From contig CACNUQ010000002.1 of NCBI GenBank assembly GCA_902623685.1, positions 1 through 64,000 on the forward strand: 64,000 nucleotides of DNA, written 5' to 3'. Under the pieces are notes generated by a model, which saw only the letters and a list, made by a program, of their open reading frames with translations, did not search any database and was not told the origin of the DNA. Shown one piece after another: positions 1-64,000 of this stretch. This stretch comes from an uncultured SAR86 cluster bacterium (GTDB taxonomy: Bacteria; Pseudomonadota; Gammaproteobacteria; Magnimaribacterales; D2472). Within the stretch, counting starts at the first letter, position 1. Each line of letters begins with the position of its first letter. The position numbers were made by a program, and so were the translations under genes.

Positions 1-948
1 ATTAAAATCAATTAATTGAAATTGAAAATCTGTAGGAACAGTAACTGCATGACCTACAATTCTTTTTCCTTCTGCATTACATTTTTCAATCCAATCGGTA
101 ATTTCCCATAAACTACCAAAAGTTAAGCCATGTTGATCGACTATAGTAACCAAGGCATTCCAAATCATTGGTCTGCCTGAGGCCTCCATTAATTTCTCAT
201 TAAAATCAAATTCTCCTCCGAGAACCTGCATAAATCCTCTTCCAAGCTTTTTAAGAACTTTTGCAAATTCAATAAAATCATCTGCATCCATTAAATCTGT
301 GATCATTGGAGAGCCATCTGAGTCCCTCTGAACAGATTCTTTTCCTAACCTTTGTGCAGAAATTCCTAGAGAACCAGCATTCATAGATTCTTCTATTAAT
401 CTACAAATTTCTTCTCTTTCTTTTTTATTGCACTTTCTGGTTTTTGCAGCCTCTTTACCCATCACATACATCATTAAGGGGCCAAGAGGAGTAAAGGTGG
501 CAACATTTACACCTTTCGGGGTATTTTCAATGCTATCCATGAACTCTGGATGAGTCTCCCAATCCCAAGGCATGCCTTCTTTCATGGTTTCAAATCTGAC
601 AGCTTCGTTTCTTTCCATTGTTCTCATAGACGCGTCTCTATCTTCAGGTTTGCAAGGTGCAAAACCGAAACCACAATTTCCAATGGTAACAGTCGTAATT
701 CCGTGCCAGCCGTTCATAGTACACCATGGATCCCAATAAATTTGGGAATCAAAATGTGTATGCAAATCTACAAAACCTGGTGCAACAATTTTACCTTCAG
801 CATCAATAACTTTCTTTGCATTTTTGGTGTGGACTTTGCCTATGGATTCTATTACTCCATCTCGTATTCCTATGTCACCTTTGAATCTAGGAGTTCGCTT
901 CCCATCAATAATTGTTCCGTTTTGTATAACTAAATCGTATTCTTTCAT
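1..948 (-). CDS. Amidohydrolase, N-acyl-D-amino-acid deacylase type (partial)
   Basis: The first 316 codons of a metal-dependent hydrolase are visible; the C-terminus lies beyond the left edge. The N-terminus (MKEYDLVIQNGTIIDG) is the usual small beta-sandwich start of amidohydrolases. The metal-binding motif GFVDLHTHFD (HxH) follows near residue 60, then GITTVTIGNCGFG. That order fits the D-aminoacylase / N-acyl-D-Asp or D-Glu deacylase branch (amidohydrolase 3), which removes acyl groups from N-acylated D-amino acids. The true substrate cannot be told. The gene is divergent from a class III aminotransferase across a 219-bp gap carrying operator-like repeats. The promoter at 987-1015 is overlapped by a perfect inverted repeat, so repression is likely. 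A dihydropyrimidinase or other cyclic amidase is less likely given the GNCGFG segment. Confidence 0.85.
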   Translation of the reverse strand, partial: MKEYDLVIQNGTIIDGKRTPRFKGDIGIRDGVIESIGKVHTKNAKKVIDAEGKIVAPGFVDLHTHFDSQIYWDPWCTMNGWHGITTVTIGNCGFGFAPCKPEDRDASMRTMERNEAVRFETMKEGMPWDWETHPEFMDSIENTPKGVNVATFTPLGPLMMYVMGKEAAKTRKCNKKEREEICRLIEESMNAGSLGISAQRLGKESVQRDSDGSPMITDLMDADDFIEFAKVLKKLGRGFMQVLGGEFDFNEKLMEASGRPMIWNALVTIVDQHGLTFGSLWEITDWIEKCNAEGKRIVGHAVTVPTDFQFQLIDFN

Positions 949-986
949 AAATATATTATTGTTACTGGATTTATAAAATCAATTTT

Positions 987-1020
987 ATAATACATTTGTA
1001 CGACAAACAATACAAATGTA
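987..1020 (-). promoter_or_regulatory. Promoter overlapped by a perfect 10-bp inverted repeat (operator)
   Basis: TACATTTGTA (991-1000) and TACAAATGTA (1011-1020) are exact inverted copies with centres 20 bp apart. Reading the minus strand, a -35 TTGTAT (1015-1010), a 17-bp spacer and a -10 TATTAT (992-987) fit a sigma-70 promoter for the amidohydrolase. Both arms overlap the promoter, the usual geometry of a repressor site. The regulator is not identified. Confidence 0.6.
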
Positions 1021-1110
1021 AGATAAAAAAATAAATTATTTTTAAAAATATAAGGTCGAAAATAATAGCAAAGATAAATTGATTTCAACCTTCACATTTA
1101 ACTGAATAAG

Positions 1111-1144
1111 TTGTCATAATAAATCTACTATAGTACATTTGTAC
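1111..1144 (+). promoter_or_regulatory. Promoter with operator over the -10 box
   Basis: TTGTCA (1111-1116), 17 bp, then TACATT (1134-1139) form a plausible sigma-70 promoter, with the start codon at 1168. The near-palindrome GTACATTTGTAC (1133-1144) covers the -10. It is the same sequence unit as the repeat before the divergent gene and the pair before the receptor at 9028, so the genes probably share a regulator. Confidence 0.5.
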
Positions 1145-1167
1145 GGTAACAAAACTAATGAAGGTAT

Positions 1168-2556
1168 ATGGAAACAACAATTAGCATAGAAGATAAAATA
1201 TTGCATGGTAAGAATGCTCAATCTATTCGAAAAATACTTAAGGAGAGAACCCCAAAATCTTTTGAGATTAAAAACAAAGGTAAAAAAGTAGCACAAGAAG
1301 TAATACAAACCGTCCGGCTGCCCCATCCTGTTTACATGGAAAGTGCTGAAGGTGGGAATATGACAGACGTAGATGGTAATACTTACATTGACACTACCAT
1401 GGGTTTTGGTCCAATTATTCTGGGGCATAATCATCCTGTTGTAAGAGAGGCTGTTGATAAGCAACTCAATAGAGGATGGCTTTTTGGACTTCCAGGTGAG
1501 GCACAATTTGAACTAGGAGAGTTATTGTGTGATGCAAGTCCCTGCGCTGAAGAAGTCATATGGGCTAATACTGGCACTGAAGCAACAATGTATGCAATGA
1601 GGGCAGCAAGAGCTTTCACCGGAAAATCAAAAATAGGAGTCTTTGATGGGGCTTATCATGGAGCTCACGACTATGCCTTATTTTATGCAACTTTCGAAGA
1701 AGGAACTAATGACAAGCCGAATGGTATGTATGTATCTTCTGGAATCAGTGATGTAATAAAAAATGATACTCTAGAGCTTTTGCCATATAGAAATGAAGCT
1801 GCCTTTGATTTGATTAGAAAAAATAAAGACGACTTAGCAGCTATTATTCTCGAAGGATCTCAAAATTCTAATCCTAGACTTAATAATAAAGATTTTCTTC
1901 AAGGTCTAAGAGATGTTTGCACTGAATGCGATGTTCTTATGATAATGGATGAAGTAGTGACTGGTTTTAGGGTAGATTATGGAGGTATCCAGGGTTACTA
2001 CGGTATAAAAGCTGATATGGCTACATATGGAAAAATTACCGGTGGTGGTTTTCCTGTGGGTGCTGTGGCAGGTAGAAAAGATATAATGGCAGTATTCGGT
2101 GGCAGAGGTGGCGATAAAAGAATTTTTCATGGAGGCACCTTTAATGGCAATCCATTGTCCATGATTGCAGGTCAAGCAGTGATATCTCACCTAAAAGAAA
2201 ATAAAGATACCATATACCCTTCTCTTATGGATAAGGGTAATAGACTGACAAATGAAATTAATAAATTCTGTGAGGAAAATGAGTATCCTGCACAAATTCT
2301 TAACGCTGGCTCAAAGTTTCATATGAAATTTCAGAGGGAATCAATTAGCAATGGGTTTGATATCAAGGGTTATTATGGCGGTGAACACAAACAAGCTGAA
2401 AATGAATTTTATCTTCATCTCCTTGGTCACAACGTAATGGTGCCTGGTGTTCGACTTGCTTTCCTGTGTGATGCGCACACGGATGAAGATGTAACCACAA
2501 TTATCGAATCAATGAAGGCATCTTTTGAGGCAGTAAGAGAAGACGGGTTATTTTAA
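1168..2556 (+). CDS. Class III PLP aminotransferase, glutamate-1-semialdehyde aminomutase-like
   Basis: A 462-residue fold-type I PLP enzyme. Visible landmarks are the substrate-side segment DGNTYIDTTMGFGPIILGH, the phosphate-binding NTGTEATMYAMRAAR, the cofactor-contacting MDEVVTGFR, and the PLP lysine, about K289, in TYGKITGGGFPVGA. The GSA-aminomutase-like branch transfers amino groups or shifts them within the substrate. True HemL is about 425 residues and normally sits apart from catabolic genes, so a catabolic transaminase is more likely. The start at 1168 follows the purine-rich AATGAAGG; an ATG at 1158 is out of frame. An SDR follows 14 bp downstream, suggesting a two-step amine-to-alcohol or ketone conversion. 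Operator overlap implies substrate-controlled expression. Confidence 0.85.
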   Translation: METTISIEDKILHGKNAQSIRKILKERTPKSFEIKNKGKKVAQEVIQTVRLPHPVYMESAEGGNMTDVDGNTYIDTTMGFGPIILGHNHPVVREAVDKQLNRGWLFGLPGEAQFELGELLCDASPCAEEVIWANTGTEATMYAMRAARAFTGKSKIGVFDGAYHGAHDYALFYATFEEGTNDKPNGMYVSSGISDVIKNDTLELLPYRNEAAFDLIRKNKDDLAAIILEGSQNSNPRLNNKDFLQGLRDVCTECDVLMIMDEVVTGFRVDYGGIQGYYGIKADMATYGKITGGGFPVGAVAGRKDIMAVFGGRGGDKRIFHGGTFNGNPLSMIAGQAVISHLKENKDTIYPSLMDKGNRLTNEINKFCEENEYPAQILNAGSKFHMKFQRESISNGFDIKGYYGGEHKQAENEFYLHLLGHNVMVPGVRLAFLCDAHTDEDVTTIIESMKASFEAVREDGLF

Positions 2557-2570
2557 GAAGAGAAAGGCAA

Positions 2571-3365
2571 ATGCAAGATTTATTTAGCGTAGAGGGTAAA
2601 GTAGTTTTGATAACAGGTGGTTCAAAAGGCCTTGGAAAAATGATTGCAGAAGCTTTTGTGCGCTCTGGTTCAAAAGTTTATATAACAGCACGTCATGGTG
2701 CGGTAGTAGAACAAACGGCTAAAGAACTCAGTAAGTATGGTTTATGTATTGGCATAGAAAATGATATCTCATCTAAAGAAGGAATAGATGCCCTCGTTCG
2801 AGAAATAGAAAATAAAGAAGACATACTTGATGTCCTGATAAATAATGCTGCAACTGGCTGGCATGAGCCCTTTGATAATTTTCCTGAAAAAGGATGGGAC
2901 AAAACATTTAATCTAAATATCAAAGCGCCATTTTTTCTTATTCAAGGACTTAAGCCTCTTTTGGAAAAAAATAAAACAAAAGAAAATCCCGCCAAAGTTA
3001 TAAATATAGCTTCGATAGACGGTTTGGGCGTAGCATTTGAGGATTCTTACCCATATACCGCGTCAAAAGCAGGCTTAATTCATTTAACAAAAAGTCTCGC
3101 AAATGAATTAGCCCCCAATAATATATGGGTAAATTGTATTAGCCCAGGAGCCTTTGCGAGTGATATGAATATCGTAGCTAGAGATAATCCTGATCTCTTA
3201 GCTGCATATGTTCCAACAAAGAACATAGGTACGATGGAAGATATTGGTGGTACATGCATATATTTAGCTTCACGTGCAAGCAATTATACTAATGGTGCCA
3301 ACTTTGCTGTAGATGGAGGCTGGACAGCAGCAGCCTATGGTGGCATTCATCCAGATAAGCTGTAA
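2571..3365 (+). CDS. Short-chain dehydrogenase/reductase (SDR)
   Basis: A 264-residue classical SDR. The Rossmann motif TGGSKGLG lies near residues 16-23, NNAA near 92, the catalytic Ser at about S148 (NIASIDG) and the YxxxK pair at Y162/K166 (YTASK). It ends in the usual substrate-loop and C-terminal segment with AVDGGW. It would oxidise or reduce an alcohol/ketone with NAD(P)H in the cytoplasm. It lies 14 bp after the aminotransferase and is surely cotranscribed, so it may act on the product of that enzyme. It resembles the RhlG/FabG-like group, but the substrate is unknown. It ends 10 bp from the convergent transporter gene. Confidence 0.88.
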   Translation: MQDLFSVEGKVVLITGGSKGLGKMIAEAFVRSGSKVYITARHGAVVEQTAKELSKYGLCIGIENDISSKEGIDALVREIENKEDILDVLINNAATGWHEPFDNFPEKGWDKTFNLNIKAPFFLIQGLKPLLEKNKTKENPAKVINIASIDGLGVAFEDSYPYTASKAGLIHLTKSLANELAPNNIWVNCISPGAFASDMNIVARDNPDLLAAYVPTKNIGTMEDIGGTCIYLASRASNYTNGANFAVDGGWTAAAYGGIHPDKL

Positions 3366-3375
3366 GTTAAATTTC

Positions 3376-4797
3376 TTATTTTTTTCTAATATCTAACTGA
3401 TTAAGAATTTCTATATGCCTGTTTTTAGAAAGGTCATACTTACTGAAAAAGTAACACGAAATTAGTCCCAAAGCTGCTACAAATGGACCTAAAACAATAC
3501 CAAGATCGAACAAATTTTCAGATGTTATGTTATCGACATTAGATGGCCATGCTATAAACCATAGAGCAAAACCTGATAATGCAGAGCCTAGTCCAAGCGC
3601 GGCTTTAATTGAAAAAAATGCAGCAGCAAAAAATGCACCTTCTTGACGTTTATGTGTTTGTATTTCTTGCTCATCAGATATATCTGCGAGACTTGATCCA
3701 AATGCTATGTCACAAGGAGTAATGGCAATGCCTTGCATTATCCTAAAAGACACTAAGATCATAACTATTATAGACATTTCAAGATCATCAAGCATTCCCA
3801 ATAATTTCATTAATATTGGAATGATTATAAAAATGATCCACATAGCATTTCCATATAACATGGAATTTCTTTTGTCCAATCTGCTGATTAATCGTTTTGC
3901 TATAAATACTCCTATAAATGCTCCAGGATAAAATGCTAGTCCTACCAGCAGAAGACTCATCTCACCTGACAATCCCCAAAAGAAAGTTAATGCGTATAAC
4001 TCTAAATTAAAAGTAACTCCTGCTGCCATGCTAGTAAAAATATTGCCAAAGAATACCATCCTAAATGAACGATTTTGTAGGGCTGTATAGATATCACTAA
4101 AGATTGACTTGAAGTTATCTGTGATGGAAAAATTTACTTTTTTTTCATCAGTAATCAAGCTAGGAATAACTGACTTTGTTTTCCAAACGCTAGTTATGCT
4201 TGCAAGTAAATAGATCGTTACTACCACAATTATAAAGGGGTTATATACTTCGGGATTCAGTTGGCCATTTGCATATTCATCCGTAGGTGCAAAAAAGTAT
4301 CCATATGCTAGGAACAAAACAATCACATGTCCAAAGAAATAAAAAAATTGCCTATATCCCACAACAGATGCTCTTTCTAAATAATCTTTTGATAATTCTG
4401 CGCCTAAAGCAAAATGCGGTATTGCAAAAAATGTTAAAAATAAGTTTGTTAAGCATGAAAAAAATACAAACCAAGAGAATAATAATATTTCCCCCTCTAC
4501 AAGTGGGGTATATAGTAAGAATGCAGACAAGGCTGTAGGAAATGTACCAATAACAAGGAAAGGAAATCTCCTACCATATTTTGATCTCCAATTATCCGAT
4601 AAAGAACCAATTATTGGATCGGTAATTGCATCAAACAACGAGGCTATTGCAGAAGCTGTACCTGCCAATAAGGGAGATAAACCGAGAATTTGGACGTAAA
4701 AAAAAAATAAAAACATTCTCTGCATAAGGCTTAACGCTCCAACAGATAGCTGACCTAATCCATAACTAGCTTTTAAATTAAATGAGAGATTGCTCAT
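3376..4797 (-). CDS. GPH-family (MelB-like) cation symporter
   Basis: A 473-residue polytopic membrane protein with about 12 hydrophobic helices. The N-terminal YGLGQLSVGAL, the segment SLFDAITDPIIGSLSD and the following basic KYGRRFPF are hallmarks of the glycoside-pentoside-hexuronide:cation symporter family. It probably imports a small organic solute across the inner membrane with Na+ or H+. It starts 3 bp after the stop of the upstream carboxylesterase, so the two form one minus-strand unit. With the outer-membrane receptor further upstream they could form an uptake path for an ester- or glycoside-type nutrient. The exact solute is not predictable. Confidence 0.85.
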   Translation of the reverse strand: MSNLSFNLKASYGLGQLSVGALSLMQRMFLFFFYVQILGLSPLLAGTASAIASLFDAITDPIIGSLSDNWRSKYGRRFPFLVIGTFPTALSAFLLYTPLVEGEILLFSWFVFFSCLTNLFLTFFAIPHFALGAELSKDYLERASVVGYRQFFYFFGHVIVLFLAYGYFFAPTDEYANGQLNPEVYNPFIIVVVTIYLLASITSVWKTKSVIPSLITDEKKVNFSITDNFKSIFSDIYTALQNRSFRMVFFGNIFTSMAAGVTFNLELYALTFFWGLSGEMSLLLVGLAFYPGAFIGVFIAKRLISRLDKRNSMLYGNAMWIIFIIIPILMKLLGMLDDLEMSIIVMILVSFRIMQGIAITPCDIAFGSSLADISDEQEIQTHKRQEGAFFAAAFFSIKAALGLGSALSGFALWFIAWPSNVDNITSENLFDLGIVLGPFVAALGLISCYFFSKYDLSKNRHIEILNQLDIRKK

Positions 4798-4800
4798 TGT

Positions 4801-6396
4801 TTATAGATTGCCTGGAATTCTCGATTCTACCTTATCCCATGCTTTTCTAAGAGAAGAGTTAAAGTCTTCTACAATACGAAACTCTTTATCTATCACAAGA
4901 GTATTTCTATCTCGTCCATATGTCTTCCATTCAATACTGGGAACATTTGAACAAGGATCGCCAGATTTCATAAAATTGCTCCACATATTGAATACAAGAT
5001 CTGCAACTTTATCTATCTCGGGACTCTCTCCAGTCATTGCAACTCCCTCGGCAGTTTTATGCCATCCAAAATAAAAAGGCAAACCAGAGCCATGAAAAGG
5101 ACTTCCATATGGCCCTGGAAAAGTCCAAATATAATTAAAAACATTTTTGTTTTTGACAGATAAAGCTTCAGCCAAACGAACTGTCGAGACCCAAAAGTAC
5201 TTATGACCATTCATCTTCATGAAACAATCTGGAATTGACGCTTCTAAATTATTTTGTTTTAAGTGATCGCTATAAGCTAACAATAGGGATCTTATGTCAT
5301 CTTTTGCTTTATCTTTAGTGAAATTTAAATACTTTGATTTCCTTAGCCAGTCTTTATATTCTTCATCTACGGCTTGTTCTAGGTCAAACTCTCTTAAACC
5401 TTGAAATAGTTCATCATAGCCAAACGCTTCATCATCTGAAGTCCCAATAATAACGTCTATACCTTCAGCAGACCCCTGTTTTATAGACTCTAATGGCTCA
5501 AGAGGAATATAATGACCATCAATACAGGGCTTTGCATGTGCTTGAGTTGCAAAGTCTGGATTTTCTCTTGAAAAATCACTGTTTGGATCCTGCAACTTTG
5601 CATCGAATGCTTTTAATTGCTCTGTTGTCAAAGCATGAATCTTATCAATATCTTTAGGGTCAATGTTGTACTCTTCTAAAAGCTTTAGCGCCAATCTATT
5701 AGATTCCTCTTTGGGTTGAAAAGTCTCCGCACCTCCATCACAAATAATAGCTTTCTGAAAAAGACCTTTTGCTGATGGCATTGAAATCAGTGTGCTTATG
5801 CTGTGACCTCCAGCTGATTGACCTATAACTGAAATATTATTTTCATCCCCACCAAAAAATTGGATATTTTGTTTAATCCAGTTTAATGCCTCTATTTGAT
5901 CCAATAATGCTTCACATCCTGTCGAATCTATTTTTCCTTCTGTAATATCAGTGAGTCTGAGAAAACCAAAGCAGGCTAATCTGTAATTTATACTGACGAC
6001 AACAAATTCTTTATTTCTACAAATGTTATCTGGGTTCAGAAGATCTTCATTTCCACTTCCCATCCACCAAGCCCCACCATGTATCCAAACCATTACAGGT
6101 CTTTTGGCATCCTCTATTTCTGGAGTCCAAATATTTAAACTCAAACAATCCTCGCTCTGATTTGAAAGTGATTGAGTGATTTCTGATGTTGCCTCATTGT
6201 CATAAACTGCCTCATTCTGAGGTGAGATAGGACCATATTCAGTGCAGTCCTTTATTTCAGACCATGGTGTTATAGGTTTTGTGGGGAGCCATCTATTTTT
6301 ACCAACTGGAGGCTCAGCATAAGGTATGCCTTTGAATGAATAAATGTCTTTGTCAAGCTTACCTAAAACAATTCCACTATTTGTTGCTATCTTCAT
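4801..6396 (-). CDS. Type B carboxylesterase (alpha/beta hydrolase)
   Basis: A 531-residue esterase of the carboxylesterase/para-nitrobenzyl esterase family. It opens with GIVLGKLDKDIYSFKGIPYAEPPVG, typical of the family. The oxyanion motif HGGAW is at 106-110, the nucleophile elbow is GQSAGG with Ser at about 194, and HGSGLPFYFG near residue 430 carries the likely catalytic His. The elbow has Gln where most members have Glu (GESAGG). No signal peptide is visible, so a cytoplasmic location is likely. It hydrolyses an unidentified carboxylic ester. It is paired with the GPH transporter downstream and isolated from the upstream receptor gene by a strong terminator at 6446-6484. Confidence 0.88.
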   Translation of the reverse strand: MKIATNSGIVLGKLDKDIYSFKGIPYAEPPVGKNRWLPTKPITPWSEIKDCTEYGPISPQNEAVYDNEATSEITQSLSNQSEDCLSLNIWTPEIEDAKRPVMVWIHGGAWWMGSGNEDLLNPDNICRNKEFVVVSINYRLACFGFLRLTDITEGKIDSTGCEALLDQIEALNWIKQNIQFFGGDENNISVIGQSAGGHSISTLISMPSAKGLFQKAIICDGGAETFQPKEESNRLALKLLEEYNIDPKDIDKIHALTTEQLKAFDAKLQDPNSDFSRENPDFATQAHAKPCIDGHYIPLEPLESIKQGSAEGIDVIIGTSDDEAFGYDELFQGLREFDLEQAVDEEYKDWLRKSKYLNFTKDKAKDDIRSLLLAYSDHLKQNNLEASIPDCFMKMNGHKYFWVSTVRLAEALSVKNKNVFNYIWTFPGPYGSPFHGSGLPFYFGWHKTAEGVAMTGESPEIDKVADLVFNMWSNFMKSGDPCSNVPSIEWKTYGRDRNTLVIDKEFRIVEDFNSSLRKAWDKVESRIPGNL

Positions 6397-6445
6397 GCTT
6401 TTAGTCTCATTGAATATATAAACTATTAAATGACTTTCATTATAT

Positions 6446-6484
6446 AAAAAAAAACCCGGGCTCTCTCAAGTCCGGGTATTTTTT
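6446..6484 (-). terminator. Rho-independent terminator after the TonB-dependent receptor
   Basis: On the minus strand ACCCGGACT and AGCCCGGGT form a 9-bp stem with one mismatch and a 6-nt loop, followed by nine T. It sits 16 bp past the receptor stop and before the esterase start. The plus strand also ends in a T run, so it may act in both directions. Confidence 0.85.
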
Positions 6485-6499
6485 ATCTTAGCCTTGTTT

Positions 6500-9028
6500 C
6501 TAGTTAAAATCCCAAATTAAGCTAATGCCTGTCTCCATTGGTCTTCCATATTGTCTACCCAATGTACCAAAACCGTAAGAAACATCATCAACATAAGTAG
6601 CATAGACTTCATCCGTTGCATTATTTACATACAACGCAGCTCTCCATCCATTATTACTATTAAGGGTATATCTTAGATTTGCAACTGAGTATTCCTCCAA
6701 TGCGTATTCATTAGCTGAATCACCAAACCTGTCACCCACGGTTGAGTAATTAGCAAAGAATCTTCCTGACATACCATTTCCAAGCTCGTGTGATGCATCA
6801 ATACTAAAACCAAAAGTTTCTTCTGGTGCATTAGCCATCTTGTTGCCAGCTGCTACTAAGGTTCCTCCGCCGAAACCTTTGAAGCCACTATCTAACGTAG
6901 CATCGGTATCAGTTACAAAGGCTGATACAGAAACGTTATCGGTTATATTGTAACTAAATGTAAACTCATAACCATCTGAAGATGCGTCTCCAGCATTAGC
7001 AATATATACTCCACCTATAGTATCTAAAGCGTAGTCAGAGACATGAATAGCCACATCATCAATTTCTTGTTGATAGACAGCAGCAGTTAAATCAACTTTA
7101 CCATCAGCAAGAGTACCTTTGTATCCTAATTCTAAATTGGTAAGTTCATCAGAATCATATTGAGTAACTGTATCTGCATAAGCAAGCTTTTCTTGGCTGT
7201 GTGTCCCAGGAGCAACAGCATTTTGTGCAATCCATCTAGATTTATTCCATAGGGGTGCTCCGTTTGAGCCACCCATTTTAATACCAGAAGAATAATTTAG
7301 GTACAATAAATGATCGTCATCAGACCATGAAATATTCAATTTAGGAGTTGTAGCATTTTCACTAAACTCATCTGTAGTATCTCCCACAACAATAGTTTTA
7401 CTCAGATCAGAAAATCTAACTCCTGCAGTAACAGTCCAATTTTCATCCATCTGATAGGTTAATTCACCGTAAATAGATGTATCTTCTATGTCAGTGTTAG
7501 GACTTTCGAAGTCCACTTTCATTCCGCAATTTAATGAACAAATCGGATTACCTCTGCTGTCAACAGTTGCACCCCCAAGAGTTGCCCTTGCAGGTGTAAA
7601 GTATGATTGAGGAAAGGTTGTATCTCTATTTTCTTCTGAATCTTTAAAGAACAATCCTACGACATAAAATAAATCATCTGTAGGCTCAGCAGTGAAACGA
7701 AATTCTTGAGTTAACTGCTCAGATTCACCAGTTACTATACCAACTGCGTTTGAAATAGATCTTCCGTCCGGAAAAGGAGCTGCAAAAATATTTGTAAAAG
7801 AAGCATTCTGTGGTCCAGAAATCGCAGGATCATTACAAGGAATAAAACAGTTTTGCCAACCATCAGCACTAAAAACACCTTCACCAAAATTAAGTGTTAG
7901 GCCATTGACATATATATCTAGAACAAATCTTCTCTCTTCGTTAAAAGGAGTTCTTCTTTGAACATCTCTATTCATCATAGATGTTATAGAAGAGAAAGTT
8001 CCATTTTCAGTTTCCAGATCAAATTTTAAAGAATTAACATTATATTCTTCTTCATTTCCAGGCATTATATTGCTGCCTACATTAACTGAGCGACCAAGTT
8101 TTGGATCATAAACAAAATAATCAGCAGCTGGTGCTGCAGTTCCAACGTAGAGAGATTCAGCTGCAGAATATGGAAGTATTAAACTTCTGTTATCTAAATA
8201 AGGATTAGCTGCATCCGGAGTCGCATAAGACCAGTTATAACCATCTTGTTCATTCTTGGCAAAAGTACTAGAAAATTGAGTTGTAAGATTGTCTCTCTCA
8301 AAAAGAACTGAGAATCTACCACCTGACATATCACCTTCATTCCAATCTTCTTTGTCTTTGGTTGCTGTTTTATAATCAATAAAGCCTCCAACTGTAGATG
8401 TGTATGCTGATAATCTCATAGCTCCATTTTCTAAAGGAATATTTATCATTGCATCTATTCTTGTTGAATCTCCAGAATCAGAACCTGTTCCATATTTAGC
8501 CTTAACTTTTGATTCAAATTCACTTTTATTGGGTTTATTGTAAATGTACCTGACTGTTCCAGCCTGAGATGCCTCACCAAATAATGTACCTTGAGGGCCT
8601 TTAAGCACCTCAACACGATTTAGATCAAATGTATCTCCTGCACTACCATAAGAGCCTGAAATACCCGATGTTATAGGCACATCATCTATATAAACTCCAG
8701 TAGTCGCACCCATCTGAGCACCTGGATAAGCTATATCTTGAGAGTCAACACCCCTGATAATAATTCTGCTTCTTCCGATACCATCAGAAAATAAGTTTAG
8801 TCCAGCAGACGATCTAAATATATCCTCTAGACTTTCGGCGCTAAGCTGCTCCATTGAATCTTCGCCAATTGCATCAACCGACATCGGTGTATCCATTGCA
8901 TTTGTTTCTCTAAAAGTTGCAGTAATAACAACTTCTTCCATGCTTTTTTCTTGCGCAAAAGTAAAATTTGCAAACGAGATAAAAGGCAAAGCTAGAGTGA
9001 TAGTGAGTAATTTTTTTAATAATTTCAT
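6500..9028 (-). CDS. TonB-dependent outer-membrane receptor
   Basis: An 842-residue TonB-dependent receptor. The start is placed at 9028 because GGGGGA lies just upstream and the protein then begins with a standard signal peptide (MKLLKKLLTITLALPFISFA, cleavage near FTFAQ). A longer reading frame to 9100 would run through the operator repeats. The mature N-terminus has the TonB box EEVVITATF, a plug domain (SGIGRSR-like stretch, IRGVDSQD, then VEVLKGPQGTLFGEASQAG) and a long beta-barrel ending in GISLIWDFN with the terminal aromatic. The family imports scarce nutrients through the outer membrane using TonB-ExbBD energy. The neighbours suggest an organic substrate rather than iron. Confidence 0.93.
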   Translation of the reverse strand: MKLLKKLLTITLALPFISFANFTFAQEKSMEEVVITATFRETNAMDTPMSVDAIGEDSMEQLSAESLEDIFRSSAGLNLFSDGIGRSRIIIRGVDSQDIAYPGAQMGATTGVYIDDVPITSGISGSYGSAGDTFDLNRVEVLKGPQGTLFGEASQAGTVRYIYNKPNKSEFESKVKAKYGTGSDSGDSTRIDAMINIPLENGAMRLSAYTSTVGGFIDYKTATKDKEDWNEGDMSGGRFSVLFERDNLTTQFSSTFAKNEQDGYNWSYATPDAANPYLDNRSLILPYSAAESLYVGTAAPAADYFVYDPKLGRSVNVGSNIMPGNEEEYNVNSLKFDLETENGTFSSITSMMNRDVQRRTPFNEERRFVLDIYVNGLTLNFGEGVFSADGWQNCFIPCNDPAISGPQNASFTNIFAAPFPDGRSISNAVGIVTGESEQLTQEFRFTAEPTDDLFYVVGLFFKDSEENRDTTFPQSYFTPARATLGGATVDSRGNPICSLNCGMKVDFESPNTDIEDTSIYGELTYQMDENWTVTAGVRFSDLSKTIVVGDTTDEFSENATTPKLNISWSDDDHLLYLNYSSGIKMGGSNGAPLWNKSRWIAQNAVAPGTHSQEKLAYADTVTQYDSDELTNLELGYKGTLADGKVDLTAAVYQQEIDDVAIHVSDYALDTIGGVYIANAGDASSDGYEFTFSYNITDNVSVSAFVTDTDATLDSGFKGFGGGTLVAAGNKMANAPEETFGFSIDASHELGNGMSGRFFANYSTVGDRFGDSANEYALEEYSVANLRYTLNSNNGWRAALYVNNATDEVYATYVDDVSYGFGTLGRQYGRPMETGISLIWDFN

Positions 9029-9081
9029 GAATTTTCCCCCTGAATAATCATGGTTTACATATAATAAATATATATGTAATC

Positions 9082-9104
9082 GTACAAATGTCCAGTACAA
9101 ATGT
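9082..9104 (-). promoter_or_regulatory. Tandem operator-like repeats before the receptor
   Basis: GTACAAATGT occurs twice (9082-9091 and 9095-9104) with a 3-bp spacer, 54-76 bp upstream of the receptor start. On the minus strand each copy reads ACATTTGTAC and contains TTGTAC, a plausible -35 element. It is the same unit as at 991-1020 and 1133-1144. Confidence 0.5.
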
Positions 9105-9158
9105 TTTTTTTGCTAAATTTCATTGCAAAAAAGCTATAAAGTTATTTTTTGACTTAAA

Positions 9159-9842
9159 TTAACGGATTTTCCTTCCTATATGCGAAATAGATTCGAAAGT
9201 GACAAAATCGCCGATACTGTTGTTTAATAATTCTATAGTGCTGTTATGATTCTCAAGTGTGTCAAAACAGTTATGCCAAACAAAATCAAAAGTATTTTTT
9301 GTGTCTTCGCTTAAAGGTTTTAATAGTGCAGAAAGACATGATCCCATGATATCTAATTGTTTAATTTTTTTATGATGACGTTTCTCAAAGGCAAGCAAAT
9401 CAGACTCATTAAAGCCCTCTTTATAGTTACAATATCTAAATTCCTGAAAGTACATCCTCTCATCAAAGGGCAGAATCTTTCCTCTAATGCTAGCCTTATA
9501 TTCTAAAATATTATCTGTATCAAAAAGAAGCACTGATCCATTTTCATCATTCCATTTAATTTCATGGTTTTCTTTCCAATCTTTCCAAAATTTATCTCTA
9601 TCTTTGGTCCAAAGTTCTTGCTGCCATAGCATATCGTAATTATGGTTTGATGATCTTGGTAATAATGATACAGCCATGAGAATATCAAAATTCTCTTTAT
9701 CTATTTTTTCGTTCCATCGTTCAGTGAAATCTTTAAAATTTTCATCTGAGAAGTTAGGGCCTTTTTTACATGGAACAAATTCCACCATCCAATCGCCCCA
9801 TTCATCGTCATTTTTCCATATTTCTGAATCTACTTTTTCCAT
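9159..9842 (-). CDS. Hypothetical protein, 227 residues
   Basis: I do not recognise this protein. It is a soluble, highly charged and Trp-rich protein with no signal peptide or membrane segment. Short aromatic-acidic repeats such as WKNDDEWGDWMVEFVP occur in the first third, with an ExRYCNY segment in the middle. It follows the pattern of EthD-like or dimeric alpha/beta-barrel proteins only loosely, so I do not assign a family. It lies between the TonB receptor and the divergent nitrogen block. An operator-like TACATTTGTGC at 9964-9974 and an 11-bp inverted repeat lie in its upstream region. Codon use matches its neighbours. Confidence 0.6.
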   Translation of the reverse strand: MEKVDSEIWKNDDEWGDWMVEFVPCKKGPNFSDENFKDFTERWNEKIDKENFDILMAVSLLPRSSNHNYDMLWQQELWTKDRDKFWKDWKENHEIKWNDENGSVLLFDTDNILEYKASIRGKILPFDERMYFQEFRYCNYKEGFNESDLLAFEKRHHKKIKQLDIMGSCLSALLKPLSEDTKNTFDFVWHNCFDTLENHNSTIELLNNSIGDFVTFESISHIGRKIR

Positions 9843-9856
9843 ATTATCTAAACAAT

Positions 9857-9925
9857 TCCAAAAGAATCTATTACTAAGGAAGGATTTAAACCATTTAAAA
9901 TTCGTTAGTTTTTAATTCTTTTGGA
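9857..9925. repeat. Widely spaced 11-bp inverted repeat
   Basis: TCCAAAAGAAT (9857-9867) and ATTCTTTTGGA (9915-9925) are exact inverted copies separated by 47 bp. They lie just upstream of the 227-residue gene. They could be paired binding sites or form a stem in the leader RNA; nothing in the sequence decides between these. Confidence 0.5.
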
Positions 9926-9963
9926 GACCCAATTTTCATAAAAGCAATATACATTAAAAATAA

Positions 9964-9974
9964 TACATTTGTGC
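9964..9974. promoter_or_regulatory. Possible extra operator copy
   Basis: TACATTTGTGC differs from the TACATTTGTAC unit seen at 991-1001 by one base. It lies between the divergent 227-residue gene and the sigma-54 promoter. A single imperfect copy is weak evidence. Confidence 0.3.
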
Positions 9975-10008
9975 AGTTTTATTGATGGATATTTACTAAA
10001 GAATCAAT

Positions 10009-10024
10009 TGGCACAGTAATTGCA
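10009..10024 (+). promoter_or_regulatory. Sigma-54 (RpoN) promoter
   Basis: TGGCACAGTAATTGCA matches the RpoN consensus TGGCACG-N4-TTGCW at every defined position but one, with correct GG/GC spacing. Transcription would begin near 10035, giving a leader of about 30 nt to the porin start at 10065. Sigma-54 control of P-II/amtB by NtrC under nitrogen limitation is well established. I could not find a convincing NtrC site upstream. Confidence 0.8.
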
Positions 10025-10064
10025 TTACTAATTATTGTAAGTTCATAAACATATAGGAGAAATT

Positions 10065-10658
10065 ATGAAACGATTATTATTATTAGTAAGTATGCTTGCT
10101 ATCCCCTCTTTTGCAGCTGTAAGCGCAAATGTGGCCTTCACTTCAGATTATGTCTGGAGAGGAATGACACAAAGTGATGGGCCTGCCATTCAGGGCGGTT
10201 TTGATTACGAAGCTGAAGGCGGTTTCTACGCAGGCATCTGGGGGTCAAACGTTAATTTTAACGATGGCGCAGGTAGTGAGTTAGATTATTACGCTGGCTA
10301 TGGTTTTTCTTTAGGTAATGTAGGTGTTGACGTTGGTTACATTGCATTTGATTATCCTGAAAACCAAACTGGTTTAGATTTCGAAGAAATCTACTTAGGC
10401 CTTTCTTTTGGTGATTTAGGCGTGTTCTTCGCTTCTGGTCAAGATGGTGCTCCAGATTACACAGAATTTTCATATGGACTTGGTCCTGTATCGCTTTCAT
10501 ATGGTACTTATGATGATGTTAGCGATAATATTACTCTGAGTTATGGTTTTGCCTGCGGTTCATACGAGTGTGGACTGACTATGTATGACATGACAGATGA
10601 AGGATACGGAACTGGTGATGAAGATGGAATTTTCTTCTCAATTTCAGCAAGCCTATAA
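10065..10658 (+). CDS. TorF-family (Gcw_chp) putative porin
   Basis: A 197-residue exported protein. A signal peptide (MKRLLLLVSMLAIPSFAAVSA) leads to FTSDYVWRGMTQSDGPAIQGG, the diagnostic opening of the TIGR02001/Gcw_chp family. It continues in alternating beta-strands rich in Gly, Tyr and acidic residues and ends in SISASL, consistent with a small outer-membrane barrel. It has a good ribosome site (AGGAGA). It lies 3 bp before P-II and shares the sigma-54 promoter, so it is probably a nitrogen-stress channel that increases outer-membrane permeability for a nitrogenous solute. Family members are known near ammonium and nitrogen genes, but transport specificity is unproven. Confidence 0.85.
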   Translation: MKRLLLLVSMLAIPSFAAVSANVAFTSDYVWRGMTQSDGPAIQGGFDYEAEGGFYAGIWGSNVNFNDGAGSELDYYAGYGFSLGNVGVDVGYIAFDYPENQTGLDFEEIYLGLSFGDLGVFFASGQDGAPDYTEFSYGLGPVSLSYGTYDDVSDNITLSYGFACGSYECGLTMYDMTDEGYGTGDEDGIFFSISASL

Positions 10659-11000
<342 letters not shown>

Positions 11001-11014
11001 TTAAGGAGATTATT

Positions 11015-12292
11015 ATGGATGAAGTAAAATTTGCATTAGATACTTTCTATGCAATCATGTCAGGAGCTCTTGTCATGTGGATGGCAGCTGGTTTTACCAT
11101 GCTAGAAGCAGGATTAGTTCAAAAGAAAGATGTTTCTGAAATTGTAACCAAAAACCTTGGTTTATTTTCAATAGCATGTGTCATGTACTTAGTATGTGGA
11201 TTTGTGCTTATGTATCCATCTGATGCTGTATTTGCAATATCTGGTGGACTAGATGATGCCGGTGAAGCAATTGTCTATGGTATATTGCCAGCGATAGGAA
11301 CTTCCTGGGGCTTAAGTACTGATATGCCACTTGAAGAAATTGGTATGGCATATGGAATGGACTATTCACAACAAGCTGACTTCTTTTTTCAAGTCGTTTT
11401 TGTAGCGACTGCAATGTCGATTGTTTCAGGTGCTGTTGCAGGAAGAATGAAACTAATTCCATTTTTCTTATTTGCAGTTGTCTTAACTGCCTTTATTTAT
11501 CCTACTCAGGGATACTGGAATTGGGGCGGTGGATTTTTAAGTACTCTTGGATACTCTGACTATGCTGGATCCGGAACGGTACACCTTTTGGGCGCAGCTG
11601 CTGCCTTAGGAGTTGTCACTCTTCTAGGACCAAGAAATGGAAAGTATGCTTCTGATGGAACTGTTAATCCAATGCCTGGATCTAATATTCCCTTAGCTGC
11701 ATTAGGAACATTAATTCTCTGGTTAGGTTGGTTTGGATTCAATGGTGGATCTGAACTCGTTATCAGTGACGAAGCAAGTGCAATTGCAGTTAGCCAAGTA
11801 TTCTTAAATACTAATATGGCTGCAGCCGGTGGAGTGCTAGGAGCATTAATTTTAAGCTTAGTGATGACAGGTAAAAGTGATGTAACTATGGTAATAAATG
11901 GTGCTATCGCTGGTCTTGTTGCAATTACTGCTGGACCAAGTGCACCAACTGGTGGTGAATCTGTGATTATCGGATTTATTGGAGGCTTAATTGTTTATGC
12001 ATCAATTCTATACTTCGATAAAATGAAAGTAGACGATCCAGTAGGGGCAATTTCAGCTCACGGAACAGCTGGAATTTTTGGTGTAATGGTTGTACCTTTC
12101 ACTAATGGCGATGCAACATTCTTGTATCAATTCATTGGTGTTGTATCCATTGCTGGGTTTGGCTTTTTAGCTAGTCTAGGAACTGTTTACGTCATAAACA
12201 TGTTCATGCCAATCAGAGCTACTGATTCTGAACAAGAAGTTGGTCTAGATGCTTCTGAAATTGGAGTCGAGGCTTACCCAGAATTTAAGTAA
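11015..12292 (+). CDS. amtB: Ammonium transporter
   Basis: A 425-residue Amt/MEP/Rh channel with about 11 membrane helices. Family signatures include MWMAAGFTMLEAGLVQKKD near the N-terminus, the pore histidines in GSGTVHLLGAAAALG and ISAHGTAGIFG, and WLGWFGFNGGSEL. It conducts ammonium/ammonia across the inner membrane and is gated by GlnK. A ribosome site (AAGGAGA) lies 6 bp before the start. It follows glnK in the sigma-54 operon and precedes a strong terminator. The first periplasmic loop (YPSDAVFAISGGLDDAG...) is somewhat longer than in E. coli AmtB. No cleavable signal peptide is evident, unlike E. coli AmtB. Confidence 0.95.
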   Translation: MDEVKFALDTFYAIMSGALVMWMAAGFTMLEAGLVQKKDVSEIVTKNLGLFSIACVMYLVCGFVLMYPSDAVFAISGGLDDAGEAIVYGILPAIGTSWGLSTDMPLEEIGMAYGMDYSQQADFFFQVVFVATAMSIVSGAVAGRMKLIPFFLFAVVLTAFIYPTQGYWNWGGGFLSTLGYSDYAGSGTVHLLGAAAALGVVTLLGPRNGKYASDGTVNPMPGSNIPLAALGTLILWLGWFGFNGGSELVISDEASAIAVSQVFLNTNMAAAGGVLGALILSLVMTGKSDVTMVINGAIAGLVAITAGPSAPTGGESVIIGFIGGLIVYASILYFDKMKVDDPVGAISAHGTAGIFGVMVVPFTNGDATFLYQFIGVVSIAGFGFLASLGTVYVINMFMPIRATDSEQEVGLDASEIGVEAYPEFK

Positions 12293-12305
12293 ATACTATA
12301 ATTCT

Positions 12306-12338
12306 AAAAACCGTCAACTTTTGTTGGCGGTTTTTTTT
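12306..12338 (+). terminator. Rho-independent terminator after amtB
   Basis: CCGTCAAC and GTTGGCGG form an 8-bp stem with one G-U pair and a TTTT loop, followed by eight T. It separates amtB from the second P-II gene, implying a separate promoter for the latter (possible TTCACA-N16-TATATT near 12380-12408). Confidence 0.85.
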
Positions 12339-12443
12339 GCTTACAAATTGTGCAAAAAAATCATAATTCTATTAAATTTCACAAAAAATAATCAATATTT
12401 ATATTTTAAGATGCATAATAATGTAGAAGTTTGATAAAAATAA

Positions 12444-12797
<354 letters not shown>

Positions 12798-12815
12798 AAG
12801 TAGCTACTTCACAGG

Positions 12816-13949
12816 TTAATATAATTGTAATTTTCTAATCACAGGATTAGCGTATTGTTCCAATAATTTTGAACGCGCGCTAACTGATAATGACTTTGAT
12901 CTGTCATCTAATTGTTCCTGAGCTTTTTTAATTTCTCTGTTTGAATAGTCTGTTTGGCCTTGCCAATCCCAACCCAGTAAATTGCATGCAGCAAAATTTG
13001 TTGGATGGAGTTCATACATTTTTAATATTGAATTAGTTATTTTGCTTGAGATTGCTTGATAATCATCATTAAGCTCAAATTCCATTGGTTCAGAAATATT
13101 TAATGTGACATGTCCTTTAAATCCAGTTATCCCATTAGCAATGCTTTTTAAATCTTCATCTTTTTCTTTGACATATTTGTTATTAAATTCAGATGCATCA
13201 AGCTCCATCGCTTTTAATTGATCATTTGGATCAAATTCATATGAGATAGATACGGGAACAACACTTAAAGAATTAAAATAATCAGCAATAGATTTTGATT
13301 TTCTCTCACTTAAATGAATCATTTTTAACAACGCAGGATCAGTTTCATCAATTCCATCTTTAGCCCTTCCTTGTTTTTGGGCAATCCAAACTGAGTCATT
13401 ATCTTGAAATATACTTTTTTTAATAAATTGTGAAGCAAGGGATAAACCAGAGTAAATTTCTTTCTTAGTTGCTCCTGATCTTTGAATAATAAAGCTTTTA
13501 TTTAATCGAAATAAATCAGAGGCCCAGCTTTCTTCCATTAGATTATTTCCCACAGCAATGTTAAATGTTTTAAAGCCTGATTTATAAAGATTTAGAGCAA
13601 GAAGCGCCGCGTCTAATGTAATATCTCTATGATTGGAGATAAATAAATAGCTATGGTTTGGATTAAGCTTATCAAGCCCATTTACGCAAAAATCAGTAAT
13701 AGATTCTTTTACAACTTTTTCCATTAATTTTTTAAATACTTTTTGATAATCATCAATTGTGTTGATTGTTTTTACTCTTGAAATAAGTCTTTGCTTTATG
13801 AAGTACTTAAAGAAAGGGATTTTTGAAAAAATTCTTGGAAATTGAAGCCCAATTAAAGCATTTAAAACTGCTTGATTAGATGTAAGTGTTGACAGAACGC
13901 CCGCTACTTCATTGTCAGTATAAGGTCTAATATTTTTAAAGGGATCCAT
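12816..13949 (-). CDS. PlsC-like acyltransferase
   Basis: A 377-residue protein with a lysophospholipid-acyltransferase core. The motif region is FISNHRDITLDAALLALNLY near residue 105, the counterpart of the NHx4D block, here with five residues between His and the second Asp. KQGRAKDG near residue 195 matches the acceptor-binding Glu/Gly block loosely, and VPVSISYEF near 230 the conserved VPVxxxY. It probably transfers a fatty acyl chain to a glycerol-phosphate-type acceptor at the inner membrane. Similar proteins with NHRDIxLD are annotated as glycerol acyltransferases in other bacteria. It lies 4 bp after oadB and is probably cotranscribed with oadGAB, although no functional link is obvious. 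Confidence 0.7.
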   Translation of the reverse strand: MDPFKNIRPYTDNEVAGVLSTLTSNQAVLNALIGLQFPRIFSKIPFFKYFIKQRLISRVKTINTIDDYQKVFKKLMEKVVKESITDFCVNGLDKLNPNHSYLFISNHRDITLDAALLALNLYKSGFKTFNIAVGNNLMEESWASDLFRLNKSFIIQRSGATKKEIYSGLSLASQFIKKSIFQDNDSVWIAQKQGRAKDGIDETDPALLKMIHLSERKSKSIADYFNSLSVVPVSISYEFDPNDQLKAMELDASEFNNKYVKEKDEDLKSIANGITGFKGHVTLNISEPMEFELNDDYQAISSKITNSILKMYELHPTNFAACNLLGWDWQGQTDYSNREIKKAQEQLDDRSKSLSVSARSKLLEQYANPVIRKLQLY

Positions 13950-13953
13950 GGCA

Positions 13954-15243
13954 TCAGGCTAAAAGTTGAATCATTACTCCTGCGGCAACTGCAGATCCAA
14001 TTACTCCAGCTACATTAGGTCCCATGGCATGCATCAATAAAAAGTTTTGGGAATCATTTTCTAATCCAACTTTATTTACAACTCTTGCAGCCATAGGCAC
14101 TGCAGAAACTCCAGCAGCTCCAATCAAAGGATTGATTTTGTTTTTGCTGAGAGCATTCATTAATTTAGCCATCAAAATACCGGAAGCTGTGCCTATTGAA
14201 AAAGCAATTATTCCTAAAGATAGAATTCCAAGCGTTTCAGGAGTGAGAAACTGATCCGCTGCAAGTTTAGATCCAACCGCCAATCCTAAAAAAATTGTAA
14301 CTATGTTGATGAGTGAGTTTTGTACTACTTCACTTAATCTTTCAACAACCAAAGATTCTCTCATTAAATTTCCGAGACAGAACATACCAATTAGAGGAGC
14401 AGCACTTGGCAGCATCATGCCAACAAGGAAAACTAATATAATTGGAAATACAATTTTTTCTTTCTGAGAAACCTCTCTTAATTGAACCATTCTTATTGTT
14501 CTTTCAGAATTTGTTGTTAATAGTCGCATAATTGGAGGCTGAATTAATGGAACTAATGCCATGTAGGAATAGGCAGCAACAGCAATGGCACCCAAAAGCT
14601 CAGGTGCTAATATTGAAGAAACATAAATTGCTGTAGGTCCATCGGCACCACCGATAATTCCTGTTGCAGCAGCTTGCTTAAGGGTAAAAGTTACTAAACC
14701 TAATTTATTTAATAGCAAGGCACCAATTACAGTTGCAAAGATACCAAATTGTGCAGCAGCACCTAATATTAACGTTTTTGGATTAGCTAACATTGGGCCA
14801 AAATCAGTCATAGCACCAACACCCATAAAAATAACTAAAGGAGCAACTCCTGACCCAATCGCTACATTATAAAAAGTATTTAAAATTCCAGCCTTATAAC
14901 CTAATTCTAATGCATATTCATTTAATAACCATAACTGAGAATGTGATGCTGTTTTAATAAATGATGTTAAAGACTCACCATCAGTAGCTGAAACTAAAGA
15001 CATCGCTCCAGTTAATTCATTTACATCAGAATAATAAATTAACTTTTCTATTGGGCTTAGGGCTAATCCAATTTCAGGAATATTTGTAAGGATTGCACCA
15101 AAACCAATTGGTAACAATAATAGAGGTTCAAATTTTTTATTAATAGCTAAATACAATATTAGCAATCCAACCAATAGCATGATTGATTGTCCAGAGGTTA
15201 AACTGAAGATTCCTAAATTAGAAAAAATTGCTTCTAGATTCAT
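13954..15243 (-). CDS. oadB: Oxaloacetate decarboxylase beta subunit (Na+ pump)
   Basis: A 429-residue integral membrane protein with many hydrophobic helices. It contains [31 protein letters not shown] and [20 protein letters not shown], all characteristic of the Na+-translocating decarboxylase beta family. It decarboxylates the carboxybiotin carried by the alpha subunit and couples this to Na+ export. Its start overlaps the oadA stop by one base, which implies translational coupling. It could equally serve a methylmalonyl-CoA or glutaconyl-CoA decarboxylase, but the alpha subunit upstream points to oxaloacetate. Confidence 0.93.
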
Positions 15244-16997
15244 TAGCTTTGAATTTCAAACAAGGGAGTACCAGGCTTTACAGTATCTCCCGGTTTAACA
15301 AAAATTCTTGCAATGATTCCTGCTGAAGGTGCCTTAATTTCTGTCTCCATCTTCATAGCTTCTAGTATGAGAATGGTTGCATCAGCCTCAACAGAATCTC
15401 CCTCGGAAGCGATTGTTCTGAAGATATTTCCACCAAGAGGAGCCTCTATAATTGTTCCAAGCCCAGCTTCAACTTTAGTGTTACTCTTAATTTCATTTGC
15501 TTGTGTTCCATCATTAATTGTTACTGAATTATCAGCCTTCAGAGTGACTGAATATTCCTTGTCATCTACACTAACCAAGTAAGAAGAATCAGATAATTCG
15601 TGAATTTCTAGCGGCTCAGGTTCAAAGTAATCTGGATTATCAATATTTGCTAGAAAATTCACTCCAATTTCTGGAAACATTGTATAGATCAGTACGTTTT
15701 CATCAGATGATTCAGACATGAGATTGTTTTCTGTCATAGCTTTTTCAAAATCTTCTTTTGCTGACTGATAATCATCATTGAGTAAATCTGCAGGTCTGCA
15801 TGTAATAACAGCACTATCACCAATAGCCTGTTGCTGCAAATCTTTATTCACTGGTGCAGGAGTTTCTCCGTATTCACCTTTCAACAAAGACTTCACTTCG
15901 TTGGTGATGGTTGAATATCTAGAACCAGATAAAATATTTATAACAGATTGAGTTCCAACAATCTGTGAAGTAGGAGTAACTAATGGAATGTAACCTAGTT
16001 CTTTTCTAACTTTTGGGATTTCCTTTATAACATCATCAAATTTATCTATTGAATCTTGAGCTTTTAATTGATTTTCAAGATTTGTAAGCATCCCTCCTGG
16101 AACTTGCGATGCTATGATTCGCGCATCTACCCCTCTTAATGAACCTTCAAATTTCTTGTACTTTTTTCTTACTGACTGAAAATGCTCAGCAATAGACTTA
16201 AGGTTCTCGAGATCTAACTCTGTCTCACGATTTGTTCCATCAAGAATGCTTATCATCGTTTCAGTCGGTGTATGTCCATATGTCATACTCATAGATGAAA
16301 TTGAAGTATCTATTACATCTAATCCAGCTTCAATTGCTTTTACGCCTGTTGCAACTGAGAAACCAGTAGTTGCATGACAATGCAAATGAATAGGGATTTC
16401 AAGCTCATCTTTAAGTTTTGAAACTAACTCAAATGCAACATAAGGTTTCAGCAATCCTGCCATATCTTTGATTGCAAGTGAATGCGCGCCCATATCTTGA
16501 ATGCTCTTTGCAAGATCTACCCATAAATCAATAGTATGGACTGGACTTGTTGTATAGGAGATAGTTCCTTGAGCATGGCCTTCAGCAGCAATGACTGCTT
16601 GTAATGCTTGATGCATATTTCTTGTGTCATTGAGCGCATCAAAAACTCTAAACACATCAACCCCATTCTTTTTAGAGCATTCAACAAATTTATTTACAAC
16701 ATCATCTGAATAATGCTTATAACCAAGTAAATTTTGTCCTCTTAAAAGCATTTGTTGTGGTGTATTAGGCATCATCGATTTTATCTTTCTGATTCTTTCC
16801 CAAGGGTCCTCGCCTAAATATCTAATACATGAATCAAAAATAGCTCCGCCCCAAGATTCAACAGACCAAAAACCTACATTATCAAGATCCTTCATTGCCG
16901 ATTCCATATCAGAGTATCTAAATCTTGTTGCAAGCAATGATTGATGCGCATCTCTTAAAACTAATTCTGTTACACCAATTTTTTTAGAATCTGTCAC
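15243..16997 (-). CDS. oadA: Oxaloacetate decarboxylase alpha subunit, biotin-bearing
   Basis: A 584-residue protein. The N-terminal carboxyltransferase barrel has [16 protein letters not shown] and [13 protein letters not shown], plus metal ligands in [10 protein letters not shown] linker follows, then a C-terminal biotinyl domain with the lysine in [12 protein letters not shown] about 35 residues from the end. The enzyme moves CO2 from oxaloacetate to biotin; OadB then releases it while pumping Na+. Length is normal for the family. The order gamma-alpha-beta and the overlaps (4 bp with oadG, 1 bp with oadB) show one operon. The pump would give a marine cell a sodium motive force alongside respiration. 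Confidence 0.94.
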
Positions 16998-17227
16998 GAC
17001 CTAATACCTCCTAAAACTTCTTTTATAATTTTATGATGAATATCGTTTTGCTCTGTTTGCAATGGATCATAGCTTTCTTCAGTAGTATTATCCTGAATTA
17101 AAACAGCAAAGAAAATTCTTAGTAAATTGACTGAAATTATCAACAAGACCAAAAAACTGAATACTACTGCCATTCCGCTATACAGCAGATTCATTCCTTC
17201 TTGTATTAAGATATCCTGTTCTTTCAT
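16994..17227 (-). CDS. oadG: Oxaloacetate decarboxylase gamma subunit
   Basis: A 77-residue protein with one membrane helix (GMAVVFSFLVLLIISVNLLR) followed by a short polar tail, the normal layout of OadG. The gamma subunit holds alpha and beta together and helps in catalysis through its C-terminal tail. It overlaps oadA by the ATGA junction and is the first gene of the operon. It is divergent from the phosphodiesterase gene with a 64-bp gap. The usual His-rich zinc-binding tail is weak here (only HHK is seen). Confidence 0.82.
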   Translation of the reverse strand: MKEQDILIQEGMNLLYSGMAVVFSFLVLLIISVNLLRIFFAVLIQDNTTEESYDPLQTEQNDIHHKIIKEVLGGIRS

Positions 17228-17291
17228 ATCTATTAGTTATAATCTTTGTATGGATTTATTGATTTTACACTAATCTAAGTACAATATTAAA

Positions 17292-18032
17292 ATGTCTATA
17301 CACCCCTATTTAGATGTTCCAGGAGTTGCAATCTCTGCTCATCGAGGTGGTAGTATTGAAGCACCTGAGAATACTATTGAGTCCTTTGAATATTCCATTG
17401 AGCTTGGATCCTCATACATAGAAACAGATGTGCAGCTATCATCTAATGGAATACCGTACATATTTCATGATGATGATCTTAAAAGATTATTTGGAAAAAA
17501 TATTATTTTTAATTCGTTGCATAGCGATGAAATAGACGAATTAATACTATTTGATAAATATAAGATCCCTACTCTAGAATCAACGCTGCAAAAATTTCCA
17601 GATACTTTATTTCAAATAGATGTCAAAACTGATGAAGTCGTCTTACCAACAATGAAAGTAATAGAAAAAACAAATTCAACAGATAAGGTATGCATAGCTA
17701 GTTTTAGTAGCAAAAGATTAAAACAAGTGCACAAACTTTACCCTGAAATTTGTTTGTCTATGGGTCCTTTTGAAGTAATGAAACTCTTATTAGCAAGCTT
17801 TGGCCTTTATAGAAATAAAGTTCCAGGGAATTGTTTGCAAATTCCTATATATCAATACGGGATAAAGTTAGTAACAAAAAGATTTATAAATTATATTCAC
17901 AGCATTGGTTTGAAAATTCATGTCTGGACAATTAATGATGAAGATACAATGCAGAAACTAATTGATTTAGGAGTTGATGGAATTATTACAGATAGGCCTA
18001 AAGCTCTTAAAGATCTTTTATCGCATCATTAA
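17292..18032 (+). CDS. ugpQ: Glycerophosphodiester phosphodiesterase
   Basis: A 246-residue GDPD-family TIM-barrel enzyme. It opens with SAHRGGSIEAPENTIESF (catalytic His in HRG), followed by YIETDVQLSSNG (metal ligands in ExD) and the second catalytic His in FHDDDLKR. The C-terminal KIHVWTINDEDTMQKLIDLG and GIITDRP are also family hallmarks. It hydrolyses glycerophosphodiesters such as glycerophosphocholine to glycerol-3-phosphate and an alcohol. No signal peptide is visible, so it is cytoplasmic, as UgpQ is. It is a single-gene plus-strand unit whose 3' end overlaps the minus-strand 62-residue gene by 4 bp. The symbol is by family only. Confidence 0.88.
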   Translation: MSIHPYLDVPGVAISAHRGGSIEAPENTIESFEYSIELGSSYIETDVQLSSNGIPYIFHDDDLKRLFGKNIIFNSLHSDEIDELILFDKYKIPTLESTLQKFPDTLFQIDVKTDEVVLPTMKVIEKTNSTDKVCIASFSSKRLKQVHKLYPEICLSMGPFEVMKLLLASFGLYRNKVPGNCLQIPIYQYGIKLVTKRFINYIHSIGLKIHVWTINDEDTMQKLIDLGVDGIITDRPKALKDLLSHH

Positions 18033-18217
18033 TTTTGTAGAAATTTTGCAAAGATTTTTCTTGCAAAAATGTACATGGGAATAATAACGCAAGAAGTGAT
18101 TAAAATTTCTAACCAGGTAGAAAACTGAAGCATTTCTCTTATAAAACCAGCTAAAAAAAGACTCACCAGACCTAGCAAGCTATATAAAATTATTGATTTT
18201 CGACTAAAAAGACTCAT
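18029..18217 (-). CDS. Small two-helix membrane protein
   Basis: A 62-residue protein with two hydrophobic segments (ILYSLLGLVSLFLAGFI and LEILITSCVIIPMYIFA) and a basic C-terminus. It overlaps the MFS gene upstream by 14 bp, the mark of a translationally coupled operon partner, and overlaps the convergent phosphodiesterase gene by 4 bp. I recognise no family. It may be a small accessory to the transporter or an unrelated inner-membrane protein. Confidence 0.6.
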   Translation of the reverse strand: MSLFSRKSIILYSLLGLVSLFLAGFIREMLQFSTWLEILITSCVIIPMYIFARKIFAKFLQN

Positions 18218-19454
18218 TGTTGCTTTTAACTCTTAAGAGAATAATCGCGCCCATGATAAAGAGTGCTGCTATTGGTATCAAGCCAAATCTTGTATCTTGA
18301 AAAAAAGTAACAAAAACTGCCACTAACGCAGGACCCATAAATGCACCCGCCCTTCCAAACATATTATAAAAACCAAAATATTCTCCAGATTCATCTTGCG
18401 GAATAAGGGTTGCATAATAACTTCTAGAAATGGATTGGATGCCTCCCTGAATAGCTCCTACCATGGAAGCTAAAACATAAAACTCAATGGCATTAGACAA
18501 AAATGCAGAGTATGCAATAACAAGAAGGTAGAGAGAAATTGTAAATAATAATGTGTTTTTCTCACCAAATTTATATGCAAATTTTGACCAAATTAAAGTT
18601 GTTGGGAAAGCCACAAATTGAACTAATATCAGTGCCACAATAATATCACTGCTTGGTAATCCTAAATTGAGGGCAAAATCTGCTGCCATAGCCATAATGG
18701 TATGAACTCCATCGATATACAAAAAGAATGCTAATAAAAAAATAAAAACATTTTTTTTTGAGGAGACCGTTCGTAATGTATTAATCACGCGTAAATAGGC
18801 CATTTTAAAATGGGATCCAGGCAAACTAACTCCTTTATCTTGAATTTTTAGTAAGATAGGTATTAAAAATAAAGTCCACCAAACGGACACACTAAGAAAA
18901 GACCATCTAACGGCATCTGCAACGCTTGATAATCCAAAAAACTCTGGTTTTATTGTCATGGCTGCATTAATAAGAAATAAAAAACCGCCTCCTAAATAAC
19001 CAAATGCAAATCCATAACTAGATATTCGTGCAATGTTATCTTGATTCGAAACTTGGACTAACATCTTGTCATATAAAGTATTGCCAGCAGCAAAACAATA
19101 ATTTGCTATTCCGAAAAATATTAAAGCCTGAAGCCATGAGCCTGCAGGAACAAAAAATAATATAGCAACACAAATTATTGAAATTGCTCCAAATCCGGAA
19201 AATAAAAATTTTGTTGTTCTGGAAACGTCAGTAATCGCACCGATAAAAGGCGAGGTAAATAAAAGAACTAAATTTGAAATCGTTAGGCCCCAGCCAAGAT
19301 ATGCGGTTTTGACTTCAGCATCGAGGCCTGAGGCCCAAAAATCATTGAAAAATATAGGAAAAAAAGCTGCTATAACAGTCGTTGCAAATGCAGAATTACC
19401 GCCATCATATAGGATCCATGCCTTAGCTTCTGTTGAGAGTTTAGCTTTGCTCAT
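18204..19454 (-). CDS. MFS transporter, UMF1 / Atg22-like
   Basis: A 416-residue major facilitator protein with about 12 helices. The start WILYDGGNSAFATTVIAAFFPIFF is the diagnostic N-terminal segment of the UMF1 family (DUF/Atg22-like effluxers). The first-half loop FIGAITDVSRTTKFLF and PQDESGEYFGFYNMFGRAGAFMGP in the second half are also family features. Yeast Atg22 exports amino acids from the vacuole; bacterial substrates are undefined. It overlaps the metallo-hydrolase gene by 14 bp and the 62-residue gene by 14 bp. Confidence 0.85.
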   Translation of the reverse strand: MSKAKLSTEAKAWILYDGGNSAFATTVIAAFFPIFFNDFWASGLDAEVKTAYLGWGLTISNLVLLFTSPFIGAITDVSRTTKFLFSGFGAISIICVAILFFVPAGSWLQALIFFGIANYCFAAGNTLYDKMLVQVSNQDNIARISSYGFAFGYLGGGFLFLINAAMTIKPEFFGLSSVADAVRWSFLSVSVWWTLFLIPILLKIQDKGVSLPGSHFKMAYLRVINTLRTVSSKKNVFIFLLAFFLYIDGVHTIMAMAADFALNLGLPSSDIIVALILVQFVAFPTTLIWSKFAYKFGEKNTLLFTISLYLLVIAYSAFLSNAIEFYVLASMVGAIQGGIQSISRSYYATLIPQDESGEYFGFYNMFGRAGAFMGPALVAVFVTFFQDTRFGLIPIAALFIMGAIILLRVKSNNESF

Positions 19455-20469
19455 ACCAGCACTGATTATTTTGATCTAACGATTTTTTAATCATCCCCCG
19501 ATAATACAAACAGTTTAAATGCGCCAGTGATTCGCCCGTTGCCATAATTAGATTACTGTCATCAATTTCTCTGTTAAAAAGGACATCAAAAACATCAACA
19601 GCTCTTTTAGGTGTTTTTAAAATATCATGGAGTTTATCTAAGGATGTTTCATGATGTTCTATAAGAGCCTTAAGTCTTTTATCAGCTCCGATAAATGGTC
19701 TTCCATGACCGGGTAAAACTAACACATTCTTAGGTAAAATTTTTAATAGTTTATTACAGGATTCAATCCAATCTTCCACTGGATTAGCCTCTGGCTCTGT
19801 TGGAAAAATACCAACATGGGAACTTATAGTCGGAAGCAGTTGATCTCCACTTATAAACACATTTAATTCTTCAGAAAAGAAAGCTAAATGCTCCATGGTG
19901 TGACCTTGCCCATCAATAACTAACCAATTTTTTCCGTTTATTTCAATACAGTCGCCATCTTTTAATCGGTTATAGGATCTGGGCAATGGGTGAACAATGG
20001 ACCCAAAAAAACCAAATCTTTTTGTAAAAGAATGGATCTGATCTTTTGTCATGCCTGCTTGAGTATAAAAGTTAATGGCATCATTTGGGACATCATCCCC
20101 AGTATCTGCAGACAACATCCTGCATTGCAAATAATCGGTTCTACTCATGCTAAAATTTGAGCCATATTTTTTTACAAACCAACCAGCCAAGCCAACATGA
20201 TCTGGATGCATGTGTGTTGCAATGATGTGTTTAAAAAAAAGATTTTCTTTCTTAATTAAATTTTTCCAAAGATTTTTGGTATCTTTTAAATTCATGCCTG
20301 TATCAATTAGAGTTAAGCTATCTTTATCACCCACGGTCCACAAATTTACATGATTCAACGACATGGGTAATGGCATTCTTATCCAATGAATTTGTTCATT
20401 TATTTGATGTAAAACACCATATTTAGGCACTTCATCAATAGGAAATTCTAATCTTTTTTCTGCATTCAT
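19441..20469 (-). CDS. MBL-fold metallo-hydrolase
   Basis: A 342-residue metallo-beta-lactamase-fold protein. The metal-binding motif THMHPDHVG (H86, H88, D90, H91) is complete. Further ligands lie in GQGHTMEHLAFF and ISGDQLLP (His and Asp), and LPGHGRPF provides the last His. A C-terminal helical extension of about 80 residues follows, as in glyoxalase-II-like or YflN-type hydrolases. It probably hydrolyses a thioester or lactone; given the nearby CoA-thioester genes a thioesterase role is possible but inferred. It heads a three-gene unit with the UMF1 transporter. Confidence 0.85.
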   Translation of the reverse strand: MNAEKRLEFPIDEVPKYGVLHQINEQIHWIRMPLPMSLNHVNLWTVGDKDSLTLIDTGMNLKDTKNLWKNLIKKENLFFKHIIATHMHPDHVGLAGWFVKKYGSNFSMSRTDYLQCRMLSADTGDDVPNDAINFYTQAGMTKDQIHSFTKRFGFFGSIVHPLPRSYNRLKDGDCIEINGKNWLVIDGQGHTMEHLAFFSEELNVFISGDQLLPTISSHVGIFPTEPEANPVEDWIESCNKLLKILPKNVLVLPGHGRPFIGADKRLKALIEHHETSLDKLHDILKTPKRAVDVFDVLFNREIDDSNLIMATGESLAHLNCLYYRGMIKKSLDQNNQCWYEQS

Positions 20470-20508
20470 AATTTGATTAAAGAATTATTTGATGGTTATA
20501 CTTGATAA

Positions 20509-20613
20509 ATGGATGAAGATACACAAACAATAAGAAATTTGGGGCTATTTGTTATCGGCATAGGCGGATTCGTTTTTTTGTTAGGTATTGTAGCCTATTT
20601 ATTTAACTTTTAA
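20509..20613 (+). CDS. Possible 34-residue single-helix membrane protein
   Basis: A short open frame, MDEDTQTIRNLGLFVIGIGG followed by FVFLLGIVAYLFNF. An acidic N-terminus leads into one clear membrane helix of about 22 residues. It fills the only gap in this stretch (20470-20598) and overlaps the 3' end of the convergent SnoaL-like gene by 15 bp. There is no good ribosome site upstream, so expression is uncertain. I recognise no family. Confidence 0.35.
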   Translation: MDEDTQTIRNLGLFVIGIGGFVFLLGIVAYLFNF

Positions 20614-21213
20614 TTTACCGGGTTTTGTGCCGCGCCTAAGGGCTTTTAAAAACTGATTTGCTTCAACCGGCTCTGAGACATCATTGTCTCGAATATAATC
20701 ACTGCTCCAAAACTCTTTCCAAGAAGGAAATAAATCATGAAAGAATCCTTCATAGTTGTCTTCGTCTGGCCAGCGCATTTTTTTATTGCCTAGAGGTGGT
20801 TTGTTTAGATCAGTTGCATACCAGTACATAGGAAGTCTTTTCTTAAAAAGCCATGTTCCATTAACTCTTTGATATGAATCCCAATAAAGCATTTGCATAA
20901 TAACCCACTCATTTTTAGTTTCATGTTCATTTTTTGAATAGACCAAACCAATTGCTGAATCAGGTGTCTCAAAATCAATGATGTGATTCCCTATATGATG
21001 AGAAGTTCCCGTAAATTTATCTCTAAAGGTTGCATCAGCCCATTTTTTTAGAGCTTGACGACCACTCTTCTCTTTACCCACTCGAACATCTGAAACAAAA
21101 AGATTTACATGCATATCAATATCTCGCATGTCTAGAGTTACAGAATACTTTGCTGCTAATTGCCTAATTTCATCAAGCGATTCAAGTCGATCTATTCTTT
21201 CTTCAATTGACAT
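20599..21213 (-). CDS. SnoaL-like (NTF2-fold) protein
   Basis: A 204-residue protein with the SnoaL_4/NTF2-like opening IEERIDRLESLDEIRQLAAKYSVTLDMRD, followed by FVSDVRVG, SHHIGNHIIDF and WLFKKRLPMYWYATD. The fold is a cone that binds hydrophobic ligands; members act as isomerases, hydratases, cyclases or dioxygenase small subunits. The terminal 50 residues (PPLGNKKMRWPDEDNYEG...) extend past the usual domain. It starts 3 bp after the HIT gene in the long minus-strand operon of CoA-thioester enzymes, so a role on a sterol-like or aromatic intermediate is plausible. No specific reaction can be assigned. Confidence 0.75.
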   Translation of the reverse strand: MSIEERIDRLESLDEIRQLAAKYSVTLDMRDIDMHVNLFVSDVRVGKEKSGRQALKKWADATFRDKFTGTSHHIGNHIIDFETPDSAIGLVYSKNEHETKNEWVIMQMLYWDSYQRVNGTWLFKKRLPMYWYATDLNKPPLGNKKMRWPDEDNYEGFFHDLFPSWKEFWSSDYIRDNDVSEPVEANQFLKALRRGTKPGKLKVK

Positions 21214-21216
21214 TCA

Positions 21217-21555
21217 CTACCCAGGTGGCCATTGAAGTGGTCTGCCGCTTAATAAATGCAAATGAAGGTGAAAAACACTTTGGCCTGCTTTGGCTCCATT
21301 ATTTGTAACCAATCTAAAAGTTTCATCCAAACCAAGTTCTCGAGATATCTCTCCAGCAACCCACATCAAATGTCCAAGCAACTCTTTATCTTCTTCTGAG
21401 GCATCGGATAGCTTAGGAATAGGTTTTTTTGGAATAATTAATAAATGAGTAGGTGCTTGCGGATTAATATCTTTAAACACAAGAGTTAAATCATCCTCAA
21501 AAATAATATCGGCAGGAATTTCTTTATTAATAATTTTTGTGAACAGTGTTTCCAT
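21217..21555 (-). CDS. HIT-family nucleotide hydrolase (HinT-like)
   Basis: A 112-residue protein of standard HinT length. It has TLFTKIINKEIPADIIFEDD at the start and the histidine triad FHLHLHLLSGR near the end with a WPPG C-terminus. HinT hydrolyses purine nucleoside phosphoramidates and acyl-AMP by-products. It is embedded in the operon containing an acyl-CoA ligase, which forms acyl-AMP, so a clean-up role is possible but is not shown by sequence. It has 3-4 bp gaps to both neighbours. Confidence 0.92.
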   Translation of the reverse strand: METLFTKIINKEIPADIIFEDDLTLVFKDINPQAPTHLLIIPKKPIPKLSDASEEDKELLGHLMWVAGEISRELGLDETFRLVTNNGAKAGQSVFHLHLHLLSGRPLQWPPG

Positions 21556-21559
21556 AAAT

Positions 21560-21748
21560 TTATATCAAAAACCTAAATAGCCGGAAGCCAACATAGAATA
21601 CGCCAGCAGAAATTCCTAAAGCTAAAACTATAACCAGCAAATCTCTTAAGGATTTTAAGAATTTACCCTCTGGTGAATTCTTTAATAATTGCTGAACCAA
21701 AAAAAGAAGAGCAACAATTGATAAGAATAATATTACTAAAGTCATCAT
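21560..21748 (-). CDS. Small two-helix membrane protein
   Basis: A 62-residue protein with two hydrophobic stretches (MMTLVILFLSIVALLFLVQQ and LLVIVLALGISAGVFYVGF) separated by a basic loop KNSPEGKFLKSLRD. It has gaps of 2 bp to dedA upstream and 4 bp to the HIT gene downstream, so it is an operon member. I do not recognise a family. It is unrelated by eye to the 62-residue protein at 18029-18217. Confidence 0.65.
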   Translation of the reverse strand: MMTLVILFLSIVALLFLVQQLLKNSPEGKFLKSLRDLLVIVLALGISAGVFYVGFRLFRFLI

Positions 21749-21750
21749 AA

Positions 21751-22257
21751 TTATTTAAATATAGAACCTACTGAAACTACAAGCAAGGCTAAAGCAATCG
21801 CCCATAAAGTACAAGCAATTAAATCAGCAACATAAAATCTTTTTAATTTTAGATCAGTCACTCCGAGCATAAAAGGTACCAAGGGTCTTATTGCAGGAAT
21901 AAATCTTCCAACTAAAACTGTATAGGGCCCAAAGCGATCTAAAAATTTTTGTGTTCTATGAAGAGCCTTTTGTCTTTTTTGAATAAAGTTTGAATTCAAC
22001 AAAGTAGGTCCAAGGGATTTGCCAACTAAAAATCCTCCGACATCACCAACATGTGAGCCTAAAAGTGCAATTCCGCATATCCATGGCAAGGTTAATAATT
22101 CAATGTTATACAAATAGATACATAAAGAAAAAAGAATAGCGCTCGGCATAAAGCTACCTGTGATAATCATTGATTCCATAAAACCGAATAAGAAAACAAG
22201 CATCCAACCATATTCTGGATTAGATTCTAAAAATATTTGAATTCTTTCAAATGACAT
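21751..22257 (-). CDS. DedA-family membrane protein
   Basis: A 168-residue DedA/SNARE-associated (VTT domain) protein. ESMIITGSFMPSAILFSL, GDVGGFLVGKSLG and the conserved FLDRFGPYTVLVGRFIPAIRPLVPFMLG are family signatures, with the functionally important Arg in GRFIPAIRP. DedA proteins of this kind are thought to act as lipid carriers or scramblases for undecaprenyl-phosphate or phospholipids and to be proton-dependent. It has four hydrophobic segments. It starts 12 bp after the crotonase gene. The acidic residue of the N-terminal motif (FGFMES) is present. Confidence 0.88.
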   Translation of the reverse strand: MSFERIQIFLESNPEYGWMLVFLFGFMESMIITGSFMPSAILFSLCIYLYNIELLTLPWICGIALLGSHVGDVGGFLVGKSLGPTLLNSNFIQKRQKALHRTQKFLDRFGPYTVLVGRFIPAIRPLVPFMLGVTDLKLKRFYVADLIACTLWAIALALLVVSVGSIFK

Positions 22258-22269
22258 AAGTTATTAATT

Positions 22270-23004
22270 TTATTTATTAAAAAACTTTTCTACTGCTTTT
22301 AAGTTATCCTCAGAACCAAATAATTTTTTCATTGCTTTAGTTTCCATTGAACGAGCTTTAGCAAGATCCTCAGACATAAATGATTTTAAGATTGCTTTAG
22401 TTTCAATAATTGAACTGAGTGATTGTTCCTTTAAATCCCGTGCATAGCTATTAGCTTGATCAAGAAAATCATCGCCAATATATTTAGCTAGACCTAATTC
22501 ATAATATTTAGTTCCATCAATGATTTTGGATTGGAACAAGAGTTGAGCCGCTTGTTGATATCCCAGTGCCTGAAATAATAAATAAGAGCTACCAACCTCA
22601 GGAGCTAGGCCTAATTCAGTAAATGGATATTTTATTTTTGTATTAGGAGAAATAAAAACAGCATCAAAATGCAATAAAATGGTTGCACCTCCGCCTACTG
22701 CAGCTCCCTCAACAGCTCCTATTAATGGTTTTTTAAAATTTATTAATGCATCGATACAAGTTTCAAATGGCTCTTCATATTCGTCACCCCCATCTCCCAT
22801 CATGCTACTTAGATCAACGCCCGAGGAAAAAGTATTGGACGAACCAGTTACAATCACAGAATAGATGTCAGGATCGTCGCTTGCTAGATTTAACTCGTCC
22901 CTAAACATTGCCCACAATTCGGCGTCAAATGCATTCTTTTTTTCAGGGCGATTAAAAATTAAGGTACGAATACCTTCTTCGGTCTCTATTAAAAGTTTAC
23001 TCAC
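22270..23004 (-). CDS. Enoyl-CoA hydratase/isomerase (crotonase), second copy
   Basis: A 244-residue crotonase-fold protein. RTLIFNRPEKKNAFDAELW opens the fold, NTFSSGVDLSSMMG forms the first oxyanion-hole segment and AVEGAAVGGGATILLHFDAVF the second. At the site where hydratases carry catalytic Glu there is a Pro-Phe-Thr-Glu-Leu-Gly stretch (KYPFTELGLAPEVGSS), so a Glu is present. It would hydrate or isomerise an enoyl-CoA. Its ATG overlaps the stop of the first crotonase gene, so the pair is translationally coupled. Confidence 0.87.
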   Translation of the reverse strand: MSKLLIETEEGIRTLIFNRPEKKNAFDAELWAMFRDELNLASDDPDIYSVIVTGSSNTFSSGVDLSSMMGDGGDEYEEPFETCIDALINFKKPLIGAVEGAAVGGGATILLHFDAVFISPNTKIKYPFTELGLAPEVGSSYLLFQALGYQQAAQLLFQSKIIDGTKYYELGLAKYIGDDFLDQANSYARDLKEQSLSSIIETKAILKSFMSEDLAKARSMETKAMKKLFGSEDNLKAVEKFFNK

Positions 23005-23798
23005 TTACCTTTGAAATTTGGTTTTCTTTTTTCTGCAAAAGCAGTCAGACCTTCCATCATATCTTCCGTCGAAAAAACTGGCTGCCCTATTTCTAATTCT
23101 TTTTCCAATGCTTCTGATTCTAGATAGCTCTCATCGATTTCTCTTAAAGATTTAACAATTGCCTGAATCGATAAAGGTGCATTTGCACTGACAGTTTCTG
23201 CAATTTCCATAGCTTTCTCGAGAGCAGTTCCATCATCTACGATATGACCAATAAGCCCAAATCTTAATGCTTCCTCAGAAGATATTCTCCTCCCAGTTAA
23301 CAATGCTTCTGCTGCCAGAGTGTAAGGTATTTGCCTTCTAAGTCGAACGGTCGAACCACCTAACGGAAATAAACCCCTTAAGGGCTCAGTTAAACCAAAT
23401 ACAGAACTTTTTCCAGCAACTCTAATATCCGTACCCTGTAAAATTTCTGTGCCTCCTGCAAGTGCAAACCCCTCGACTGCTGCAATGATTGGTTTATTAG
23501 GTCTGTTGTGCCTTAATAAAGATTGCCAATGTAAATCAGGAATTTCTTTTAATTTTTCCATCATCTCAGAATCTTCATTTCCATCCTTCATAGCACTTAG
23601 GTCAGCTCCAGAACAAAAAGTACCACCCGCACCAGTAAGAACAGCGCATCTTAAATTAGAATCTTCGTCGAGTTTTCTCCAAGCTTCATATACAGTTAGT
23701 AACATGCCTGGACTTAGCGCATTTCTTTTTTCAGGACGATTAAGTGTAATGACCATGATGTGGCCTTTTTCTTCTACAATCGCATGCTCTGTATTCAT
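23001..23798 (-). CDS. Enoyl-CoA hydratase (crotonase), first copy
   Basis: A 265-residue crotonase. It has ITLNRPEKRNALSPGML, GTFCSGADLSAMKDGNEDSE and AVEGFALAGGTEILQGTDIRVAG for CoA binding and the oxyanion hole. The catalytic-Glu position reads FGLTEPLRGLFPLGGSTVRL. This pattern is close to the EchA19-like enoyl-CoA hydratases of actinobacterial sterol catabolism. That comparison is from memory and should be tested. It begins 13 bp after the thiolase-like gene and overlaps the second crotonase. Confidence 0.87.
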   Translation of the reverse strand: MNTEHAIVEEKGHIMVITLNRPEKRNALSPGMLLTVYEAWRKLDEDSNLRCAVLTGAGGTFCSGADLSAMKDGNEDSEMMEKLKEIPDLHWQSLLRHNRPNKPIIAAVEGFALAGGTEILQGTDIRVAGKSSVFGLTEPLRGLFPLGGSTVRLRRQIPYTLAAEALLTGRRISSEEALRFGLIGHIVDDGTALEKAMEIAETVSANAPLSIQAIVKSLREIDESYLESEALEKELEIGQPVFSTEDMMEGLTAFAEKRKPNFKGK

Positions 23799-23811
23799 AA
23801 ATATCTCCTAA

Positions 23812-24960
23812 CTAATCAAGTGATGATGAAACTATCCACATCGCAAAAAATTGTGCAGCTCCACCATAAGCATGTCCCATTGCAACTTTCGCATCCTCAA
23901 CTTGATGGTCATTTGCCTTACCCATAACTTGTAAGGCTGCTTCACCAAAACGAATCATGCCCGATGCTCCAATTGGATTGGACGACATAACTCCACCAGA
24001 CATATTAAAAGGTATTTCTCCATCTATAGCTGTTGCATCTTTATCGGTCAGTTTCCATCCATCTCCTAGATCACAAAATCCTAAATTTTCCAGCCACATT
24101 GGTTCATACCAAGAAAATGGAACATAAATTTCTGCACAATCAATTTCCTTGTATGGATTCGTTATGCCTGCCTGATCATAGATATCTTTTGCACAATCAA
24201 TTCCAGCCTGAGGATTGACCTCATCTCTGCCTGCGGACAAAGTACCCTCAGATCTAACAGCCATTCCTTTTATCCAAGCAACATCCCTTGAACCGACAAG
24301 ATCTTTAGATGTAATTACCATGGCACAGGCTCCATCGGACGATGGGCAACTCTCAAGATATCTCAGTGGCTCCCAAAGCATAGGGGTATCACTTACCATT
24401 TTTTCATCTATCCCTGGAATATGAAGATGAGCTAGTGGATTCTTGAGTGCATTCAAACGATCTTTAACTGCAACTTTCCAACCAATGTGTTCTGGAGCAT
24501 CGTATCTGCGGATGTACTCTCTTATAAATGGAGCAAAATATCCCCCAGCGCCTGCATTGATATGAGGAGAATATGGGTAACGTGGTGACAGTGCCCATGT
24601 TGCATTTGATTCAGATTGTTTTTCAAATGTTACTGTTAAAACCGTTTTAAATTGTCCTGAACAAACATGAGTTGCGGCTATAACACCCGTGCTCCCTCCA
24701 ACACTTCCAGCAGTATGGACTCGAAGGACGGGCTTACCAACGGCTCCAATAGCATCAGCTAAATATAACTCAGGCATAACCACACCCTCAAACATGTCTG
24801 GTGCTTTACCTAATATGACAGCATCTATAGCATCCCATTCAACATTAGCAGCTAACATGGCATTATCTATTGCCTCTCGGACTAATCCACCCATGGATAC
24901 ATCCCTTCTTTTGGCATCATATTTAGTTTGTCCAACTCCAATTACGCCCGCCTGAATCAT
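23812..24960 (-). CDS. Thiolase-like lipid-transfer protein without active-site Cys (Ltp3-like)
   Basis: A 382-residue thiolase-fold protein. The start is taken at 24960 (MIQAGVIGVGQTKYDAKRRD) because GGAG lies 8 bp upstream and the start overlaps the preceding stop as ATGA; an ATG at 25002 would add an unlikely tail. The nucleophile-elbow segment reads HTAGSVGGSTG, so the usual catalytic Cys is absent. The C-terminal GASGMIRFGEAALQ and GHAYGGAAQFF keep the conserved His. Thiolase-fold proteins lacking this Cys and paired with DUF35 proteins include the steroid aldolase Ltp2. By analogy this could be a retro-aldolase or ketoacyl-CoA enzyme on a complex CoA ester. Confidence 0.8.
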   Translation of the reverse strand: MIQAGVIGVGQTKYDAKRRDVSMGGLVREAIDNAMLAANVEWDAIDAVILGKAPDMFEGVVMPELYLADAIGAVGKPVLRVHTAGSVGGSTGVIAATHVCSGQFKTVLTVTFEKQSESNATWALSPRYPYSPHINAGAGGYFAPFIREYIRRYDAPEHIGWKVAVKDRLNALKNPLAHLHIPGIDEKMVSDTPMLWEPLRYLESCPSSDGACAMVITSKDLVGSRDVAWIKGMAVRSEGTLSAGRDEVNPQAGIDCAKDIYDQAGITNPYKEIDCAEIYVPFSWYEPMWLENLGFCDLGDGWKLTDKDATAIDGEIPFNMSGGVMSSNPIGASGMIRFGEAALQVMGKANDHQVEDAKVAMGHAYGGAAQFFAMWIVSSSLD

Positions 24961-26012
24961 GATTTTTTCTCCAAATGAACAAGCATGTTGTGTTGTAAAC
25001 ATGGGCCAGAGGATGCATGCGCCAAGCCATTTATAAGATCATTGGATTTTAATGACTCGTAAGTTTTACCAATTGCATCCAAACCTGCACACATCATGAC
25101 ATTACCAACCAATGGTCCGCCAGAAAGATTTGTTGGAACATCACTAAGTTTTAAAACGGATTGTAAATAAGGCACCTCATGACTAAATTGAGTATGTAAC
25201 TCAGCAACATCAAATTTTGTTTTTTCAAGTTTTAAATGCTCAATTGAAGCAAGTATTCCAGAGGGTTTTGAGAGATCGCGTGAGCCTATATTCGATGATT
25301 CAATTCTGTGATCGATGCCTTCAATAAAAATGGGTTGATCGGTAAAATCATATGCTTTTTCTTCTGAGGCAATGATCATGGCAGAAGATCCGTCAGATAT
25401 TGGAGGACAATCAAATTCATTGAGTGGAGAAGAAATTTTCTCACTTGCTAAATATGCTTCTTTATCCACCAATTCAGTAACAAGTGCATTTTTATTATTC
25501 TTAGAATTAGTTCTTGCCTCAATAACTGCTGTAATCATTTGCTCAGGAGTTATGATATTTTTTTCAAGAAGTACCCTTGCCTGTATTGCAGCCAAACTTA
25601 CTCGATCTGGCCAAAGAGGTGAAATGTAATAAGGATCCATTTGTAATGAAATTATTGAATCAAGTCTACCTGGAGAAGATTTACCAAATCCGTAAATCAA
25701 TGCAGTATCTGCATCTCCCATTTGAATTTTTAGCATTGATTCATACATCGCCCAAGCTGCATCCATTTCTACATGCGACTCTTTAATGGGAGGATTGGTT
25801 TGAATGGCAGATAAACCTTCAACAAATGCAAAAGCAGCTCCTTGCAAATAATCACAGCTACCTGAGCAGGTAAAATCTATGTTGTTTTGACTTATACCTA
25901 ATTCATCAAACAGCTGATGAACAACTGGCATGATAAGTTCCACCTCGTTTAAAGCTCCCGCATTCTCTAAAATGGGGTGTTGAGCATATCCCACGATTGC
26001 TACTTTTTTCAT
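24957..26012 (-). CDS. Thiolase-domain protein (Ltp4-like)
   Basis: A 351-residue thiolase-fold protein. Recognisable segments are DFTCSGSCDYLQGAAFAFVE at the elbow, HVEMDAAWAMYESMLKIQMG and LIYGFGKSSPG. These match, from memory, the actinobacterial thiolase-domain proteins of the Rv3522 (Ltp4) kind. The C-terminal GGPLVGNVMMCAGLDAIG and SSGPCLQHNMLV stand where thiolases have their His and Cys blocks. It overlaps both neighbours by 4 bp (ATGA). It likely forms a heteromer with the thiolase-like protein downstream and with one or both DUF35 proteins. The catalysed step is inferred to be C-C bond cleavage of a CoA thioester. Confidence 0.78.
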   Translation of the reverse strand: MKKVAIVGYAQHPILENAGALNEVELIMPVVHQLFDELGISQNNIDFTCSGSCDYLQGAAFAFVEGLSAIQTNPPIKESHVEMDAAWAMYESMLKIQMGDADTALIYGFGKSSPGRLDSIISLQMDPYYISPLWPDRVSLAAIQARVLLEKNIITPEQMITAVIEARTNSKNNKNALVTELVDKEAYLASEKISSPLNEFDCPPISDGSSAMIIASEEKAYDFTDQPIFIEGIDHRIESSNIGSRDLSKPSGILASIEHLKLEKTKFDVAELHTQFSHEVPYLQSVLKLSDVPTNLSGGPLVGNVMMCAGLDAIGKTYESLKSNDLINGLAHASSGPCLQHNMLVHLEKKS

Positions 26013-26506
26013 GATTCTTGAAACCTCAATGTTGCAACATCAACATCTGGTTCATCTATAGGAGCAAACCATTTGATGTTCTCTAATGAATGAGTCCATT
26101 CATCTTTAGGCTTCCAAACTGCTTGTATCCGCATTCCAATTCTAATTTCTTCAACATCAATTCCTTGAATGAGATGCAAAAAAGAAATGTTAGCTCCATC
26201 GAGCCTGATCATTGCACAAACATATGGCGGCACGATGGGATTACCCGGAATAGGAATATGCACGATGGTAAATGATTCAATGCAGCCTTTATCAGTCAAT
26301 GGAACCTCAATATTTGTTGCCACTCCACATCTTGGACAGCTGCCTCTTGGCGGCACATACACAGCGCTGCATTTTGGGCATGACTGGCCTACAATTTTGC
26401 CCTCTTTAACTTGATTAAGAAATCGGGTGGTGGCTGATCCAGCTGTATAGTGATATTCCAAATTTATTGGAGACTCAGCGTAATCTTTTTTTTCTTCTTC
26501 GCTCAT
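26009..26506 (-). CDS. DUF35 OB-fold protein with zinc ribbon
   Basis: A 165-residue DUF35 protein. An N-terminal helix (TRFLNQVKEGKIVGQS) leads into a rubredoxin-like zinc ribbon with four cysteines, C43, C46, C57 and C60 (CPKCSAVYVPPRGSCPRCG), followed by an OB fold (GCIESFTIVHIP, YVCAMIRLDGANISFLHLIQ). DUF35 proteins bind thiolase-fold enzymes and present CoA substrates, as in archaeal thiolase/HMG-CoA synthase complexes and the Ltp2-ChsH2 aldolase. Overlaps of 4 bp with both neighbours support complex formation with the thiolase-like proteins. Confidence 0.88.
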   Translation of the reverse strand: MSEEEKKDYAESPINLEYHYTAGSATTRFLNQVKEGKIVGQSCPKCSAVYVPPRGSCPRCGVATNIEVPLTDKGCIESFTIVHIPIPGNPIVPPYVCAMIRLDGANISFLHLIQGIDVEEIRIGMRIQAVWKPKDEWTHSLENIKWFAPIDEPDVDVATLRFQES

Positions 26507-26949
26507 TTTTCTAAAGTAAAAAATTTAATATCGGTAATTCGATTCTCCATAGTTGCAGACCAATTTGCTGTGACTCTTGATCCAATTTTTAAGTCCGCCT
26601 CATCACACTCGGTAACCATATGGAGCATAGATGTATCAGCTCCATCCAATTTGATTAAAGCAAATGCAAATGGATTTTTAATTAAGTGATGATGTTTTGG
26701 CTCTTCAATCCAACTAAATGATTCGATCACTCCGCCAGGTCCAACTTCTACTAAGTCACTCAATGATTCATGAGTCTCTGGATCAAATTCAGCAGCCGGA
26801 GCATACACCTTTCCAGTACTGCTTTTTGTGCCTAAGATTTTTTGTTCTGCTAGGGCATTAAAAAATTTTGACATAAGAGGACCACTTGAACGCTTATAAT
26901 TATAGGCAAGCTCGAAGGGAGCTCTTAGAAGATCTTTTTGATCACTCAT
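26503..26949 (-). CDS. DUF35 OB-fold protein, zinc ribbon lost
   Basis: A 148-residue second DUF35 protein. The start at 26949 (MSDQKDLLRAPFELAYNYKR) overlaps the end of the ligase gene by 8 bp; a TTG nine bases upstream is less attractive. The helix GPLMSKFFNALAEQKILGTK and the OB fold (GVIESFSWIEEPKHHHLIKN, FALIKLDGADTSMLHMV) match the neighbouring DUF35 protein, but none of the ribbon cysteines remain (SSTGKVYAPAAEFDPETHE). Two DUF35 proteins beside two thiolase-like proteins suggest a hetero-oligomer with one active and one structural pair. Confidence 0.82.
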   Translation of the reverse strand: MSDQKDLLRAPFELAYNYKRSSGPLMSKFFNALAEQKILGTKSSTGKVYAPAAEFDPETHESLSDLVEVGPGGVIESFSWIEEPKHHHLIKNPFAFALIKLDGADTSMLHMVTECDEADLKIGSRVTANWSATMENRITDIKFFTLEK

Positions 26950-28606
26950 TTTCTTCAACCATTGTATTTTTAGATGTGTCTATTAAAACATGTTTCATCA
27001 ATTTACCGGAAGCATTTCTTGGCAATGGCGAATCAACAAATTTCCACTTAGAGGGCACTTTAAAGTCAGCAAGATCCTTTGCCACCCATGCACTTAATTC
27101 TAAATCGTCAACATCAGATTTCTTTGTATACACAATTGCCATTACTTCCTCACCCAAATCATCATGAGGTATTCCAATAACAGCTGACTCCTCTACTCCT
27201 TCATGAGAATCTATGACTAATTCTATCTCCTGCGGGTAAACATTCTCTGCTCCCCTTAAAATCAGATCAGTTCGTCTGGAAGAAATATAGTAAAGAGATT
27301 TTTTCTTAAATCCCCAATCTCCAGTTTTTAGCCACCTATCCTCAGTTAATGAATCTTTAGAAGCAAGAGTATTGTTATAGTAGCCAAGCATAACTGAGGG
27401 GCTTTTAACATATATTTCACCCTCAATTGAGTCCTTATCTATCACCTCCCCATCCTCATCTCTTAGCTGAACTTGAATTGTTGGCATTGGCTGCCCTGGG
27501 GAAGCTGGTTCATTTTTAAGATTATCCCCCCAATTAATAATTGTAATGGCGCCAGATTCTGTAAGTCCGTAGCCATATCCAAAACTATACTTTGAGTTTG
27601 GAAAGACATCTTTTGTTCGCGAAATTAACTCTGGTGGCATTGGTGCACCCCCCCCACCTACTACCAATACACTCATCATTTTTAATCCTTGTTCCTCTGC
27701 ATCATCTAAGACTCTTTTTAGGGCAGTTGGAACTGCTCCTCCCCATGATGTCACATTATATTTTTGGATTAACTCAATGACTCTATTTGCCAAAAATCTC
27801 CCGTCATAAAGCAAGGTTGTAGAACCTGCAAATAGACTCGTAACAGCTCCTGCAGATAATCCTGACACATGAAATAAGGGTGAAGTAAGCAGAGTTGTTG
27901 GGGTGTTCTTGGACCAATCGATGCCTTTACTGGAGGAATCTTGGGATACGGCAGCTCCTTGAAGCATTTGGAGCGTTGAGTTTGCAATCATTGATCTATG
28001 AGATGTCATGACGCCTTTTGGGGTGCCTGTGGTGCCGGATGTATATAAAAGGCATGCGCATTCATCTTCGTCCACTCGAATAAATGAATCAAGTGCTTGT
28101 TCATGTCCTGAAAGATCATGCTGCTCAAATATCATGACAGGATGCTCAAGTGATTCATCAATTCTTTCAAATCGCGCTTGATCTACAACAACGACTTTAG
28201 GATCTGCATCATTAATTGCTTTAATTGCCTCAGAACCTTTCCACCAACCATTCAATCCGCAGGCAATTGCACCGAGACTGACTGTGGCCCAAAAAAATAT
28301 TATCCACTCAGGTGAATTGGCAGCATATATAGCCACCCTATCACCTTGTTGAACTTCATATTTAGTCTGAAGAATATGTGCAGCCTTTTTTACAAGAATT
28401 AAATGTTGATTGAAGGTAATAACTTGGTCTTTAAATATTAAATAAGGTTTGTCGCCATGTGCTGCAGATGATTCAATGAAATCCACCAATGACTTGGGCC
28501 TATTTTTAAAAACATCCATCTGTACTCCAAGAACATTTTCTTGATGAATTTCAAAAAAAGGTTGCTCGTTAATTAGGGCTTGAATGTATTTATCTGAGTG
28601 CAACAT
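26942..28606 (-). CDS. Acyl-CoA synthetase (AMP-forming)
   Basis: A 554-residue class I adenylate-forming enzyme. The P-loop LLYTSGTTGTPKGVM lies near residue 185, SFGYGYGLTESGAI is the A5 motif, YYISSRRTDLILRGAENVYP includes A8 and the hinge, and LPRNASGKLMKHVL carries the catalytic Lys. It activates a carboxylic acid through acyl-AMP to acyl-CoA. It is the first gene of the long minus-strand operon, so it probably primes the substrate for the crotonases and thiolase-like proteins. It belongs to the FadD family, possibly the FadD17/19-like branch for branched or sterol side-chain acids (inferred). A divergent SDR gene starts 160 bp away. Confidence 0.9.
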   Translation of the reverse strand: MLHSDKYIQALINEQPFFEIHQENVLGVQMDVFKNRPKSLVDFIESSAAHGDKPYLIFKDQVITFNQHLILVKKAAHILQTKYEVQQGDRVAIYAANSPEWIIFFWATVSLGAIACGLNGWWKGSEAIKAINDADPKVVVVDQARFERIDESLEHPVMIFEQHDLSGHEQALDSFIRVDEDECACLLYTSGTTGTPKGVMTSHRSMIANSTLQMLQGAAVSQDSSSKGIDWSKNTPTTLLTSPLFHVSGLSAGAVTSLFAGSTTLLYDGRFLANRVIELIQKYNVTSWGGAVPTALKRVLDDAEEQGLKMMSVLVVGGGGAPMPPELISRTKDVFPNSKYSFGYGYGLTESGAITIINWGDNLKNEPASPGQPMPTIQVQLRDEDGEVIDKDSIEGEIYVKSPSVMLGYYNNTLASKDSLTEDRWLKTGDWGFKKKSLYYISSRRTDLILRGAENVYPQEIELVIDSHEGVEESAVIGIPHDDLGEEVMAIVYTKKSDVDDLELSAWVAKDLADFKVPSKWKFVDSPLPRNASGKLMKHVLIDTSKNTMVEENE

Positions 28607-28765
28607 TAGGATTTAACTATCTTATAAATATATTCATTAATCAACGAGTATCAATAGGATTTTTTTTGTAAAGAAATCTAATCATTTAATTTATATTGTT
28701 AGAAAATTCATGATTCGTTATAGTGGATTAGATAGAGCTTTAAGAATAAATTTTTATAAATAGAT

Positions 28766-29530
28766 ATGTCGACTAATAAACCTCAACCATTGGCAGTGAT
28801 CACTGGCGGAGCCTCTGGAATCGGTCTAGGCGCAGTAAAACGTTTTTTAAATGAAGGATATGAGGTATTGAGCTTAGATGCTAATAAAGAAGCTGGAGAT
28901 AAATCAATCAATGAACTTAAATCAGATACTTGCAAAGTAAATTTTATTCATTGCGATATTACAAATCATTCTCAAATTGAGTCTATTTTTAATGCCCTAT
29001 TAGAGGAAAAACGCCCTGCTAAAGTACTAATTAATTGTGCAGGCATCAGCCCAGCATTGAATCCCTTACACGAATACTCAGTAGACGAATGGCTCAGAAC
29101 CATAAACATAAATTTACATGGAACTTTTTATGCCTGTAGAGAATTCTTAAAGCTTGCTACTGCGATGAACATTAAAGAAGGTTCCATTGTGAATGTGGCA
29201 TCGATAATGGGAACAAGAGCTAGTGCAGCTCAGGCTTCGTATGGTGCCTCCAAACATGCCGTGGTTGGTCTCACCAAATCAATTGCGCAAGACTATGCAA
29301 CGATGAACATAAGGGCAAATGCAATCGGTCCAGGTGTCATAGATACACCAATGAATACAGAATTAATGAAAGACGAAAATGTTATGCAGTACCTTTTACA
29401 AAGAGTTCCTATGAAAAGAGTGGCTTCTGCAGATGAAGTGGCTAATTTAATATATTTTCTAGCATCATCAGAAGCATCTTATATTACCGGATCTTATTAC
29501 CCCATTGATGGTGGGTATCTTGCAAGCTGA
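28766..29530 (+). CDS. Short-chain dehydrogenase/reductase
   Basis: A 254-residue classical SDR. ITGGASGIGLGAV is the cofactor motif, NCAGISPAL replaces NNAG, the catalytic Ser is in NVASIMGTRAS, and the YxxxK pair in YGASKHAVVGLTKS. It closes with a normal DGGYL segment. It oxidises or reduces a hydroxyl/keto group, perhaps a 3-hydroxyacyl-CoA or sterol-ring alcohol given the divergent acyl-CoA-ligase operon. The family does not fix the substrate. It overlaps the start of the next SDR gene. Confidence 0.88.
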   Translation: MSTNKPQPLAVITGGASGIGLGAVKRFLNEGYEVLSLDANKEAGDKSINELKSDTCKVNFIHCDITNHSQIESIFNALLEEKRPAKVLINCAGISPALNPLHEYSVDEWLRTININLHGTFYACREFLKLATAMNIKEGSIVNVASIMGTRASAAQASYGASKHAVVGLTKSIAQDYATMNIRANAIGPGVIDTPMNTELMKDENVMQYLLQRVPMKRVASADEVANLIYFLASSEASYITGSYYPIDGGYLAS

Positions 29531-30347
29531 TATTTTTACAAATAAAACTGCCTTAATCACAGGTGCTGCCAGTGGAATTGGTAGAGGCTTAGCATTGCAT
29601 GCTGCAAAACTTCAAATGAATGTAGTCTTAATGGACCTCAACAAAGATGGTTTAAGTGAGACTCATAGCCTTATGGCAGATTGTCCATCCATGATCATCC
29701 ATTGTGATGTATCTAACTTAGAAGACTTAGCAAAAGCGAAAGAACAAATTGAAAGTGAGTTTGGCATAGTTCATTTCCTATTTAATAACGCGGGAATCTT
29801 TTTAGAAGGTAGAGCATGGAAAGCAGACCAAAAAAACTGGCAACGAATTATTGATGTAAATTTAATGAGTGTGATTTATGGCTTAAATCTGTTTGTTGAT
29901 GAGATGGTTGCTAGCCAAGAACGCTGTCACATTATCAATACATCATCCATGGCAGGTATCATTGTTGGCCCTGCGCTTGCTCCTTATACAACGACCAAGC
30001 ATGCAGTTGTGGGTTTAACCCGAACCTTGCATGAGGATCTAGCAGACAATGATAAGGTTGGGGTGTCTGTACTTTGCCCTGGATTAGTTCAAACCAATAT
30101 CATAGACAGAGATCACCTTGGCCTAGCCCTTGATAAATCTTCAATTGACCAACATGAAAGCGCAAAAAATAATGCTCAATGGCTTGCTGATGGCGTTAAA
30201 GAAGGCATGAGTCCTGAAGACTTAGCTACGATTGTTTTTAAAAAAATTGAAAGCAAGGAGTTTTGGATACTAACTCATCCTGAGTTTGTAGAAGTTTATG
30301 AAACTTATGCAAATGAAATTACAGCAAACAAAAATAATTTAAATTAA
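29505..30347 (+). CDS. Short-chain dehydrogenase/reductase, longer C-terminus
   Basis: A 280-residue SDR. ITGAASGIGRGLALHA binds cofactor, NNAGIFLEG follows, the catalytic Ser is in NTSSMAGI and the YxxxK pair in YTTTKHAVVG. The C-terminal part (KSSIDQHESAKNNAQWLADG) is longer than in the preceding SDR, a trait of enzymes with larger hydrophobic substrates. The start is uncertain. The first ATG (29505) lies 26 bp inside the upstream gene without a ribosome site; a TTG at 29520 after GGTGGG is possible. The two SDRs form one operon. The stop overlaps the convergent phytase gene by 4 bp. Confidence 0.85.
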   Translation: MMVGILQADIFTNKTALITGAASGIGRGLALHAAKLQMNVVLMDLNKDGLSETHSLMADCPSMIIHCDVSNLEDLAKAKEQIESEFGIVHFLFNNAGIFLEGRAWKADQKNWQRIIDVNLMSVIYGLNLFVDEMVASQERCHIINTSSMAGIIVGPALAPYTTTKHAVVGLTRTLHEDLADNDKVGVSVLCPGLVQTNIIDRDHLGLALDKSSIDQHESAKNNAQWLADGVKEGMSPEDLATIVFKKIESKEFWILTHPEFVEVYETYANEITANKNNLN

Positions 30348-31390
30348 TCTAAATTAGTTTTCTTTAAGACTTCTTTGAAGGAAATAATTTTAAAGTTTTG
30401 ATTCTTGAGTTCATCGCCATCATAATTGTAACCATCCTGAGCTACCATCAGGCCCTTAGAAAACTCGCCACCAAAATTAAAACTTGATACAGAAATACCA
30501 TCGGTATCAGATGTTCCATCAATACCGCCATCCTTATCTGAAATCTGAAAACTGGTGATAAAAGCATAAGGTGCATTTCTATTATATAGATTATATTTGT
30601 TATCGCCCTGAGAAGAGAGGACAACATACCCATCGGTTAATGAAGTTTTATATAAGGCCACCCCTTCTGGATCTCCACCAATATTTCCTTCACGAGAATC
30701 AACAATAAATGGTGACTCGAATGGAAATTCTATAGAGAGGTCATAAGCTTTTAAAACTCCATTGGTTTCTTCCTCAGAAATAAATAAAGCCTGATTTTCA
30801 TCGTCAAACACACAGCCCTCTGACTCACCCCCATTATCAAAGGTTCCAACCAAAGTAGAATTGTCTAAAGTCCACAATTCAACGCTTGGTCCCATGTCCT
30901 CAGTGACAAAGGCAACTGGAACAGAGTTAATTAATCCCATGCAAATACCATAAATATTTATTGCAGATAATGTGGTTGACGTTCTAATGGCTGTCGAAAA
31001 AATATCAGCATGATTGCTTGTATTAAAAAAATCATTTTGATTAAAGACCCAATACTCTATAGCCTGAATGCTTCTGTTGGTTGCTGTGACAAATACTTGA
31101 TCATTAAGTTGACGAACATCAATATTATTTATGTTGCCCAGTGGCGCATAGCTTAATTCATTGCCCTCTAGATCATATAAATAAACGCCTGATTTCTTGT
31201 CTGTTCCGAAGATTAGTGAATTAGCTGGATTGTCAAAATTAATAATAATAGCTGGATCGTCCGCAGCATCCTCTGCAGTGATGACAGGAGGAGTTTCATA
31301 ACTGGCATAAATATTTGGATCTTGAGAGCATGAAGAAATAAACAATAACAAAAAAGCCAGCGCAAAGCTGGCTTTGTTTTGATATTGCAA
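30344..31390 (-). CDS. Beta-propeller phytase, lipoprotein
   Basis: About 348 residues. The body matches beta-propeller (3-)phytases: AADDPAIIINFDNPANSLIF, GTDKKSGVYLYDLEGNELSY and GDPEGVALYKTS are the characteristic propeller-blade and Ca2+/phosphate-site segments. These enzymes release phosphate from myo-inositol hexakisphosphate with Ca2+. The start is placed at TTG 31390 because it gives a clean lipoprotein signal, MQYQNKASFALAFLLLFISS, ending in Cys. Upstream ATGs lie inside the receptor gene and would give a long acidic tail. A surface or periplasmic lipid-anchored location is expected. It sits 4 bp after the receptor stop. A terminator-like hairpin lies within its signal-peptide codons. 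Confidence 0.82.
   Translation of the reverse strand: MQYQNKASFALAFLLLFISSCSQDPNIYASYETPPVITAEDAADDPAIIINFDNPANSLIFGTDKKSGVYLYDLEGNELSYAPLGNINNIDVRQLNDQVFVTATNRSIQAIEYWVFNQNDFFNTSNHADIFSTAIRTSTTLSAINIYGICMGLINSVPVAFVTEDMGPSVELWTLDNSTLVGTFDNGGESEGCVFDDENQALFISEEETNGVLKAYDLSIEFPFESPFIVDSREGNIGGDPEGVALYKTSLTDGYVVLSSQGDNKYNLYNRNAPYAFITSFQISDKDGGIDGTSDTDGISVSSFNFGGEFSKGLMVAQDGYNYDGDELKNQNFKIISFKEVLKKTNLD
31350..31375 (-). terminator. Intrinsic-terminator hairpin inside the phytase signal-peptide codons
   Basis: On the minus strand AAAGCCAGC, loop TTTGC, GCTGGCTTT form a perfect 9-bp stem leading into six T. It lies about 20 bp past the receptor stop and covers codons 6-14 of the proposed phytase. 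It could cut phytase expression relative to the receptor. Confidence 0.75.
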
Positions 31391-31394
31391 TGCT

Positions 31395-33947
31395 TTAGTA
31401 GGTATATCTAAATCCAATCGAGTAGGTTGTTCCATACTCATCGTATTGTGATAAACGGTCTTTGAAACCCCAGTAATAATATTCAGGTTCATCAGTTAAA
31501 TTAATTCCCTCAGCTCTAATAGTAAGATTATCGTTGATTTTATATTTAAGAGTAAAGTCCAATTGTGAATGATCATCAACATATCGAGAATTGTCTAAAG
31601 AAACTGTATCTATATCTCCTTCCTCATCAGCAAGCCAATCCAAGTAATCTCCTCTTGAGGAAAGAGCAAGACGAGCATCAATTTTACCTTTGTCATATCC
31701 AATTGAAATATTGCTTTGTCGGTCTGATAATTTTCTAAATGGAGTTGTAAAGGTTTGATTATCGTCAAATGAGAAAGTGCTATCACCGTCAGTGTAAGTC
31801 ATATTCATAGCTAAATATAATCCATCAAACGGTGCAGAAAGAAAATCAAATTCTTGCTGGTAGTTAAATTCTAAACCTTTAATATCTGATTCTTCTGCAT
31901 TGATATAAGTTTTAACACCATCATTAAAATTGATCCCGTTGATTGTTGCGGTTTTTTGATATGTTGGATAGATTGCGTTATCTATTTGCTTAAGAAAAAT
32001 TCCAACGCTTAAGAAAAATAATTCATCGCCATAATACTCATAAGATAAATCAAAATTATTTGCCTCATAGGGTTCTAAATCTGGGTTTCCATATGAGCCT
32101 TTAATATCATCGATATCTCTTTCAACTTCAGCTACCGGAGCAGCATAGGAAAACTTAGGTCTTGAAAGTGCTCGCCAAATTGCACCTCGAATAAGTTCAT
32201 TTTCTGAAAGAAAATATTTGACAGTTAGATTAGGAGATACAAATGTGTAGCTATTAGAGCCATAAGTTTTAGTTGTTCCTGAATCGTATGCTGATGATTC
32301 AAAATCAGTATCCTCAACTCTTATACCTGCAATGATTAAAGCATTTTCAGCCTCAATTGTAGTCATTGCGTATAAAGATAAAACATCTTCCTGAGCAGTA
32401 AAATCTGACTCTAATAATTCTTGACCATCAAGTGTCATTGATGATAGTTGGGATTTCATTTGCGCAGTCGCAGCAGCAGACGCATGGGCAGCGAATGTTT
32501 GACCAGCAAACGGCCAGGCAATTGTTACAGGATCAAAATCCGCCATTGTTTTTCCATCCCACTCATAAAAATCTTTATTTTCATCTCTGATAACCTCGCG
32601 AGTTCTATATTTAAATCCAAATTTAATTGTAGAAGGCAAATCACCAAAATATGAATCTTTTTGAAAATCAACCTTAAAAGCTGTCTCTTCATCTTCAATG
32701 GTTGATCGCTCCAGCTCTAATTCTTTAAAATTTAAATTTGCAGGATCATAAAGCTCCCTATAAGCGGGATAAACATTCAAAAATGGCTTTTTTGGATCGC
32801 TAAAGTTGTATTGGCCTAAAGCTGTATCGCTGCTTAATGCTTTTAAATTTGTACAATCTTCATCTTTGCCTGCCCTTAAATAACATCTAAAAGTTACATC
32901 GGCATTATCAGTATCATCTTGTTCAGCATAAGAATAGCTAAGCTGAAATGAGGTATCCCATTCTCCAATTACAGTATCTCCTCCAAAATTAATTGCTTGG
33001 ATCGTTCTAATCTCCTCACGCACTCTGCTTTCAGCATCATGGCGAATCCTGGAGGTTTCCATGAGTGTGTCTGTTGTGGTGCCAGTTTGAGTGATTTTTC
33101 CGTACTCGTCTTTCCAACGTAACTCATCATCCACATACTCATTCCAAAATGCTTTTACATACAATGTGGTTACATCACTAACTAGAAAATCAATATCATA
33201 GGTAAGACCATATCTTTCTCTGGTTAGGTCGTAATAGCGCATCTCCCAATCATCATTCATTTCTTTTAAGCCAGCAGAGTTTGTTTCCCAACCATATCCA
33301 GTTTCATTGTTATAGGATACGATTTGTTTACTTGAGTATGTAATACCAATAACGTGTGCTGAAGTTTCAGAAATTTTATCGCCATAAGTTAAGGCTATTT
33401 TAGGATTATCGCTACTTTCAGAATTTTCATTGTATGAAGTATCAAACTTCATTTTAAATAATGTTTTTTTAAGGCTGCTAGGATTCTTTGTATTAAATTC
33501 AACTCTGCCTCCAATTGAATCAGCATCCTGGTCAGGCGTTAAACTTTTAGAAATAACAATGCTGTCGAGCAACTCTGTAGGAACTCCATCAAGCATAACA
33601 CTTCTATCGCCTTCAGGTGCGGTGACAGTTGCTCCATTAATTGCCACGGTATTAAGATCTGAGCTTAGACCACGAATGGAGACATATCTTCCCTCACCCT
33701 GATCATTCTCGACAGCAATTCCGGATACCCTTCTTACTGCCTCTGCAGCTGTTGTATCTGGAAATTCACCTAGAGCATCAGAATCAATAACAGAAATAAT
33801 TTGCCCAGAAGCTCTTTGTTTATCAATTGCACTGATTAAGCTTGCTTTTGTTCCAACTACAACGACCTCTTCAACATTTTCTATTTCTGAATCCTGAGAG
33901 TATAAAATGCCTGCAAATAATAAATTGAGTAGTAATATTTTTTTCAT
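31395..33947 (-). CDS. TonB-dependent receptor, TIGR01782-like, paired with phytase
   Basis: An 850-residue receptor. A signal peptide MKKILLLNLLFAGILYS leads to the TonB-box-like EEVVVVGTKASL. The plug follows: AVRRVSGIAVENDQGEGRYV, SIRGLSSDLNTVAINGATV and LLDSIVISKSLTPDQDADSI, a pattern typical of the Xanthomonas/Caulobacter-type TIGR01782 subfamily. The barrel ends in TTYSIGFRYTY with a terminal aromatic. It imports an organic ligand through the outer membrane. Linkage to the phytase suggests phytate or its inositol-phosphate products, an inference. It is divergent from a TetR gene, with a weak Pho-box-like repeat at 33987-34004. Confidence 0.92.
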   Translation of the reverse strand: MKKILLLNLLFAGILYSQDSEIENVEEVVVVGTKASLISAIDKQRASGQIISVIDSDALGEFPDTTAAEAVRRVSGIAVENDQGEGRYVSIRGLSSDLNTVAINGATVTAPEGDRSVMLDGVPTELLDSIVISKSLTPDQDADSIGGRVEFNTKNPSSLKKTLFKMKFDTSYNENSESSDNPKIALTYGDKISETSAHVIGITYSSKQIVSYNNETGYGWETNSAGLKEMNDDWEMRYYDLTRERYGLTYDIDFLVSDVTTLYVKAFWNEYVDDELRWKDEYGKITQTGTTTDTLMETSRIRHDAESRVREEIRTIQAINFGGDTVIGEWDTSFQLSYSYAEQDDTDNADVTFRCYLRAGKDEDCTNLKALSSDTALGQYNFSDPKKPFLNVYPAYRELYDPANLNFKELELERSTIEDEETAFKVDFQKDSYFGDLPSTIKFGFKYRTREVIRDENKDFYEWDGKTMADFDPVTIAWPFAGQTFAAHASAAATAQMKSQLSSMTLDGQELLESDFTAQEDVLSLYAMTTIEAENALIIAGIRVEDTDFESSAYDSGTTKTYGSNSYTFVSPNLTVKYFLSENELIRGAIWRALSRPKFSYAAPVAEVERDIDDIKGSYGNPDLEPYEANNFDLSYEYYGDELFFLSVGIFLKQIDNAIYPTYQKTATINGINFNDGVKTYINAEESDIKGLEFNYQQEFDFLSAPFDGLYLAMNMTYTDGDSTFSFDDNQTFTTPFRKLSDRQSNISIGYDKGKIDARLALSSRGDYLDWLADEEGDIDTVSLDNSRYVDDHSQLDFTLKYKINDNLTIRAEGINLTDEPEYYYWGFKDRLSQYDEYGTTYSIGFRYTY

Positions 33948-33986
33948 GATGAATGCTCCTTTAAGAAATCAAAAATAATTGTTGAA

Positions 33987-34004
33987 TGTGACAAGTCTGT
34001 GAAG
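33987..34004 (-). promoter_or_regulatory. Weak PhoB-box-like direct repeat
   Basis: On the minus strand CTTCACA-GACT-TGTCACA is an 11-bp-period direct repeat 40 bp upstream of the receptor start. It resembles PhoB-box heptamers (TGTCATA/TGTCACA), with about 10 of 18 positions matching the E. coli consensus. Its position before a phytase receptor supports the call; the match alone would not. Confidence 0.35.
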
Positions 34005-34078
34005 TTGATTAATCTTTTGTGGAAATTATTTTTTAATTAAAATTTGTATATTTATAAACATTTGTCGATAATTAACTA

Positions 34079-34672
34079 ATGCAACCAGCTAAACAAAAAA
34101 GAAGTCAAGAAAGAGTTGAAAAAATATTATCTGTTGCTGATGAAATTCTATGCGAGGGTCTTATTTCCGACTTAACAATTGCAAATATTTCAAAAGTTGC
34201 TGAACTAAAACGCACTTCAACTTATAAGTTTTTTGAAACCCCCGATGATATTAAAATAGCCCTAATAGAAAAATATGTTGATGCCTGCTCATTACATTTA
34301 TCCAACAATCTCAGCTCTAAAGTAAGTAATGAGTATCAACAATGTATTATGGATTGTTGTGAAATTATCCATGAGTTTTTTCGCAATCAGTCCGGTGCAA
34401 AAAAACTAATTCTAGAAAATACAATAAGTCCGCCTGTTCCAAGTAAGGAGATGCAAAAAGTATCAGTTATGATTCAAAAGCATTTAGAGAAAAATCTTAC
34501 CCTTCCTTCCATGTTTAACAAAGAAGGTGTTTTTTTAGTTGTCACGCAAATCATATTTGCAGTCCTATCTCTGGATGTGAAAGAAACATCTGATTTAACT
34601 CAAGTTGGTTTAAATGAAGCAGCTCGATCAAGCCATGCTTATTTACTTAGCTGCATTGCGATAGAGAGCTAA
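34079..34672 (+). CDS. TetR-family transcriptional regulator
   Basis: A 197-residue protein. The first 60 residues form the TetR helix-turn-helix: KRSQERVEKILSVADEILCE, LTIANISKVAELKRTSTYKF and FETPDDIKIALIEKYVD. The C-terminal part is a helical ligand-binding and dimerisation domain with no recognisable subfamily. It probably represses a nearby unit. It is divergent from the phytase-linked receptor across 131 bp, the usual arrangement for a local regulator. ACATTTGT (34058-34065) in its promoter recalls the operator unit of the 1-10 kb block, but only as a half site. The 3' end overlaps the convergent SnoaL-like gene by 4 bp. Confidence 0.88.
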   Translation: MQPAKQKRSQERVEKILSVADEILCEGLISDLTIANISKVAELKRTSTYKFFETPDDIKIALIEKYVDACSLHLSNNLSSKVSNEYQQCIMDCCEIIHEFFRNQSGAKKLILENTISPPVPSKEMQKVSVMIQKHLEKNLTLPSMFNKEGVFLVVTQIIFAVLSLDVKETSDLTQVGLNEAARSSHAYLLSCIAIES

Positions 34673-35157
34673 GAGGGAGAGCCTGCAAAAATAACCTTCA
34701 GTAACTCATCCTCAACTTCAAGATTTAATGTGGACTTACCAATAAATTGGGTCTTAGAAATGACCCAATGATCATCTATTTTTAAGTATTCATCTATATA
34801 TCTTCCTTGCAAAGTCACGATGGAGTTGTCTTTGGTATTAATCAATGAATAAGTTAAAGCCCATTCCCCTGAAGCATTTTCTTTATCGATAACAATAATT
34901 ATTGGATTATGAGCATGATGAGATTCAAGCATAAAGTCATGACATGCTACCTCGGTAAATAATTTTACTAAATCATCTCTGTGGTTAAACTTTCCTACTG
35001 GTCCATAGTCAATTTCACAATGCTCTGCGTTAAGTGTGGTTTTCATTAACTCAACATCCTTAGCATCACATGCATTTAAATAGGTATGTTTCAAATTCTT
35101 AATAGCTATGACGTCTTCAAGTGCTTGAACTCGTTTTTCTAAATCTTTAGACACCAA
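34669..35157 (-). CDS. SnoaL-like (NTF2-fold) protein, PiT-linked
   Basis: A 162-residue NTF2-fold protein. The opening DLEKRVQALEDVIAIKNLKH and the middle HAHNPIIIVIDKENASGEWA and GRYIDEYLKIDDHWVISKTQ fit the SnoaL_4 group. No catalytic assignment can be made. It begins inside the PiT transporter gene (11-bp overlap) and is therefore transcribed with it. That places an NTF2-fold protein in a phosphate-transport operon, where a PhoU-like DUF47 gene is more usual. It is not PhoU-like by eye. Confidence 0.75.
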   Translation of the reverse strand: MVSKDLEKRVQALEDVIAIKNLKHTYLNACDAKDVELMKTTLNAEHCEIDYGPVGKFNHRDDLVKLFTEVACHDFMLESHHAHNPIIIVIDKENASGEWALTYSLINTKDNSIVTLQGRYIDEYLKIDDHWVISKTQFIGKSTLNLEVEDELLKVIFAGSPS

Positions 35158-36397
35158 ACATTACCCTTAATAAGACATAGAATAAAATAGTGAGGACAGC
35201 TCCAACTGGGATCGTAATGATCCACGATGCAAAAATACGATAGACTGATGACCAGTCAAGATTTTTAGCACCATTTGCTAATCCAACCCCAATAACTCCT
35301 CCTATAAGTGTGTGAGTTGTCGAGATTGGAAAACCTAAATATGAGGCAAAAACAACTGTACTAGCTGCTGCCATTTCCGCAGAGAATCCTAAACTTGGAG
35401 TAAGCTTGGTAATTTTCTCACCGACAGTTTTGATTACTTTATAGCCCAAAGTCGCAAGCCCAAAGACAATTCCTGCACCGCCCAACAATAATACTGCTGG
35501 ATTAATTGGTGCAGTTGAAGATAAATCATTCGAATTGACTACAGAAATAATTGCAGCCACCGGTCCAATTGCATTTGCAACATCATTTGAACCATGAGCA
35601 AAGGCCATAGCGCATGCAGTTACAATCATTAAAATTCCAAATGCATATTCAATACCACCCTTAGATGAAATACTTTCTTTTTTCAGCCTTAGCACTAAGG
35701 ATGTAAGCCCTCCAGCTAACAAAGCCATTAAGGTTGTAAAAACCAAAATTTCATCATCACTCCAAGAAAGACCAATATGTGATAAACCCTTTCTTGCTAT
35801 AACTTGAGCTATGATTCCTGTGACAAAAAAGCTATAAAAAGGGATATAAAAAATAGCTGCAGCAATCTGATTCTTTGCGTTTATGATTAATTTTTGTGCG
35901 CTGAGGTATATAAAAAAAGCCAAAATGCCTGCAATTAAAGGAGATGTGATCCAACTTGAAGCTATTTCACCAACCTTAGACCATGACACCGCATCAATAC
36001 CCTTAGTAATTACAACAAAACCAACAATTGCTCCAACAATTGAATGAGTCGTAGAAACTGGCCAGCCTTTATTGCTTGCAATATAAAGCCAAGAACCTGC
36101 TGCCAATAAAGATGACATCATGCCTATAATGAAAATATTTAAATCAGTGGTATATATTTGTGGATCAACTATTCCTTTACGGATTGTTGATGTGACCTCA
36201 CCTCCAGCTAGATAAGCTCCAAGAAATTCAAATATAGCAGCTATAATAATTGCCTGCTTAAGGGTTAAGGCCTTTGAACCGACAGATGTGCCCATGGCGT
36301 TAGCAACGTCATTTGCCCCTATACCCCATGCCATAAATAGACCTAAGATACCTGCAATAGTTAAAATTAAAACTGGTGATAAAAATAAGGTTTCCAT
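35147..36397 (-). CDS. pit: PiT-family inorganic phosphate transporter
   Basis: A 416-residue membrane protein with about 11 helices. Two copies of the PiT signature are present: GIGANDVANAMGTSVGSKAL near the N-terminus and AHGSNDVANAIGPVAAI in the second half. STTHSIVGAIVGF and STTHTLIGGVIGVG are the paired inverted-repeat segments. It symports inorganic phosphate (as metal phosphate or with Na+/H+) across the inner membrane. It is a low-affinity, high-capacity route, complementary to Pst. No Pst genes are in this window. It is divergent from ppk2 across 117 bp. Confidence 0.92.
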   Translation of the reverse strand: METLFLSPVLILTIAGILGLFMAWGIGANDVANAMGTSVGSKALTLKQAIIIAAIFEFLGAYLAGGEVTSTIRKGIVDPQIYTTDLNIFIIGMMSSLLAAGSWLYIASNKGWPVSTTHSIVGAIVGFVVITKGIDAVSWSKVGEIASSWITSPLIAGILAFFIYLSAQKLIINAKNQIAAAIFYIPFYSFFVTGIIAQVIARKGLSHIGLSWSDDEILVFTTLMALLAGGLTSLVLRLKKESISSKGGIEYAFGILMIVTACAMAFAHGSNDVANAIGPVAAIISVVNSNDLSSTAPINPAVLLLGGAGIVFGLATLGYKVIKTVGEKITKLTPSLGFSAEMAAASTVVFASYLGFPISTTHTLIGGVIGVGLANGAKNLDWSSVYRIFASWIITIPVGAVLTILFYVLLRVMFGV

Positions 36398-36514
36398 CTA
36401 TCAGTAAAACATAAAGTAGAATTTATTATGCCCTTTTTTAATAAAAATTATGTGTCAAATATGAAAAGTTTTTTACAAATAACAAAAGCTCTTTCGAATC
36501 ATTTAAAATGAATT

Positions 36515-37351
36515 ATGCTAATAACTTTTAATCAAAAGGAATATCAAAAACTGAATGATAAATCCTATCAACTTGAAAAAAGAAGACTGCAGATTGAGCT
36601 GTTAAAACTCCAAGAAGATGTCATTAAAAACAAACGAAGGATTTGTATTGTGTTAGAAGGAAGAGATACCGCAGGAAAAAGCTCTGCATATAAATTTTTT
36701 ACTCAATACTTAATTCCAAAAAACTTTAAGTATGTAAATCTTGGCATTCCTACAAAATGGGAATCAACACATTGGTTTCAACGCTGGAAAAAAGTAATTC
36801 CTAAAAAAGGTGAGATTGCCTTTTTAGATAGATCTTGGTACACCCGAGCACTAACAGAGCCAGTTATGGGCTATTGCAACGAGAAGCAATACAGAGATTT
36901 TATGAATCGAGTAATCCCATGGGAGCAAAAGCTTATTGATGGCGGGATTGAGATTATTAAATTTTATTTCTCACTATCTAAGGATCAACAAAAAAGAAGA
37001 ATGAAAGCTCGCAAGTATTCTGAATTGAAGTATTGGAAGCTCTCTCCTAATGATGAACGCATTGTGACTAAATGGGATGCTTTTACGCTTTATAAAGAAC
37101 AAATGTTTGAGAAGACCTCTCCTGATTTCTCTCCTTGGATCGCAATCAATGCAAACAATAAAATGATTGCTCGCTTAACTGCATTAAGATTTCTGCTTAA
37201 CCAAACAGATTATGAAGAAAAGAAACTTCTTAAACCTCTGACTTGGTCTAAAAATATTAACAACTATAAAGTCTTACTAGAGGGCGTCGAGTTCAATAAT
37301 CTGGACTATGAACAATACAAAGTTTTAAGCAAATACATGGACGATGAGTAA
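36515..37351 (+). CDS. ppk2: Polyphosphate kinase 2 family protein
   Basis: A 278-residue single-domain PPK2. The Walker A motif is EGRDTAGKSS (residues 48-57), Walker B/DRSWYTRA at 105-112, and the lid WKLSPNDERIVTKWDAFTLY lies near residue 190. Single-domain PPK2 enzymes transfer phosphate between polyphosphate and nucleotides, in class I usually nucleoside diphosphate to triphosphate. The subclass cannot be fixed by eye. It is directly followed by a Ppx/GppA gene (stop codon adjacent to the next ATG) and divergent from pit, so it sits in a phosphate/polyphosphate storage group. The upstream ribosome site is weak. Confidence 0.92.
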   Translation: MLITFNQKEYQKLNDKSYQLEKRRLQIELLKLQEDVIKNKRRICIVLEGRDTAGKSSAYKFFTQYLIPKNFKYVNLGIPTKWESTHWFQRWKKVIPKKGEIAFLDRSWYTRALTEPVMGYCNEKQYRDFMNRVIPWEQKLIDGGIEIIKFYFSLSKDQQKRRMKARKYSELKYWKLSPNDERIVTKWDAFTLYKEQMFEKTSPDFSPWIAINANNKMIARLTALRFLLNQTDYEEKKLLKPLTWSKNINNYKVLLEGVEFNNLDYEQYKVLSKYMDDE

Positions 37352-38206
37352 ATGAAGATTGCGTCAATTGACATTGGAACCAATGCTATTAAATCTAAGA
37401 TATTCAAAACAACACCTGCATCAATTGAATTTATCCAAGGAATTAGGTCTCCTATAAGACTTGGAAGCGAAGTTTTTAAAGAAGGAAATCTAAGTCTAGC
37501 TAAGTTAGATCAGGTCATTGAAACTATTAATGAATATGAGGAAGTATTTAAAGAAAATTCTATCAGTCATTATGAGATAGTCGCAACATCAGCTTTCAGG
37601 GATACCTCTAACTCTGAGGATGCTAGACGTTACATAGAAACGGCAATCAATCACCCATTAAGAGTAATATCTGGATTAGAAGAAGCAAAATTAATTAGAT
37701 TTCATCCCAAAAGCAATACAGGTAAAAATAAAATTTTTGTAGATTTGGGGGGTGGAAGCACTGAATTCTTTATTCGCAATAAAGAAGATACGATCATTCG
37801 GTCTTTTCAGCTTGGGGCTGTACGAAATATGCTCAAGAAAGATGAGAAAGAAGAATGGCAACGCCTAGAAAGGTGGCTGCAATCAATCAAATCAAAGAAA
37901 AAATTAATTGGTATTGGGGGCAATATTAGATCGTTTCTTAATTCCCAAGGATCGAAAGAAATGACATTCAATGAATTTATTAAAAAATCTAAAAGACTAT
38001 CGAAGTTTAATACCAAGGAAAAAATAAAGAAATATAAATTTTCTCCAGATAGAGCTGATGTTATCGATCATGCGTTACATGTTTTTAAATTTATTGCAGA
38101 GAGACTAGAGATTCAAACAATCACATCCACTAAATGGGGCATTTCAGATTCAATAGCTATAAAATTATTCCACGAACTATATTCAAGCAAAGTTACTATT
38201 TCATAA
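37352..38206 (+). CDS. Ppx/GppA-type phosphatase, short
   Basis: A 284-residue ASKHA-fold protein. IDIGTNAIKSKIF is the first phosphate-binding loop, ATSAFRDTSNSEDARRYI follows, and KIFVDLGGGSTEFFIRN is the second. Only the two catalytic ATPase-like domains are present, while canonical Ppx is about 500 residues. Members hydrolyse polyphosphate from the end or pppGpp to ppGpp. Here linkage to ppk2 favours polyphosphate. The ATG follows the ppk2 stop with no gap, so translation is coupled. The 3' end overlaps convergent gspM by 6 bp. Confidence 0.88.
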   Translation: MKIASIDIGTNAIKSKIFKTTPASIEFIQGIRSPIRLGSEVFKEGNLSLAKLDQVIETINEYEEVFKENSISHYEIVATSAFRDTSNSEDARRYIETAINHPLRVISGLEEAKLIRFHPKSNTGKNKIFVDLGGGSTEFFIRNKEDTIIRSFQLGAVRNMLKKDEKEEWQRLERWLQSIKSKKKLIGIGGNIRSFLNSQGSKEMTFNEFIKKSKRLSKFNTKEKIKKYKFSPDRADVIDHALHVFKFIAERLEIQTITSTKWGISDSIAIKLFHELYSSKVTIS

Positions 38207-38674
38207 GGTTCTATAAACAGAAATAATTTCAAGTCCATTGTCCAAAAATTCAACATCAATTGAGTCAATTAATATGCTTGGATGGCTAGTAATTTTTTCT
38301 AAAAATTGAGCGCTATTTTCAATGCTTTCCTGAGTGAAAGAGAAAAACTTTTTATTAGCATCTTCATGAATTTTAAGATTAGAAATTTTACTTGATTGAG
38401 CTTGAGAGCTTATGAACTCTTCGACAGAAGAGGTCCGTTTAATAATTTGTTGCGTATTTTGATAATTTAAAGCGTTATTGGCTTTTTCAAACACATAGTA
38501 ATAATCATTTTTTGATCTCTCCAAAGCTTTGCTTTGATAAGCAATTGAGCTATATGTTTTGTTAAAATATGTGCCTAATAACACCAATACAACAATTGCA
38601 AGAACTGTCAGAAGCAAGAATCTCTCTCTTCGCTCACGAGCATTCCAAAATTCTAATAGGATACTAAGTTTCAT
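38201..38674 (-). CDS. gspM: Type II secretion protein M
   Basis: A 157-residue bitopic protein. The start is taken at 38674 (MKLSILLEFWNARERRERFL), overlapping the gspL stop by 11 bp as in other T2SS operons; an ATG at 38695 is less likely. A short cytoplasmic segment with WNARERRERF, which is typical of GspM, precedes one membrane helix (LLTVLAIVVLVLLGTYF), then a coiled coil and a periplasmic ferredoxin-like domain. GspM stabilises GspL in the inner-membrane platform. It is the last gene of the gspC-M run. Confidence 0.8.
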   Translation of the reverse strand: MKLSILLEFWNARERRERFLLLTVLAIVVLVLLGTYFNKTYSSIAYQSKALERSKNDYYYVFEKANNALNYQNTQQIIKRTSSVEEFISSQAQSSKISNLKIHEDANKKFFSFTQESIENSAQFLEKITSHPSILIDSIDVEFLDNGLEIISVYRTL

Positions 38675-39833
38675 ATTGCACCCGTAAGTTTCCATAGAAG
38701 GCTTTATCTTTTTCTGTCAAATCAGATTCTATAAAATTGAGCTCTTCTGATTTCAATATTTGTTTTAACAAATTTAATTTGAAAAGCGGTAGCCCCTCCA
38801 ACTGAATATTAATTTCTTGATCTATAAGATTAATAGCAATCCTTTGAATTGAATCATCCTTGAATGCATCCAAATAATTCAACACACCTAGATCTTGCTT
38901 CGAAATATTATTTTGCTTAGGAATATTTCTTGTTAAATCATCAATCTGAGCACGCGCATTAACCAATCTTTGAAAATTAGGGTTGAGTTGTTCAAAGATT
39001 TTTACAGTGCTTTGTTTGTAGGTATTAACAGATGAATTTAAATTGTAGGAAATAACTAATGGTGCTATTAATAATATGAGAACTGAGATATTTAGAGCCC
39101 AGAATTCAAAAAAGTTAAATTTCAGTTTCTGTTTGACATAGTGAAATGAGAGTTTTCTTTTAAAGAAATTTACATTGCTAAACTTAAGACTGTTTATAAA
39201 ACTAATATGAAAATCAGAAAATTGTATTTTTTGAAAATTTAAATCTTTGAATTTATTTAAAAGTTTTGGCTCTGATTTACCTAAAACTTGCAATGTTTTT
39301 AGATCTACGCCAGCAGATGCCAAAATTTGAAGGTAATCTTCTAGCAAATCATTGGAGCCGCTGAAACCAGTTAAATCATTAAATGAGAATATGAAACTAT
39401 TCTCAGCTATGTAAATAGAATTAATTCCCTCGGGTAGTAAAAAATGTTCTGGATAAAAATAAACATCTCCCTCAAACTGATTAAAATGCTCGGCAATAGA
39501 ATCATAGGTAGTGCAATCAATCCAAGATGCTAGATTAATACTGGGATGAAAAAAGAATTTTAGATCTGAAACATTGCTGATAAGGCCATCCTCAGACTCG
39601 CTAAAAATATTTGCTTTTAAAATTTCATCTTTTAATCCAATCTCGTTTTTGGTGACCTTGAATCCAAATAGTGCAGATGGGATCATGATATAAAGATTAT
39701 TGCCAGGCATCAGAGCTTCCTTTGCATCTATTAAACTGTATTTCTTAACTTGCTTTTTACTACCCTCGTCATATGTAAAAAGCCTAACAGTAGATAAGCT
39801 TAGATCGTCAAATTTAATAAAGTAATTGATCAT
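38664..39833 (-). CDS. gspL: Type II secretion protein L
   Basis: A 389-residue protein with the GspL plan: an N-terminal actin-like cytoplasmic domain of about 230 residues, one membrane helix (FWALNISVLILLIAPLVISY, near 245-265), a coiled coil and a C-terminal periplasmic ferredoxin-like domain. Sequence conservation with well-known GspL proteins is low, and the call rests on layout and position between gspK and gspM. GspL recruits the ATPase GspE to the membrane. The gap to gspK is 5 bp. Confidence 0.8.
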   Translation of the reverse strand: MINYFIKFDDLSLSTVRLFTYDEGSKKQVKKYSLIDAKEALMPGNNLYIMIPSALFGFKVTKNEIGLKDEILKANIFSESEDGLISNVSDLKFFFHPSINLASWIDCTTYDSIAEHFNQFEGDVYFYPEHFLLPEGINSIYIAENSFIFSFNDLTGFSGSNDLLEDYLQILASAGVDLKTLQVLGKSEPKLLNKFKDLNFQKIQFSDFHISFINSLKFSNVNFFKRKLSFHYVKQKLKFNFFEFWALNISVLILLIAPLVISYNLNSSVNTYKQSTVKIFEQLNPNFQRLVNARAQIDDLTRNIPKQNNISKQDLGVLNYLDAFKDDSIQRIAINLIDQEINIQLEGLPLFKLNLLKQILKSEELNFIESDLTEKDKAFYGNLRVQYET

Positions 39834-39838
39834 ATGTA

Positions 39839-40795
39839 TTAGAAACTAAAATCTCTATTCAAAACTTTTGCTGAATTAGAATTGTCTAATATAACAAGAC
39901 TATCCAATTGATTGGAATAAGTTTGATTGTATATTTTGGTAGATATAAGCAAGGTTTTTGAGTTAATACTTAGAACCTGTGATGGCCAAGAGACTGATTG
40001 GGTTATTTTCTTAGCAAATTCATTAGCAGAATCATAGCCATTTTCTGGAGTATCTAATATCTTGCTTTCAATAAATTCTAAATTTTCTTCATCAAAAAAT
40101 GATGCTATTAAATTTTTATGAGTATTATTTAATGTGTTGACATTAATTAATTGATTTGAAATTCCTGGTAAGACACATAAATTATTAGATATTTTGCTAA
40201 AGTCCATTTGATCTAAAACAGGAAAACTTTTGATCTCTGAAAGATTCGATAACAATCTTTTGGGAGTATATTGATTGATTGGAGATAAGGGCCCAATGTA
40301 AAAATAGTTTTCTGCGCCAAAATTTAATGGCTGATTATCAGGATCAACCCAGTCAATTAATTGATCAATAAATGATTCTGTCTCCGGGGTATCAAAACCT
40401 TTTAATCTTAATAAACGCTCTAACCATTCTTTATTGTCTTTTTTGATTTGAACTCCATCACCAGTTTTAATAAAAATACTATTTAGGTTAAAACAATTAG
40501 AGGCATCGGAAACGTCCACTTGAATGGTGGCTAATTCATTTGCAAAGAAATAGCTCTGATTAAGAACTGGATCTTTATTCGTTAACTTCTCATTTGAGGA
40601 GTTAATTTCTTTTTGGATAGACGCAATGGCTTCTTTCTCTGAGCTCAACAAGAGTTGCAAACTGTGGTTCTTAAAATCTATATATGAATCTCTTTGAATA
40701 GAAAGAAAAAAATTTTTACTGATCTGAATGCTGATAATAGCCATGACCATCACAATTAATAATGTTGAAATCAATACTACGCCTGGCTTATTCAT
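39839..40795 (-). CDS. gspK: Type II secretion minor pseudopilin K
   Basis: A 318-residue protein. The N-terminus NKPGVVLISTLLIVMVMAII is the prepilin segment of GspK, which replaces the usual Phe after the cleavage Gly and often lacks the Glu5 found in other pseudopilins. The large body contains the helical insert with FNLNSIFI and LIDWVDPDNQPLNFGAENYF, typical of GspK, plus Ca2+-site-like segments. It caps the pseudopilus tip with GspI and GspJ. It overlaps gspJ by 8 bp. Confidence 0.87.
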   Translation of the reverse strand: MNKPGVVLISTLLIVMVMAIISIQISKNFFLSIQRDSYIDFKNHSLQLLLSSEKEAIASIQKEINSSNEKLTNKDPVLNQSYFFANELATIQVDVSDASNCFNLNSIFIKTGDGVQIKKDNKEWLERLLRLKGFDTPETESFIDQLIDWVDPDNQPLNFGAENYFYIGPLSPINQYTPKRLLSNLSEIKSFPVLDQMDFSKISNNLCVLPGISNQLINVNTLNNTHKNLIASFFDEENLEFIESKILDTPENGYDSANEFAKKITQSVSWPSQVLSINSKTLLISTKIYNQTYSNQLDSLVILDNSNSAKVLNRDFSF

Positions 40796-41399
40796 ATACA
40801 GTATTGATATTGGGGTTTACTATCCATACAAATGATTCATCTTGATTGTTAGTTATTGAGACTTTTATTAAGTTAGGAATCTGTCTTTGCGTGATTGGCC
40901 CTTGAGGCCAAGCATAAAACCATCGAGTTTTGTCAGCAAATTCTAATTGAAAATTATTTATATCTTCAAACAACATAGTTTCAATGTATTCCAAGGGGTT
41001 TGCAGGCGAGGCAGCATAATATTGCCTTCTCAAAAATGATTGATTTTCTAAAACATATTCAACCCTTACTAGGTCTTTGGACGATATATCTTGAGTAATG
41101 GCTTTGGTTATAAAGGAGAAACTATCAGAGTTGGCACCACCGATAAAAGTAGCCTTTTCTATATCACCTCTAAAATTTATTAAAGGAATGTTTGCAGCAT
41201 TGATTAGATCATTAGTTAGAGTGCTGGTCAGTAAATTAAATTCATAAATAGCTTGAGATTTTCCTGACACTAAATCCCTTGATTGAATTGAAGATTTTAA
41301 AAAGTTTGATGTGATGACTGCTATGAGGCTCAAAATGACAATAGATATCAAGACTTCAATTAGAGTAAAGCCTTTTTTGTGGTCCTTATTTTTTTTCAA
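40788..41399 (-). CDS. gspJ: Type II secretion minor pseudopilin J
   Basis: A 203-residue pseudopilin. The leader MKKNKDHKKG is followed by FTLIEVLISIVILSLIAVIT, the class III signal with Glu5 that is cut by prepilin peptidase. The C-terminal body with VRVEYVLENQSFLRRQYY and FADKTRWFYAWP fits GspJ. It forms the pseudopilus tip complex with GspI and GspK. It overlaps gspI by 14 bp and gspK by 8 bp. Confidence 0.88.
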   Translation of the reverse strand: MKKNKDHKKGFTLIEVLISIVILSLIAVITSNFLKSSIQSRDLVSGKSQAIYEFNLLTSTLTNDLINAANIPLINFRGDIEKATFIGGANSDSFSFITKAITQDISSKDLVRVEYVLENQSFLRRQYYAASPANPLEYIETMLFEDINNFQLEFADKTRWFYAWPQGPITQRQIPNLIKVSITNNQDESFVWIVNPNINTVYE

Positions 41400-41742
41400 T
41401 GAATACTCTCAATTCATATAATATTGCTTGCTGATTTTTGCCAACTAAAATTCTAATTTCATTCATCCGATCAGAACTTTGATTGATTCTTTCTGACCAA
41501 AAAAAAGTTTTTCCACCAAAATCTATTTGACCATCTCTTTCATTAGTTCCAATCATTGGCTCTAGTGTCTGGACTAGCGCCAATCTATTGTTTGCAATTT
41601 GTCTTGCATAAGCTCTATCTTCCAAGTCAAAGGCAGATAATGTAGTCGATGAAATAAATTGAAAGATAGAAGTAACTGCCAAGCCAAGAATTAGCAGAGC
41701 TACACCAACCTCTAGAAGACTAAAGCCCTTTTGAATAAACAT
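41386..41742 (-). CDS. gspI: Type II secretion minor pseudopilin I
   Basis: A 118-residue pseudopilin with a very short leader (MFIQKG) and FSLLEVGVALLILGLAVTSI as the conserved N-terminal helix containing Glu5. RQIANNRLALVQ is a typical GspI body segment. GspI nucleates the tip complex. The gene overlaps gspH by 23 bp and gspJ by 14 bp, so the order G-H-I-J-K is standard. Confidence 0.88.
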   Translation of the reverse strand: MFIQKGFSLLEVGVALLILGLAVTSIFQFISSTTLSAFDLEDRAYARQIANNRLALVQTLEPMIGTNERDGQIDFGGKTFFWSERINQSSDRMNEIRILVGKNQQAILYELRVFIEKK

Positions 41743-42229
41743 AATTATTTTTAGAGTCTATGACTTTACCAAATGTATCTATGATGATAACTCTTGCTGA
41801 GTTTTCTTCATTAAAATGAATTTCGCCACCTGAAGATTGACCAGATGGATAAAAAATTAAAAAAGGTAATTTAGTTTCATCTGAAAATAAGAGCGTCTGA
41901 CCGCGAGCATCTTTAAAAAGAGTTTGATTGCTTATATTTGGGAAGTACGAAGAATCAAAATCCTGCAATTGCCACTCATTTTTTTTTAAAGTATAAATAG
42001 TTTGAGTATTCTCTCCAATAAACCATGCAAGAGTTTTTTTAGTTAAGGCGCTTTCTTCAGAAAGAAAGTGAAGAAATTCTTTATAGGGCTCCACTTGATC
42101 GGATTGGTACCTATCAACAAAAGATGTATTGGTAATAACGACAGTTGAAATAAAGCCCATTAAAATTAAAACAACTAAAAGCTCTAAAAGAGTGAAGCCT
42201 TGAGATAAATTTAGTTTTCTGAAATCCAA
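41720..42229 (-). CDS. gspH: Type II secretion minor pseudopilin H
   Basis: A 169-residue pseudopilin. The leader MDFRKLNLSQG precedes FTLLELLVVLILMGFISTVV with Glu5, and the body is beta-rich (SGGEIHFNEENSARVIIIDT). GspH links the tip complex to the major pseudopilin. Overlaps with gspG (19 bp) and gspI (23 bp) show tight coupling. The protein is divergent in its body, as is usual for GspH, so the assignment relies on position and prepilin motif. Confidence 0.85.
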   Translation of the reverse strand: MDFRKLNLSQGFTLLELLVVLILMGFISTVVITNTSFVDRYQSDQVEPYKEFLHFLSEESALTKKTLAWFIGENTQTIYTLKKNEWQLQDFDSSYFPNISNQTLFKDARGQTLLFSDETKLPFLIFYPSGQSSGGEIHFNEENSARVIIIDTFGKVIDSKNNYVYSKGL

Positions 42230-42645
42230 TTACCTATATCGGCATCGTCTCCAAAGCCGCCCTCTAAACCATCTGCACCAAGACTATAAAGATCATATTT
42301 TTTAGTTTTTTGACCTGGTTGAATATATAAATATTCTCGACCCCATGGATCTAAAGGAGTTGTATTAATATACCCATTCTCAGGATACAAGTAAGGACGT
42401 TTAAGCTCATTATGGGGGGTTATTAATGCTTGAAGTCCCTGATCTGTTGAGGGGTATGTTAGCTCGTTAAATTTATATAACTCAAGGGCTTTCTCAATTT
42501 GAGAGAGATCTGCGCGTATCTTTTCAAGATTGGCTCTTTGCAAAAAGGGTGAGACATTGACAGCAACGATAGTGGCTAAAATACCCAATATGACTATCAC
42601 GGCCATAAGTTCAATTAACGTAAAACCAGGTTTGTTTTTTTTCAT
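42211..42645 (-). CDS. gspG: Type II secretion major pseudopilin G
   Basis: A 144-residue major pseudopilin. The leader MKKNKPG is cut before FTLIELMAVIVILGILATIV (Glu5). Diagnostic GspG segments follow: ALELYKFNELTYPSTDQGLQ, DPWGREYLYIQPG and the Ca2+-binding SLGADGLEGGFGDDADIGNW. It polymerises into the pseudopilus that drives substrates through the secretin. It lies 2 bp after gspF and is the best conserved pseudopilin here. Confidence 0.95.
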   Translation of the reverse strand: MKKNKPGFTLIELMAVIVILGILATIVAVNVSPFLQRANLEKIRADLSQIEKALELYKFNELTYPSTDQGLQALITPHNELKRPYLYPENGYINTTPLDPWGREYLYIQPGQKTKKYDLYSLGADGLEGGFGDDADIGNWISEN

Positions 42646-42647
42646 AT

Positions 42648-43844
42648 CTATCCTAAAGCCATGCTGTTCATCTGCATGATGGGTAATAAAATTGCTAAAA
42701 CAATTAATAAAATAATGCCGCCACCAAAAATTATAACCAAAGGTTCAAGCAAAGATAAAACAGTTGATCTTTTGCTTTCTATTTCCCCTTTCATATATTG
42801 CGCTACTTTTTCAAACATGAATGTTAAATTTCCTGACTTATAGCCACTTGAAAGAAGTTGTAAAAATAGGGATGGAAAAATACTGGCCTCTCTGAGTGAT
42901 TGAATAAAATCTTTGCCCTCAACCAACTCAACCCTGGCATCTTTAACAGATTTAGCGATGTATTTGTTGCCTATGACTACGCTAGCTTGCTGCATAGAAA
43001 CATCCAAGTTTAAACCTGATTTCATCATCAGATGCATCACTCTAGAAAAACGCTCAACCTCTGCATTTAATATAAATGAACCAACGAGAGGGATTTTTAA
43101 AAATCTTCTATGAATTGTAATTGCTTTTTGATCATTTTGAATAAGATGTTTGTAATAAAAAAAACCACCTAAAATCAGCAAAAAAAATGATAGAAGAATT
43201 AATACAGAATAATTTGATACGCCCATTAAGACTGCTGTCAAAGTTGGTAGTTGTGTGCCTGCACGAACAAATTGATCAACAACTTGAGGCATAACAAATG
43301 TTAATAGAGCAAAAACCACTCCCACTGAAAAGACCATTAAAATCACAGGATATGATAATGCTGAAATGACTTGCTGCCTTACCAATGCAGATTCTTCAAG
43401 ATAATCTGCAAGATTGCTAAAAGCAATATGCAGGTTCCCTGCAGTATCTCCAGCTGCAACAAGCGATCTATAGGTTTCATTGAAGATGGATGGATGCGAG
43501 GACATTGCTTCAGCAATTCTAGACCCTTGAAGAATCTCATCTCTTACTGCATGCAATGCTGAAGAAAGAGACTTATCTTCAACCTCAAGAGCAATAGATT
43601 TTAAAGTTTCATCAATTGATATACTAGAATCAAGCAAAGTTGCAATTTGTCTAGTAGCAAACAGTAATTGCTTTTGGGATACCCTAACCTTTAAAAAATG
43701 ATTTCTATTAGTTTTACCTAAAGATAATGGTGTTAAGTTTGATGCTTTGATTTGCTGTCTCGCAGCACGTTCTGATTCAGAGCTTAAAATCCCATTAACT
43801 TTTTTTCCAGATTCATTGATTGCAATGTATTTATAAGTTGGCAT
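42648..43844 (-). CDS. gspF: Type II secretion inner-membrane platform protein F
   Basis: A 398-residue PilC/GspF family protein. The start YKYIAINESGKKVNGILSSE is the usual GspF opening. Two homologous helical T2SSF domains follow, each with the pattern FATRQIATLLDSSISIDETL or FSRVMHLMMKSGLNLDVSMQ, and three membrane segments. It anchors the pseudopilus base. The start overlaps gspE by 14 bp. Confidence 0.94.
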   Translation of the reverse strand: MPTYKYIAINESGKKVNGILSSESERAARQQIKASNLTPLSLGKTNRNHFLKVRVSQKQLLFATRQIATLLDSSISIDETLKSIALEVEDKSLSSALHAVRDEILQGSRIAEAMSSHPSIFNETYRSLVAAGDTAGNLHIAFSNLADYLEESALVRQQVISALSYPVILMVFSVGVVFALLTFVMPQVVDQFVRAGTQLPTLTAVLMGVSNYSVLILLSFFLLILGGFFYYKHLIQNDQKAITIHRRFLKIPLVGSFILNAEVERFSRVMHLMMKSGLNLDVSMQQASVVIGNKYIAKSVKDARVELVEGKDFIQSLREASIFPSLFLQLLSSGYKSGNLTFMFEKVAQYMKGEIESKRSTVLSLLEPLVIIFGGGIILLIVLAILLPIMQMNSMALG

Positions 43845-45327
43845 CTTGATTGTTTTGAACTCTTAAAAGTTCTTCATATGAAGTTAAACCATCACGTAAA
43901 AGTTGTGACGAGGACAGGTCTAAGGATAGGTTTTCTTTAAAAGCTGATTCAGCTAACTTTGCCTCTGAGGCTTCGTCATGTATCAGAGCTTTTAATTCAT
44001 CAGAGATATTAATGCACTCGGCAAGAGCAATCCTGCCTTTGAAGCCTGTGTTATTGCAGTTTGTACATCCAACGGCCTGATAAATATTTTCATTTTTATC
44101 AAGTTGAAACTCTTTTTGAATTGTAGCTGACGGCTTAATGGGGGTTTTGCAATCTTCACACAGTCTTCGAACAAGTCTTTGAGCGATAACCACTCGTAAA
44201 CTTGATGCTAAAAGATATGACTCAATACCCATGTCCCTCAATCTAGCAATAGCGCCAATAGCACTGTTGGTATGAATGGTAGAGAGAACTAAATGTCCTG
44301 TTAAACTTGCTTGGATAGCAATTTTAGCTGTTTCAATATCTCTAATTTCTCCTACCATGACTATATCAGGATCTTGACGCAGAATTGATCTTAGACCTGA
44401 AGCAAAATCATATCCAGCTTTATTATTAACTTGAGTTTGTCCAATTCCTGGCAGAGTGTATTCAATAGGATCCTCAACAGTAAGGATGTTTTGTGAAGTA
44501 TCACTTATATGTCGAAGGCCTGAATATAATGTTGTAGTTTTTCCAGAGCCGGTTGGGCCGGTAACTAAGATAATACCTTCCGAAAGTTGCAAAGCATTTT
44601 TATAGTTTCTTAAGATAGAGTTTGGCAAACCCAAATCACCAACATTGATTTGCGCCGCCTGTTTATCCAATAACCTTAAAACAACTCTTTCACCATAAGA
44701 TGATGGCAGTGTAGAAACTCGAACATCAATTTTTTTTGCGCCCAATGATAGGGAGACTCTGCCATCCTGAGGCTTTCTTCTTTCAGCAATATCCAAACGA
44801 GCAATAATTTTTAAGCGCGAAATTATAGGCGCTGAAAGCCTTGAATCATGAGTTAAGACTTGTTGCAAAATTCCATCAACTCTATGCCTGATAATAAAGT
44901 TTTCTTCATAAGGTTCAAAATGTATATCTGATGCTCTCTCTTTGATAGCTTGGCTGATAACTCCATTGATAAGTTTGATAATTGGAGCATCATTTGCTCC
45001 ACTTAATAAATCCTCAGTGGGAGCCAATGTATTTGCGAATGATTGCAAATCAAAGTCCTCCGAAAGACTGGTACTACCCAATACACCATCATCATCAGCG
45101 GAATAATATTCTGTTAACAGTTGATCAAAATCAGTTGGCGAGCATGTCTCAGATTTAAAATGATTGGTCAGAAAGCGATATAGCTCTTGAAATAGATCTT
45201 TTGAAAGGGGTTGCTCAGATATAACTTGAGCTTGTTGATTTTTTTTAAACGCTATGACTCTTTGAGTTTTTGCAAATTCATAAGGTAGCAAAGGGCTCTT
45301 TGAGGTAACAGTCTGATTCTTCGTCAT
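43831..45327 (-). CDS. gspE: Type II secretion ATPase E
   Basis: A 498-residue hexameric secretion ATPase. The N1E-type domain is followed by the catalytic core: Walker A GPTGSGKTTT (257-266), the Asp box with VEDPIEYTLPGIGQTQVN, Walker B RQDPDIVMVGEIRD and the His box STIHTNSA. A four-cysteine zinc module (C390, C393, C421, C424) is present, which is typical of GspE rather than PilB-like retraction ATPases. It powers pseudopilus assembly. It lies 3 bp after gspD. Confidence 0.96.
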   Translation of the reverse strand: MTKNQTVTSKSPLLPYEFAKTQRVIAFKKNQQAQVISEQPLSKDLFQELYRFLTNHFKSETCSPTDFDQLLTEYYSADDDGVLGSTSLSEDFDLQSFANTLAPTEDLLSGANDAPIIKLINGVISQAIKERASDIHFEPYEENFIIRHRVDGILQQVLTHDSRLSAPIISRLKIIARLDIAERRKPQDGRVSLSLGAKKIDVRVSTLPSSYGERVVLRLLDKQAAQINVGDLGLPNSILRNYKNALQLSEGIILVTGPTGSGKTTTLYSGLRHISDTSQNILTVEDPIEYTLPGIGQTQVNNKAGYDFASGLRSILRQDPDIVMVGEIRDIETAKIAIQASLTGHLVLSTIHTNSAIGAIARLRDMGIESYLLASSLRVVIAQRLVRRLCEDCKTPIKPSATIQKEFQLDKNENIYQAVGCTNCNNTGFKGRIALAECINISDELKALIHDEASEAKLAESAFKENLSLDLSSSQLLRDGLTSYEELLRVQNNQDANL

Positions 45328-45330
45328 ATA

Positions 45331-47172
45331 CTATTGCGTGAGATCTAAAATATCTTTATTGAATGATCCTATGATTTTTTCAGCATTGATATAATTGTAT
45401 TTTTCCCCTGAAAGAGAAGTAACATCAGCTGAATCCATTAATATTGTAGGCCTTAAAAATACCATTAGATTTCTTTGCACCCTAGATTCAGCAGAGGAGC
45501 TAAAGAGTCTCCCAAAAACTGGAATGGAGCCAAGCAGAGGAACTTTAGAGACGCTTTCCTGGAGATCATCTTCGTTTAAACCTCCTAAAACTATCATTTG
45601 ATTATTATCTACCAAGACAGTCGTTTCGATGCTTCTTTTGTTTGTAATAAGATCCGCTGTTCCTGTTAAGGGGCCAACCACACCAGAAACTTCTTGTTTT
45701 ATCTCTAAAATTACAGAATTGCCTTCATTAATTTGTGGCGTGATAGAAAGTTTTATACCAACTTCTTGACGTGAAGTAGTTCTAAAAGGATTGGCATTAT
45801 TTGAACCAAGGCTCTCGCCAGTTGTAATTGGTATCTCTTGGCCTATAACTAAATTTGCAGGCTCATTATCCATTGCAATAACTGTATGCGTTGAAAGGAT
45901 ATCTGAATTTTGGTCGTCAGCGACTGCATTTATGATGCCAGCAAAACTATCTCCACCGCTTAAATCTCCAAACCCTGAAACTAAGCCAGAAGACTGCAAT
46001 AATGAGGAGGATGCAACATTGCTCAAAGTAGCATTTTCACCATCTTCAATCAATGATCCTGCCAAGGCAACTAAATCAGGATTCGATCCATTTTGGAATC
46101 TGGTAATACCAACGGGAACATTGCCATCTTGTGCGCCAGCAAAAATTGTCTCAACGCCCAAACTCTTTGCAGCTGTTTCAGACAACTCAACAATGATTGC
46201 TTCTACAAGCACCTGTGCTCTCCTAATATCTAATTTAGATACCAAATTGCGAATGACCTCAAGATTTGTTTCTTCTGAAGAGACAATCAGTGAATTAGTT
46301 TCACGATGATGGGTAACAATTGGTTTTTCATTATCATCACCTGCAAACCTAGATGAGACAGTGTTAATAATAGTGGCAACTTCTTCTGCTTTTGCATATT
46401 TAAGATACAAAACAGCGATCGAGCCTCCAGTCATAGCATCTTTATCCAACGCATTCAAAGTTTCAGTAATGTTATTTATAACTAACTGACCTGCCGAAAG
46501 AATAACTGAATTTGATGGTGTGAAAGGTACAGCTATAAAGTTGTTTATAGTTGGGTTATTTTGTGCTTTTAATCGATCAAGAATCCTTACCGCTTCAACT
46601 GATGAAAGATTATTTAATTTAATAATCTTGATTGCTGCGCTATCGTTCTGATCAATTTTCTCAAGCAATTGGGTAATCCTTTCAATGTTTGATTTTTTAT
46701 CAACCAAAAGGATTGAGTTAATCGATGGGATGCTCGAAAGATGAGATTGCCTTCCAGTAATAGGTTTGATTTGACTGAGAATTTCTGCTGCCGATCGATT
46801 TTTTAGCGTAAATATTTTTGTTTCTATAGAAGACTGACCAAGGGTTTCGTTGAAATCTCTGGTAGCCTCATTCTCAGGGACAATTCTAACCACCCCACCA
46901 TCTGAAAGGGCTGCAAAGCCATGCACCTGAATAGTTTGCAAATAAACATCCCATACTTGATTAGATGTGAGAATTGAATCAGAAAAGATTGAAATTCTGC
47001 CTTTGACTCTTGGATCAAGTATCAAAGTTTTTTTAGAAAATTTAGAAATATCTTGGGTAACTTTTGCTATATCAACATCTTGGTAATTTAGTAAGAAGGT
47101 TTCTTGTGCGTGAGATTGGATAGATAAAAAAATAAAAGGAATAAAAATTATGGATTTAATTTTTTTAATCAC
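45331..47172 (-). CDS. gspD: Type II secretin D
   Basis: A 613-residue secretin. A signal peptide (MIKKIKSIIFIPFIFLSIQS, cut after HAQ) leads into the N0 domain, then N1-N3 repeats with IERITQLLEKIDQ and RVLIQ-like turns, the secretin gate region and the C-terminal barrel with VPLLGSIPVFGRLFSS and RNLMVFLRPTIL. It forms the outer-membrane channel through which folded proteins leave. The S-domain tail that binds a pilotin is short. It is preceded by gspC with a 1-bp gap. Confidence 0.95.
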   Translation of the reverse strand: MIKKIKSIIFIPFIFLSIQSHAQETFLLNYQDVDIAKVTQDISKFSKKTLILDPRVKGRISIFSDSILTSNQVWDVYLQTIQVHGFAALSDGGVVRIVPENEATRDFNETLGQSSIETKIFTLKNRSAAEILSQIKPITGRQSHLSSIPSINSILLVDKKSNIERITQLLEKIDQNDSAAIKIIKLNNLSSVEAVRILDRLKAQNNPTINNFIAVPFTPSNSVILSAGQLVINNITETLNALDKDAMTGGSIAVLYLKYAKAEEVATIINTVSSRFAGDDNEKPIVTHHRETNSLIVSSEETNLEVIRNLVSKLDIRRAQVLVEAIIVELSETAAKSLGVETIFAGAQDGNVPVGITRFQNGSNPDLVALAGSLIEDGENATLSNVASSSLLQSSGLVSGFGDLSGGDSFAGIINAVADDQNSDILSTHTVIAMDNEPANLVIGQEIPITTGESLGSNNANPFRTTSRQEVGIKLSITPQINEGNSVILEIKQEVSGVVGPLTGTADLITNKRSIETTVLVDNNQMIVLGGLNEDDLQESVSKVPLLGSIPVFGRLFSSSAESRVQRNLMVFLRPTILMDSADVTSLSGEKYNYINAEKIIGSFNKDILDLTQ

Positions 47173-47173
47173 T

Positions 47174-47578
47174 TTAATTATCTACTGTTAACTTTGTGCT
47201 TAGCTGGAAAATATTTCCATTATATTCAAATGTAGCATATTCACTGTTCACACTGAATAATTTATATTTATTTTCCAATAATGCACCCTGTTGTACAACA
47301 AATGTTTGGTTATTTCTTTCAACAATTACTGAAGCTCTTGAAGAGCTAGCTCTGAATCCTACAACTTTGTAATCAAAATTTGGTGATGGGCTGGATTCTA
47401 GTTGGCTCACTTCAACACTAGAACTGAATTGAGCGGACCCTTTAATGGGACTGAAATCTATATTCATTTTATCAGGTCGAGATACAAAGGATAAAATTAG
47501 TAAATATAGGACATATCCCGCTAATAAAACCGCTAGACCAATAAAGGCTTTTTTAATAAAGAGATAATTTATATTCAT
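47174..47578 (-). CDS. gspC: Type II secretion protein C, PDZ-less
   Basis: A 134-residue bitopic protein. It has one N-terminal membrane helix (KKAFIGLAVLLAGYVLYLLI) and a periplasmic homology region (VVGFRASSSRASVIVERNNQ, QQGALLENKYKLFSV). The homology region binds the secretin N0 domain. Standard GspC is about twice as long and ends in a PDZ or coiled-coil domain; here it stops after the homology region. Its position directly before gspD confirms the call. No ribosome site is seen, and a strong hairpin ends 7 bp before the start codon. Confidence 0.85.
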   Translation of the reverse strand: MNINYLFIKKAFIGLAVLLAGYVLYLLILSFVSRPDKMNIDFSPIKGSAQFSSSVEVSQLESSPSPNFDYKVVGFRASSSRASVIVERNNQTFVVQQGALLENKYKLFSVNSEYATFEYNGNIFQLSTKLTVDN

Positions 47579-47585
47579 ATAAATA

Positions 47586-47612
47586 AAATGAGCTACATAG
47601 TGTAGCTCATTT
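47586..47612 (-). terminator. Perfect hairpin between receptor and gspC (terminator or attenuator)
   Basis: ATGAGCTACA (47588-47597) and TGTAGCTCAT (47601-47610) pair perfectly, extended by AA/TT to 12 bp, with a 3-nt loop. On the minus strand it is followed by TTTTATTT. It lies 18 bp after the receptor stop and just ahead of gspC. Its near-symmetry makes it look like a terminator in either direction. Confidence 0.7.
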
Positions 47613-47630
47613 ATTTTTCTAATTTAAAAT

Positions 47631-50270
47631 TTAAAAATTCAGTTTAAATCCAAGAGATATTGAGGTCCCTAATTCGTATTGATCATAGAAAATATTTGAA
47701 TTTGCCATTGTTGCCTCATACTCTTCATTTAAAAGGTTCCTTACTTCTAATGAAATCTTTAGCATAGATGAATCAAGCTCAATCTCTCTGCTATAGACAA
47801 AATCAATCGTTAGTGGGATTTGCTCAATAATATCTGGAAGAACATCCAAACCTCTAGCTCTAACCCTATCATCAACATAATTAACAATCACAGTGGCTTG
47901 AGAATTAACTGAATAATCATCATAGCCAAATTGAAGATTGAATATATTCTCTGCTTGGCCTTGAAGCCTGGGATCTCTGCCATTGGCTAAGAGTGAGGCT
48001 GCAGATGTAACGACCCCACCAGAATTAATATAAGTATCACCACTGCCAATAATAATTTCTGAATCTGTAAAAGTATAATTAACTTTTAACATGAATTCTT
48101 TTGAAGAAGCCCAGGTTGACTCAAAACCATCAAAGATTCTCTCATATTCAAATTCAAAACCCGAAAGCTCTGCTTTTGGAACATTTTGAAAAGTTGTAAC
48201 TATTAAGTCACCAATTTCATTAACAGTTTCTTCAATAGGCTTATCGATTTCTTTATAAAAAGCACCGATCGTTAGGAATTGGTTAAGATCAAAGTAATAT
48301 TCAGCCCTAAGATCTATATTATCAATTTCTGAATTTTCTAAATACAAAGAACCGGCCACAACCCTATCAGTATCTGGATCTATAAATAAGGTTGGCGATA
48401 ATTCTCTAAATGTAGGCCTTGCGATCGTTTTAGAAACACCAAGTCTAATTTGAAGATTTTCTGAGCCATCAGGCAGATAAGTCAATGTGAATGCTGGTAG
48501 TGCATAATCCTCATCAAGAGTTTTTTCTACAACATTATCCTTGCCAAGAAATAAGTCATATGTATTTATTTCTTGTTTACCATTTTCTTGTCTCACGCCA
48601 GCTGATAATCTTACTTGTTCGGAGAGCAGTGCATCCATGGATACATATGCAGCTGATGTCTCCAAGATACCTTCGTAGCCTGCAGGCGAAGAAGAAGCAG
48701 TATTTTCAATTACAAGCAATCTGTTCGGATCAAAGTTTTGATCTGCAAAAATATAATCAACTCTTTGATTCAAAGCTTCTGCTGGAAGCGGGCCACCGGC
48801 AGGGCTAAATCTGAAACTTCTAACCTCAGCATCACGATTATTATCTCTATAATCAATACCAGCTTTAAGCTCAATATCCATTGTTTCCAATTCCAATGGG
48901 ATAGAAACATCTAATCCAAAATTAAAGTCATTGTCATCGACACTGCTAAACTGAGTTTGATTTTTACCAGTATTCACGTCGTATAACCAAGAATCAGGAG
49001 TTGAGGTGCCTACAACGCCTGATGAATCTTGATAAAATATCTCCCTTTCATATGGCGCATCTCTGGTTGCTTTACCGTTGGCAAGTCTTACATCAAGAGT
49101 AGAGCCGTTATCAAACAGTTGAGAATAATTGAATTGATGGTTAAAAAGTGATCTCTCAAAGAACGCTAAATAATCTTCTCTGATATCCTGAGCATCACTA
49201 GGATCAAATCCATAAATGATTCTGGCTTTTTTTGTTCCTTTATGAATATATAAACCAGTATATTTGAGCTCAGTGGCATCAGTCTCTATACCAAACACAC
49301 CCATTGCATAGGTGCTAACATCGTTAGATGTTGACTTAGTTTGCTTATTTTCAGCAATGATAACGTCGGCCCCACCTCCTGCTTGAGCTTGCAAATCACC
49401 GGTTTGTCTTAAGCCTTCTTGGGTTTGCCAATCACTTTTCATGCCAGCAGTAAAGAATACACCTGCCTTTGCTGAATTAAGACCAAGAGCAGAATTTAGA
49501 TCCCAGTCTAACTCATTACCATAAGTAAAGTTAAATGAATTGTTAACTGGAACGTCACCTTCTTGAATTACCCACAGTTTTGAGTTTTCAAATTCACGTC
49601 CAAAATTTGCAAGTTCATAAGTCGCATAATTAGATCTATCAACTTTAGTGCCTGAAGCAATGCTTTGACCTAAAAGGGCTGGATAATTTCTGGTTCCGTC
49701 ATCGTAACCGAAATCATCATCTCCACCACCATCATACAAAAGACCATCAGACAAAGAAGTACCATCATTGTAACCAGAAGAAAATGACAATGATAAAACC
49801 CTTTCTAAAGGTACCGCTTTAGTTTTGATGGCTATCATGCCTCCACCAAACTCACCTGCCATTTCAGCTGAATAAGTTTTTTGCACTAAGGCAGATTCAA
49901 TAGCTGCGGTTGGAAAGATGTCTAAGGGTACGACCCTTTTCAAAGGTTCTGGACTGGGCAAAGATGAGCCGTTAAGAGTAGCGGAAGAGTATCTTTCACC
50001 CAAGCCTCTTACATAAACATATTTACCTCTAACCAAACTTAAGCCTGTAAGTCTGGTTAGTGCTATAGCAATGTTATCATCGCCTGTTCGTTCAATATCA
50101 GAACTATCAAGGACAACATTGATTTCGGCCGTATCTCTTTTTTCGTCAGGAATAAAGGATCCACTGACCACCACTTCTTCTAGCTCTTGAGCTTGTATGC
50201 TCAAGGTTAAAGCAACTATTGGTAATGCAAGAGCCCTAAAACCTTTGTTAAGTTTAGTTTTATTTTTCAT
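47631..50270 (-). CDS. TonB-dependent receptor, Pho-linked
   Basis: An 879-residue receptor. A signal peptide ends near SIQAQ, followed by the TonB-box-like LEEVVVSGSFIPDEKRD. The plug contains VRGLGERYSSATLNGSSLPS, PEPLKRVVPLDIFPT and AEMAGEFGGGMIAIKTKAVP, a highly conserved set in one clade of proteobacterial receptors often found next to phosphate genes (from memory). The barrel ends in GTSISLGFKLNF. It lies 28 bp after the duplicated lipoprotein gene and would be transcribed from the Pho-box promoter at 53273. A role in uptake of a phosphorus-containing solute is inferred. Confidence 0.93.
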   Translation of the reverse strand: MKNKTKLNKGFRALALPIVALTLSIQAQELEEVVVSGSFIPDEKRDTAEINVVLDSSDIERTGDDNIAIALTRLTGLSLVRGKYVYVRGLGERYSSATLNGSSLPSPEPLKRVVPLDIFPTAAIESALVQKTYSAEMAGEFGGGMIAIKTKAVPLERVLSLSFSSGYNDGTSLSDGLLYDGGGDDDFGYDDGTRNYPALLGQSIASGTKVDRSNYATYELANFGREFENSKLWVIQEGDVPVNNSFNFTYGNELDWDLNSALGLNSAKAGVFFTAGMKSDWQTQEGLRQTGDLQAQAGGGADVIIAENKQTKSTSNDVSTYAMGVFGIETDATELKYTGLYIHKGTKKARIIYGFDPSDAQDIREDYLAFFERSLFNHQFNYSQLFDNGSTLDVRLANGKATRDAPYEREIFYQDSSGVVGTSTPDSWLYDVNTGKNQTQFSSVDDNDFNFGLDVSIPLELETMDIELKAGIDYRDNNRDAEVRSFRFSPAGGPLPAEALNQRVDYIFADQNFDPNRLLVIENTASSSPAGYEGILETSAAYVSMDALLSEQVRLSAGVRQENGKQEINTYDLFLGKDNVVEKTLDEDYALPAFTLTYLPDGSENLQIRLGVSKTIARPTFRELSPTLFIDPDTDRVVAGSLYLENSEIDNIDLRAEYYFDLNQFLTIGAFYKEIDKPIEETVNEIGDLIVTTFQNVPKAELSGFEFEYERIFDGFESTWASSKEFMLKVNYTFTDSEIIIGSGDTYINSGGVVTSAASLLANGRDPRLQGQAENIFNLQFGYDDYSVNSQATVIVNYVDDRVRARGLDVLPDIIEQIPLTIDFVYSREIELDSSMLKISLEVRNLLNEEYEATMANSNIFYDQYELGTSISLGFKLNF

Positions 50271-50298
50271 TTGTAACTCCGTTGATTACTAACAGTTA

Positions 50299-53175
50299 TT
50301 AATCCAAGCTCCCTGGTACAGTCCAACCCTTGTACCAAGTATCAGTGGAGTCTTCTACAGCTCCAATATATGAAGTTGTTGTGAAGAAACTATCATTTTC
50401 AGCAGTTACAGTAACAGCATTTTCAGCAGTACCATTGATTACACCAGTAACGGTAGGAACATAAGCTCCACCACCGGAATCTGCAGAGTAAAGGTTATTA
50501 GACCCAGCGGTTGCTAAGGCAGCGACTTGAGCTGCAGTAGCAGAATCATCTCCAGCAGCACCCAATGCTTTACAGTCAAATGCTACAGAATTGAAAGTTA
50601 CTTTTGGTGTTGAAGCACCATCTTGAAGGGTCTCTACTTTTGTATGCTCTAAGCAGGCTTTAGAATTGCTAGCCTCAAGCACTATTCCATTTTTGTAAAT
50701 ACCAGACACACCTTCTTTTAACTTAATAACATCGTCTAATCCGCTTGAAATAAATGTAAAGTTAGATATCTGAGGCTGGGATCTTGGTTCTGTAAGATAC
50801 CCAACTGCAGCATCGTTATTAACATTATCAGATTCAACAATATGGTCACCACGATCGCTAGATTGCTTAACAATTACAAATTGCATTTTGCCTCTGTAAC
50901 CCCAATCAATATCAAGGTTATCATCGCCAGCACCTGTGCAGATTAAATATTTGACATTTACAGTTCCGCCAAAGAATTCAACACAGTCATCTTCATTGTT
51001 GTGAACTTGGATATATTCAACAGTGGTTCCAGTTCCAACGCCTCCAAAAGTAATACCGTTTAACTCATTACCTTCAAAGATTTCATACCCAGCATATTGG
51101 ACTCTCAAGTATTTTAAGGTTCCAGAGTTGTCATCGTTTATTTCACCGCCCATATAATCTCCAGCAGAACCTTCAACGACCCTTTCGCAAGGAAGTGTTC
51201 TAACGCTATTAACAAATGAGCATTTGTTCAATTGAGCTTTACCAAGGATGACTAAACCACCCCACAATCCTCTTGAGGAAGAAGTGACTTGGCCCATAAC
51301 ATCAGCTCTTGCTGTCATAATGATTGGAGCAGATTTTGTACCAATCGCATTAATTTTTGAGCCTCTCATAACAACCAAGTAATCAGAACCAGAGTCACCA
51401 AAGACGGTTACACCAGCTTCGATGGTTAAAGTAGCTGAAGCTCCGCCAGCTTTAGTGCCATCTGATCCCATATCATTACCAATTTGAATTTTTCCATCTA
51501 ATGCATAGTAGTTACCTCTTTGTAGAGTCACATCGGTTGTATAGGTTCCATTCAATGTGCAAACTTTTTTGCCCTCAATGCTTCCAGTTTCAACCGTCCC
51601 AGAAGGGCACTCTGGCGGAGTGAATAGTCCAGTGGTCCATCCTGCAGCCCAATTATTATCTTCGTCTGATCCAGGGGCAAAAGCACCAACATAATTTGTT
51701 GCAGAAAAGAATGAATCTATTTGAGTCCCATTTGGACACAAAGGATTTGTCTGAGCAGTCCCACTTCCAGTTGCGCATACGGCGGCTTCATTATTATGGG
51801 CTGAAATCACAGCTGATTCATTAGTACCAAGGAAGTAACTTCCCACCAATGTTTGATCGCCATAAGTAAGCTTTGTCGATCTTGCTTCAATTGAAGCTCC
51901 CAATTCAGCATCAGTTGCAGAATCATCTCCAGCATTATATTTATTTGGAGTTGAAACGAATACTGAATGTGTTGCAACTTTATCAAAACCAGGTGCATCT
52001 TGAGTGGTTTCTAAAAATGTATGCTCAAAAGCTGCTTTAGACGAGGAAGATGGAACAGACACTATGCCGTTCATATAGACTCCAGAAACTCCTTCTTTTA
52101 ATTTAATCGCATCATCTTGTCCGTTAGAGATAAAGGTAAAATTTGCAATTTTTGGAGAAGAGCGAGGAGTCGTTAAATATCCAACTGCAGCATCACTATT
52201 AACATTATCAGATTCAACAATATGATCACCTCTAGAATCTACCGTAGATTGAGCCACCAATACATATTGCATTTTCCCTGTGTAACCCCAATCAATATCT
52301 AAATTGTCATCACCTGCATTGGTACAAACTAGATGTTTAACATTGACTGTACCGCCAAAAAACTCGACACAATCATCTTCATTGTTATGAACCTGAACAT
52401 AATCGACTGTTGTACCTGATCCAACAGCACCAAAAGTAATACCATTTAATTCATTTCCTGGAAAAATTTCATAACCTGCGTGCTCAACTCTAACAAACCT
52501 AAGAGTTCCGGAATTATCTCCTGGTAAAGCCCCGCCCATTATTGCATCTGTGCTACCCTCAACAGCTTTCTCACATCCAGCCGTGCCACGAAGTTCATTA
52601 GAACATTTATTTATTGGAGCCCTGCCAAGTATCACTACTCCACCCCATAAACCACGAGCTGTTGATGCGTTTGTGATTGTTCCATCAAGAACAGTTGAAT
52701 GAGTAAATACAATTGGTTTGGAAGCGGTTCCAGCAGCTTCTATTTTTGAACCCCTATGAACAACAATATAATCATCAGTGGTTTTAGCAACTACAGTAAC
52801 ACCAGCTGGTATTGTTAGTACTGCAGGGTCGCCACCTGCTTTTGAACCATCGCCACCAACATCAGCTCCGATTTCTACTTTTCCTAAAAGTCTCCAAATC
52901 ACATCATTGGTGAGACTAAGATCATCTTTAACAACCCCGGATATAGCACATACGGTATTGCCCGCTATTGAAGAGTCTGTAGATACATTTGTTCCAGAGG
53001 GACAACTTCCTGTTAAAACTGAACCACCAACAGTAACAGTTGTGGTAGTGGCAGTAGGAGCTGCAACTTGTGAAAGTTCCCCAGGTGATGAGATTGCAGT
53101 ATCAGAACCACCACCACATGAAGCTAAAAATATAAGTGAAAATGAAACTATGAAAATTTTTTTGTTTGTAAGCAT
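50299..53175 (-). CDS. Large duplicated beta-helix-like surface lipoprotein
   Basis: A 958-residue lipoprotein. The signal MLTNKKIFIVSFSLIFLAS leads to the lipobox Cys at residue 20, followed by a Gly/Ser/Thr-rich linker. Residues 58-522 and 523-958 are two copies of one domain with near-identical blocks, such as RGLWGGVVILG, AGYEIFPGNELNGITFG, VHNNEDDCVEFFGGTVNVK and AGDDNLDIDWGY. Repeating short strands with Asn/Asp ladders suggest a parallel beta-helix. Each copy has conserved Asp-rich stretches and Cys pairs, so metal or phosphate-ester binding is possible. The reaction is unknown. It precedes the TonB receptor by 28 bp and follows a PhoB-box repeat, so receptor-lipoprotein cooperation under phosphate control is likely. 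Confidence 0.85.
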   Translation of the reverse strand: MLTNKKIFIVSFSLIFLASCGGGSDTAISSPGELSQVAAPTATTTTVTVGGSVLTGSCPSGTNVSTDSSIAGNTVCAISGVVKDDLSLTNDVIWRLLGKVEIGADVGGDGSKAGGDPAVLTIPAGVTVVAKTTDDYIVVHRGSKIEAAGTASKPIVFTHSTVLDGTITNASTARGLWGGVVILGRAPINKCSNELRGTAGCEKAVEGSTDAIMGGALPGDNSGTLRFVRVEHAGYEIFPGNELNGITFGAVGSGTTVDYVQVHNNEDDCVEFFGGTVNVKHLVCTNAGDDNLDIDWGYTGKMQYVLVAQSTVDSRGDHIVESDNVNSDAAVGYLTTPRSSPKIANFTFISNGQDDAIKLKEGVSGVYMNGIVSVPSSSSKAAFEHTFLETTQDAPGFDKVATHSVFVSTPNKYNAGDDSATDAELGASIEARSTKLTYGDQTLVGSYFLGTNESAVISAHNNEAAVCATGSGTAQTNPLCPNGTQIDSFFSATNYVGAFAPGSDEDNNWAAGWTTGLFTPPECPSGTVETGSIEGKKVCTLNGTYTTDVTLQRGNYYALDGKIQIGNDMGSDGTKAGGASATLTIEAGVTVFGDSGSDYLVVMRGSKINAIGTKSAPIIMTARADVMGQVTSSSRGLWGGLVILGKAQLNKCSFVNSVRTLPCERVVEGSAGDYMGGEINDDNSGTLKYLRVQYAGYEIFEGNELNGITFGGVGTGTTVEYIQVHNNEDDCVEFFGGTVNVKYLICTGAGDDNLDIDWGYRGKMQFVIVKQSSDRGDHIVESDNVNNDAAVGYLTEPRSQPQISNFTFISSGLDDVIKLKEGVSGIYKNGIVLEASNSKACLEHTKVETLQDGASTPKVTFNSVAFDCKALGAAGDDSATAAQVAALATAGSNNLYSADSGGGAYVPTVTGVINGTAENAVTVTAENDSFFTTTSYIGAVEDSTDTWYKGWTVPGSLD
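50302..51609 (-). repeat. Second copy of the internal domain duplication
   Basis: Codes for residues 523-958. It has the same start (CPSG), the same NNEDDCVEFFGG and GDHIVESDNVN blocks, and a different C-terminal end (KGWTVPGSLD). Compare with 51610-53004. Confidence 0.85.
51610..53004 (-). repeat. First copy of the internal domain duplication
   Basis: Codes for residues 58-522 of the large lipoprotein. It begins with the CPSG segment and carries the same order of blocks as the second copy (50302-51609). The nucleotide sequence is visibly similar in the block around the HIVESDNVN motif (52200-52230), so the duplication is not ancient or is kept by selection. Confidence 0.85.
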
Positions 53176-53272
53176 GAACTTCTCCGATTATGAATCTGTT
53201 CATTAAACATATATAAAAAAAACTTCCTATAGATTTTAAGCAAACATTTTGAAAATACTTTTAAAACTTTGA

Positions 53273-53290
53273 GTAACAGATATGTAACAA
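53273..53290 (-). promoter_or_regulatory. PhoB box
   Basis: On the minus strand TTGTTACATATCTGTTAC is two heptamers spaced 11 bp apart (TGTTACA, TGTTACT). It matches the E. coli Pho-box consensus at 14 of 18 positions by my count. It lies 98-115 bp before the duplicated lipoprotein gene and just after phoR. It would place the lipoprotein, the receptor and possibly the secretion operon under PhoB. Confidence 0.65.
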
Positions 53291-53307
53291 AAATTTTATT
53301 TTAATAA

Positions 53308-55065
53308 TTAAGATGCAGGCAAGGTAAACCAAAATTCTGAACCATTTCCTTGTCTTGAATCAACGCCTACCTCACCATGTAAATTATTTACAAGGTTTCT
53401 TACGATCGCAAGACCCAGTCCACTGCCTTGCTGAGTATTAGCTCGTGCTGCTGCAGTTCTATAAAATCTTTTAAACACAGATCGTTGATCCTCATCAGGC
53501 ACCCCCTCTCCTGAATCTAGAACAGAGATTTTAACAAATTCTCCTTGCTTCCTAATTCTTAGCTCAACCTCAGAATCATTCGGAGAATATTTAAAGGCAT
53601 TATCAAGCAAATTATTTAAAATTCTTTCAACTGCCTGAGTATCAGCTTTAACACTTATCTCGGTGGAACGTTCAAATTTTAAATTAATATTTTTTCGTTT
53701 AGCTTTATTTTTAAAAGCCAAGATAACCGAATCAACAACATCGTTCAATACAATGTCATTAATGACAAATTTCAGTTCTCCGTATTCAATCCTAGATAAA
53801 TCAATTAAAGAGGTAACCATTTCACTCAATCTATTTGCGTTATGCAAAATGGCTTTTGAAAAAGTTTTTGCATCTTTTTTATCTTCAAGTGCGCCATTCA
53901 AAAGAGTTTCTGAATTAGCTTTTATTACACTTACTGGGGTTCTAAGCTCATGCGATAAATTTGAAACAAAATCCCTTCGCATTGAATCCATTTGTCTCAA
54001 TTGAGTGATATCATGAACCATCAAAATCATCCCCTTGGTAGCCTTAGATTGATTCATGTGCGCAAGGATCCAACGCGTTTTATCATCCTCATCTTCTATC
54101 TCAAATTCCTCACTAAACATTCCTCTTTTTCGGGCTTTTTTGAACATATTTAAAACTGCAGGAATTTTGAGCTCATCTATAGATAGGTCTAGAATTTCAT
54201 CGAATCCGAAAATCTGAAGAATAAAATCATTTCTAAAATTTATAATTCCATCTTGATCACACATTAAAATCCCCTCACCCAGTCCATCAAGCACAGCACC
54301 AAATTGATTACGTTGTTTTGTTATCAATGAAATCTGATTTTTAAGATCAGTAGAAATTGAAGAAATATCTCTAGCTACAGAGCCAATTTCATCAGACCTT
54401 CCCACCGGTAAAGATTTTAAATCTTTCTTTTTGAAGCTCCCTTCACCAATGGCGGATGCTACTTTTTCTAAATCGACTAAGCTTGCTCTCATATAATTAC
54501 CAGCTAATAAGCTTGCTAATATGGATACAATAATACCGACAACAACAATTAAGGTAATTGAGTTAGCTAAAGAGGCCAAAATGTTATCTAAATACTCATA
54601 TGGCACTGAAATTCTTATCACCCTATCTTCACCACTTGAAGAATCACGAATGGCAAAATAAAGCATTTCTTGATTGGTTGTGTCACTGAATCTTTTGCTT
54701 GCCCCTTCTCCGGCTTCAAATGCTTTTGCAACCTCCGGTCGACTCATATGATTGTCTAATTTAAGAACTTCATTCATAGTCACATCGGAATCAACCAAAA
54801 CAACCCCAGAATTATCAATAAGCGTGATTCTTGATTCAGATGCTTCAGAATATTCATCAATTTGGGACTTAAGAAAAATCAAATTTCCATTGCTTGATTG
54901 CGAGCCAATAACTTTTGCAAGAATTTTTGCCTCATGAGATAGCTCAATTTCTATTTGATTTTGAATACCAAGAGATAGATCTCTTTCTGCTACAACAAAA
55001 GCTAAAGAAATTCCTACCAGAAGGCAGGATAAAATAATTAAAAAGATTCGGGTTCGAATGCCCAT
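53308..55065 (-). CDS. phoR: PhoR-type sensor histidine kinase
   Basis: A 585-residue kinase. Membrane helix 1 (about 7-26), a periplasmic sensor of about 140 residues, helix 2 (168-190), a HAMP domain, a PAS domain (about 250-355), HisKA with the phospho-His at about H372 (VSNLSHELRTPVSV), then HATPase with NLLDNAFKYSP, DSGEGVPDEDQ and GSGLGLAIV. It phosphorylates the adjacent PhoB under phosphate limitation. E. coli PhoR has almost no periplasmic part, whereas this larger sensor resembles PhoR/PnpS of other bacteria. The gene starts 8 bp after phoB. No PhoU or Pst genes are near, so the name rests on linkage and Pho boxes. Confidence 0.8.
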   Translation of the reverse strand: MGIRTRIFLIILSCLLVGISLAFVVAERDLSLGIQNQIEIELSHEAKILAKVIGSQSSNGNLIFLKSQIDEYSEASESRITLIDNSGVVLVDSDVTMNEVLKLDNHMSRPEVAKAFEAGEGASKRFSDTTNQEMLYFAIRDSSSGEDRVIRISVPYEYLDNILASLANSITLIVVVGIIVSILASLLAGNYMRASLVDLEKVASAIGEGSFKKKDLKSLPVGRSDEIGSVARDISSISTDLKNQISLITKQRNQFGAVLDGLGEGILMCDQDGIINFRNDFILQIFGFDEILDLSIDELKIPAVLNMFKKARKRGMFSEEFEIEDEDDKTRWILAHMNQSKATKGMILMVHDITQLRQMDSMRRDFVSNLSHELRTPVSVIKANSETLLNGALEDKKDAKTFSKAILHNANRLSEMVTSLIDLSRIEYGELKFVINDIVLNDVVDSVILAFKNKAKRKNINLKFERSTEISVKADTQAVERILNNLLDNAFKYSPNDSEVELRIRKQGEFVKISVLDSGEGVPDEDQRSVFKRFYRTAAARANTQQGSGLGLAIVRNLVNNLHGEVGVDSRQGNGSEFWFTLPAS

Positions 55066-55073
55066 TTTAAGAG

Positions 55074-55778
55074 TTAATCAGTGTTTCTTGTAAAGCGATA
55101 TCCAACACCTCGGATAGTCTGGATAAAATTCCCAACTCCGAGCAGCTTTTCTCGCAAGCGTTTAATATGAGTATCAACGGTTCTAGTTGTCACATCTGAG
55201 CTGTAACCCCATACTTCTTCAAGCAATTGATTTCTTGTTTGGACCCTGCCTCTTCTATTAAGAAGGTGTTTTAGCAGTTTAAACTCAAGAGAGGTTAAAG
55301 CGATTTCTTCATCGCTAACAAATACCTGGTGGGCATCCAAATTCATCCTTAAATCACCTGCTTCTATATCGGAGATATCATTTTCTTGCTGTGTACTAGC
55401 AGTACCTCTTTTTATGATAGCTTTTACCCTTAAGATTAATTCTCTAACACTAAAGGGTTTAGTGACATAGTCATCGGCACCCAATTCAAAACCGACGACT
55501 CTATCCACTTCTTCTGTTTTAGCCGTTAGGATTATTATAGGAATATGTTTTGTTTTAGCATCAGATTTAATATCTCGACATAAAGTAAGACCTGAACCAT
55601 CTGGTAACATTAAATCTAAAATGATCACATCTATCTTATTTGCATTTGCAGTCAGAGCTTTTTCACCTTCTGCTATTGACTGTGCCTGAACTACTTTAAA
55701 AGACTCTTTAGATAAATTGTAATCTATCGTTTTTCGAATATCAGGTTCGTCTTCAATAATTAAAACGCAATGTGACAT
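55074..55778 (-). CDS. phoB: PhoB-type response regulator
   Basis: A 234-residue OmpR/PhoB regulator. The start at 55778 (MSHCVLIIEDEPDIRKTIDY) follows a GTGGG ribosome site; the upstream ATG at 55811 is unlikely. The receiver domain has acidic D10/E11, the phospho-acceptor D55 (LDLMLPDG), TAKTEEVDRVVGFELGADDY and the conserved Lys of TKPF. The C-terminal winged helix contains LTSLEFKLLKHLLNRRG and SDVTTRTVDTHIKRLREKL, with GVGYRF near the end. It activates Pho-regulon promoters by binding 11-bp direct repeats, such as those before the duplicated lipoprotein and the small exported protein. It is cotranscribed with phoR. Confidence 0.87.
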   Translation of the reverse strand: MSHCVLIIEDEPDIRKTIDYNLSKESFKVVQAQSIAEGEKALTANANKIDVIILDLMLPDGSGLTLCRDIKSDAKTKHIPIIILTAKTEEVDRVVGFELGADDYVTKPFSVRELILRVKAIIKRGTASTQQENDISDIEAGDLRMNLDAHQVFVSDEEIALTSLEFKLLKHLLNRRGRVQTRNQLLEEVWGYSSDVTTRTVDTHIKRLREKLLGVGNFIQTIRGVGYRFTRNTD

Positions 55779-55836
55779 ATTTACCCACTTTATTAGAACC
55801 CCTTTATACAATAAATTTTAACAAGAGTTAATTAAA

Positions 55837-55986
55837 TTATGATTGATTTTTCTCATAAATCACAAAGATGTCGCGCAATTGTGTTTTAGAGAATTTATCT
55901 GAGGCAACTCTTGGTAGTTCTTCATAGCTTATTTGCATGAATGATGGAATTTTAAATGCAGCTAATTTATATTGATCGTATGCTTC
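55837..55986 (-). pseudogene. Orphan 3' end of an acyl-CoA synthetase gene
   Basis: Reading the minus strand in frame to a TAA at 55837, the last 49 codons include KLAAFKIPSFMQISYEELPR and then VASDKFSKTQLRDIF. The intact acyl-CoA synthetase at 57397-59100 ends with KLAAFKIPSLIQIDHEDLPR and VASGKFSKTQLREIF. A stop codon lies in frame directly upstream, and the rest of the gene is missing where gspO begins. At DNA level TCGCGCAATTGTGTTTTAGA is identical in both copies. It is a decayed remnant left by a duplication or deletion and is not expected to be expressed. Confidence 0.88.
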
Positions 55987-56017
55987 TTAATTTTTTGCAA
56001 AAAATAAAATACTGAGC

Positions 56018-56773
56018 ATGGAATTAGTTTTAACAACTTTATTGTTGATCTCTATAGGTGGTTGTTTTGGGAGTTTTGCTTCATCATTAATTTATAGATT
56101 GCCGCTACAAGAAAACGAAATTAATATCTTAAAACCTAGATCATTTTGCCCTCAATGCAAAACTCAGCTAAGCATTATTCAGCTAATTCCATTTATTGGA
56201 TTTTTGTACAGCAGAGGAGTATGTTTGTCATGCAATGCAAAAATAAACCGTTTATACTTTTATAATGAGGTAATAATTGCTGTATTTATTTTATATATAT
56301 TTAGTAAATTAGCTTTAACAGACTTATCTTCATGGCTAATTGTTTTGATTGTCATTAGTTTATACATTCAATCAATAATAGATTTTCAGACACTGCATTT
56401 ATCTCAACCTATAAGTGCCATTTTAATTTTTTCAGGATTGATGCTAAATATATCAATTGAATTTTTTACGGTTCCATTGGACTCATTCCTAGGATTAACT
56501 TTAGGCTATGGATTATTATTCTGCATCAATGAGGTTTATAAAATGATCAGATCTAGAGATGGAATTGGATCTGGTGATTTCTTATTACTAGGTGGAATTG
56601 GATCTATTTTTGGCGCCTCAGCAATTGGGCCAATTCTCTTAATTGGGTCAAGCATCTCTTTATGTCTATACGCCGTTAATAAAAATAAAGAGGAGGAGCT
56701 TCCGTTGGGTTTTGGTTTGGGCATTGGAGCTATATTTTATTGCTTTTTGTTTATATTTTTCTCTATTGCATAA
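56018..56773 (+). CDS. gspO: Prepilin peptidase
   Basis: A 251-residue bifunctional leader peptidase/N-methylase (PilD/GspO). The N-terminal LLISIGGCFGSFASSLIYRL is conserved. A four-cysteine zinc module follows (CPQCKTQL and CLSCNAKIN). The two catalytic Asp residues lie in SIIDFQTLHLSQPI and in GIGSGDFLLLGGIGSIFGA (GxGD motif). It cleaves and methylates the pseudopilins GspG-K. It stands apart from the other gsp genes, divergent from phoB and beyond the orphan fragment, ending at a shared bidirectional terminator. No type IV pilus genes are in the window, so the T2SS is its visible client. Confidence 0.93.
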   Translation: MELVLTTLLLISIGGCFGSFASSLIYRLPLQENEINILKPRSFCPQCKTQLSIIQLIPFIGFLYSRGVCLSCNAKINRLYFYNEVIIAVFILYIFSKLALTDLSSWLIVLIVISLYIQSIIDFQTLHLSQPISAILIFSGLMLNISIEFFTVPLDSFLGLTLGYGLLFCINEVYKMIRSRDGIGSGDFLLLGGIGSIFGASAIGPILLIGSSISLCLYAVNKNKEEELPLGFGLGIGAIFYCFLFIFFSIA

Positions 56774-56796
56774 AAAAGGCGCTATTAGCGCCTTTT
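56774..56796. terminator. Bidirectional intrinsic terminator
   Basis: AAAAGGCGCT and AGCGCCTTTT pair perfectly with a 3-nt loop, flanked by A and T runs on both sides. It lies between convergent gspO and the small exported-protein gene and should terminate both. Confidence 0.9.
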
Positions 56797-56814
56797 AGAT
56801 TAACAATCAAAAGA

Positions 56815-57240
56815 TTATAAAGATACTAGAATCTTTCCTTTATAAAGAGTGTTACATTGACCCTGATAAAGGTTGGCTAAATGACTTTCACCCTCATTTT
56901 GCAAAAATTTTACTTTTAACTCACAAGTATAATTGGAGTCAATCACTCGATAATCCTCGTATTGAATATAGTCTGTAAAAAGACCAAACAATACAACATC
57001 ATGGTGATGTGCAGGTATATCTGTTGAAAGATAAATACTTCCACCATTTGCCGATGAAAAGCAACCAGCAGAGCCTTTTGGACAAATAGTTGCTACCAAA
57101 GAGGAATCGTACACAACAGATATTTCAGGAGCATCGCTCTCCAGAAATGATTGAGCTTTTGAATATATTGCATTATTGGCAAAAACGTTTACCGCTAGAC
57201 CAAATATTGCCATAAGCATAAATTTATTAACGTTTTTCAT
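56815..57240 (-). CDS. Small exported protein with PhoB-type promoter
   Basis: A 141-residue protein. A signal peptide (MKNVNKFMLMAIFGLAVNVF, cut near FAN) gives a mature protein of about 120 residues. Four cysteines (CPKGSAGC, NYTCELKV, GQCNTLY) may form two disulfides, and a His cluster (PAHHHDVV) could bind metal. No family is recognised. Four 11-bp repeats of PhoB type lie 17-60 bp upstream with an AAGGAG ribosome site, so it should be expressed in phosphate limitation. A location next to the T2SS region makes it a candidate secreted substrate or periplasmic helper; that is inference. Confidence 0.75.
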   Translation of the reverse strand: MKNVNKFMLMAIFGLAVNVFANNAIYSKAQSFLESDAPEISVVYDSSLVATICPKGSAGCFSSANGGSIYLSTDIPAHHHDVVLFGLFTDYIQYEDYRVIDSNYTCELKVKFLQNEGESHLANLYQGQCNTLYKGKILVSL

Positions 57241-57256
57241 ATTATCTCCTTGTTAC

Positions 57257-57300
57257 AAATATTACATTTATGTAACATTTATGTAAACACTATGTGACAA
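57257..57300 (-). promoter_or_regulatory. Tandem PhoB-box array
   Basis: On the minus strand four heptamers at exact 11-bp spacing: TGTCACA, GTTTACA, TGTTACA, TGTAATA, with AT-rich linkers. The third and fourth form the best 18-bp box (ATGTTACATAAATGTAAT, 14 of 18 by my count). A possible -10 TAATAT overlaps the last unit. Multiple PhoB dimers can bind such arrays. Confidence 0.7.
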
Positions 57301-57396
57301 ATAAGAAAAAGTCAAATAATGTTACAAATTTAGAAATATGCAAAATATATGAAATTTTTAGTTTTTATGGTGTCAAAAATTTAGACTGACTTAAGA

Positions 57397-59100
57397 TTAA
57401 TTTTTCTCATTGGACGCAAAAATTTCGCGCAATTGTGTTTTAGAAAATTTGCCAGAAGCAACTCTAGGCAGGTCCTCATGATCAATTTGAATCAATGAAG
57501 GAATTTTAAAAGCAGCTAATTTTTCGTGTAAAAAATCTTTTAATTCTTGTTCTGATAATTCCATTGATGGTTTCAGACATATTGCAACACACAAAGTTTC
57601 ACCAAGACGCTCTTCTGGAATACCAAATACTGCTGCCTCTTGCACAGATGGATGATCATAGATAGCGGTTTCAACTTCAATACATGAAATGTTTTCGCCA
57701 CCTCTAATTACCATATCTTTAACTCGATCTACAATATAAACAAACCCATCATCAATGTAACCAAGATCACCAGATTTGAACCAACCGTCATCATTGAAAA
57801 CTTCTTTGGTTGCCTCTTCGTTTTTCCAATATCCCACCATGTTGGCTGGACTTTTAATGACAATCTCTCCAATGGCTTTAGGTTCATCTAAAAAATTCCA
57901 ATTTTCATCAATAATCGCAACATCTGTTACTGGAGGTATGGCTCTTCCACAGCTGCCAGGATGCTTAAGGTAGTCTTTTCCTAAATTTAATGTGCCTGCT
58001 GCATTTGTCTCGGTAAGGCCATAACCTATTGAAGGTTCGCTGCCTTTAAAACCATCTTTTAATTTTTTTACATGCTCCGGTGGCCTCGGTGCCCCGCCTC
58101 CGCTGAGCTCCTTAAAAGTTGAAAGATCATATTTGTCTCTATCTGGATGGGTTAACAAGTCCCAAGTTTGTGTAGGGACTCCTGTTATGGCGCCTATTTT
58201 TTCATCTTGAATAAGTTGCAATGCTGCAGTTGGATCCCACTTAGGCATCATCACCATCTTTCTTCCAGCAATGATGCTCATCAAAAAGCCAGAGTGACTC
58301 CCGGTGACATGAAACAATGGGACACAATGCAGAATTGCAGATTGATTAACTGGAGTTGTTTCTGTTTTCTCTTCAGTTTCAATTTGATTTTCAGAAGCTT
58401 CAACCTCTCGTTTTAAGGTAGTGACTAATGCCCAACTAAACAAGGTGGCTAAGATGTTACGGTGACTTGAAAGCACGCCTTTTGGAAAACCAGTAGAACC
58501 TGATGTATAAAAGATAGTTGCATTATCATTTGTTTCAACTGTGCTTTTAAACTCATCTGATTTTGATTCTATAAAAGCATTAAACTCTGTAAAACCATGA
58601 TCATTGGTTTCAGGCCTTACAATAATTTTTTTAAGTTCTGTAAATTTTTCTAGCCCCTGAAGACGTTTTTCATCGCCAATTAGAATTGATGCCTCGGAAT
58701 TCTCTAAGCCATATGAAATTTCACTGGGCACCCACCAAGAATTCAAAAGAACACAGACCGCTCCCATGGAGGTTATGGCCATAAAAGAAATAATATACTC
58801 AGGATTATTTGCCATGCAGATAGCAACACGATCACCCTTTTTTACTCCTGCATCTTTTAATGCATTAGCAGTTTGGGCAGCCCTCTTATGGATGTCTTGA
58901 TATGTATATCTCTCATCGTTAAAAACAATAAACTCCCATTCTGGAAATAGTAATCCGAACTCAAAAAAAGCAGTTAAAGTTTTAGGGGCATTGGTAAATT
59001 CTCGATAAGTAATCCCAGAATCATGCAGTTTTTCTTGGAAGGCAAAAACTTGATCTGAAGCAGTTAATCGTTGTAGAACTTCTGTGTATTTATCTGTCAT
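57397..59100 (-). CDS. Acyl-CoA synthetase (AMP-forming), second gene
   Basis: A 567-residue class I adenylate-forming enzyme. The P-loop IFYTSGSTGFPKGVL lies near residue 195, PSIGYGLTETNAAG is the A5 motif, and DDGFVYIVDRVKDMVIRGGE spans A7-A8 and the hinge. The A10 Lys is in ASGKFSKTQL. It forms acyl-CoA from a carboxylic acid, ATP and CoA. The N-terminus (ITYREFTNAPKTLTAFFEFG) differs from the ligase at 26942-28606, so it is not a recent copy of that gene. Its own 3' end is copied at 55837-55986. It is transcribed away from the subtilase gene, from which it is separated by 37 bp. No ribosome site is obvious. Confidence 0.9.
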   Translation of the reverse strand: MTDKYTEVLQRLTASDQVFAFQEKLHDSGITYREFTNAPKTLTAFFEFGLLFPEWEFIVFNDERYTYQDIHKRAAQTANALKDAGVKKGDRVAICMANNPEYIISFMAITSMGAVCVLLNSWWVPSEISYGLENSEASILIGDEKRLQGLEKFTELKKIIVRPETNDHGFTEFNAFIESKSDEFKSTVETNDNATIFYTSGSTGFPKGVLSSHRNILATLFSWALVTTLKREVEASENQIETEEKTETTPVNQSAILHCVPLFHVTGSHSGFLMSIIAGRKMVMMPKWDPTAALQLIQDEKIGAITGVPTQTWDLLTHPDRDKYDLSTFKELSGGGAPRPPEHVKKLKDGFKGSEPSIGYGLTETNAAGTLNLGKDYLKHPGSCGRAIPPVTDVAIIDENWNFLDEPKAIGEIVIKSPANMVGYWKNEEATKEVFNDDGWFKSGDLGYIDDGFVYIVDRVKDMVIRGGENISCIEVETAIYDHPSVQEAAVFGIPEERLGETLCVAICLKPSMELSEQELKDFLHEKLAAFKIPSLIQIDHEDLPRVASGKFSKTQLREIFASNEKN

Positions 59101-59137
59101 AATAAGATTACAAAAATTATTACAATCGTAAACTATT

Positions 59138-61639
59138 ATGCCTAAAAACAGAACTTACTTACTCACCTTATTCTTTTTAATTGCCTGTGGTGGTGGAGGC
59201 GGTGGTGGCTCAGATAATACGCCAACTGTGTCTGTTGCTCCAACTCCTCCACCTGCTCCAACAACATCAACTTTTGAAGAATTAAAAGCAGATTTTGAAG
59301 GCTACTATGAATACAGAACACACTGGGGTCTTGGAGCAGTGAATTCATCCTCAGCTCATGCAAGAGGAGCAACCGGAGCAGGCATTACCATTGGTATTAC
59401 TGACTCAGGTCTTGATGTTAGTCATATTGAAATAGATCAAGCAAGAATTTCTTCAAACAGTGACTTGGAATACACGAATTATATTCCTAATACTAGACAA
59501 AAAAGACATGGGACTATGGTTACTTCCATTGCAGCAGGAACTTTAGATAAAACTTTTCAATCTCCGATGCATGGAGTTGCATTTGATTCTCAAGTTCTAT
59601 TTGTAGCCATTCAATTAGCTGAACCAGATCCAGATTACGATCCTATTGATCTTGGAGATACAGATTCAAGCGGGGAAGTTACTAATGCAGATGACCTTGC
59701 TGCTGAATTTGCTGGAATAGATAATTTTTTTAGTTCTTTATTTGAATTTTATAATTTTTATGATGTAGATATTGTAAATAATAGCTACGGGTTTTCTGGA
59801 AATATTATTGATTATTCAGAATCTCAGGTTAGGACAGCTTTCCCAAAAACTATTGCTGAAATGTCTCAAATAGGCACACCTGATGAAGATAAAACTATTT
59901 ATGTTTGGGCGGCAGGAAATGCAGGCTCTTACGCTGATCAAGGAGTTAACTATTTTCATCCTGAATTACTTCCTGGAATGGCATATTTCATAGAAGAAAT
60001 TCAAGGTCATTCTATTGCTGTTGTTTCAGTTGATGAAGAGGGTCAAATAAGTGATTTTTCTAGCAGGTGTGGTGTTTCTAAAGACTATTGTATTGCAGCT
60101 CCTGGTGGAAGTGTAAATGTTGCGTATCCAACCTCTTCAGATGATTATGGGATTTATACCGGTGATAAGACAGATCCAGATTATGATAGTTGCGTTGAAA
60201 ATAATTCCTGTTATGCAGTAGCAGGTGGTACATCATTCGCAGCTCCATTTGTAACCGGAGGTTTAGCCGTAATGGCTGAGTACTTTGAAGGCCAGCTTGG
60301 GAATACGGAACTCGTAAATAGACTTTTTACTACTGCTGATAAAAGTGGTGTTTATAATAATCCAGAAATCTATGGACATGGGTTAATGGATCTTGCTGCA
60401 GCAACTGCTCCAGTTGGTCAAGTAAGCGCAATGCTTGGAAATAACTTATCAGGACCAATGACTCCTGCTGCATTCACATCTATTCATCTTACCAATCCGT
60501 CATTCGGTGATTCTATCTCTAGAGGAATTAACAATCAGACAGCTATCTTTTTTGACGAACTCCAAGCTCCTTTCAGACGACCTCTTAACGGAATGATTTC
60601 AGACTATAGAGCTCAAATTATAAGTCTAAATGGTTATGATGAAATGAATGATTACCATACTAAAACTGCTATAGATGAAGACAGTTTTTTTCAGATTGGA
60701 ATATCTAAATATGAAAGTCACACTAATGAACTTGTAACACCATATTATTTACTCAATATGAAATCTGCAAATGATCAATACTTTGCTTATTTCAACAATG
60801 CAAAAAATACTTTTGTAAGCCATGGAATTAATGCTGGTTGGGCGCTAGGAATTTTTCAAGACGACTACTTAAGATCTAAAATTAGCCTGAGATCTAAATT
60901 CAATAATCCATGGATGAATTTTACTGCCGCTGGTACTGCAATTGGATCCGTTAAAGAATTTAATTCAAATCTTGATATTGCCTTTACTATTTCAAGTGGA
61001 AGAAATAAATTTCAATCCAATGAGATTTTTGGTGATACAAATTCGAGCACAATTGCATTAATTGAACTTCAAACTAACCATGGTACTCCGTCAATACAAT
61101 TTGGTTTAATGAAAGAAAATGACTCACAGATGGGTCTGAGTGGATCTGGAGCGCTAAATGGTCAAGGTAATCAATTAACTAACTTTTTAGGTATATCTAA
61201 TTCAATGGATATATTGGGTGGTAAATTATTTGGATCTTTTTATTGGGGCCTAACTGCTGATAGTGAAAAAGAAATGGGTATGATTTCATCAATAAATAAT
61301 ATTCGCACATCTTCATTTGGTCTTGGTTATTTAACAAGCTCTGTAATTCAAAAAAATGATCTCTTAACCCTTACCATCGATCAGCCGATCAGAGTGGAAT
61401 CAGGCACCCTAAATCTTGATGTTCCTGTTTATAGAACTAAACAAAAAAATGTTCTTTTCGATTCACTTAATATTAATTTACAACCAAGCGGTAGAGAAAT
61501 TAATTCAAAAATAGAATATTCATCATCATACAAAATACTAGATTATGGTCTCGCAATAGGTTACAAAGCTGACCCATATCACATCAAATACATGGATGAT
61601 TATTGGTATGTTTCACTTGGGTTTAATTTTAAAATGTAA
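59138..61639 (+). CDS. Subtilase (S8) lipoprotein with C-terminal barrel-like domain
   Basis: An 833-residue protein. A lipoprotein signal ends at FFLIAC (Cys17), followed by Gly-rich and Pro/Thr linkers. The peptidase domain has all three catalytic residues: D89 in ITDSGLDVSH, H124 in KRHGTMVTSIAAG and S366 in GGTSFAAPFVTGG, plus the oxyanion Asn in WAAGNAG. After about residue 430 the protein turns into alternating beta-strands with aromatic ends and finishes in YVSLGFNFKM, like an outer-membrane barrel. Serine autotransporters have this plan but usually with a Sec signal, not a lipobox. It is probably a surface-anchored protease. It is divergent from the acyl-CoA synthetase gene. Confidence 0.82.
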   Translation: MPKNRTYLLTLFFLIACGGGGGGGSDNTPTVSVAPTPPPAPTTSTFEELKADFEGYYEYRTHWGLGAVNSSSAHARGATGAGITIGITDSGLDVSHIEIDQARISSNSDLEYTNYIPNTRQKRHGTMVTSIAAGTLDKTFQSPMHGVAFDSQVLFVAIQLAEPDPDYDPIDLGDTDSSGEVTNADDLAAEFAGIDNFFSSLFEFYNFYDVDIVNNSYGFSGNIIDYSESQVRTAFPKTIAEMSQIGTPDEDKTIYVWAAGNAGSYADQGVNYFHPELLPGMAYFIEEIQGHSIAVVSVDEEGQISDFSSRCGVSKDYCIAAPGGSVNVAYPTSSDDYGIYTGDKTDPDYDSCVENNSCYAVAGGTSFAAPFVTGGLAVMAEYFEGQLGNTELVNRLFTTADKSGVYNNPEIYGHGLMDLAAATAPVGQVSAMLGNNLSGPMTPAAFTSIHLTNPSFGDSISRGINNQTAIFFDELQAPFRRPLNGMISDYRAQIISLNGYDEMNDYHTKTAIDEDSFFQIGISKYESHTNELVTPYYLLNMKSANDQYFAYFNNAKNTFVSHGINAGWALGIFQDDYLRSKISLRSKFNNPWMNFTAAGTAIGSVKEFNSNLDIAFTISSGRNKFQSNEIFGDTNSSTIALIELQTNHGTPSIQFGLMKENDSQMGLSGSGALNGQGNQLTNFLGISNSMDILGGKLFGSFYWGLTADSEKEMGMISSINNIRTSSFGLGYLTSSVIQKNDLLTLTIDQPIRVESGTLNLDVPVYRTKQKNVLFDSLNINLQPSGREINSKIEYSSSYKILDYGLAIGYKADPYHIKYMDDYWYVSLGFNFKM

Positions 61640-61656
61640 TCTAATCTTGGGGGAGT

Positions 61657-62424
61657 ATGAAAGACGCGCTTGATAATAAAGTTATCTACATTACCGGAGC
61701 GACTGCTGGTATTGGATTTGCGTTAGCAGAACTTCTCTTAACAAAAGGTTCGACTGTAGTTATATCAGGAAGAAATAATCAAACACTTAAAAGTGCACAA
61801 AAAAAATTACGTAAAATCTCACCTAATCTAATTGCTCATAACATAGATGTTAGTAAAGAGTCCGAAATTGTTGAATCACTTCAGAGCGTTTACTCATCTT
61901 GTGGCAGGATTGATGGATTAGTAAATAATGCGCCCTCTATTCACGTAGGAAAAATTGTAGATCTTGATCTTGCAGCATGGAAAACTAACTTTAAAGCTAA
62001 TTTAGATGCTGTATTTCTTACAACTAAAACTGTTTTGCCTTGGATGATTGATGCTAAAAAAGGATCAATTGTGAATGTTGCATCTGTTGTTGGTCTTAGA
62101 GGAGTTGAATATATGTCTGCTTATGGGGCAGCAAAAGCAGGTTTAATTAATTTTTCCCGTGCAAGTGCTGTAGAGGGTGCTCCTTATGTGAGAGTAAATT
62201 GTATAATACCTGGTGCAGTTGATACTCCTGCAACAAAGCGCGCAATACCCGATGATAATATAATGGCTAATACTATCAAAACTATACCTCTAAAAAGGAT
62301 TGCTGATCCAATAGAAATAGCTAACCCTATAGCATTCTTGCTCAGCTCTGATGCATCATTTATTACTGGAGCAAGCCTTGTGGTAGATGGCGGAAAAACT
62401 GCGGATTTAAATGCTGGTAACTGA
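61657..62424 (+). CDS. Short-chain dehydrogenase/reductase
   Basis: A 255-residue classical SDR. ITGATAGIGFALAEL binds NAD(P), NNAPSIHVG replaces NNAG, the catalytic Ser is in NVASVVGLRG and YxxxK in YGAAKAGLIN. The DGGKTA end is standard. A very strong ribosome site (GGGGGAG) precedes the start. It overlaps the following flavoprotein gene by 14 bp, suggesting that the two oxidise the same molecule, as with a hydroxysteroid dehydrogenase and a delta1-dehydrogenase. The substrate is unproven. Confidence 0.88.
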   Translation: MKDALDNKVIYITGATAGIGFALAELLLTKGSTVVISGRNNQTLKSAQKKLRKISPNLIAHNIDVSKESEIVESLQSVYSSCGRIDGLVNNAPSIHVGKIVDLDLAAWKTNFKANLDAVFLTTKTVLPWMIDAKKGSIVNVASVVGLRGVEYMSAYGAAKAGLINFSRASAVEGAPYVRVNCIIPGAVDTPATKRAIPDDNIMANTIKTIPLKRIADPIEIANPIAFLLSSDASFITGASLVVDGGKTADLNAGN

Positions 62425-64000
62425 AATTAACCCAAACGACGAGCTTTGGCTTTCTAAGGTTGAAGCGCCTCAAATTATTACCGATGCGAACTTATTTGCT
62501 TGGGATGATGAAGCAGACCTTGTTGTAGCTGGCCTAGGTGGTGCAGGTATTGCAGCTGCTAATGAGGCATTAGATCAAAACCTAACTGTTATTGGAATTG
62601 ATAAAACAAGTGGTGGTGGTGCAACAGCTAAAAGTGGTGGTGTCTATTATGCAGGCGGCGGAACTCCTATCCAAATAGCCGCTGGTGTGAAAGATTCTCC
62701 TGAAAATATGTTTAATTACCTAATTCAAGAAACTGGAGATATAGTTAAAGAATCTACCTTAAGAAACTTTTGCGATACTTCAGCTGAGAATACTCAATGG
62801 TTAATGGATAATGGTGTTCAATTTGATCCCTCCTATTATAAAATTAAAACTAGCTATCCAGGAGCAGGATACTTTTTATATCATTCAGATAACTCATTAG
62901 TTCCATCATATATGGAGAAATCTCACCCGGCTCCAAGAGGGCATAGAGGATTTGAGGAAGGCCCGTTCCGACCTATTGGAGTAGGAGGAACCATTTTTTA
63001 TCCTTTAAAAAAATCTGCATTAAAAAAAGGATTAAAAATCTTTCCGCAAACAGAAGCAAGATCCCTGGTTATAACTTCAGAGGGAAGAGTTGTTGGAATG
63101 AAAGTATTGATGCTTCCATCTGGAAAACTTGCAGAAAAACATAAAAAACTTGTTAAAAGAGGAGAAATGTTCCAAATGCTCCTTCCTCCATCGTATCCAG
63201 GATCTAACCTATTGCAAATTATTGGCAATTTTTTTATCAAAAAAGCACAGAAAATTGAAGAGAACTTCAGAGAAGTTAAGTACATAAGAGCAAAAAAAGG
63301 TGTTTGTCTTTCAACTGGTGGTTTTATATTTAATCGTCAAATGGTCAAAGAATATGCCCCTAAATACTATGCAGGAATGCCATTAGGCACATCAAATGAT
63401 CAAGGTTGCGGAATTAGGCTGGGGCAAAGTGTTGGCGGAAAGACCGATCATATGAATCGAGTGACTGCATGGAGATTTTTGAACCCTCCCCTGGCATTTG
63501 CACAAGGTATTGTCGTTAATAAGCATGGAAAAAGATTTTGTAATGAAATGGTCTATGGAGCAACTCTTGGAGATGCAATGTGCGAAGATAATGAAGGTAA
63601 AGCCTACTTAATACTCAGTGCAGAATTATTCACTGAGTCTAAAGTGCAAGCAAATAAAGCTCTACCCTTTCAGAGGGATATGGCCAAAATGTTGATTTAT
63701 TTCAATGCCAAAAAGAAGACAGATCTTGAAGATATTGCAAAAGTTTATGATCTTCCAACAGAGAATCTAATATCGGAGGTAAAAAAATATAATGAGGCAG
63801 CTAATTCAGGTGCTCCCTGTGAATTTGGTAAGGCTCCAACAGACGTTAAATTCCTTAAGGGTCCATTTTACATAATGGATATATCTATCGATTCAAAACT
63901 TGCACCATTAACGACATTAACCTTAGGAGGTTTAATGGTAAATGAAGAAACTGGTGAAGTCTTAGATCAAAATAAAAATGAAATTAAAGGCTTATATGCC
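62411..64000 (+). CDS. FAD-dependent dehydrogenase, KstD/fumarate-reductase type (partial)
   Basis: The first 530 residues of a flavoprotein whose end lies beyond the right edge. The FAD dinucleotide motif VVAGLGGAGIAAANEA is near residue 40, then SGGGATAKSGGVYYAGGGT, where the family has its covalent/isoalloxazine contacts. A substrate-domain section follows, then LSTGGFIFNRQMV and TLGGLMVNEETGEV. These match the FAD_binding_2 family that includes 3-ketosteroid delta1-dehydrogenase, urocanate and fumarate reductases. The start ATG at 62411 overlaps the SDR gene by 14 bp, so they form one operon. The visible part cannot separate KstD-like from fumarate-reductase-like activity. Confidence 0.82.
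   Translation, partial: MLVTEINPNDELWLSKVEAPQIITDANLFAWDDEADLVVAGLGGAGIAAANEALDQNLTVIGIDKTSGGGATAKSGGVYYAGGGTPIQIAAGVKDSPENMFNYLIQETGDIVKESTLRNFCDTSAENTQWLMDNGVQFDPSYYKIKTSYPGAGYFLYHSDNSLVPSYMEKSHPAPRGHRGFEEGPFRPIGVGGTIFYPLKKSALKKGLKIFPQTEARSLVITSEGRVVGMKVLMLPSGKLAEKHKKLVKRGEMFQMLLPPSYPGSNLLQIIGNFFIKKAQKIEENFREVKYIRAKKGVCLSTGGFIFNRQMVKEYAPKYYAGMPLGTSNDQGCGIRLGQSVGGKTDHMNRVTAWRFLNPPLAFAQGIVVNKHGKRFCNEMVYGATLGDAMCEDNEGKAYLILSAELFTESKVQANKALPFQRDMAKMLIYFNAKKKTDLEDIAKVYDLPTENLISEVKKYNEAANSGAPCEFGKAPTDVKFLKGPFYIMDISIDSKLAPLTTLTLGGLMVNEETGEVLDQNKNEIKGLYA

Follow-up and report, generated by a model that had tools for sequence, protein, structure and literature searches.

The element GTACAWWTGTAC, which recurs in the promoters of catabolic genes of an uncultured SAR86 bacterium, is very probably the operator of a TetR repressor encoded on the same genomic island, which would co-control the uptake and the breakdown of one nutrient. 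The window, the stretch of 64,000 nucleotides analysed here, corresponds to positions 1-64000 of contig C2 of a 1.31-Mb draft genome (G000; 41 contigs, 81.8% complete). Its left part begins with an amidohydrolase gene (Amidohydro_3, D-aminoacylase-like; 1-948, minus strand) that is cut by the contig start and whose product is 91% identical to the protein of G031, followed by genes for a glutamate-1-semialdehyde-aminomutase-like class III aminotransferase (1168-2556, plus strand) and a short-chain dehydrogenase (SDR; 2571-3365, plus strand). The minus strand then encodes an MFS_2/GPH-type symporter (3376-4797), a type-B carboxylesterase with no signal peptide obvious by eye (4801-6396) and a TonB-dependent receptor (6500-9028), whose best curated match is a siderophore-receptor model and which shares about 50% identity with its positional counterpart in G031. 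The right end of the inserted island is formed by an ORF of 227 aa (9159-9842, minus strand) for which neither Pfam nor the compared loci of the relatives yielded a match.

A preliminary description had pointed to a repeated near-palindrome in this region, and direct reading together with a scan of the window recovered copies at each of the places it named. The 12-mer GTACATTTGTAC is a palindrome save for its central bases, with halves GTAC. An exact copy (1133-1144, plus strand) is situated 23 bp 5' of the aminotransferase start and overlaps its -10 (TATAGT), and the inverted pair TACATTTGTA/TACAAATGTA described over the amidohydrolase promoter is likewise present (991-1000 and 1011-1020; one and two mismatches when read as 12-mers). 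The first member of this pair, the operator candidate ATACATTTGTAC (990-1001, plus strand), is located 41 bp 5' of the amidohydrolase start and aligns with a single site in G031 and G046; the inverted second copy TTACATTTGTAT (1010-1021, minus strand) is possibly an auxiliary half of the operator. The direct pair ahead of the TonB receptor lies on the minus strand and comprises the candidate GGACATTTGTAC (9082-9093, one mismatch), 53 bp 5' of the receptor start, and AAACATTTGTAC (9095-9106, two mismatches), 13 bp further upstream. In the TonB promoters of G031, G046 and the related contig L077 the sites are paired as well, with different spacings. Most promoters show a -10-like TATARt that the palindrome either overlaps or adjoins; in the TonB promoter of the window the paired sites lie farther away, upstream of an AT-rich region. 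Scoring of the 64-kb window with a PWM built on six sites that lie outside it gives 1133, 990 and 9082, in this order, as the top three matches and leaves 9095, 9963 and 1010 in the noise. The near copy ATACATTTGTGC (9963-9974, plus strand, two mismatches), which the preliminary description had counted with the others, exists but does not rise above chance and is unsupported as an operator; it was discarded as a glnK-amtB operator given its two mismatches, its place in the PWM noise and the fact that same-genus relatives lack it at this promoter.

With up to two mismatches the window holds 14 matches, a number reached by none of 100 shuffles (5.0 +/- 2.3). The genome-wide scan proposed in the preliminary description was carried out on G000 and gave, with up to one mismatch, seven places against three for a backwards control, the expectation, estimated from second-order Markov statistics of a portion of the genome, being about 4. 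Five of these seven places are regulon promoters (990, 1133 and 9082 of the window, C7:666 and C8:51530), and the other two (C2:135047 and C6:55321) are inside unrelated ORFs. The exact 12-mer occurs once (0.08 expected) and exact GTACAWWTGTAC twice (once in the control). With up to two mismatches no excess was found across G000 (118 against 179 in the control), and the 10-mer core occurs at eight places against five; a genome-wide excess was thus dropped as proof, and the intra-ORF matches at C2:135047, C6:55321, C9:23388 and C11:2909 were set aside as chance. Since the excess within the own genome is small and disappears with two mismatches, the argument rests on the comparison between genomes. 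The signal fits a small, dedicated, local regulon and not a global one, because places with at most one mismatch are few and mostly regulon promoters, and because there is no excess at two mismatches.

Outside the window, G000 carries two further sites, each with one mismatch to the 12-mer. That at C7:666 is 61 bp 5' of a dehydrogenase gene, which is followed by a gene for a second class III aminotransferase. The site at C8:51530, GTACAATTGTAC, is 26 bp 5' of a TetR gene and 85 bp 5' of a divergent SDR operon. The C7 operon is on a different contig from the TetR gene and yet has kept its site, which supports control in trans. The beta-lactamase-like hydrolase gene of C7 is split into overlapping frames (L016, 3262-3960 and 3917-4420), as would result from either a frameshift or an assembly error; the gene is whole in G031 and G046.

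G031 and G046 belong to another family and encode the aminotransferase at 81% identity. Both contain the TonB receptor, esterase, symporter, SDR, aminotransferase, amidohydrolase, a PhyH-like protein and a CoA ligase, together with the TetR, the dehydrogenase, the second aminotransferase and the beta-lactamase-like hydrolase; in G046 this gene set is spread over several contigs. Exact 12-mers number three in G031 and four in G046 and are found in the aminotransferase/amidohydrolase promoter, in the TonB promoter and between the TetR gene and a divergent dehydrogenase operon. A near copy of the SAR86 cluster, with three exact sites, one of them before the TetR gene, is present on L077 (PACV01000073.1), a contig assigned to a Flavobacteriaceae MAG and most likely mis-binned. 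In the alignment of the aminotransferase promoters the stretch TTATAxTACATTTGTACGA is conserved while much of the remaining intergenic sequence has diverged between G000 and the others, a comparison that amounts essentially to two independent lineages as G031, G046 and L077 are close relatives. Aminotransferase homologues with 49-52% identity in other SAR86 genomes have different surroundings and were rejected as paralogues; in the four paralogue loci read (L022-L024 and L076, the latter from a Gammaproteobacteria MAG) no site with up to two mismatches precedes the aminotransferase, the two matches of L024 both being inside ORFs. Homologues with 56% identity from high-GC genomes (L073-L075) showed no site within two mismatches. 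In G046 an additional exact site lies 10 bp 5' of a third class III aminotransferase gene (L054, 114-1490; G046:C23), a possible further member of the regulon.

Across the order, exact GTACAWWTGTAC is found in 12 of 203 genomes with 19 sites in total, nine of which are in G000, G031 and G046. The remaining 200 genomes have 10 sites in about 225 Mb (rounded genome sizes added up), at which rate the three named would have 0.16 (Poisson P 1.7e-13), a probability to be read with the closeness of G031 and G046 in mind, as their site counts are not independent events. The same three genomes are the ones that encode the TetR (E<=1e-10; 3/203), the aminotransferase at 80% identity or more (3/203) and the dehydrogenase at 78% or more, the latter protein being matched in 111 genomes with the rest at 47-54%. 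A search of 368 other genomes of the class at E<=1e-14 brought up no additional protein related to the TetR. By ORF reading, 9/9 sites of the three genomes are in promoters, where for the amidohydrolase of G031 and G046 the start was chosen by its match to the window protein, the earliest start codon of that frame falling within the site itself. Of the 10 sites elsewhere, among them an MFS ORF shared by four related genomes, seven are inside ORFs; the other three (L058, L063 and L065), including one that overlaps a start codon, were counted as promoter sites. The earlier proposal of a single regulator is thereby strengthened, the sites being kept at orthologous promoters in another family and co-occurring with one TetR in three of 203 genomes.

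The preliminary description had also remarked that the regulator was not evident in the window, and indeed the TetR gene was found off it, in a stretch of the genome that synteny places to its left. In same-genus relatives SDR256 directly adjoins Gcw_chp in 20 of the 20 loci examined, a dehydrogenase also flanks this locus, and glnK-amtB follows on the Gcw_chp side in three longer stretches. In G000 the two flank genes (SDR256 and dehydrogenase, 82-90% identity) are on C8, ahead of the SDR operon, the TetR gene and a CoA ligase gene cut by the contig end, and Gcw_chp, at window position 10065, is preceded by the island genes, which run back to the amidohydrolase at the contig start. On this gene order, the first ~9.9 kb of the window are the right-hand portion of an island that was inserted next to glnK-amtB. 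The order amidohydrolase, PhyH, ligase, TetR found in G031 is that expected across the gap of G000, and the simplest reading would be one island between two flanks, interrupted by an assembly gap of about 2.3 kb as estimated from G031 coordinates. Because such an island would join C8 and C2, the TetR gene should be located some 3.4-4 kb left of the window's first base, a link that in G000 is one of synteny across the gap. No match to the aminotransferase was found in the other genomes among the 26 of the genus (E<=1e-120), and base composition gives no sign of transfer (GC 35.8% in the island, 35.7% in the rest). At 9995-10064, 5' of Gcw_chp-glnK-amtB, the window has a conserved TTGGCAC-N5-TTGCAT, which we take to be a sigma-54-type -24/-12 promoter; this motif or close variants of it are common to the own genome and to the same-genus relatives whose promoter is unmasked.

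The TetR gene of G000 (C8:51569-52150) adjoins the assembly gap. Its product shares about 37% identity overall with the G031 and G046 orthologues, and despite this the helix-turn-helix (HTH) segments THRSVA and VAHSTVSYYFRTIDD are identical between them, a pattern that constraint on the DNA site would produce. The N-terminal helix-turn-helix family TetR_N (PF00440) is above the cut-off in the G000 and G031 proteins. The AlphaFold2 model of the island regulator consists of nine helices (pLDDT 89.7, pTM 0.83), and TetR structures head both lists obtained by structure comparison (e.g., Z 19.8, rmsd 2.2, 176 aligned), so that the model has the all-helical TetR fold. Moreover, the palindrome is present in the regulator's own promoter, as GTACAATTGTAC in G000 and as GTACATTTGTAC in G031, G046 and L077.

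A three-sequence profile of the TetR matched eight sequences in the PDB, three of which are E. coli RcdA, and a search of open-access papers for the exact string of the 12-mer gave as relevant matches RcdA and cyanobacterial LexA. A SELEX and footprinting study reports binding of RcdA between rcdA and ybjJ, most likely to the palindrome TTGTGTACAttTGTACACAA, which it gives in slightly different form where the footprints are described, and reports that the protein represses the divergent MFS operon (ybjJ) and activates its own gene (PMC3535384). The rcdA promoter of E. coli K-12 carries TTGTGTACATTTGTACACAA, and the sequence confirms GTACATTTGTAC 24 bp 5' of the rcdA start. The two operators thus have an identical 12-mer in their core, and the E. 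coli operator has the regulator gene on one side and a divergently transcribed MFS operon on the other, much as a SAR86 site flanks the TetR gene; the outer arms TTGT..ACAA of the RcdA operator are absent from the SAR86 sites. The proteins have the HTH residues THR..A..A.V......YYF..ID in common, with 25% identity over 146 aa between RcdA and the G031 TetR. This low identity and neighbouring genes that differ from those of rcdA, which stands beside ybjJ, led to the rejection of the island TetR as an RcdA orthologue; in addition, RcdA has many targets in E. coli and activates its own gene, whereas the SAR86 regulon is local and catabolic. The core operator thus has experimental support from a protein that belongs, distantly, to the same family, and the same 12-bp core is suggested to be read by TetR proteins as distant as E. 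coli RcdA.

The regulator can now be named, local TetR control of a catabolic island being already known as a type. A site over the -10 usually blocks polymerase. The -10 hexamer (TATARTACATTTGTACGA) shares bases with the palindrome or adjoins it at most promoters, and a dimer of the TetR, encoded on the same horizontally and, most likely, recently acquired island as the window sites, would bind the palindrome and block RNA polymerase. Four units would be repressed: the aminotransferase-SDR genes with the divergent amidohydrolase; the TonB receptor, esterase and symporter; the dehydrogenase, aminotransferase and serine hydrolase of C7; and, on C8, the TetR gene itself with the divergent SDR operon. 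The inducer would be the imported nutrient or a breakdown product of it, releasing the repressor so that uptake and breakdown begin together. The gene content (hydrolases, aminotransferases, dehydrogenases, CoA ligase) suggests an ester- and/or amide-linked amine; such a compound would be hydrolysed, lose its amino group through the aminotransferases, be oxidised and be activated by conversion to a CoA ester. The nutrient may be a single, nitrogen-containing one. Tentatively, and with less chance of being right than wrong, the whole may be taken as a mobile, self-regulated island that has spread between SAR86 families and serves the use of an ester- or amide-linked long-chain amine, a metabolite of the sea akin to sphingoids or fumonisin, the TonB receptor being a carbon/nitrogen receptor and not a siderophore receptor. 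SAR86 bacteria are among the most abundant of the surface ocean, and the cargo of their many TonB receptors is largely unknown. A recent SAR86 comparison names mainly siderophore-type TonB receptors (PMC11582366). The shared operator ties one TonB receptor of the island to hydrolases, aminotransferases and a CoA ligase, which makes its cargo testable, and provides an example of how a small genome can carry a dedicated and portable pair of repressor and operator. A literature search on SAR86, TetR, TonB receptor and operator gave no SAR86 paper among the 15 matches listed.

Several known systems resemble parts of this arrangement. An example of local TetR control over a catabolic cluster is the qsd operon of Rhodococcus, whose regulator is QsdR. 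This operon also has regulated hydrolase and acyl-CoA ligase genes that the nutrient switches on, but differs in operator and substrate, and the beginning of the abstract makes no mention of a TonB receptor (PMC6262395). PheR of Sphingobium is, like the SAR86 TetR, one repressor over catabolic genes and TonB-dependent functions, although it belongs to the IclR family and acts on another motif and on phenanthrene catabolism (PMC13273656). The likeness to fumonisin breakdown is one of logic; the regulator and further genes of the fumonisin cluster differ from those of the SAR86 island. The cluster of Sphingopyxis MTA144 also has a TonB receptor and a permease, and we know of no marine source of fumonisin. 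Its fumD esterase and fumI aminotransferase follow the same esterase-then-aminotransferase logic (PMC4843849). In a search with the SAR86 esterase, the fumonisin esterase 8s6d (E 7.5e-45) ranks behind p-nitrobenzyl and other esterases (down to E 4e-81); the idea of a fumonisin cluster with a FumD-type esterase as nearest relative was rejected, the p-nitrobenzyl esterase being closer.

Other explanations of the sites have been weighed against repression by the island TetR. It is rather unlikely that the regulator is right and acts as an activator or dual regulator instead of a plain repressor: RcdA activates rcdA from its own palindrome while repressing the divergent operon (PMC3535384), and the sites of the window's TonB promoter are farther from a recognisable -10, whereas at most promoters the palindrome overlaps or abuts that hexamer. 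A core-promoter element, in which a -10 extended by a palindrome is retained through common descent and read by no dedicated regulator, would account for sites that abut TATARt and for the orthology of the G031, G046 and L077 promoters. We regard it as very unlikely, since exact sites are far rarer in the 200 other genomes of the order (10 in ~225 Mb), the sites of G000 also stand at units arranged unlike those of G031 (the C7 operon away from the TetR gene, and the SDR operon of C8), and the PWM derived from sites outside the window finds the window promoters. There is scarcely any likelihood of a LexA-type SOS box, as LexA would be expected broadly across genomes and exact sites are absent from 191 of the 203 genomes of the order, the regulon promoters, as far as the exact-site list goes, being those of catabolic and not of SOS genes. 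The resemblance is to cyanobacterial LexA boxes of the form AGTACWNWTGTACT, including CGTACATTTGTACC; the E. coli-type LexA uses CTG(TA)5CAG (PMC3091678).

Binding of the site by another regulator is highly improbable. The preliminary description had looked to nearby proteins, and a candidate is available in the window, where the ORF at 34079-34672 is TetR-like and adjoins a TonB receptor gene, both families being judged from the translation. This gene is, however, present in 21 of the 26 genomes of the genus, G000 included, while the 25 genomes other than G000 lack the exact site, and its own promoter offers a best match with three mismatches; its wide spread in the genus without sites and the lack of one in its own promoter speak against the nearby protein and leave the island TetR as the favoured regulator. 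At 31395-34672 the second TonB receptor gene of the window is divergent from this TetR gene, and the two are probably a local regulatory pair of their own with a different operator.

Follow-up and report, generated by a model that had tools for sequence, protein, structure and literature searches.

SAR86 is a very abundant ocean bacterium. Membrane sterols hold a large pool of carbon, and in many sterols of algae and plants an alkyl group at C24 prevents simple beta-oxidation. In the reviewed course of side-chain catabolism, CYP125 and FadD19 act first, followed by desaturation, C28 carboxylation, hydration and Ltp3-Ltp4 cleavage of C24-C25, after which a new thioesterification is mandatory (PMC6678751). 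ltp3 and ltp4 are reported to be needed for C24-branched but not for straight sterol side chains (PMC6273163; the need for branched chains also in PMC6678751). Steroid catabolism by SAR86 was predicted in 2016, in a paper stating that cholesterol was not metabolised by the Proteobacteria under test (PMC4810484). In 2024, side-chain FadE genes and CYP125 were described for SAR86, as were kshA, kstD and hsaACD in some Suzuki-family genomes (PMC11582366). The text of the latter paper neither uses the word thiolase nor mentions the Ltp3/Ltp4 module; our survey covered the open-licence literature, and a report elsewhere is possible. The kind of enzyme is known, and its presence in SAR86 appears to be undescribed.

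The window analysed here is a stretch of 64,000 nucleotides from an uncultured SAR86 cluster bacterium (GCA_902623685.1, CACNUQ010000002.1:1-64000), whose source genome is 1.31 Mb in size and 82% complete. The host was confirmed as SAR86 by the Ltp3-type protein, which is 99-100% identical to records labelled 'uncultured SAR86 cluster bacterium'. From 22270 to 28606, seven co-directional ORFs on the minus strand were all confirmed present (Table 1). The sequence-only reading had described a seven-gene set with overlaps of 4-8 bp throughout; the genes and domains hold, as do five of the six junctions. In order from the ligase, the first four overlaps measure 8, 4, 4 and 4 bp; the Ltp3-type and EchA19-type genes are then 13 bp apart, and the last junction overlaps by 4 bp. 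Pfam searches of the operon ORFs returned AMP-binding, two OB_ChsH2_C (one with zf-ChsH2), Thiolase_C_1 and two ECH_1 domains. Judging from the sequences, this operon is likely to supply a SAR86 sterol catabolic pathway with its side-chain retro-aldolase module, for C24-branched side chains of the algal and plant type.

Table 1. Genes of the operon and related features, with the basis of each assignment
Feature	Position	Strand	Basis
Acyl-CoA ligase, CasG-like (steroid-24-oyl-CoA synthetase type)	26942..28606	-	AMP-binding Pfam; NCBIfam CasG 545 bits
DUF35/OB-fold protein without zinc ribbon (N-terminal half of Rv3521-like protein)	26503..26949	-	PF01796 40.6 bits
DUF35 protein with CX2CX10CX2C zinc ribbon and OB fold, ChsH2-DUF35-like	26009..26506	-	PF12172 and PF01796; zinc motif; PDB relatives including ChsH2 DUF35 6ok1
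Ltp4-type thiolase-like subunit, 351 aa	24957..26012	-	PRK07937; Nocardia orthologue; predicted thiolase fold
Ltp3-type thiolase-like subunit, 382 aa, probable catalytic aldolase subunit	23812..24960	-	PRK08313; motif alignment; model
EchA19-type enoyl-CoA hydratase	23001..23798	-	PDB 4f47, 6wyi; PRK07799
Second crotonase, divergent	22270..23004	-	ECH_1 120 bits
SDR, divergent from operon	28766..29530	+	neighbour kept in SAR86
Second SDR	29505..30347	+	neighbour kept in SAR86
Flavoprotein, 3-ketosteroid-delta4-(5alpha)-dehydrogenase type	62411..64000, continuing to contig C2:64111	+	PDB 4at0; PRK07121
FadD19-type ligase, after the flavoprotein	contig C2:64118-65737, just beyond window end		PRK07798 614 bits over 543

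The larger thiolase-like protein matches PRK08313 at 636 bits (cut-off 514). The smaller one has no Pfam match and scores 398 bits against PRK07937, just below the cut-off of 419, with the next family at 93 bits. Nocardia orthologues in the same gene order match the same two families, the Ltp4-type orthologue at 592 bits. The lengths of the two proteins also agree with those that we take Ltp4 and Ltp3 to have. In M. tuberculosis the gene order is Rv3521, Rv3522 (ltp4) and Rv3523 (ltp3), and we therefore assign the 351-residue protein as Ltp4-type and the 382-residue protein as Ltp3-type (PMC6429209). The EchA19-type crotonase finds the two EchA19 structures as its top PDB matches, with 273 bits, 72 more than the next match at 201; it scores 365 bits against PRK07799 (cut-off 316) and 341 against the EchA19 equivalog, below the cut-off of 400. 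A gene related to the second crotonase occurs near EchA19 in Halieaceae. For the operon ligase, CasG is the top model by more than 200 bits (next 334), but the score lies below the equivalog cut-off of 750 and the protein is thus called CasG-like only. FadD19 was considered for this gene and rejected; PRK07798 is absent among its best 25 models, and the member of that family lies instead just beyond the window. FadD19 was assigned to PRK07798 because the Nocardia PRK07798 ligase is divergent from echA19, like Rv3515c/Rv3516. The likeness first drawn to the mycobacterial Rv3515c-Rv3523 region therefore stands for Rv3521-Rv3523 and EchA19, which are orthologous, but not for the ligase of the operon.

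When Ltp3 is aligned to SCP2 thiolase (residues counted from base 24963), Gly86 replaces the nucleophilic cysteine, YVPF with Tyr280 stands at HDCF, and Asn takes the place of the His of the GHP motif. All three features are invariant in 25 orthologues. Loss of the nucleophilic cysteine together with a tyrosine first in the HDCF-equivalent motif is the pattern of DUF35-dependent steroid aldolases. In CtSal, too, Gly occupies the Cys position, and the Tyr of YDCY is used; TcLtp2 uses the Tyr of YDHF (PMC12329534). The third motif residue of Ltp3 is Pro, where CtSal and TcLtp2 have Cys and His. From the alignment, the invariant Tyr366 and His364 (conserved in 24 of the 25) are candidates for the general acid. 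A ligase, hydratases and thiolase-like genes are also usual in an ordinary fatty-acid beta-oxidation operon, but here the nucleophile position of the thiolase-like proteins is not filled by a catalytic cysteine, these proteins come with DUF35 partners, the best matches are to EchA19, and the distribution is narrow and tied to ring genes. We rejected this reading on active-site residues and distribution, and regard it as extremely improbable. AlphaFold predicts a complete thiolase fold for both thiolase-like subunits (mean pLDDT 80 and 85), and the Ltp3 model resembles 6ok1 and 9myr. The fold search ranks acetoacetyl-CoA thiolase 6esq (Z 46.1, rmsd 2.1, 360 aligned) above Ltp2 6ok1 (Z 40.7, rmsd 2.5, 353 aligned); such a search cannot separate aldolase from thiolase.

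The two DUF35 proteins are also unlike each other. The C4 zinc motif is present in 0 of 80 orthologues of the first, while the second usually has it. The two halves form a single open frame in 43 loci and are separate in 37, an approximate split in which fusion was called from a common frame without a stop. By analogy with the DUF35-Sal-Sal-DUF35 arrangement, the two unlike thiolase-like subunits, paired with one zinc and one zinc-less DUF35 protein, may form a pseudo-symmetric tetramer. Like the SAR86 set, Ltp2-ChsH2 and Sal-Shy combine a DUF35 partner with a thiolase-fold subunit in which the thiolytic cysteine is missing and a tyrosine stands at the catalytic position. The SAR86 set differs from them in having two unlike subunits of each kind and YVPF rather than YDHF or YDCY, and its operon carries no MaoC hydratase domain.

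The order DUF35b-DUF35a-Ltp4-Ltp3 is kept in nearly all of the approximately 80-85 loci found by tblastn, which belong to SAR86, Halieaceae, Spongiibacteraceae, Actinomycetota and Myxococcota. EchA19 lies close to the tetrad in most of these loci, and a FadD19-type ligase is mostly adjacent too. Because the tetrad recurs in order across several phyla, the cluster is not due to chance. The Tsukamurella block has an annotated steroid 3-ketoacyl-CoA thiolase and a P450 as neighbours at a distance of about 7 kb. The actinobacterial echA19-Rv3521-ltp4-ltp3 genes are orthologous to those of SAR86, in the same order and with EchA19 near; soil actinobacteria employ this gene set to remove branched side chains from sterols of plants and algae. 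SAR86, however, encodes the DUF35 halves as two genes and has EchA19 and the CasG-like ligase inside the operon, with the FadD19-type ligase about 36 kb away. In the Ltp3 tree, SAR86 and the Cellvibrionales families form one clade (26 rows, SH-aLRT 99); with this clade, recent transfer from actinobacteria is not supported, though the tree is a quick one in which the G036 row of family f2 is long-branched. The Halieaceae and Spongiibacteraceae clusters are orthologous and fall with SAR86 in this gammaproteobacterial clade. Most of them have the FadD19-type ligase directly after Ltp3, and a CasG-like ligase in the operon was seen in none. Sponge isolates of these two families are reported steroid degraders, and the authors of that report state that their sponge Gammaproteobacteria grow with cholesterol (PMC5790920).

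We inventoried the host genome through searches and retrieved sequence stretches. The search for steroid-ring genes found both HsaC and KshA. They lie on contig C4 (35.7-57.3 kb) with HsaD, HsaE, acetaldehyde dehydrogenase, HsaF (586 bits, cut-off 286), FadD3 (696, cut-off 657), two IpdAB-like CoA-transferase subunits, hydratases, an IpdC-like protein, a FadE pair, FadA6 (658, cut-off 591), an SDR and a P450 that is closest to CYP120/CYP51 types. There are two KstD-like genes, one at C14:15038 (best family 3-ketosteroid-delta1-dehydrogenase, 501/789 bits) and the flavoprotein of the window. The earlier call of the latter as KstD-type was borne out, with 4at0 as its best solved relative (216 bits, the next reaching 83) and 652 bits against PRK07121. 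The genome has 13 acyl-CoA dehydrogenases, 10 of which stand in five adjacent pairs, an arrangement familiar from steroid catabolism. The sterol theme of the sequence-only reading is thus supported by ring genes in the same genome as well as by the Rv3521-Rv3523/EchA19 orthology.

A search of 60 genomes found Ltp3 orthologues (at least 68% identity) in 24, every one of which belongs to genus g1, g8, g10 or g11. Ltp3, KshA (KshA_C) and HsaC are confined to exactly the same four of 18 SAR86-order genera. The chance of two such sets coinciding is 1 in 3060, a figure weakened by kinship among the genomes. Among 232 Gammaproteobacteria, Ltp3 is found in two, one of them the host genome, and both have KshA, which is found in four (chance of this overlap about 2e-4, again weakened by kinship). 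It is conceivable that the module degrades non-steroidal branched isoprenoids, such as terpenoids or phytol-like chains, via an analogous retro-aldol step; thiolase/DUF35 pairs serve varied chemistry, and in Rhodococcus a distant paralogue (41%) belongs to a different plasmid cluster. The strict genus-level co-occurrence with KshA and HsaC and the EchA19 orthology argue against this, and we find it quite improbable.

For cleavage of C24-branched sterol side chains, we infer the following substrate, stoichiometry and order of steps. A P450 and the FadD19-type ligase, encoded elsewhere, would convert the sterol side chain to the 26-oyl-CoA, which a FadE pair would desaturate and a crotonase hydrate. 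The Ltp3-type subunit (putatively catalytic, with Tyr280 as base) and the Ltp4-type subunit, each with one DUF35/OB subunit, would then cleave C24-C25 of the C24-alkylated side chain. The remaining C5 (24-oic) acid would be re-activated by the CasG-like ligase, further beta-oxidation of the C5 side chain would employ the EchA19-type hydratase, and breakdown of the nucleus would fall to the 9,10-seco operon of contig C4. A CasG-like ligase in an aldolase operon fits re-activation after cleavage, because thioesterification is then mandatory (PMC6678751) and CasG acts on the C5 side chain of cholate (PMC8708139). Use of bile acids, which had also been suggested, is less likely than use of C24-branched sterols, because the Ltp3/Ltp4 pair is reportedly needed for branched chains only (PMC6273163). 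We count against the branched-sterol reading that the CasG and EchA19 equivalog scores are below their cut-offs and that the P450 nearest the FadD19-type gene does not appear specifically CYP125-like. CYP125 is not supported for this neighbour (C2:79.5 kb), which is closest to the EpoK type. A C28 carboxylase should accompany the use of branched chains; none was identified in the genome, only carboxyltransferases with no type fixed.

Ltp2-ChsH2 or Sal-Shy, which would serve the last side-chain step, was not found in the host genome or in its relatives G032, G010 and G021. The operon pair are the only PF01796 proteins there and in G032, a one-contig relative (92% complete); G010 and G021 likewise have no DUF35 beyond this pair, and the host has one zf-ChsH2 protein. 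There is a single Ltp3-like match in each of G000, G010, G021 and G032, and a second was not found at 1e-10 in the host, G032, G010 or G021. Together with the 24-oyl type of the CasG-like ligase, this raises the possibility of a general SAR86 steroid side-chain aldolase, also cleaving C17-C20 (C3 side chain) or C22-C23 (bile-acid type). We think this rather unlikely, as actinobacterial Ltp3/Ltp4 are reportedly needed for branched chains only (PMC6273163), the genomes are 82-92% complete, and the last step could be done by a non-DUF35 enzyme. Equally tentative is the proposal that the single Ltp3-Ltp4-DUF35/DUF35 complex, with no other DUF35 steroid aldolase beside it in most genomes of the genus, took over the C17-C20 cleavage of Ltp2-ChsH2, or that another route removes the last carbons. 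The SAR86 module is a naturally occurring case in which to ask whether a single aldolase can perform two cleavages.

Part of the SAR86 lineage probably feeds on algal sterols. The branch-removing aldolase, found in part of SAR86 and in marine Halieaceae and Spongiibacteraceae, would provide a gene marker for the turnover of C24-alkylated sterols in the surface ocean.

KshA of the 9,10-seco steroid-ring operon is in two pieces, a separate Rieske protein of 149 aa and a catalytic protein of 290 aa, whose genes overlap. The Fe-S motif is gone from the N-terminal part of the catalytic protein. KshA is likewise split in 13 of 13 loci checked in genera g1 and g8 of the SAR86 order. The source genome also encodes two additional KshA_C proteins. 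The best PDB matches of the one on contig C2 are KshA structures, and its gene lies close to a P450 and to the FadD19-type ligase.

Some relatives carry, in a patchy distribution, a second cluster with another DUF35, thiolase-like proteins and a P450; in most of them it includes a second HsaC-like dioxygenase.

Features within and beyond the window (G, genome, G000 being the source; C, contig; L163 and L164, stretches of G000:C4)
Feature	Location	Remark
Split KshA, Rieske protein and catalytic protein	L164:2522-2971 and 2955-3827 (G000:C4:52.5-53.8 kb)	ring operon
CYP120/CYP51-like P450	G000:C4:46712-47944 (L163:16661-18010)	within steroid-ring operon
Two additional KshA_C proteins	G000:C2:82513-83514 and C19:1388-2386	each ~333 aa
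Extra DUF35/thiolase-like cluster	G002:C1:156-174 kb; G006:C2:78-97 kb; G014:C2:126-135 kb; G015:C2:59-73 kb; G036:C9:110-120 kb	
TonB-dependent receptor, then phytase-like beta-propeller protein	window 30344-33947	
Second, weaker CasG-like ligase	window 57397-59100	398 bits

In the window, the second CasG-like ligase is close to the KstD-type gene. The phytase-like beta-propeller gene immediately follows the TonB-dependent receptor gene and overlaps it; on one side of them are the two SDR genes and on the other a TetR-like gene.

The high-scoring class of the ring-operon P450 is limited to genera holding Ltp3, KshA and HsaC, and this enzyme is a candidate sterol hydroxylase.
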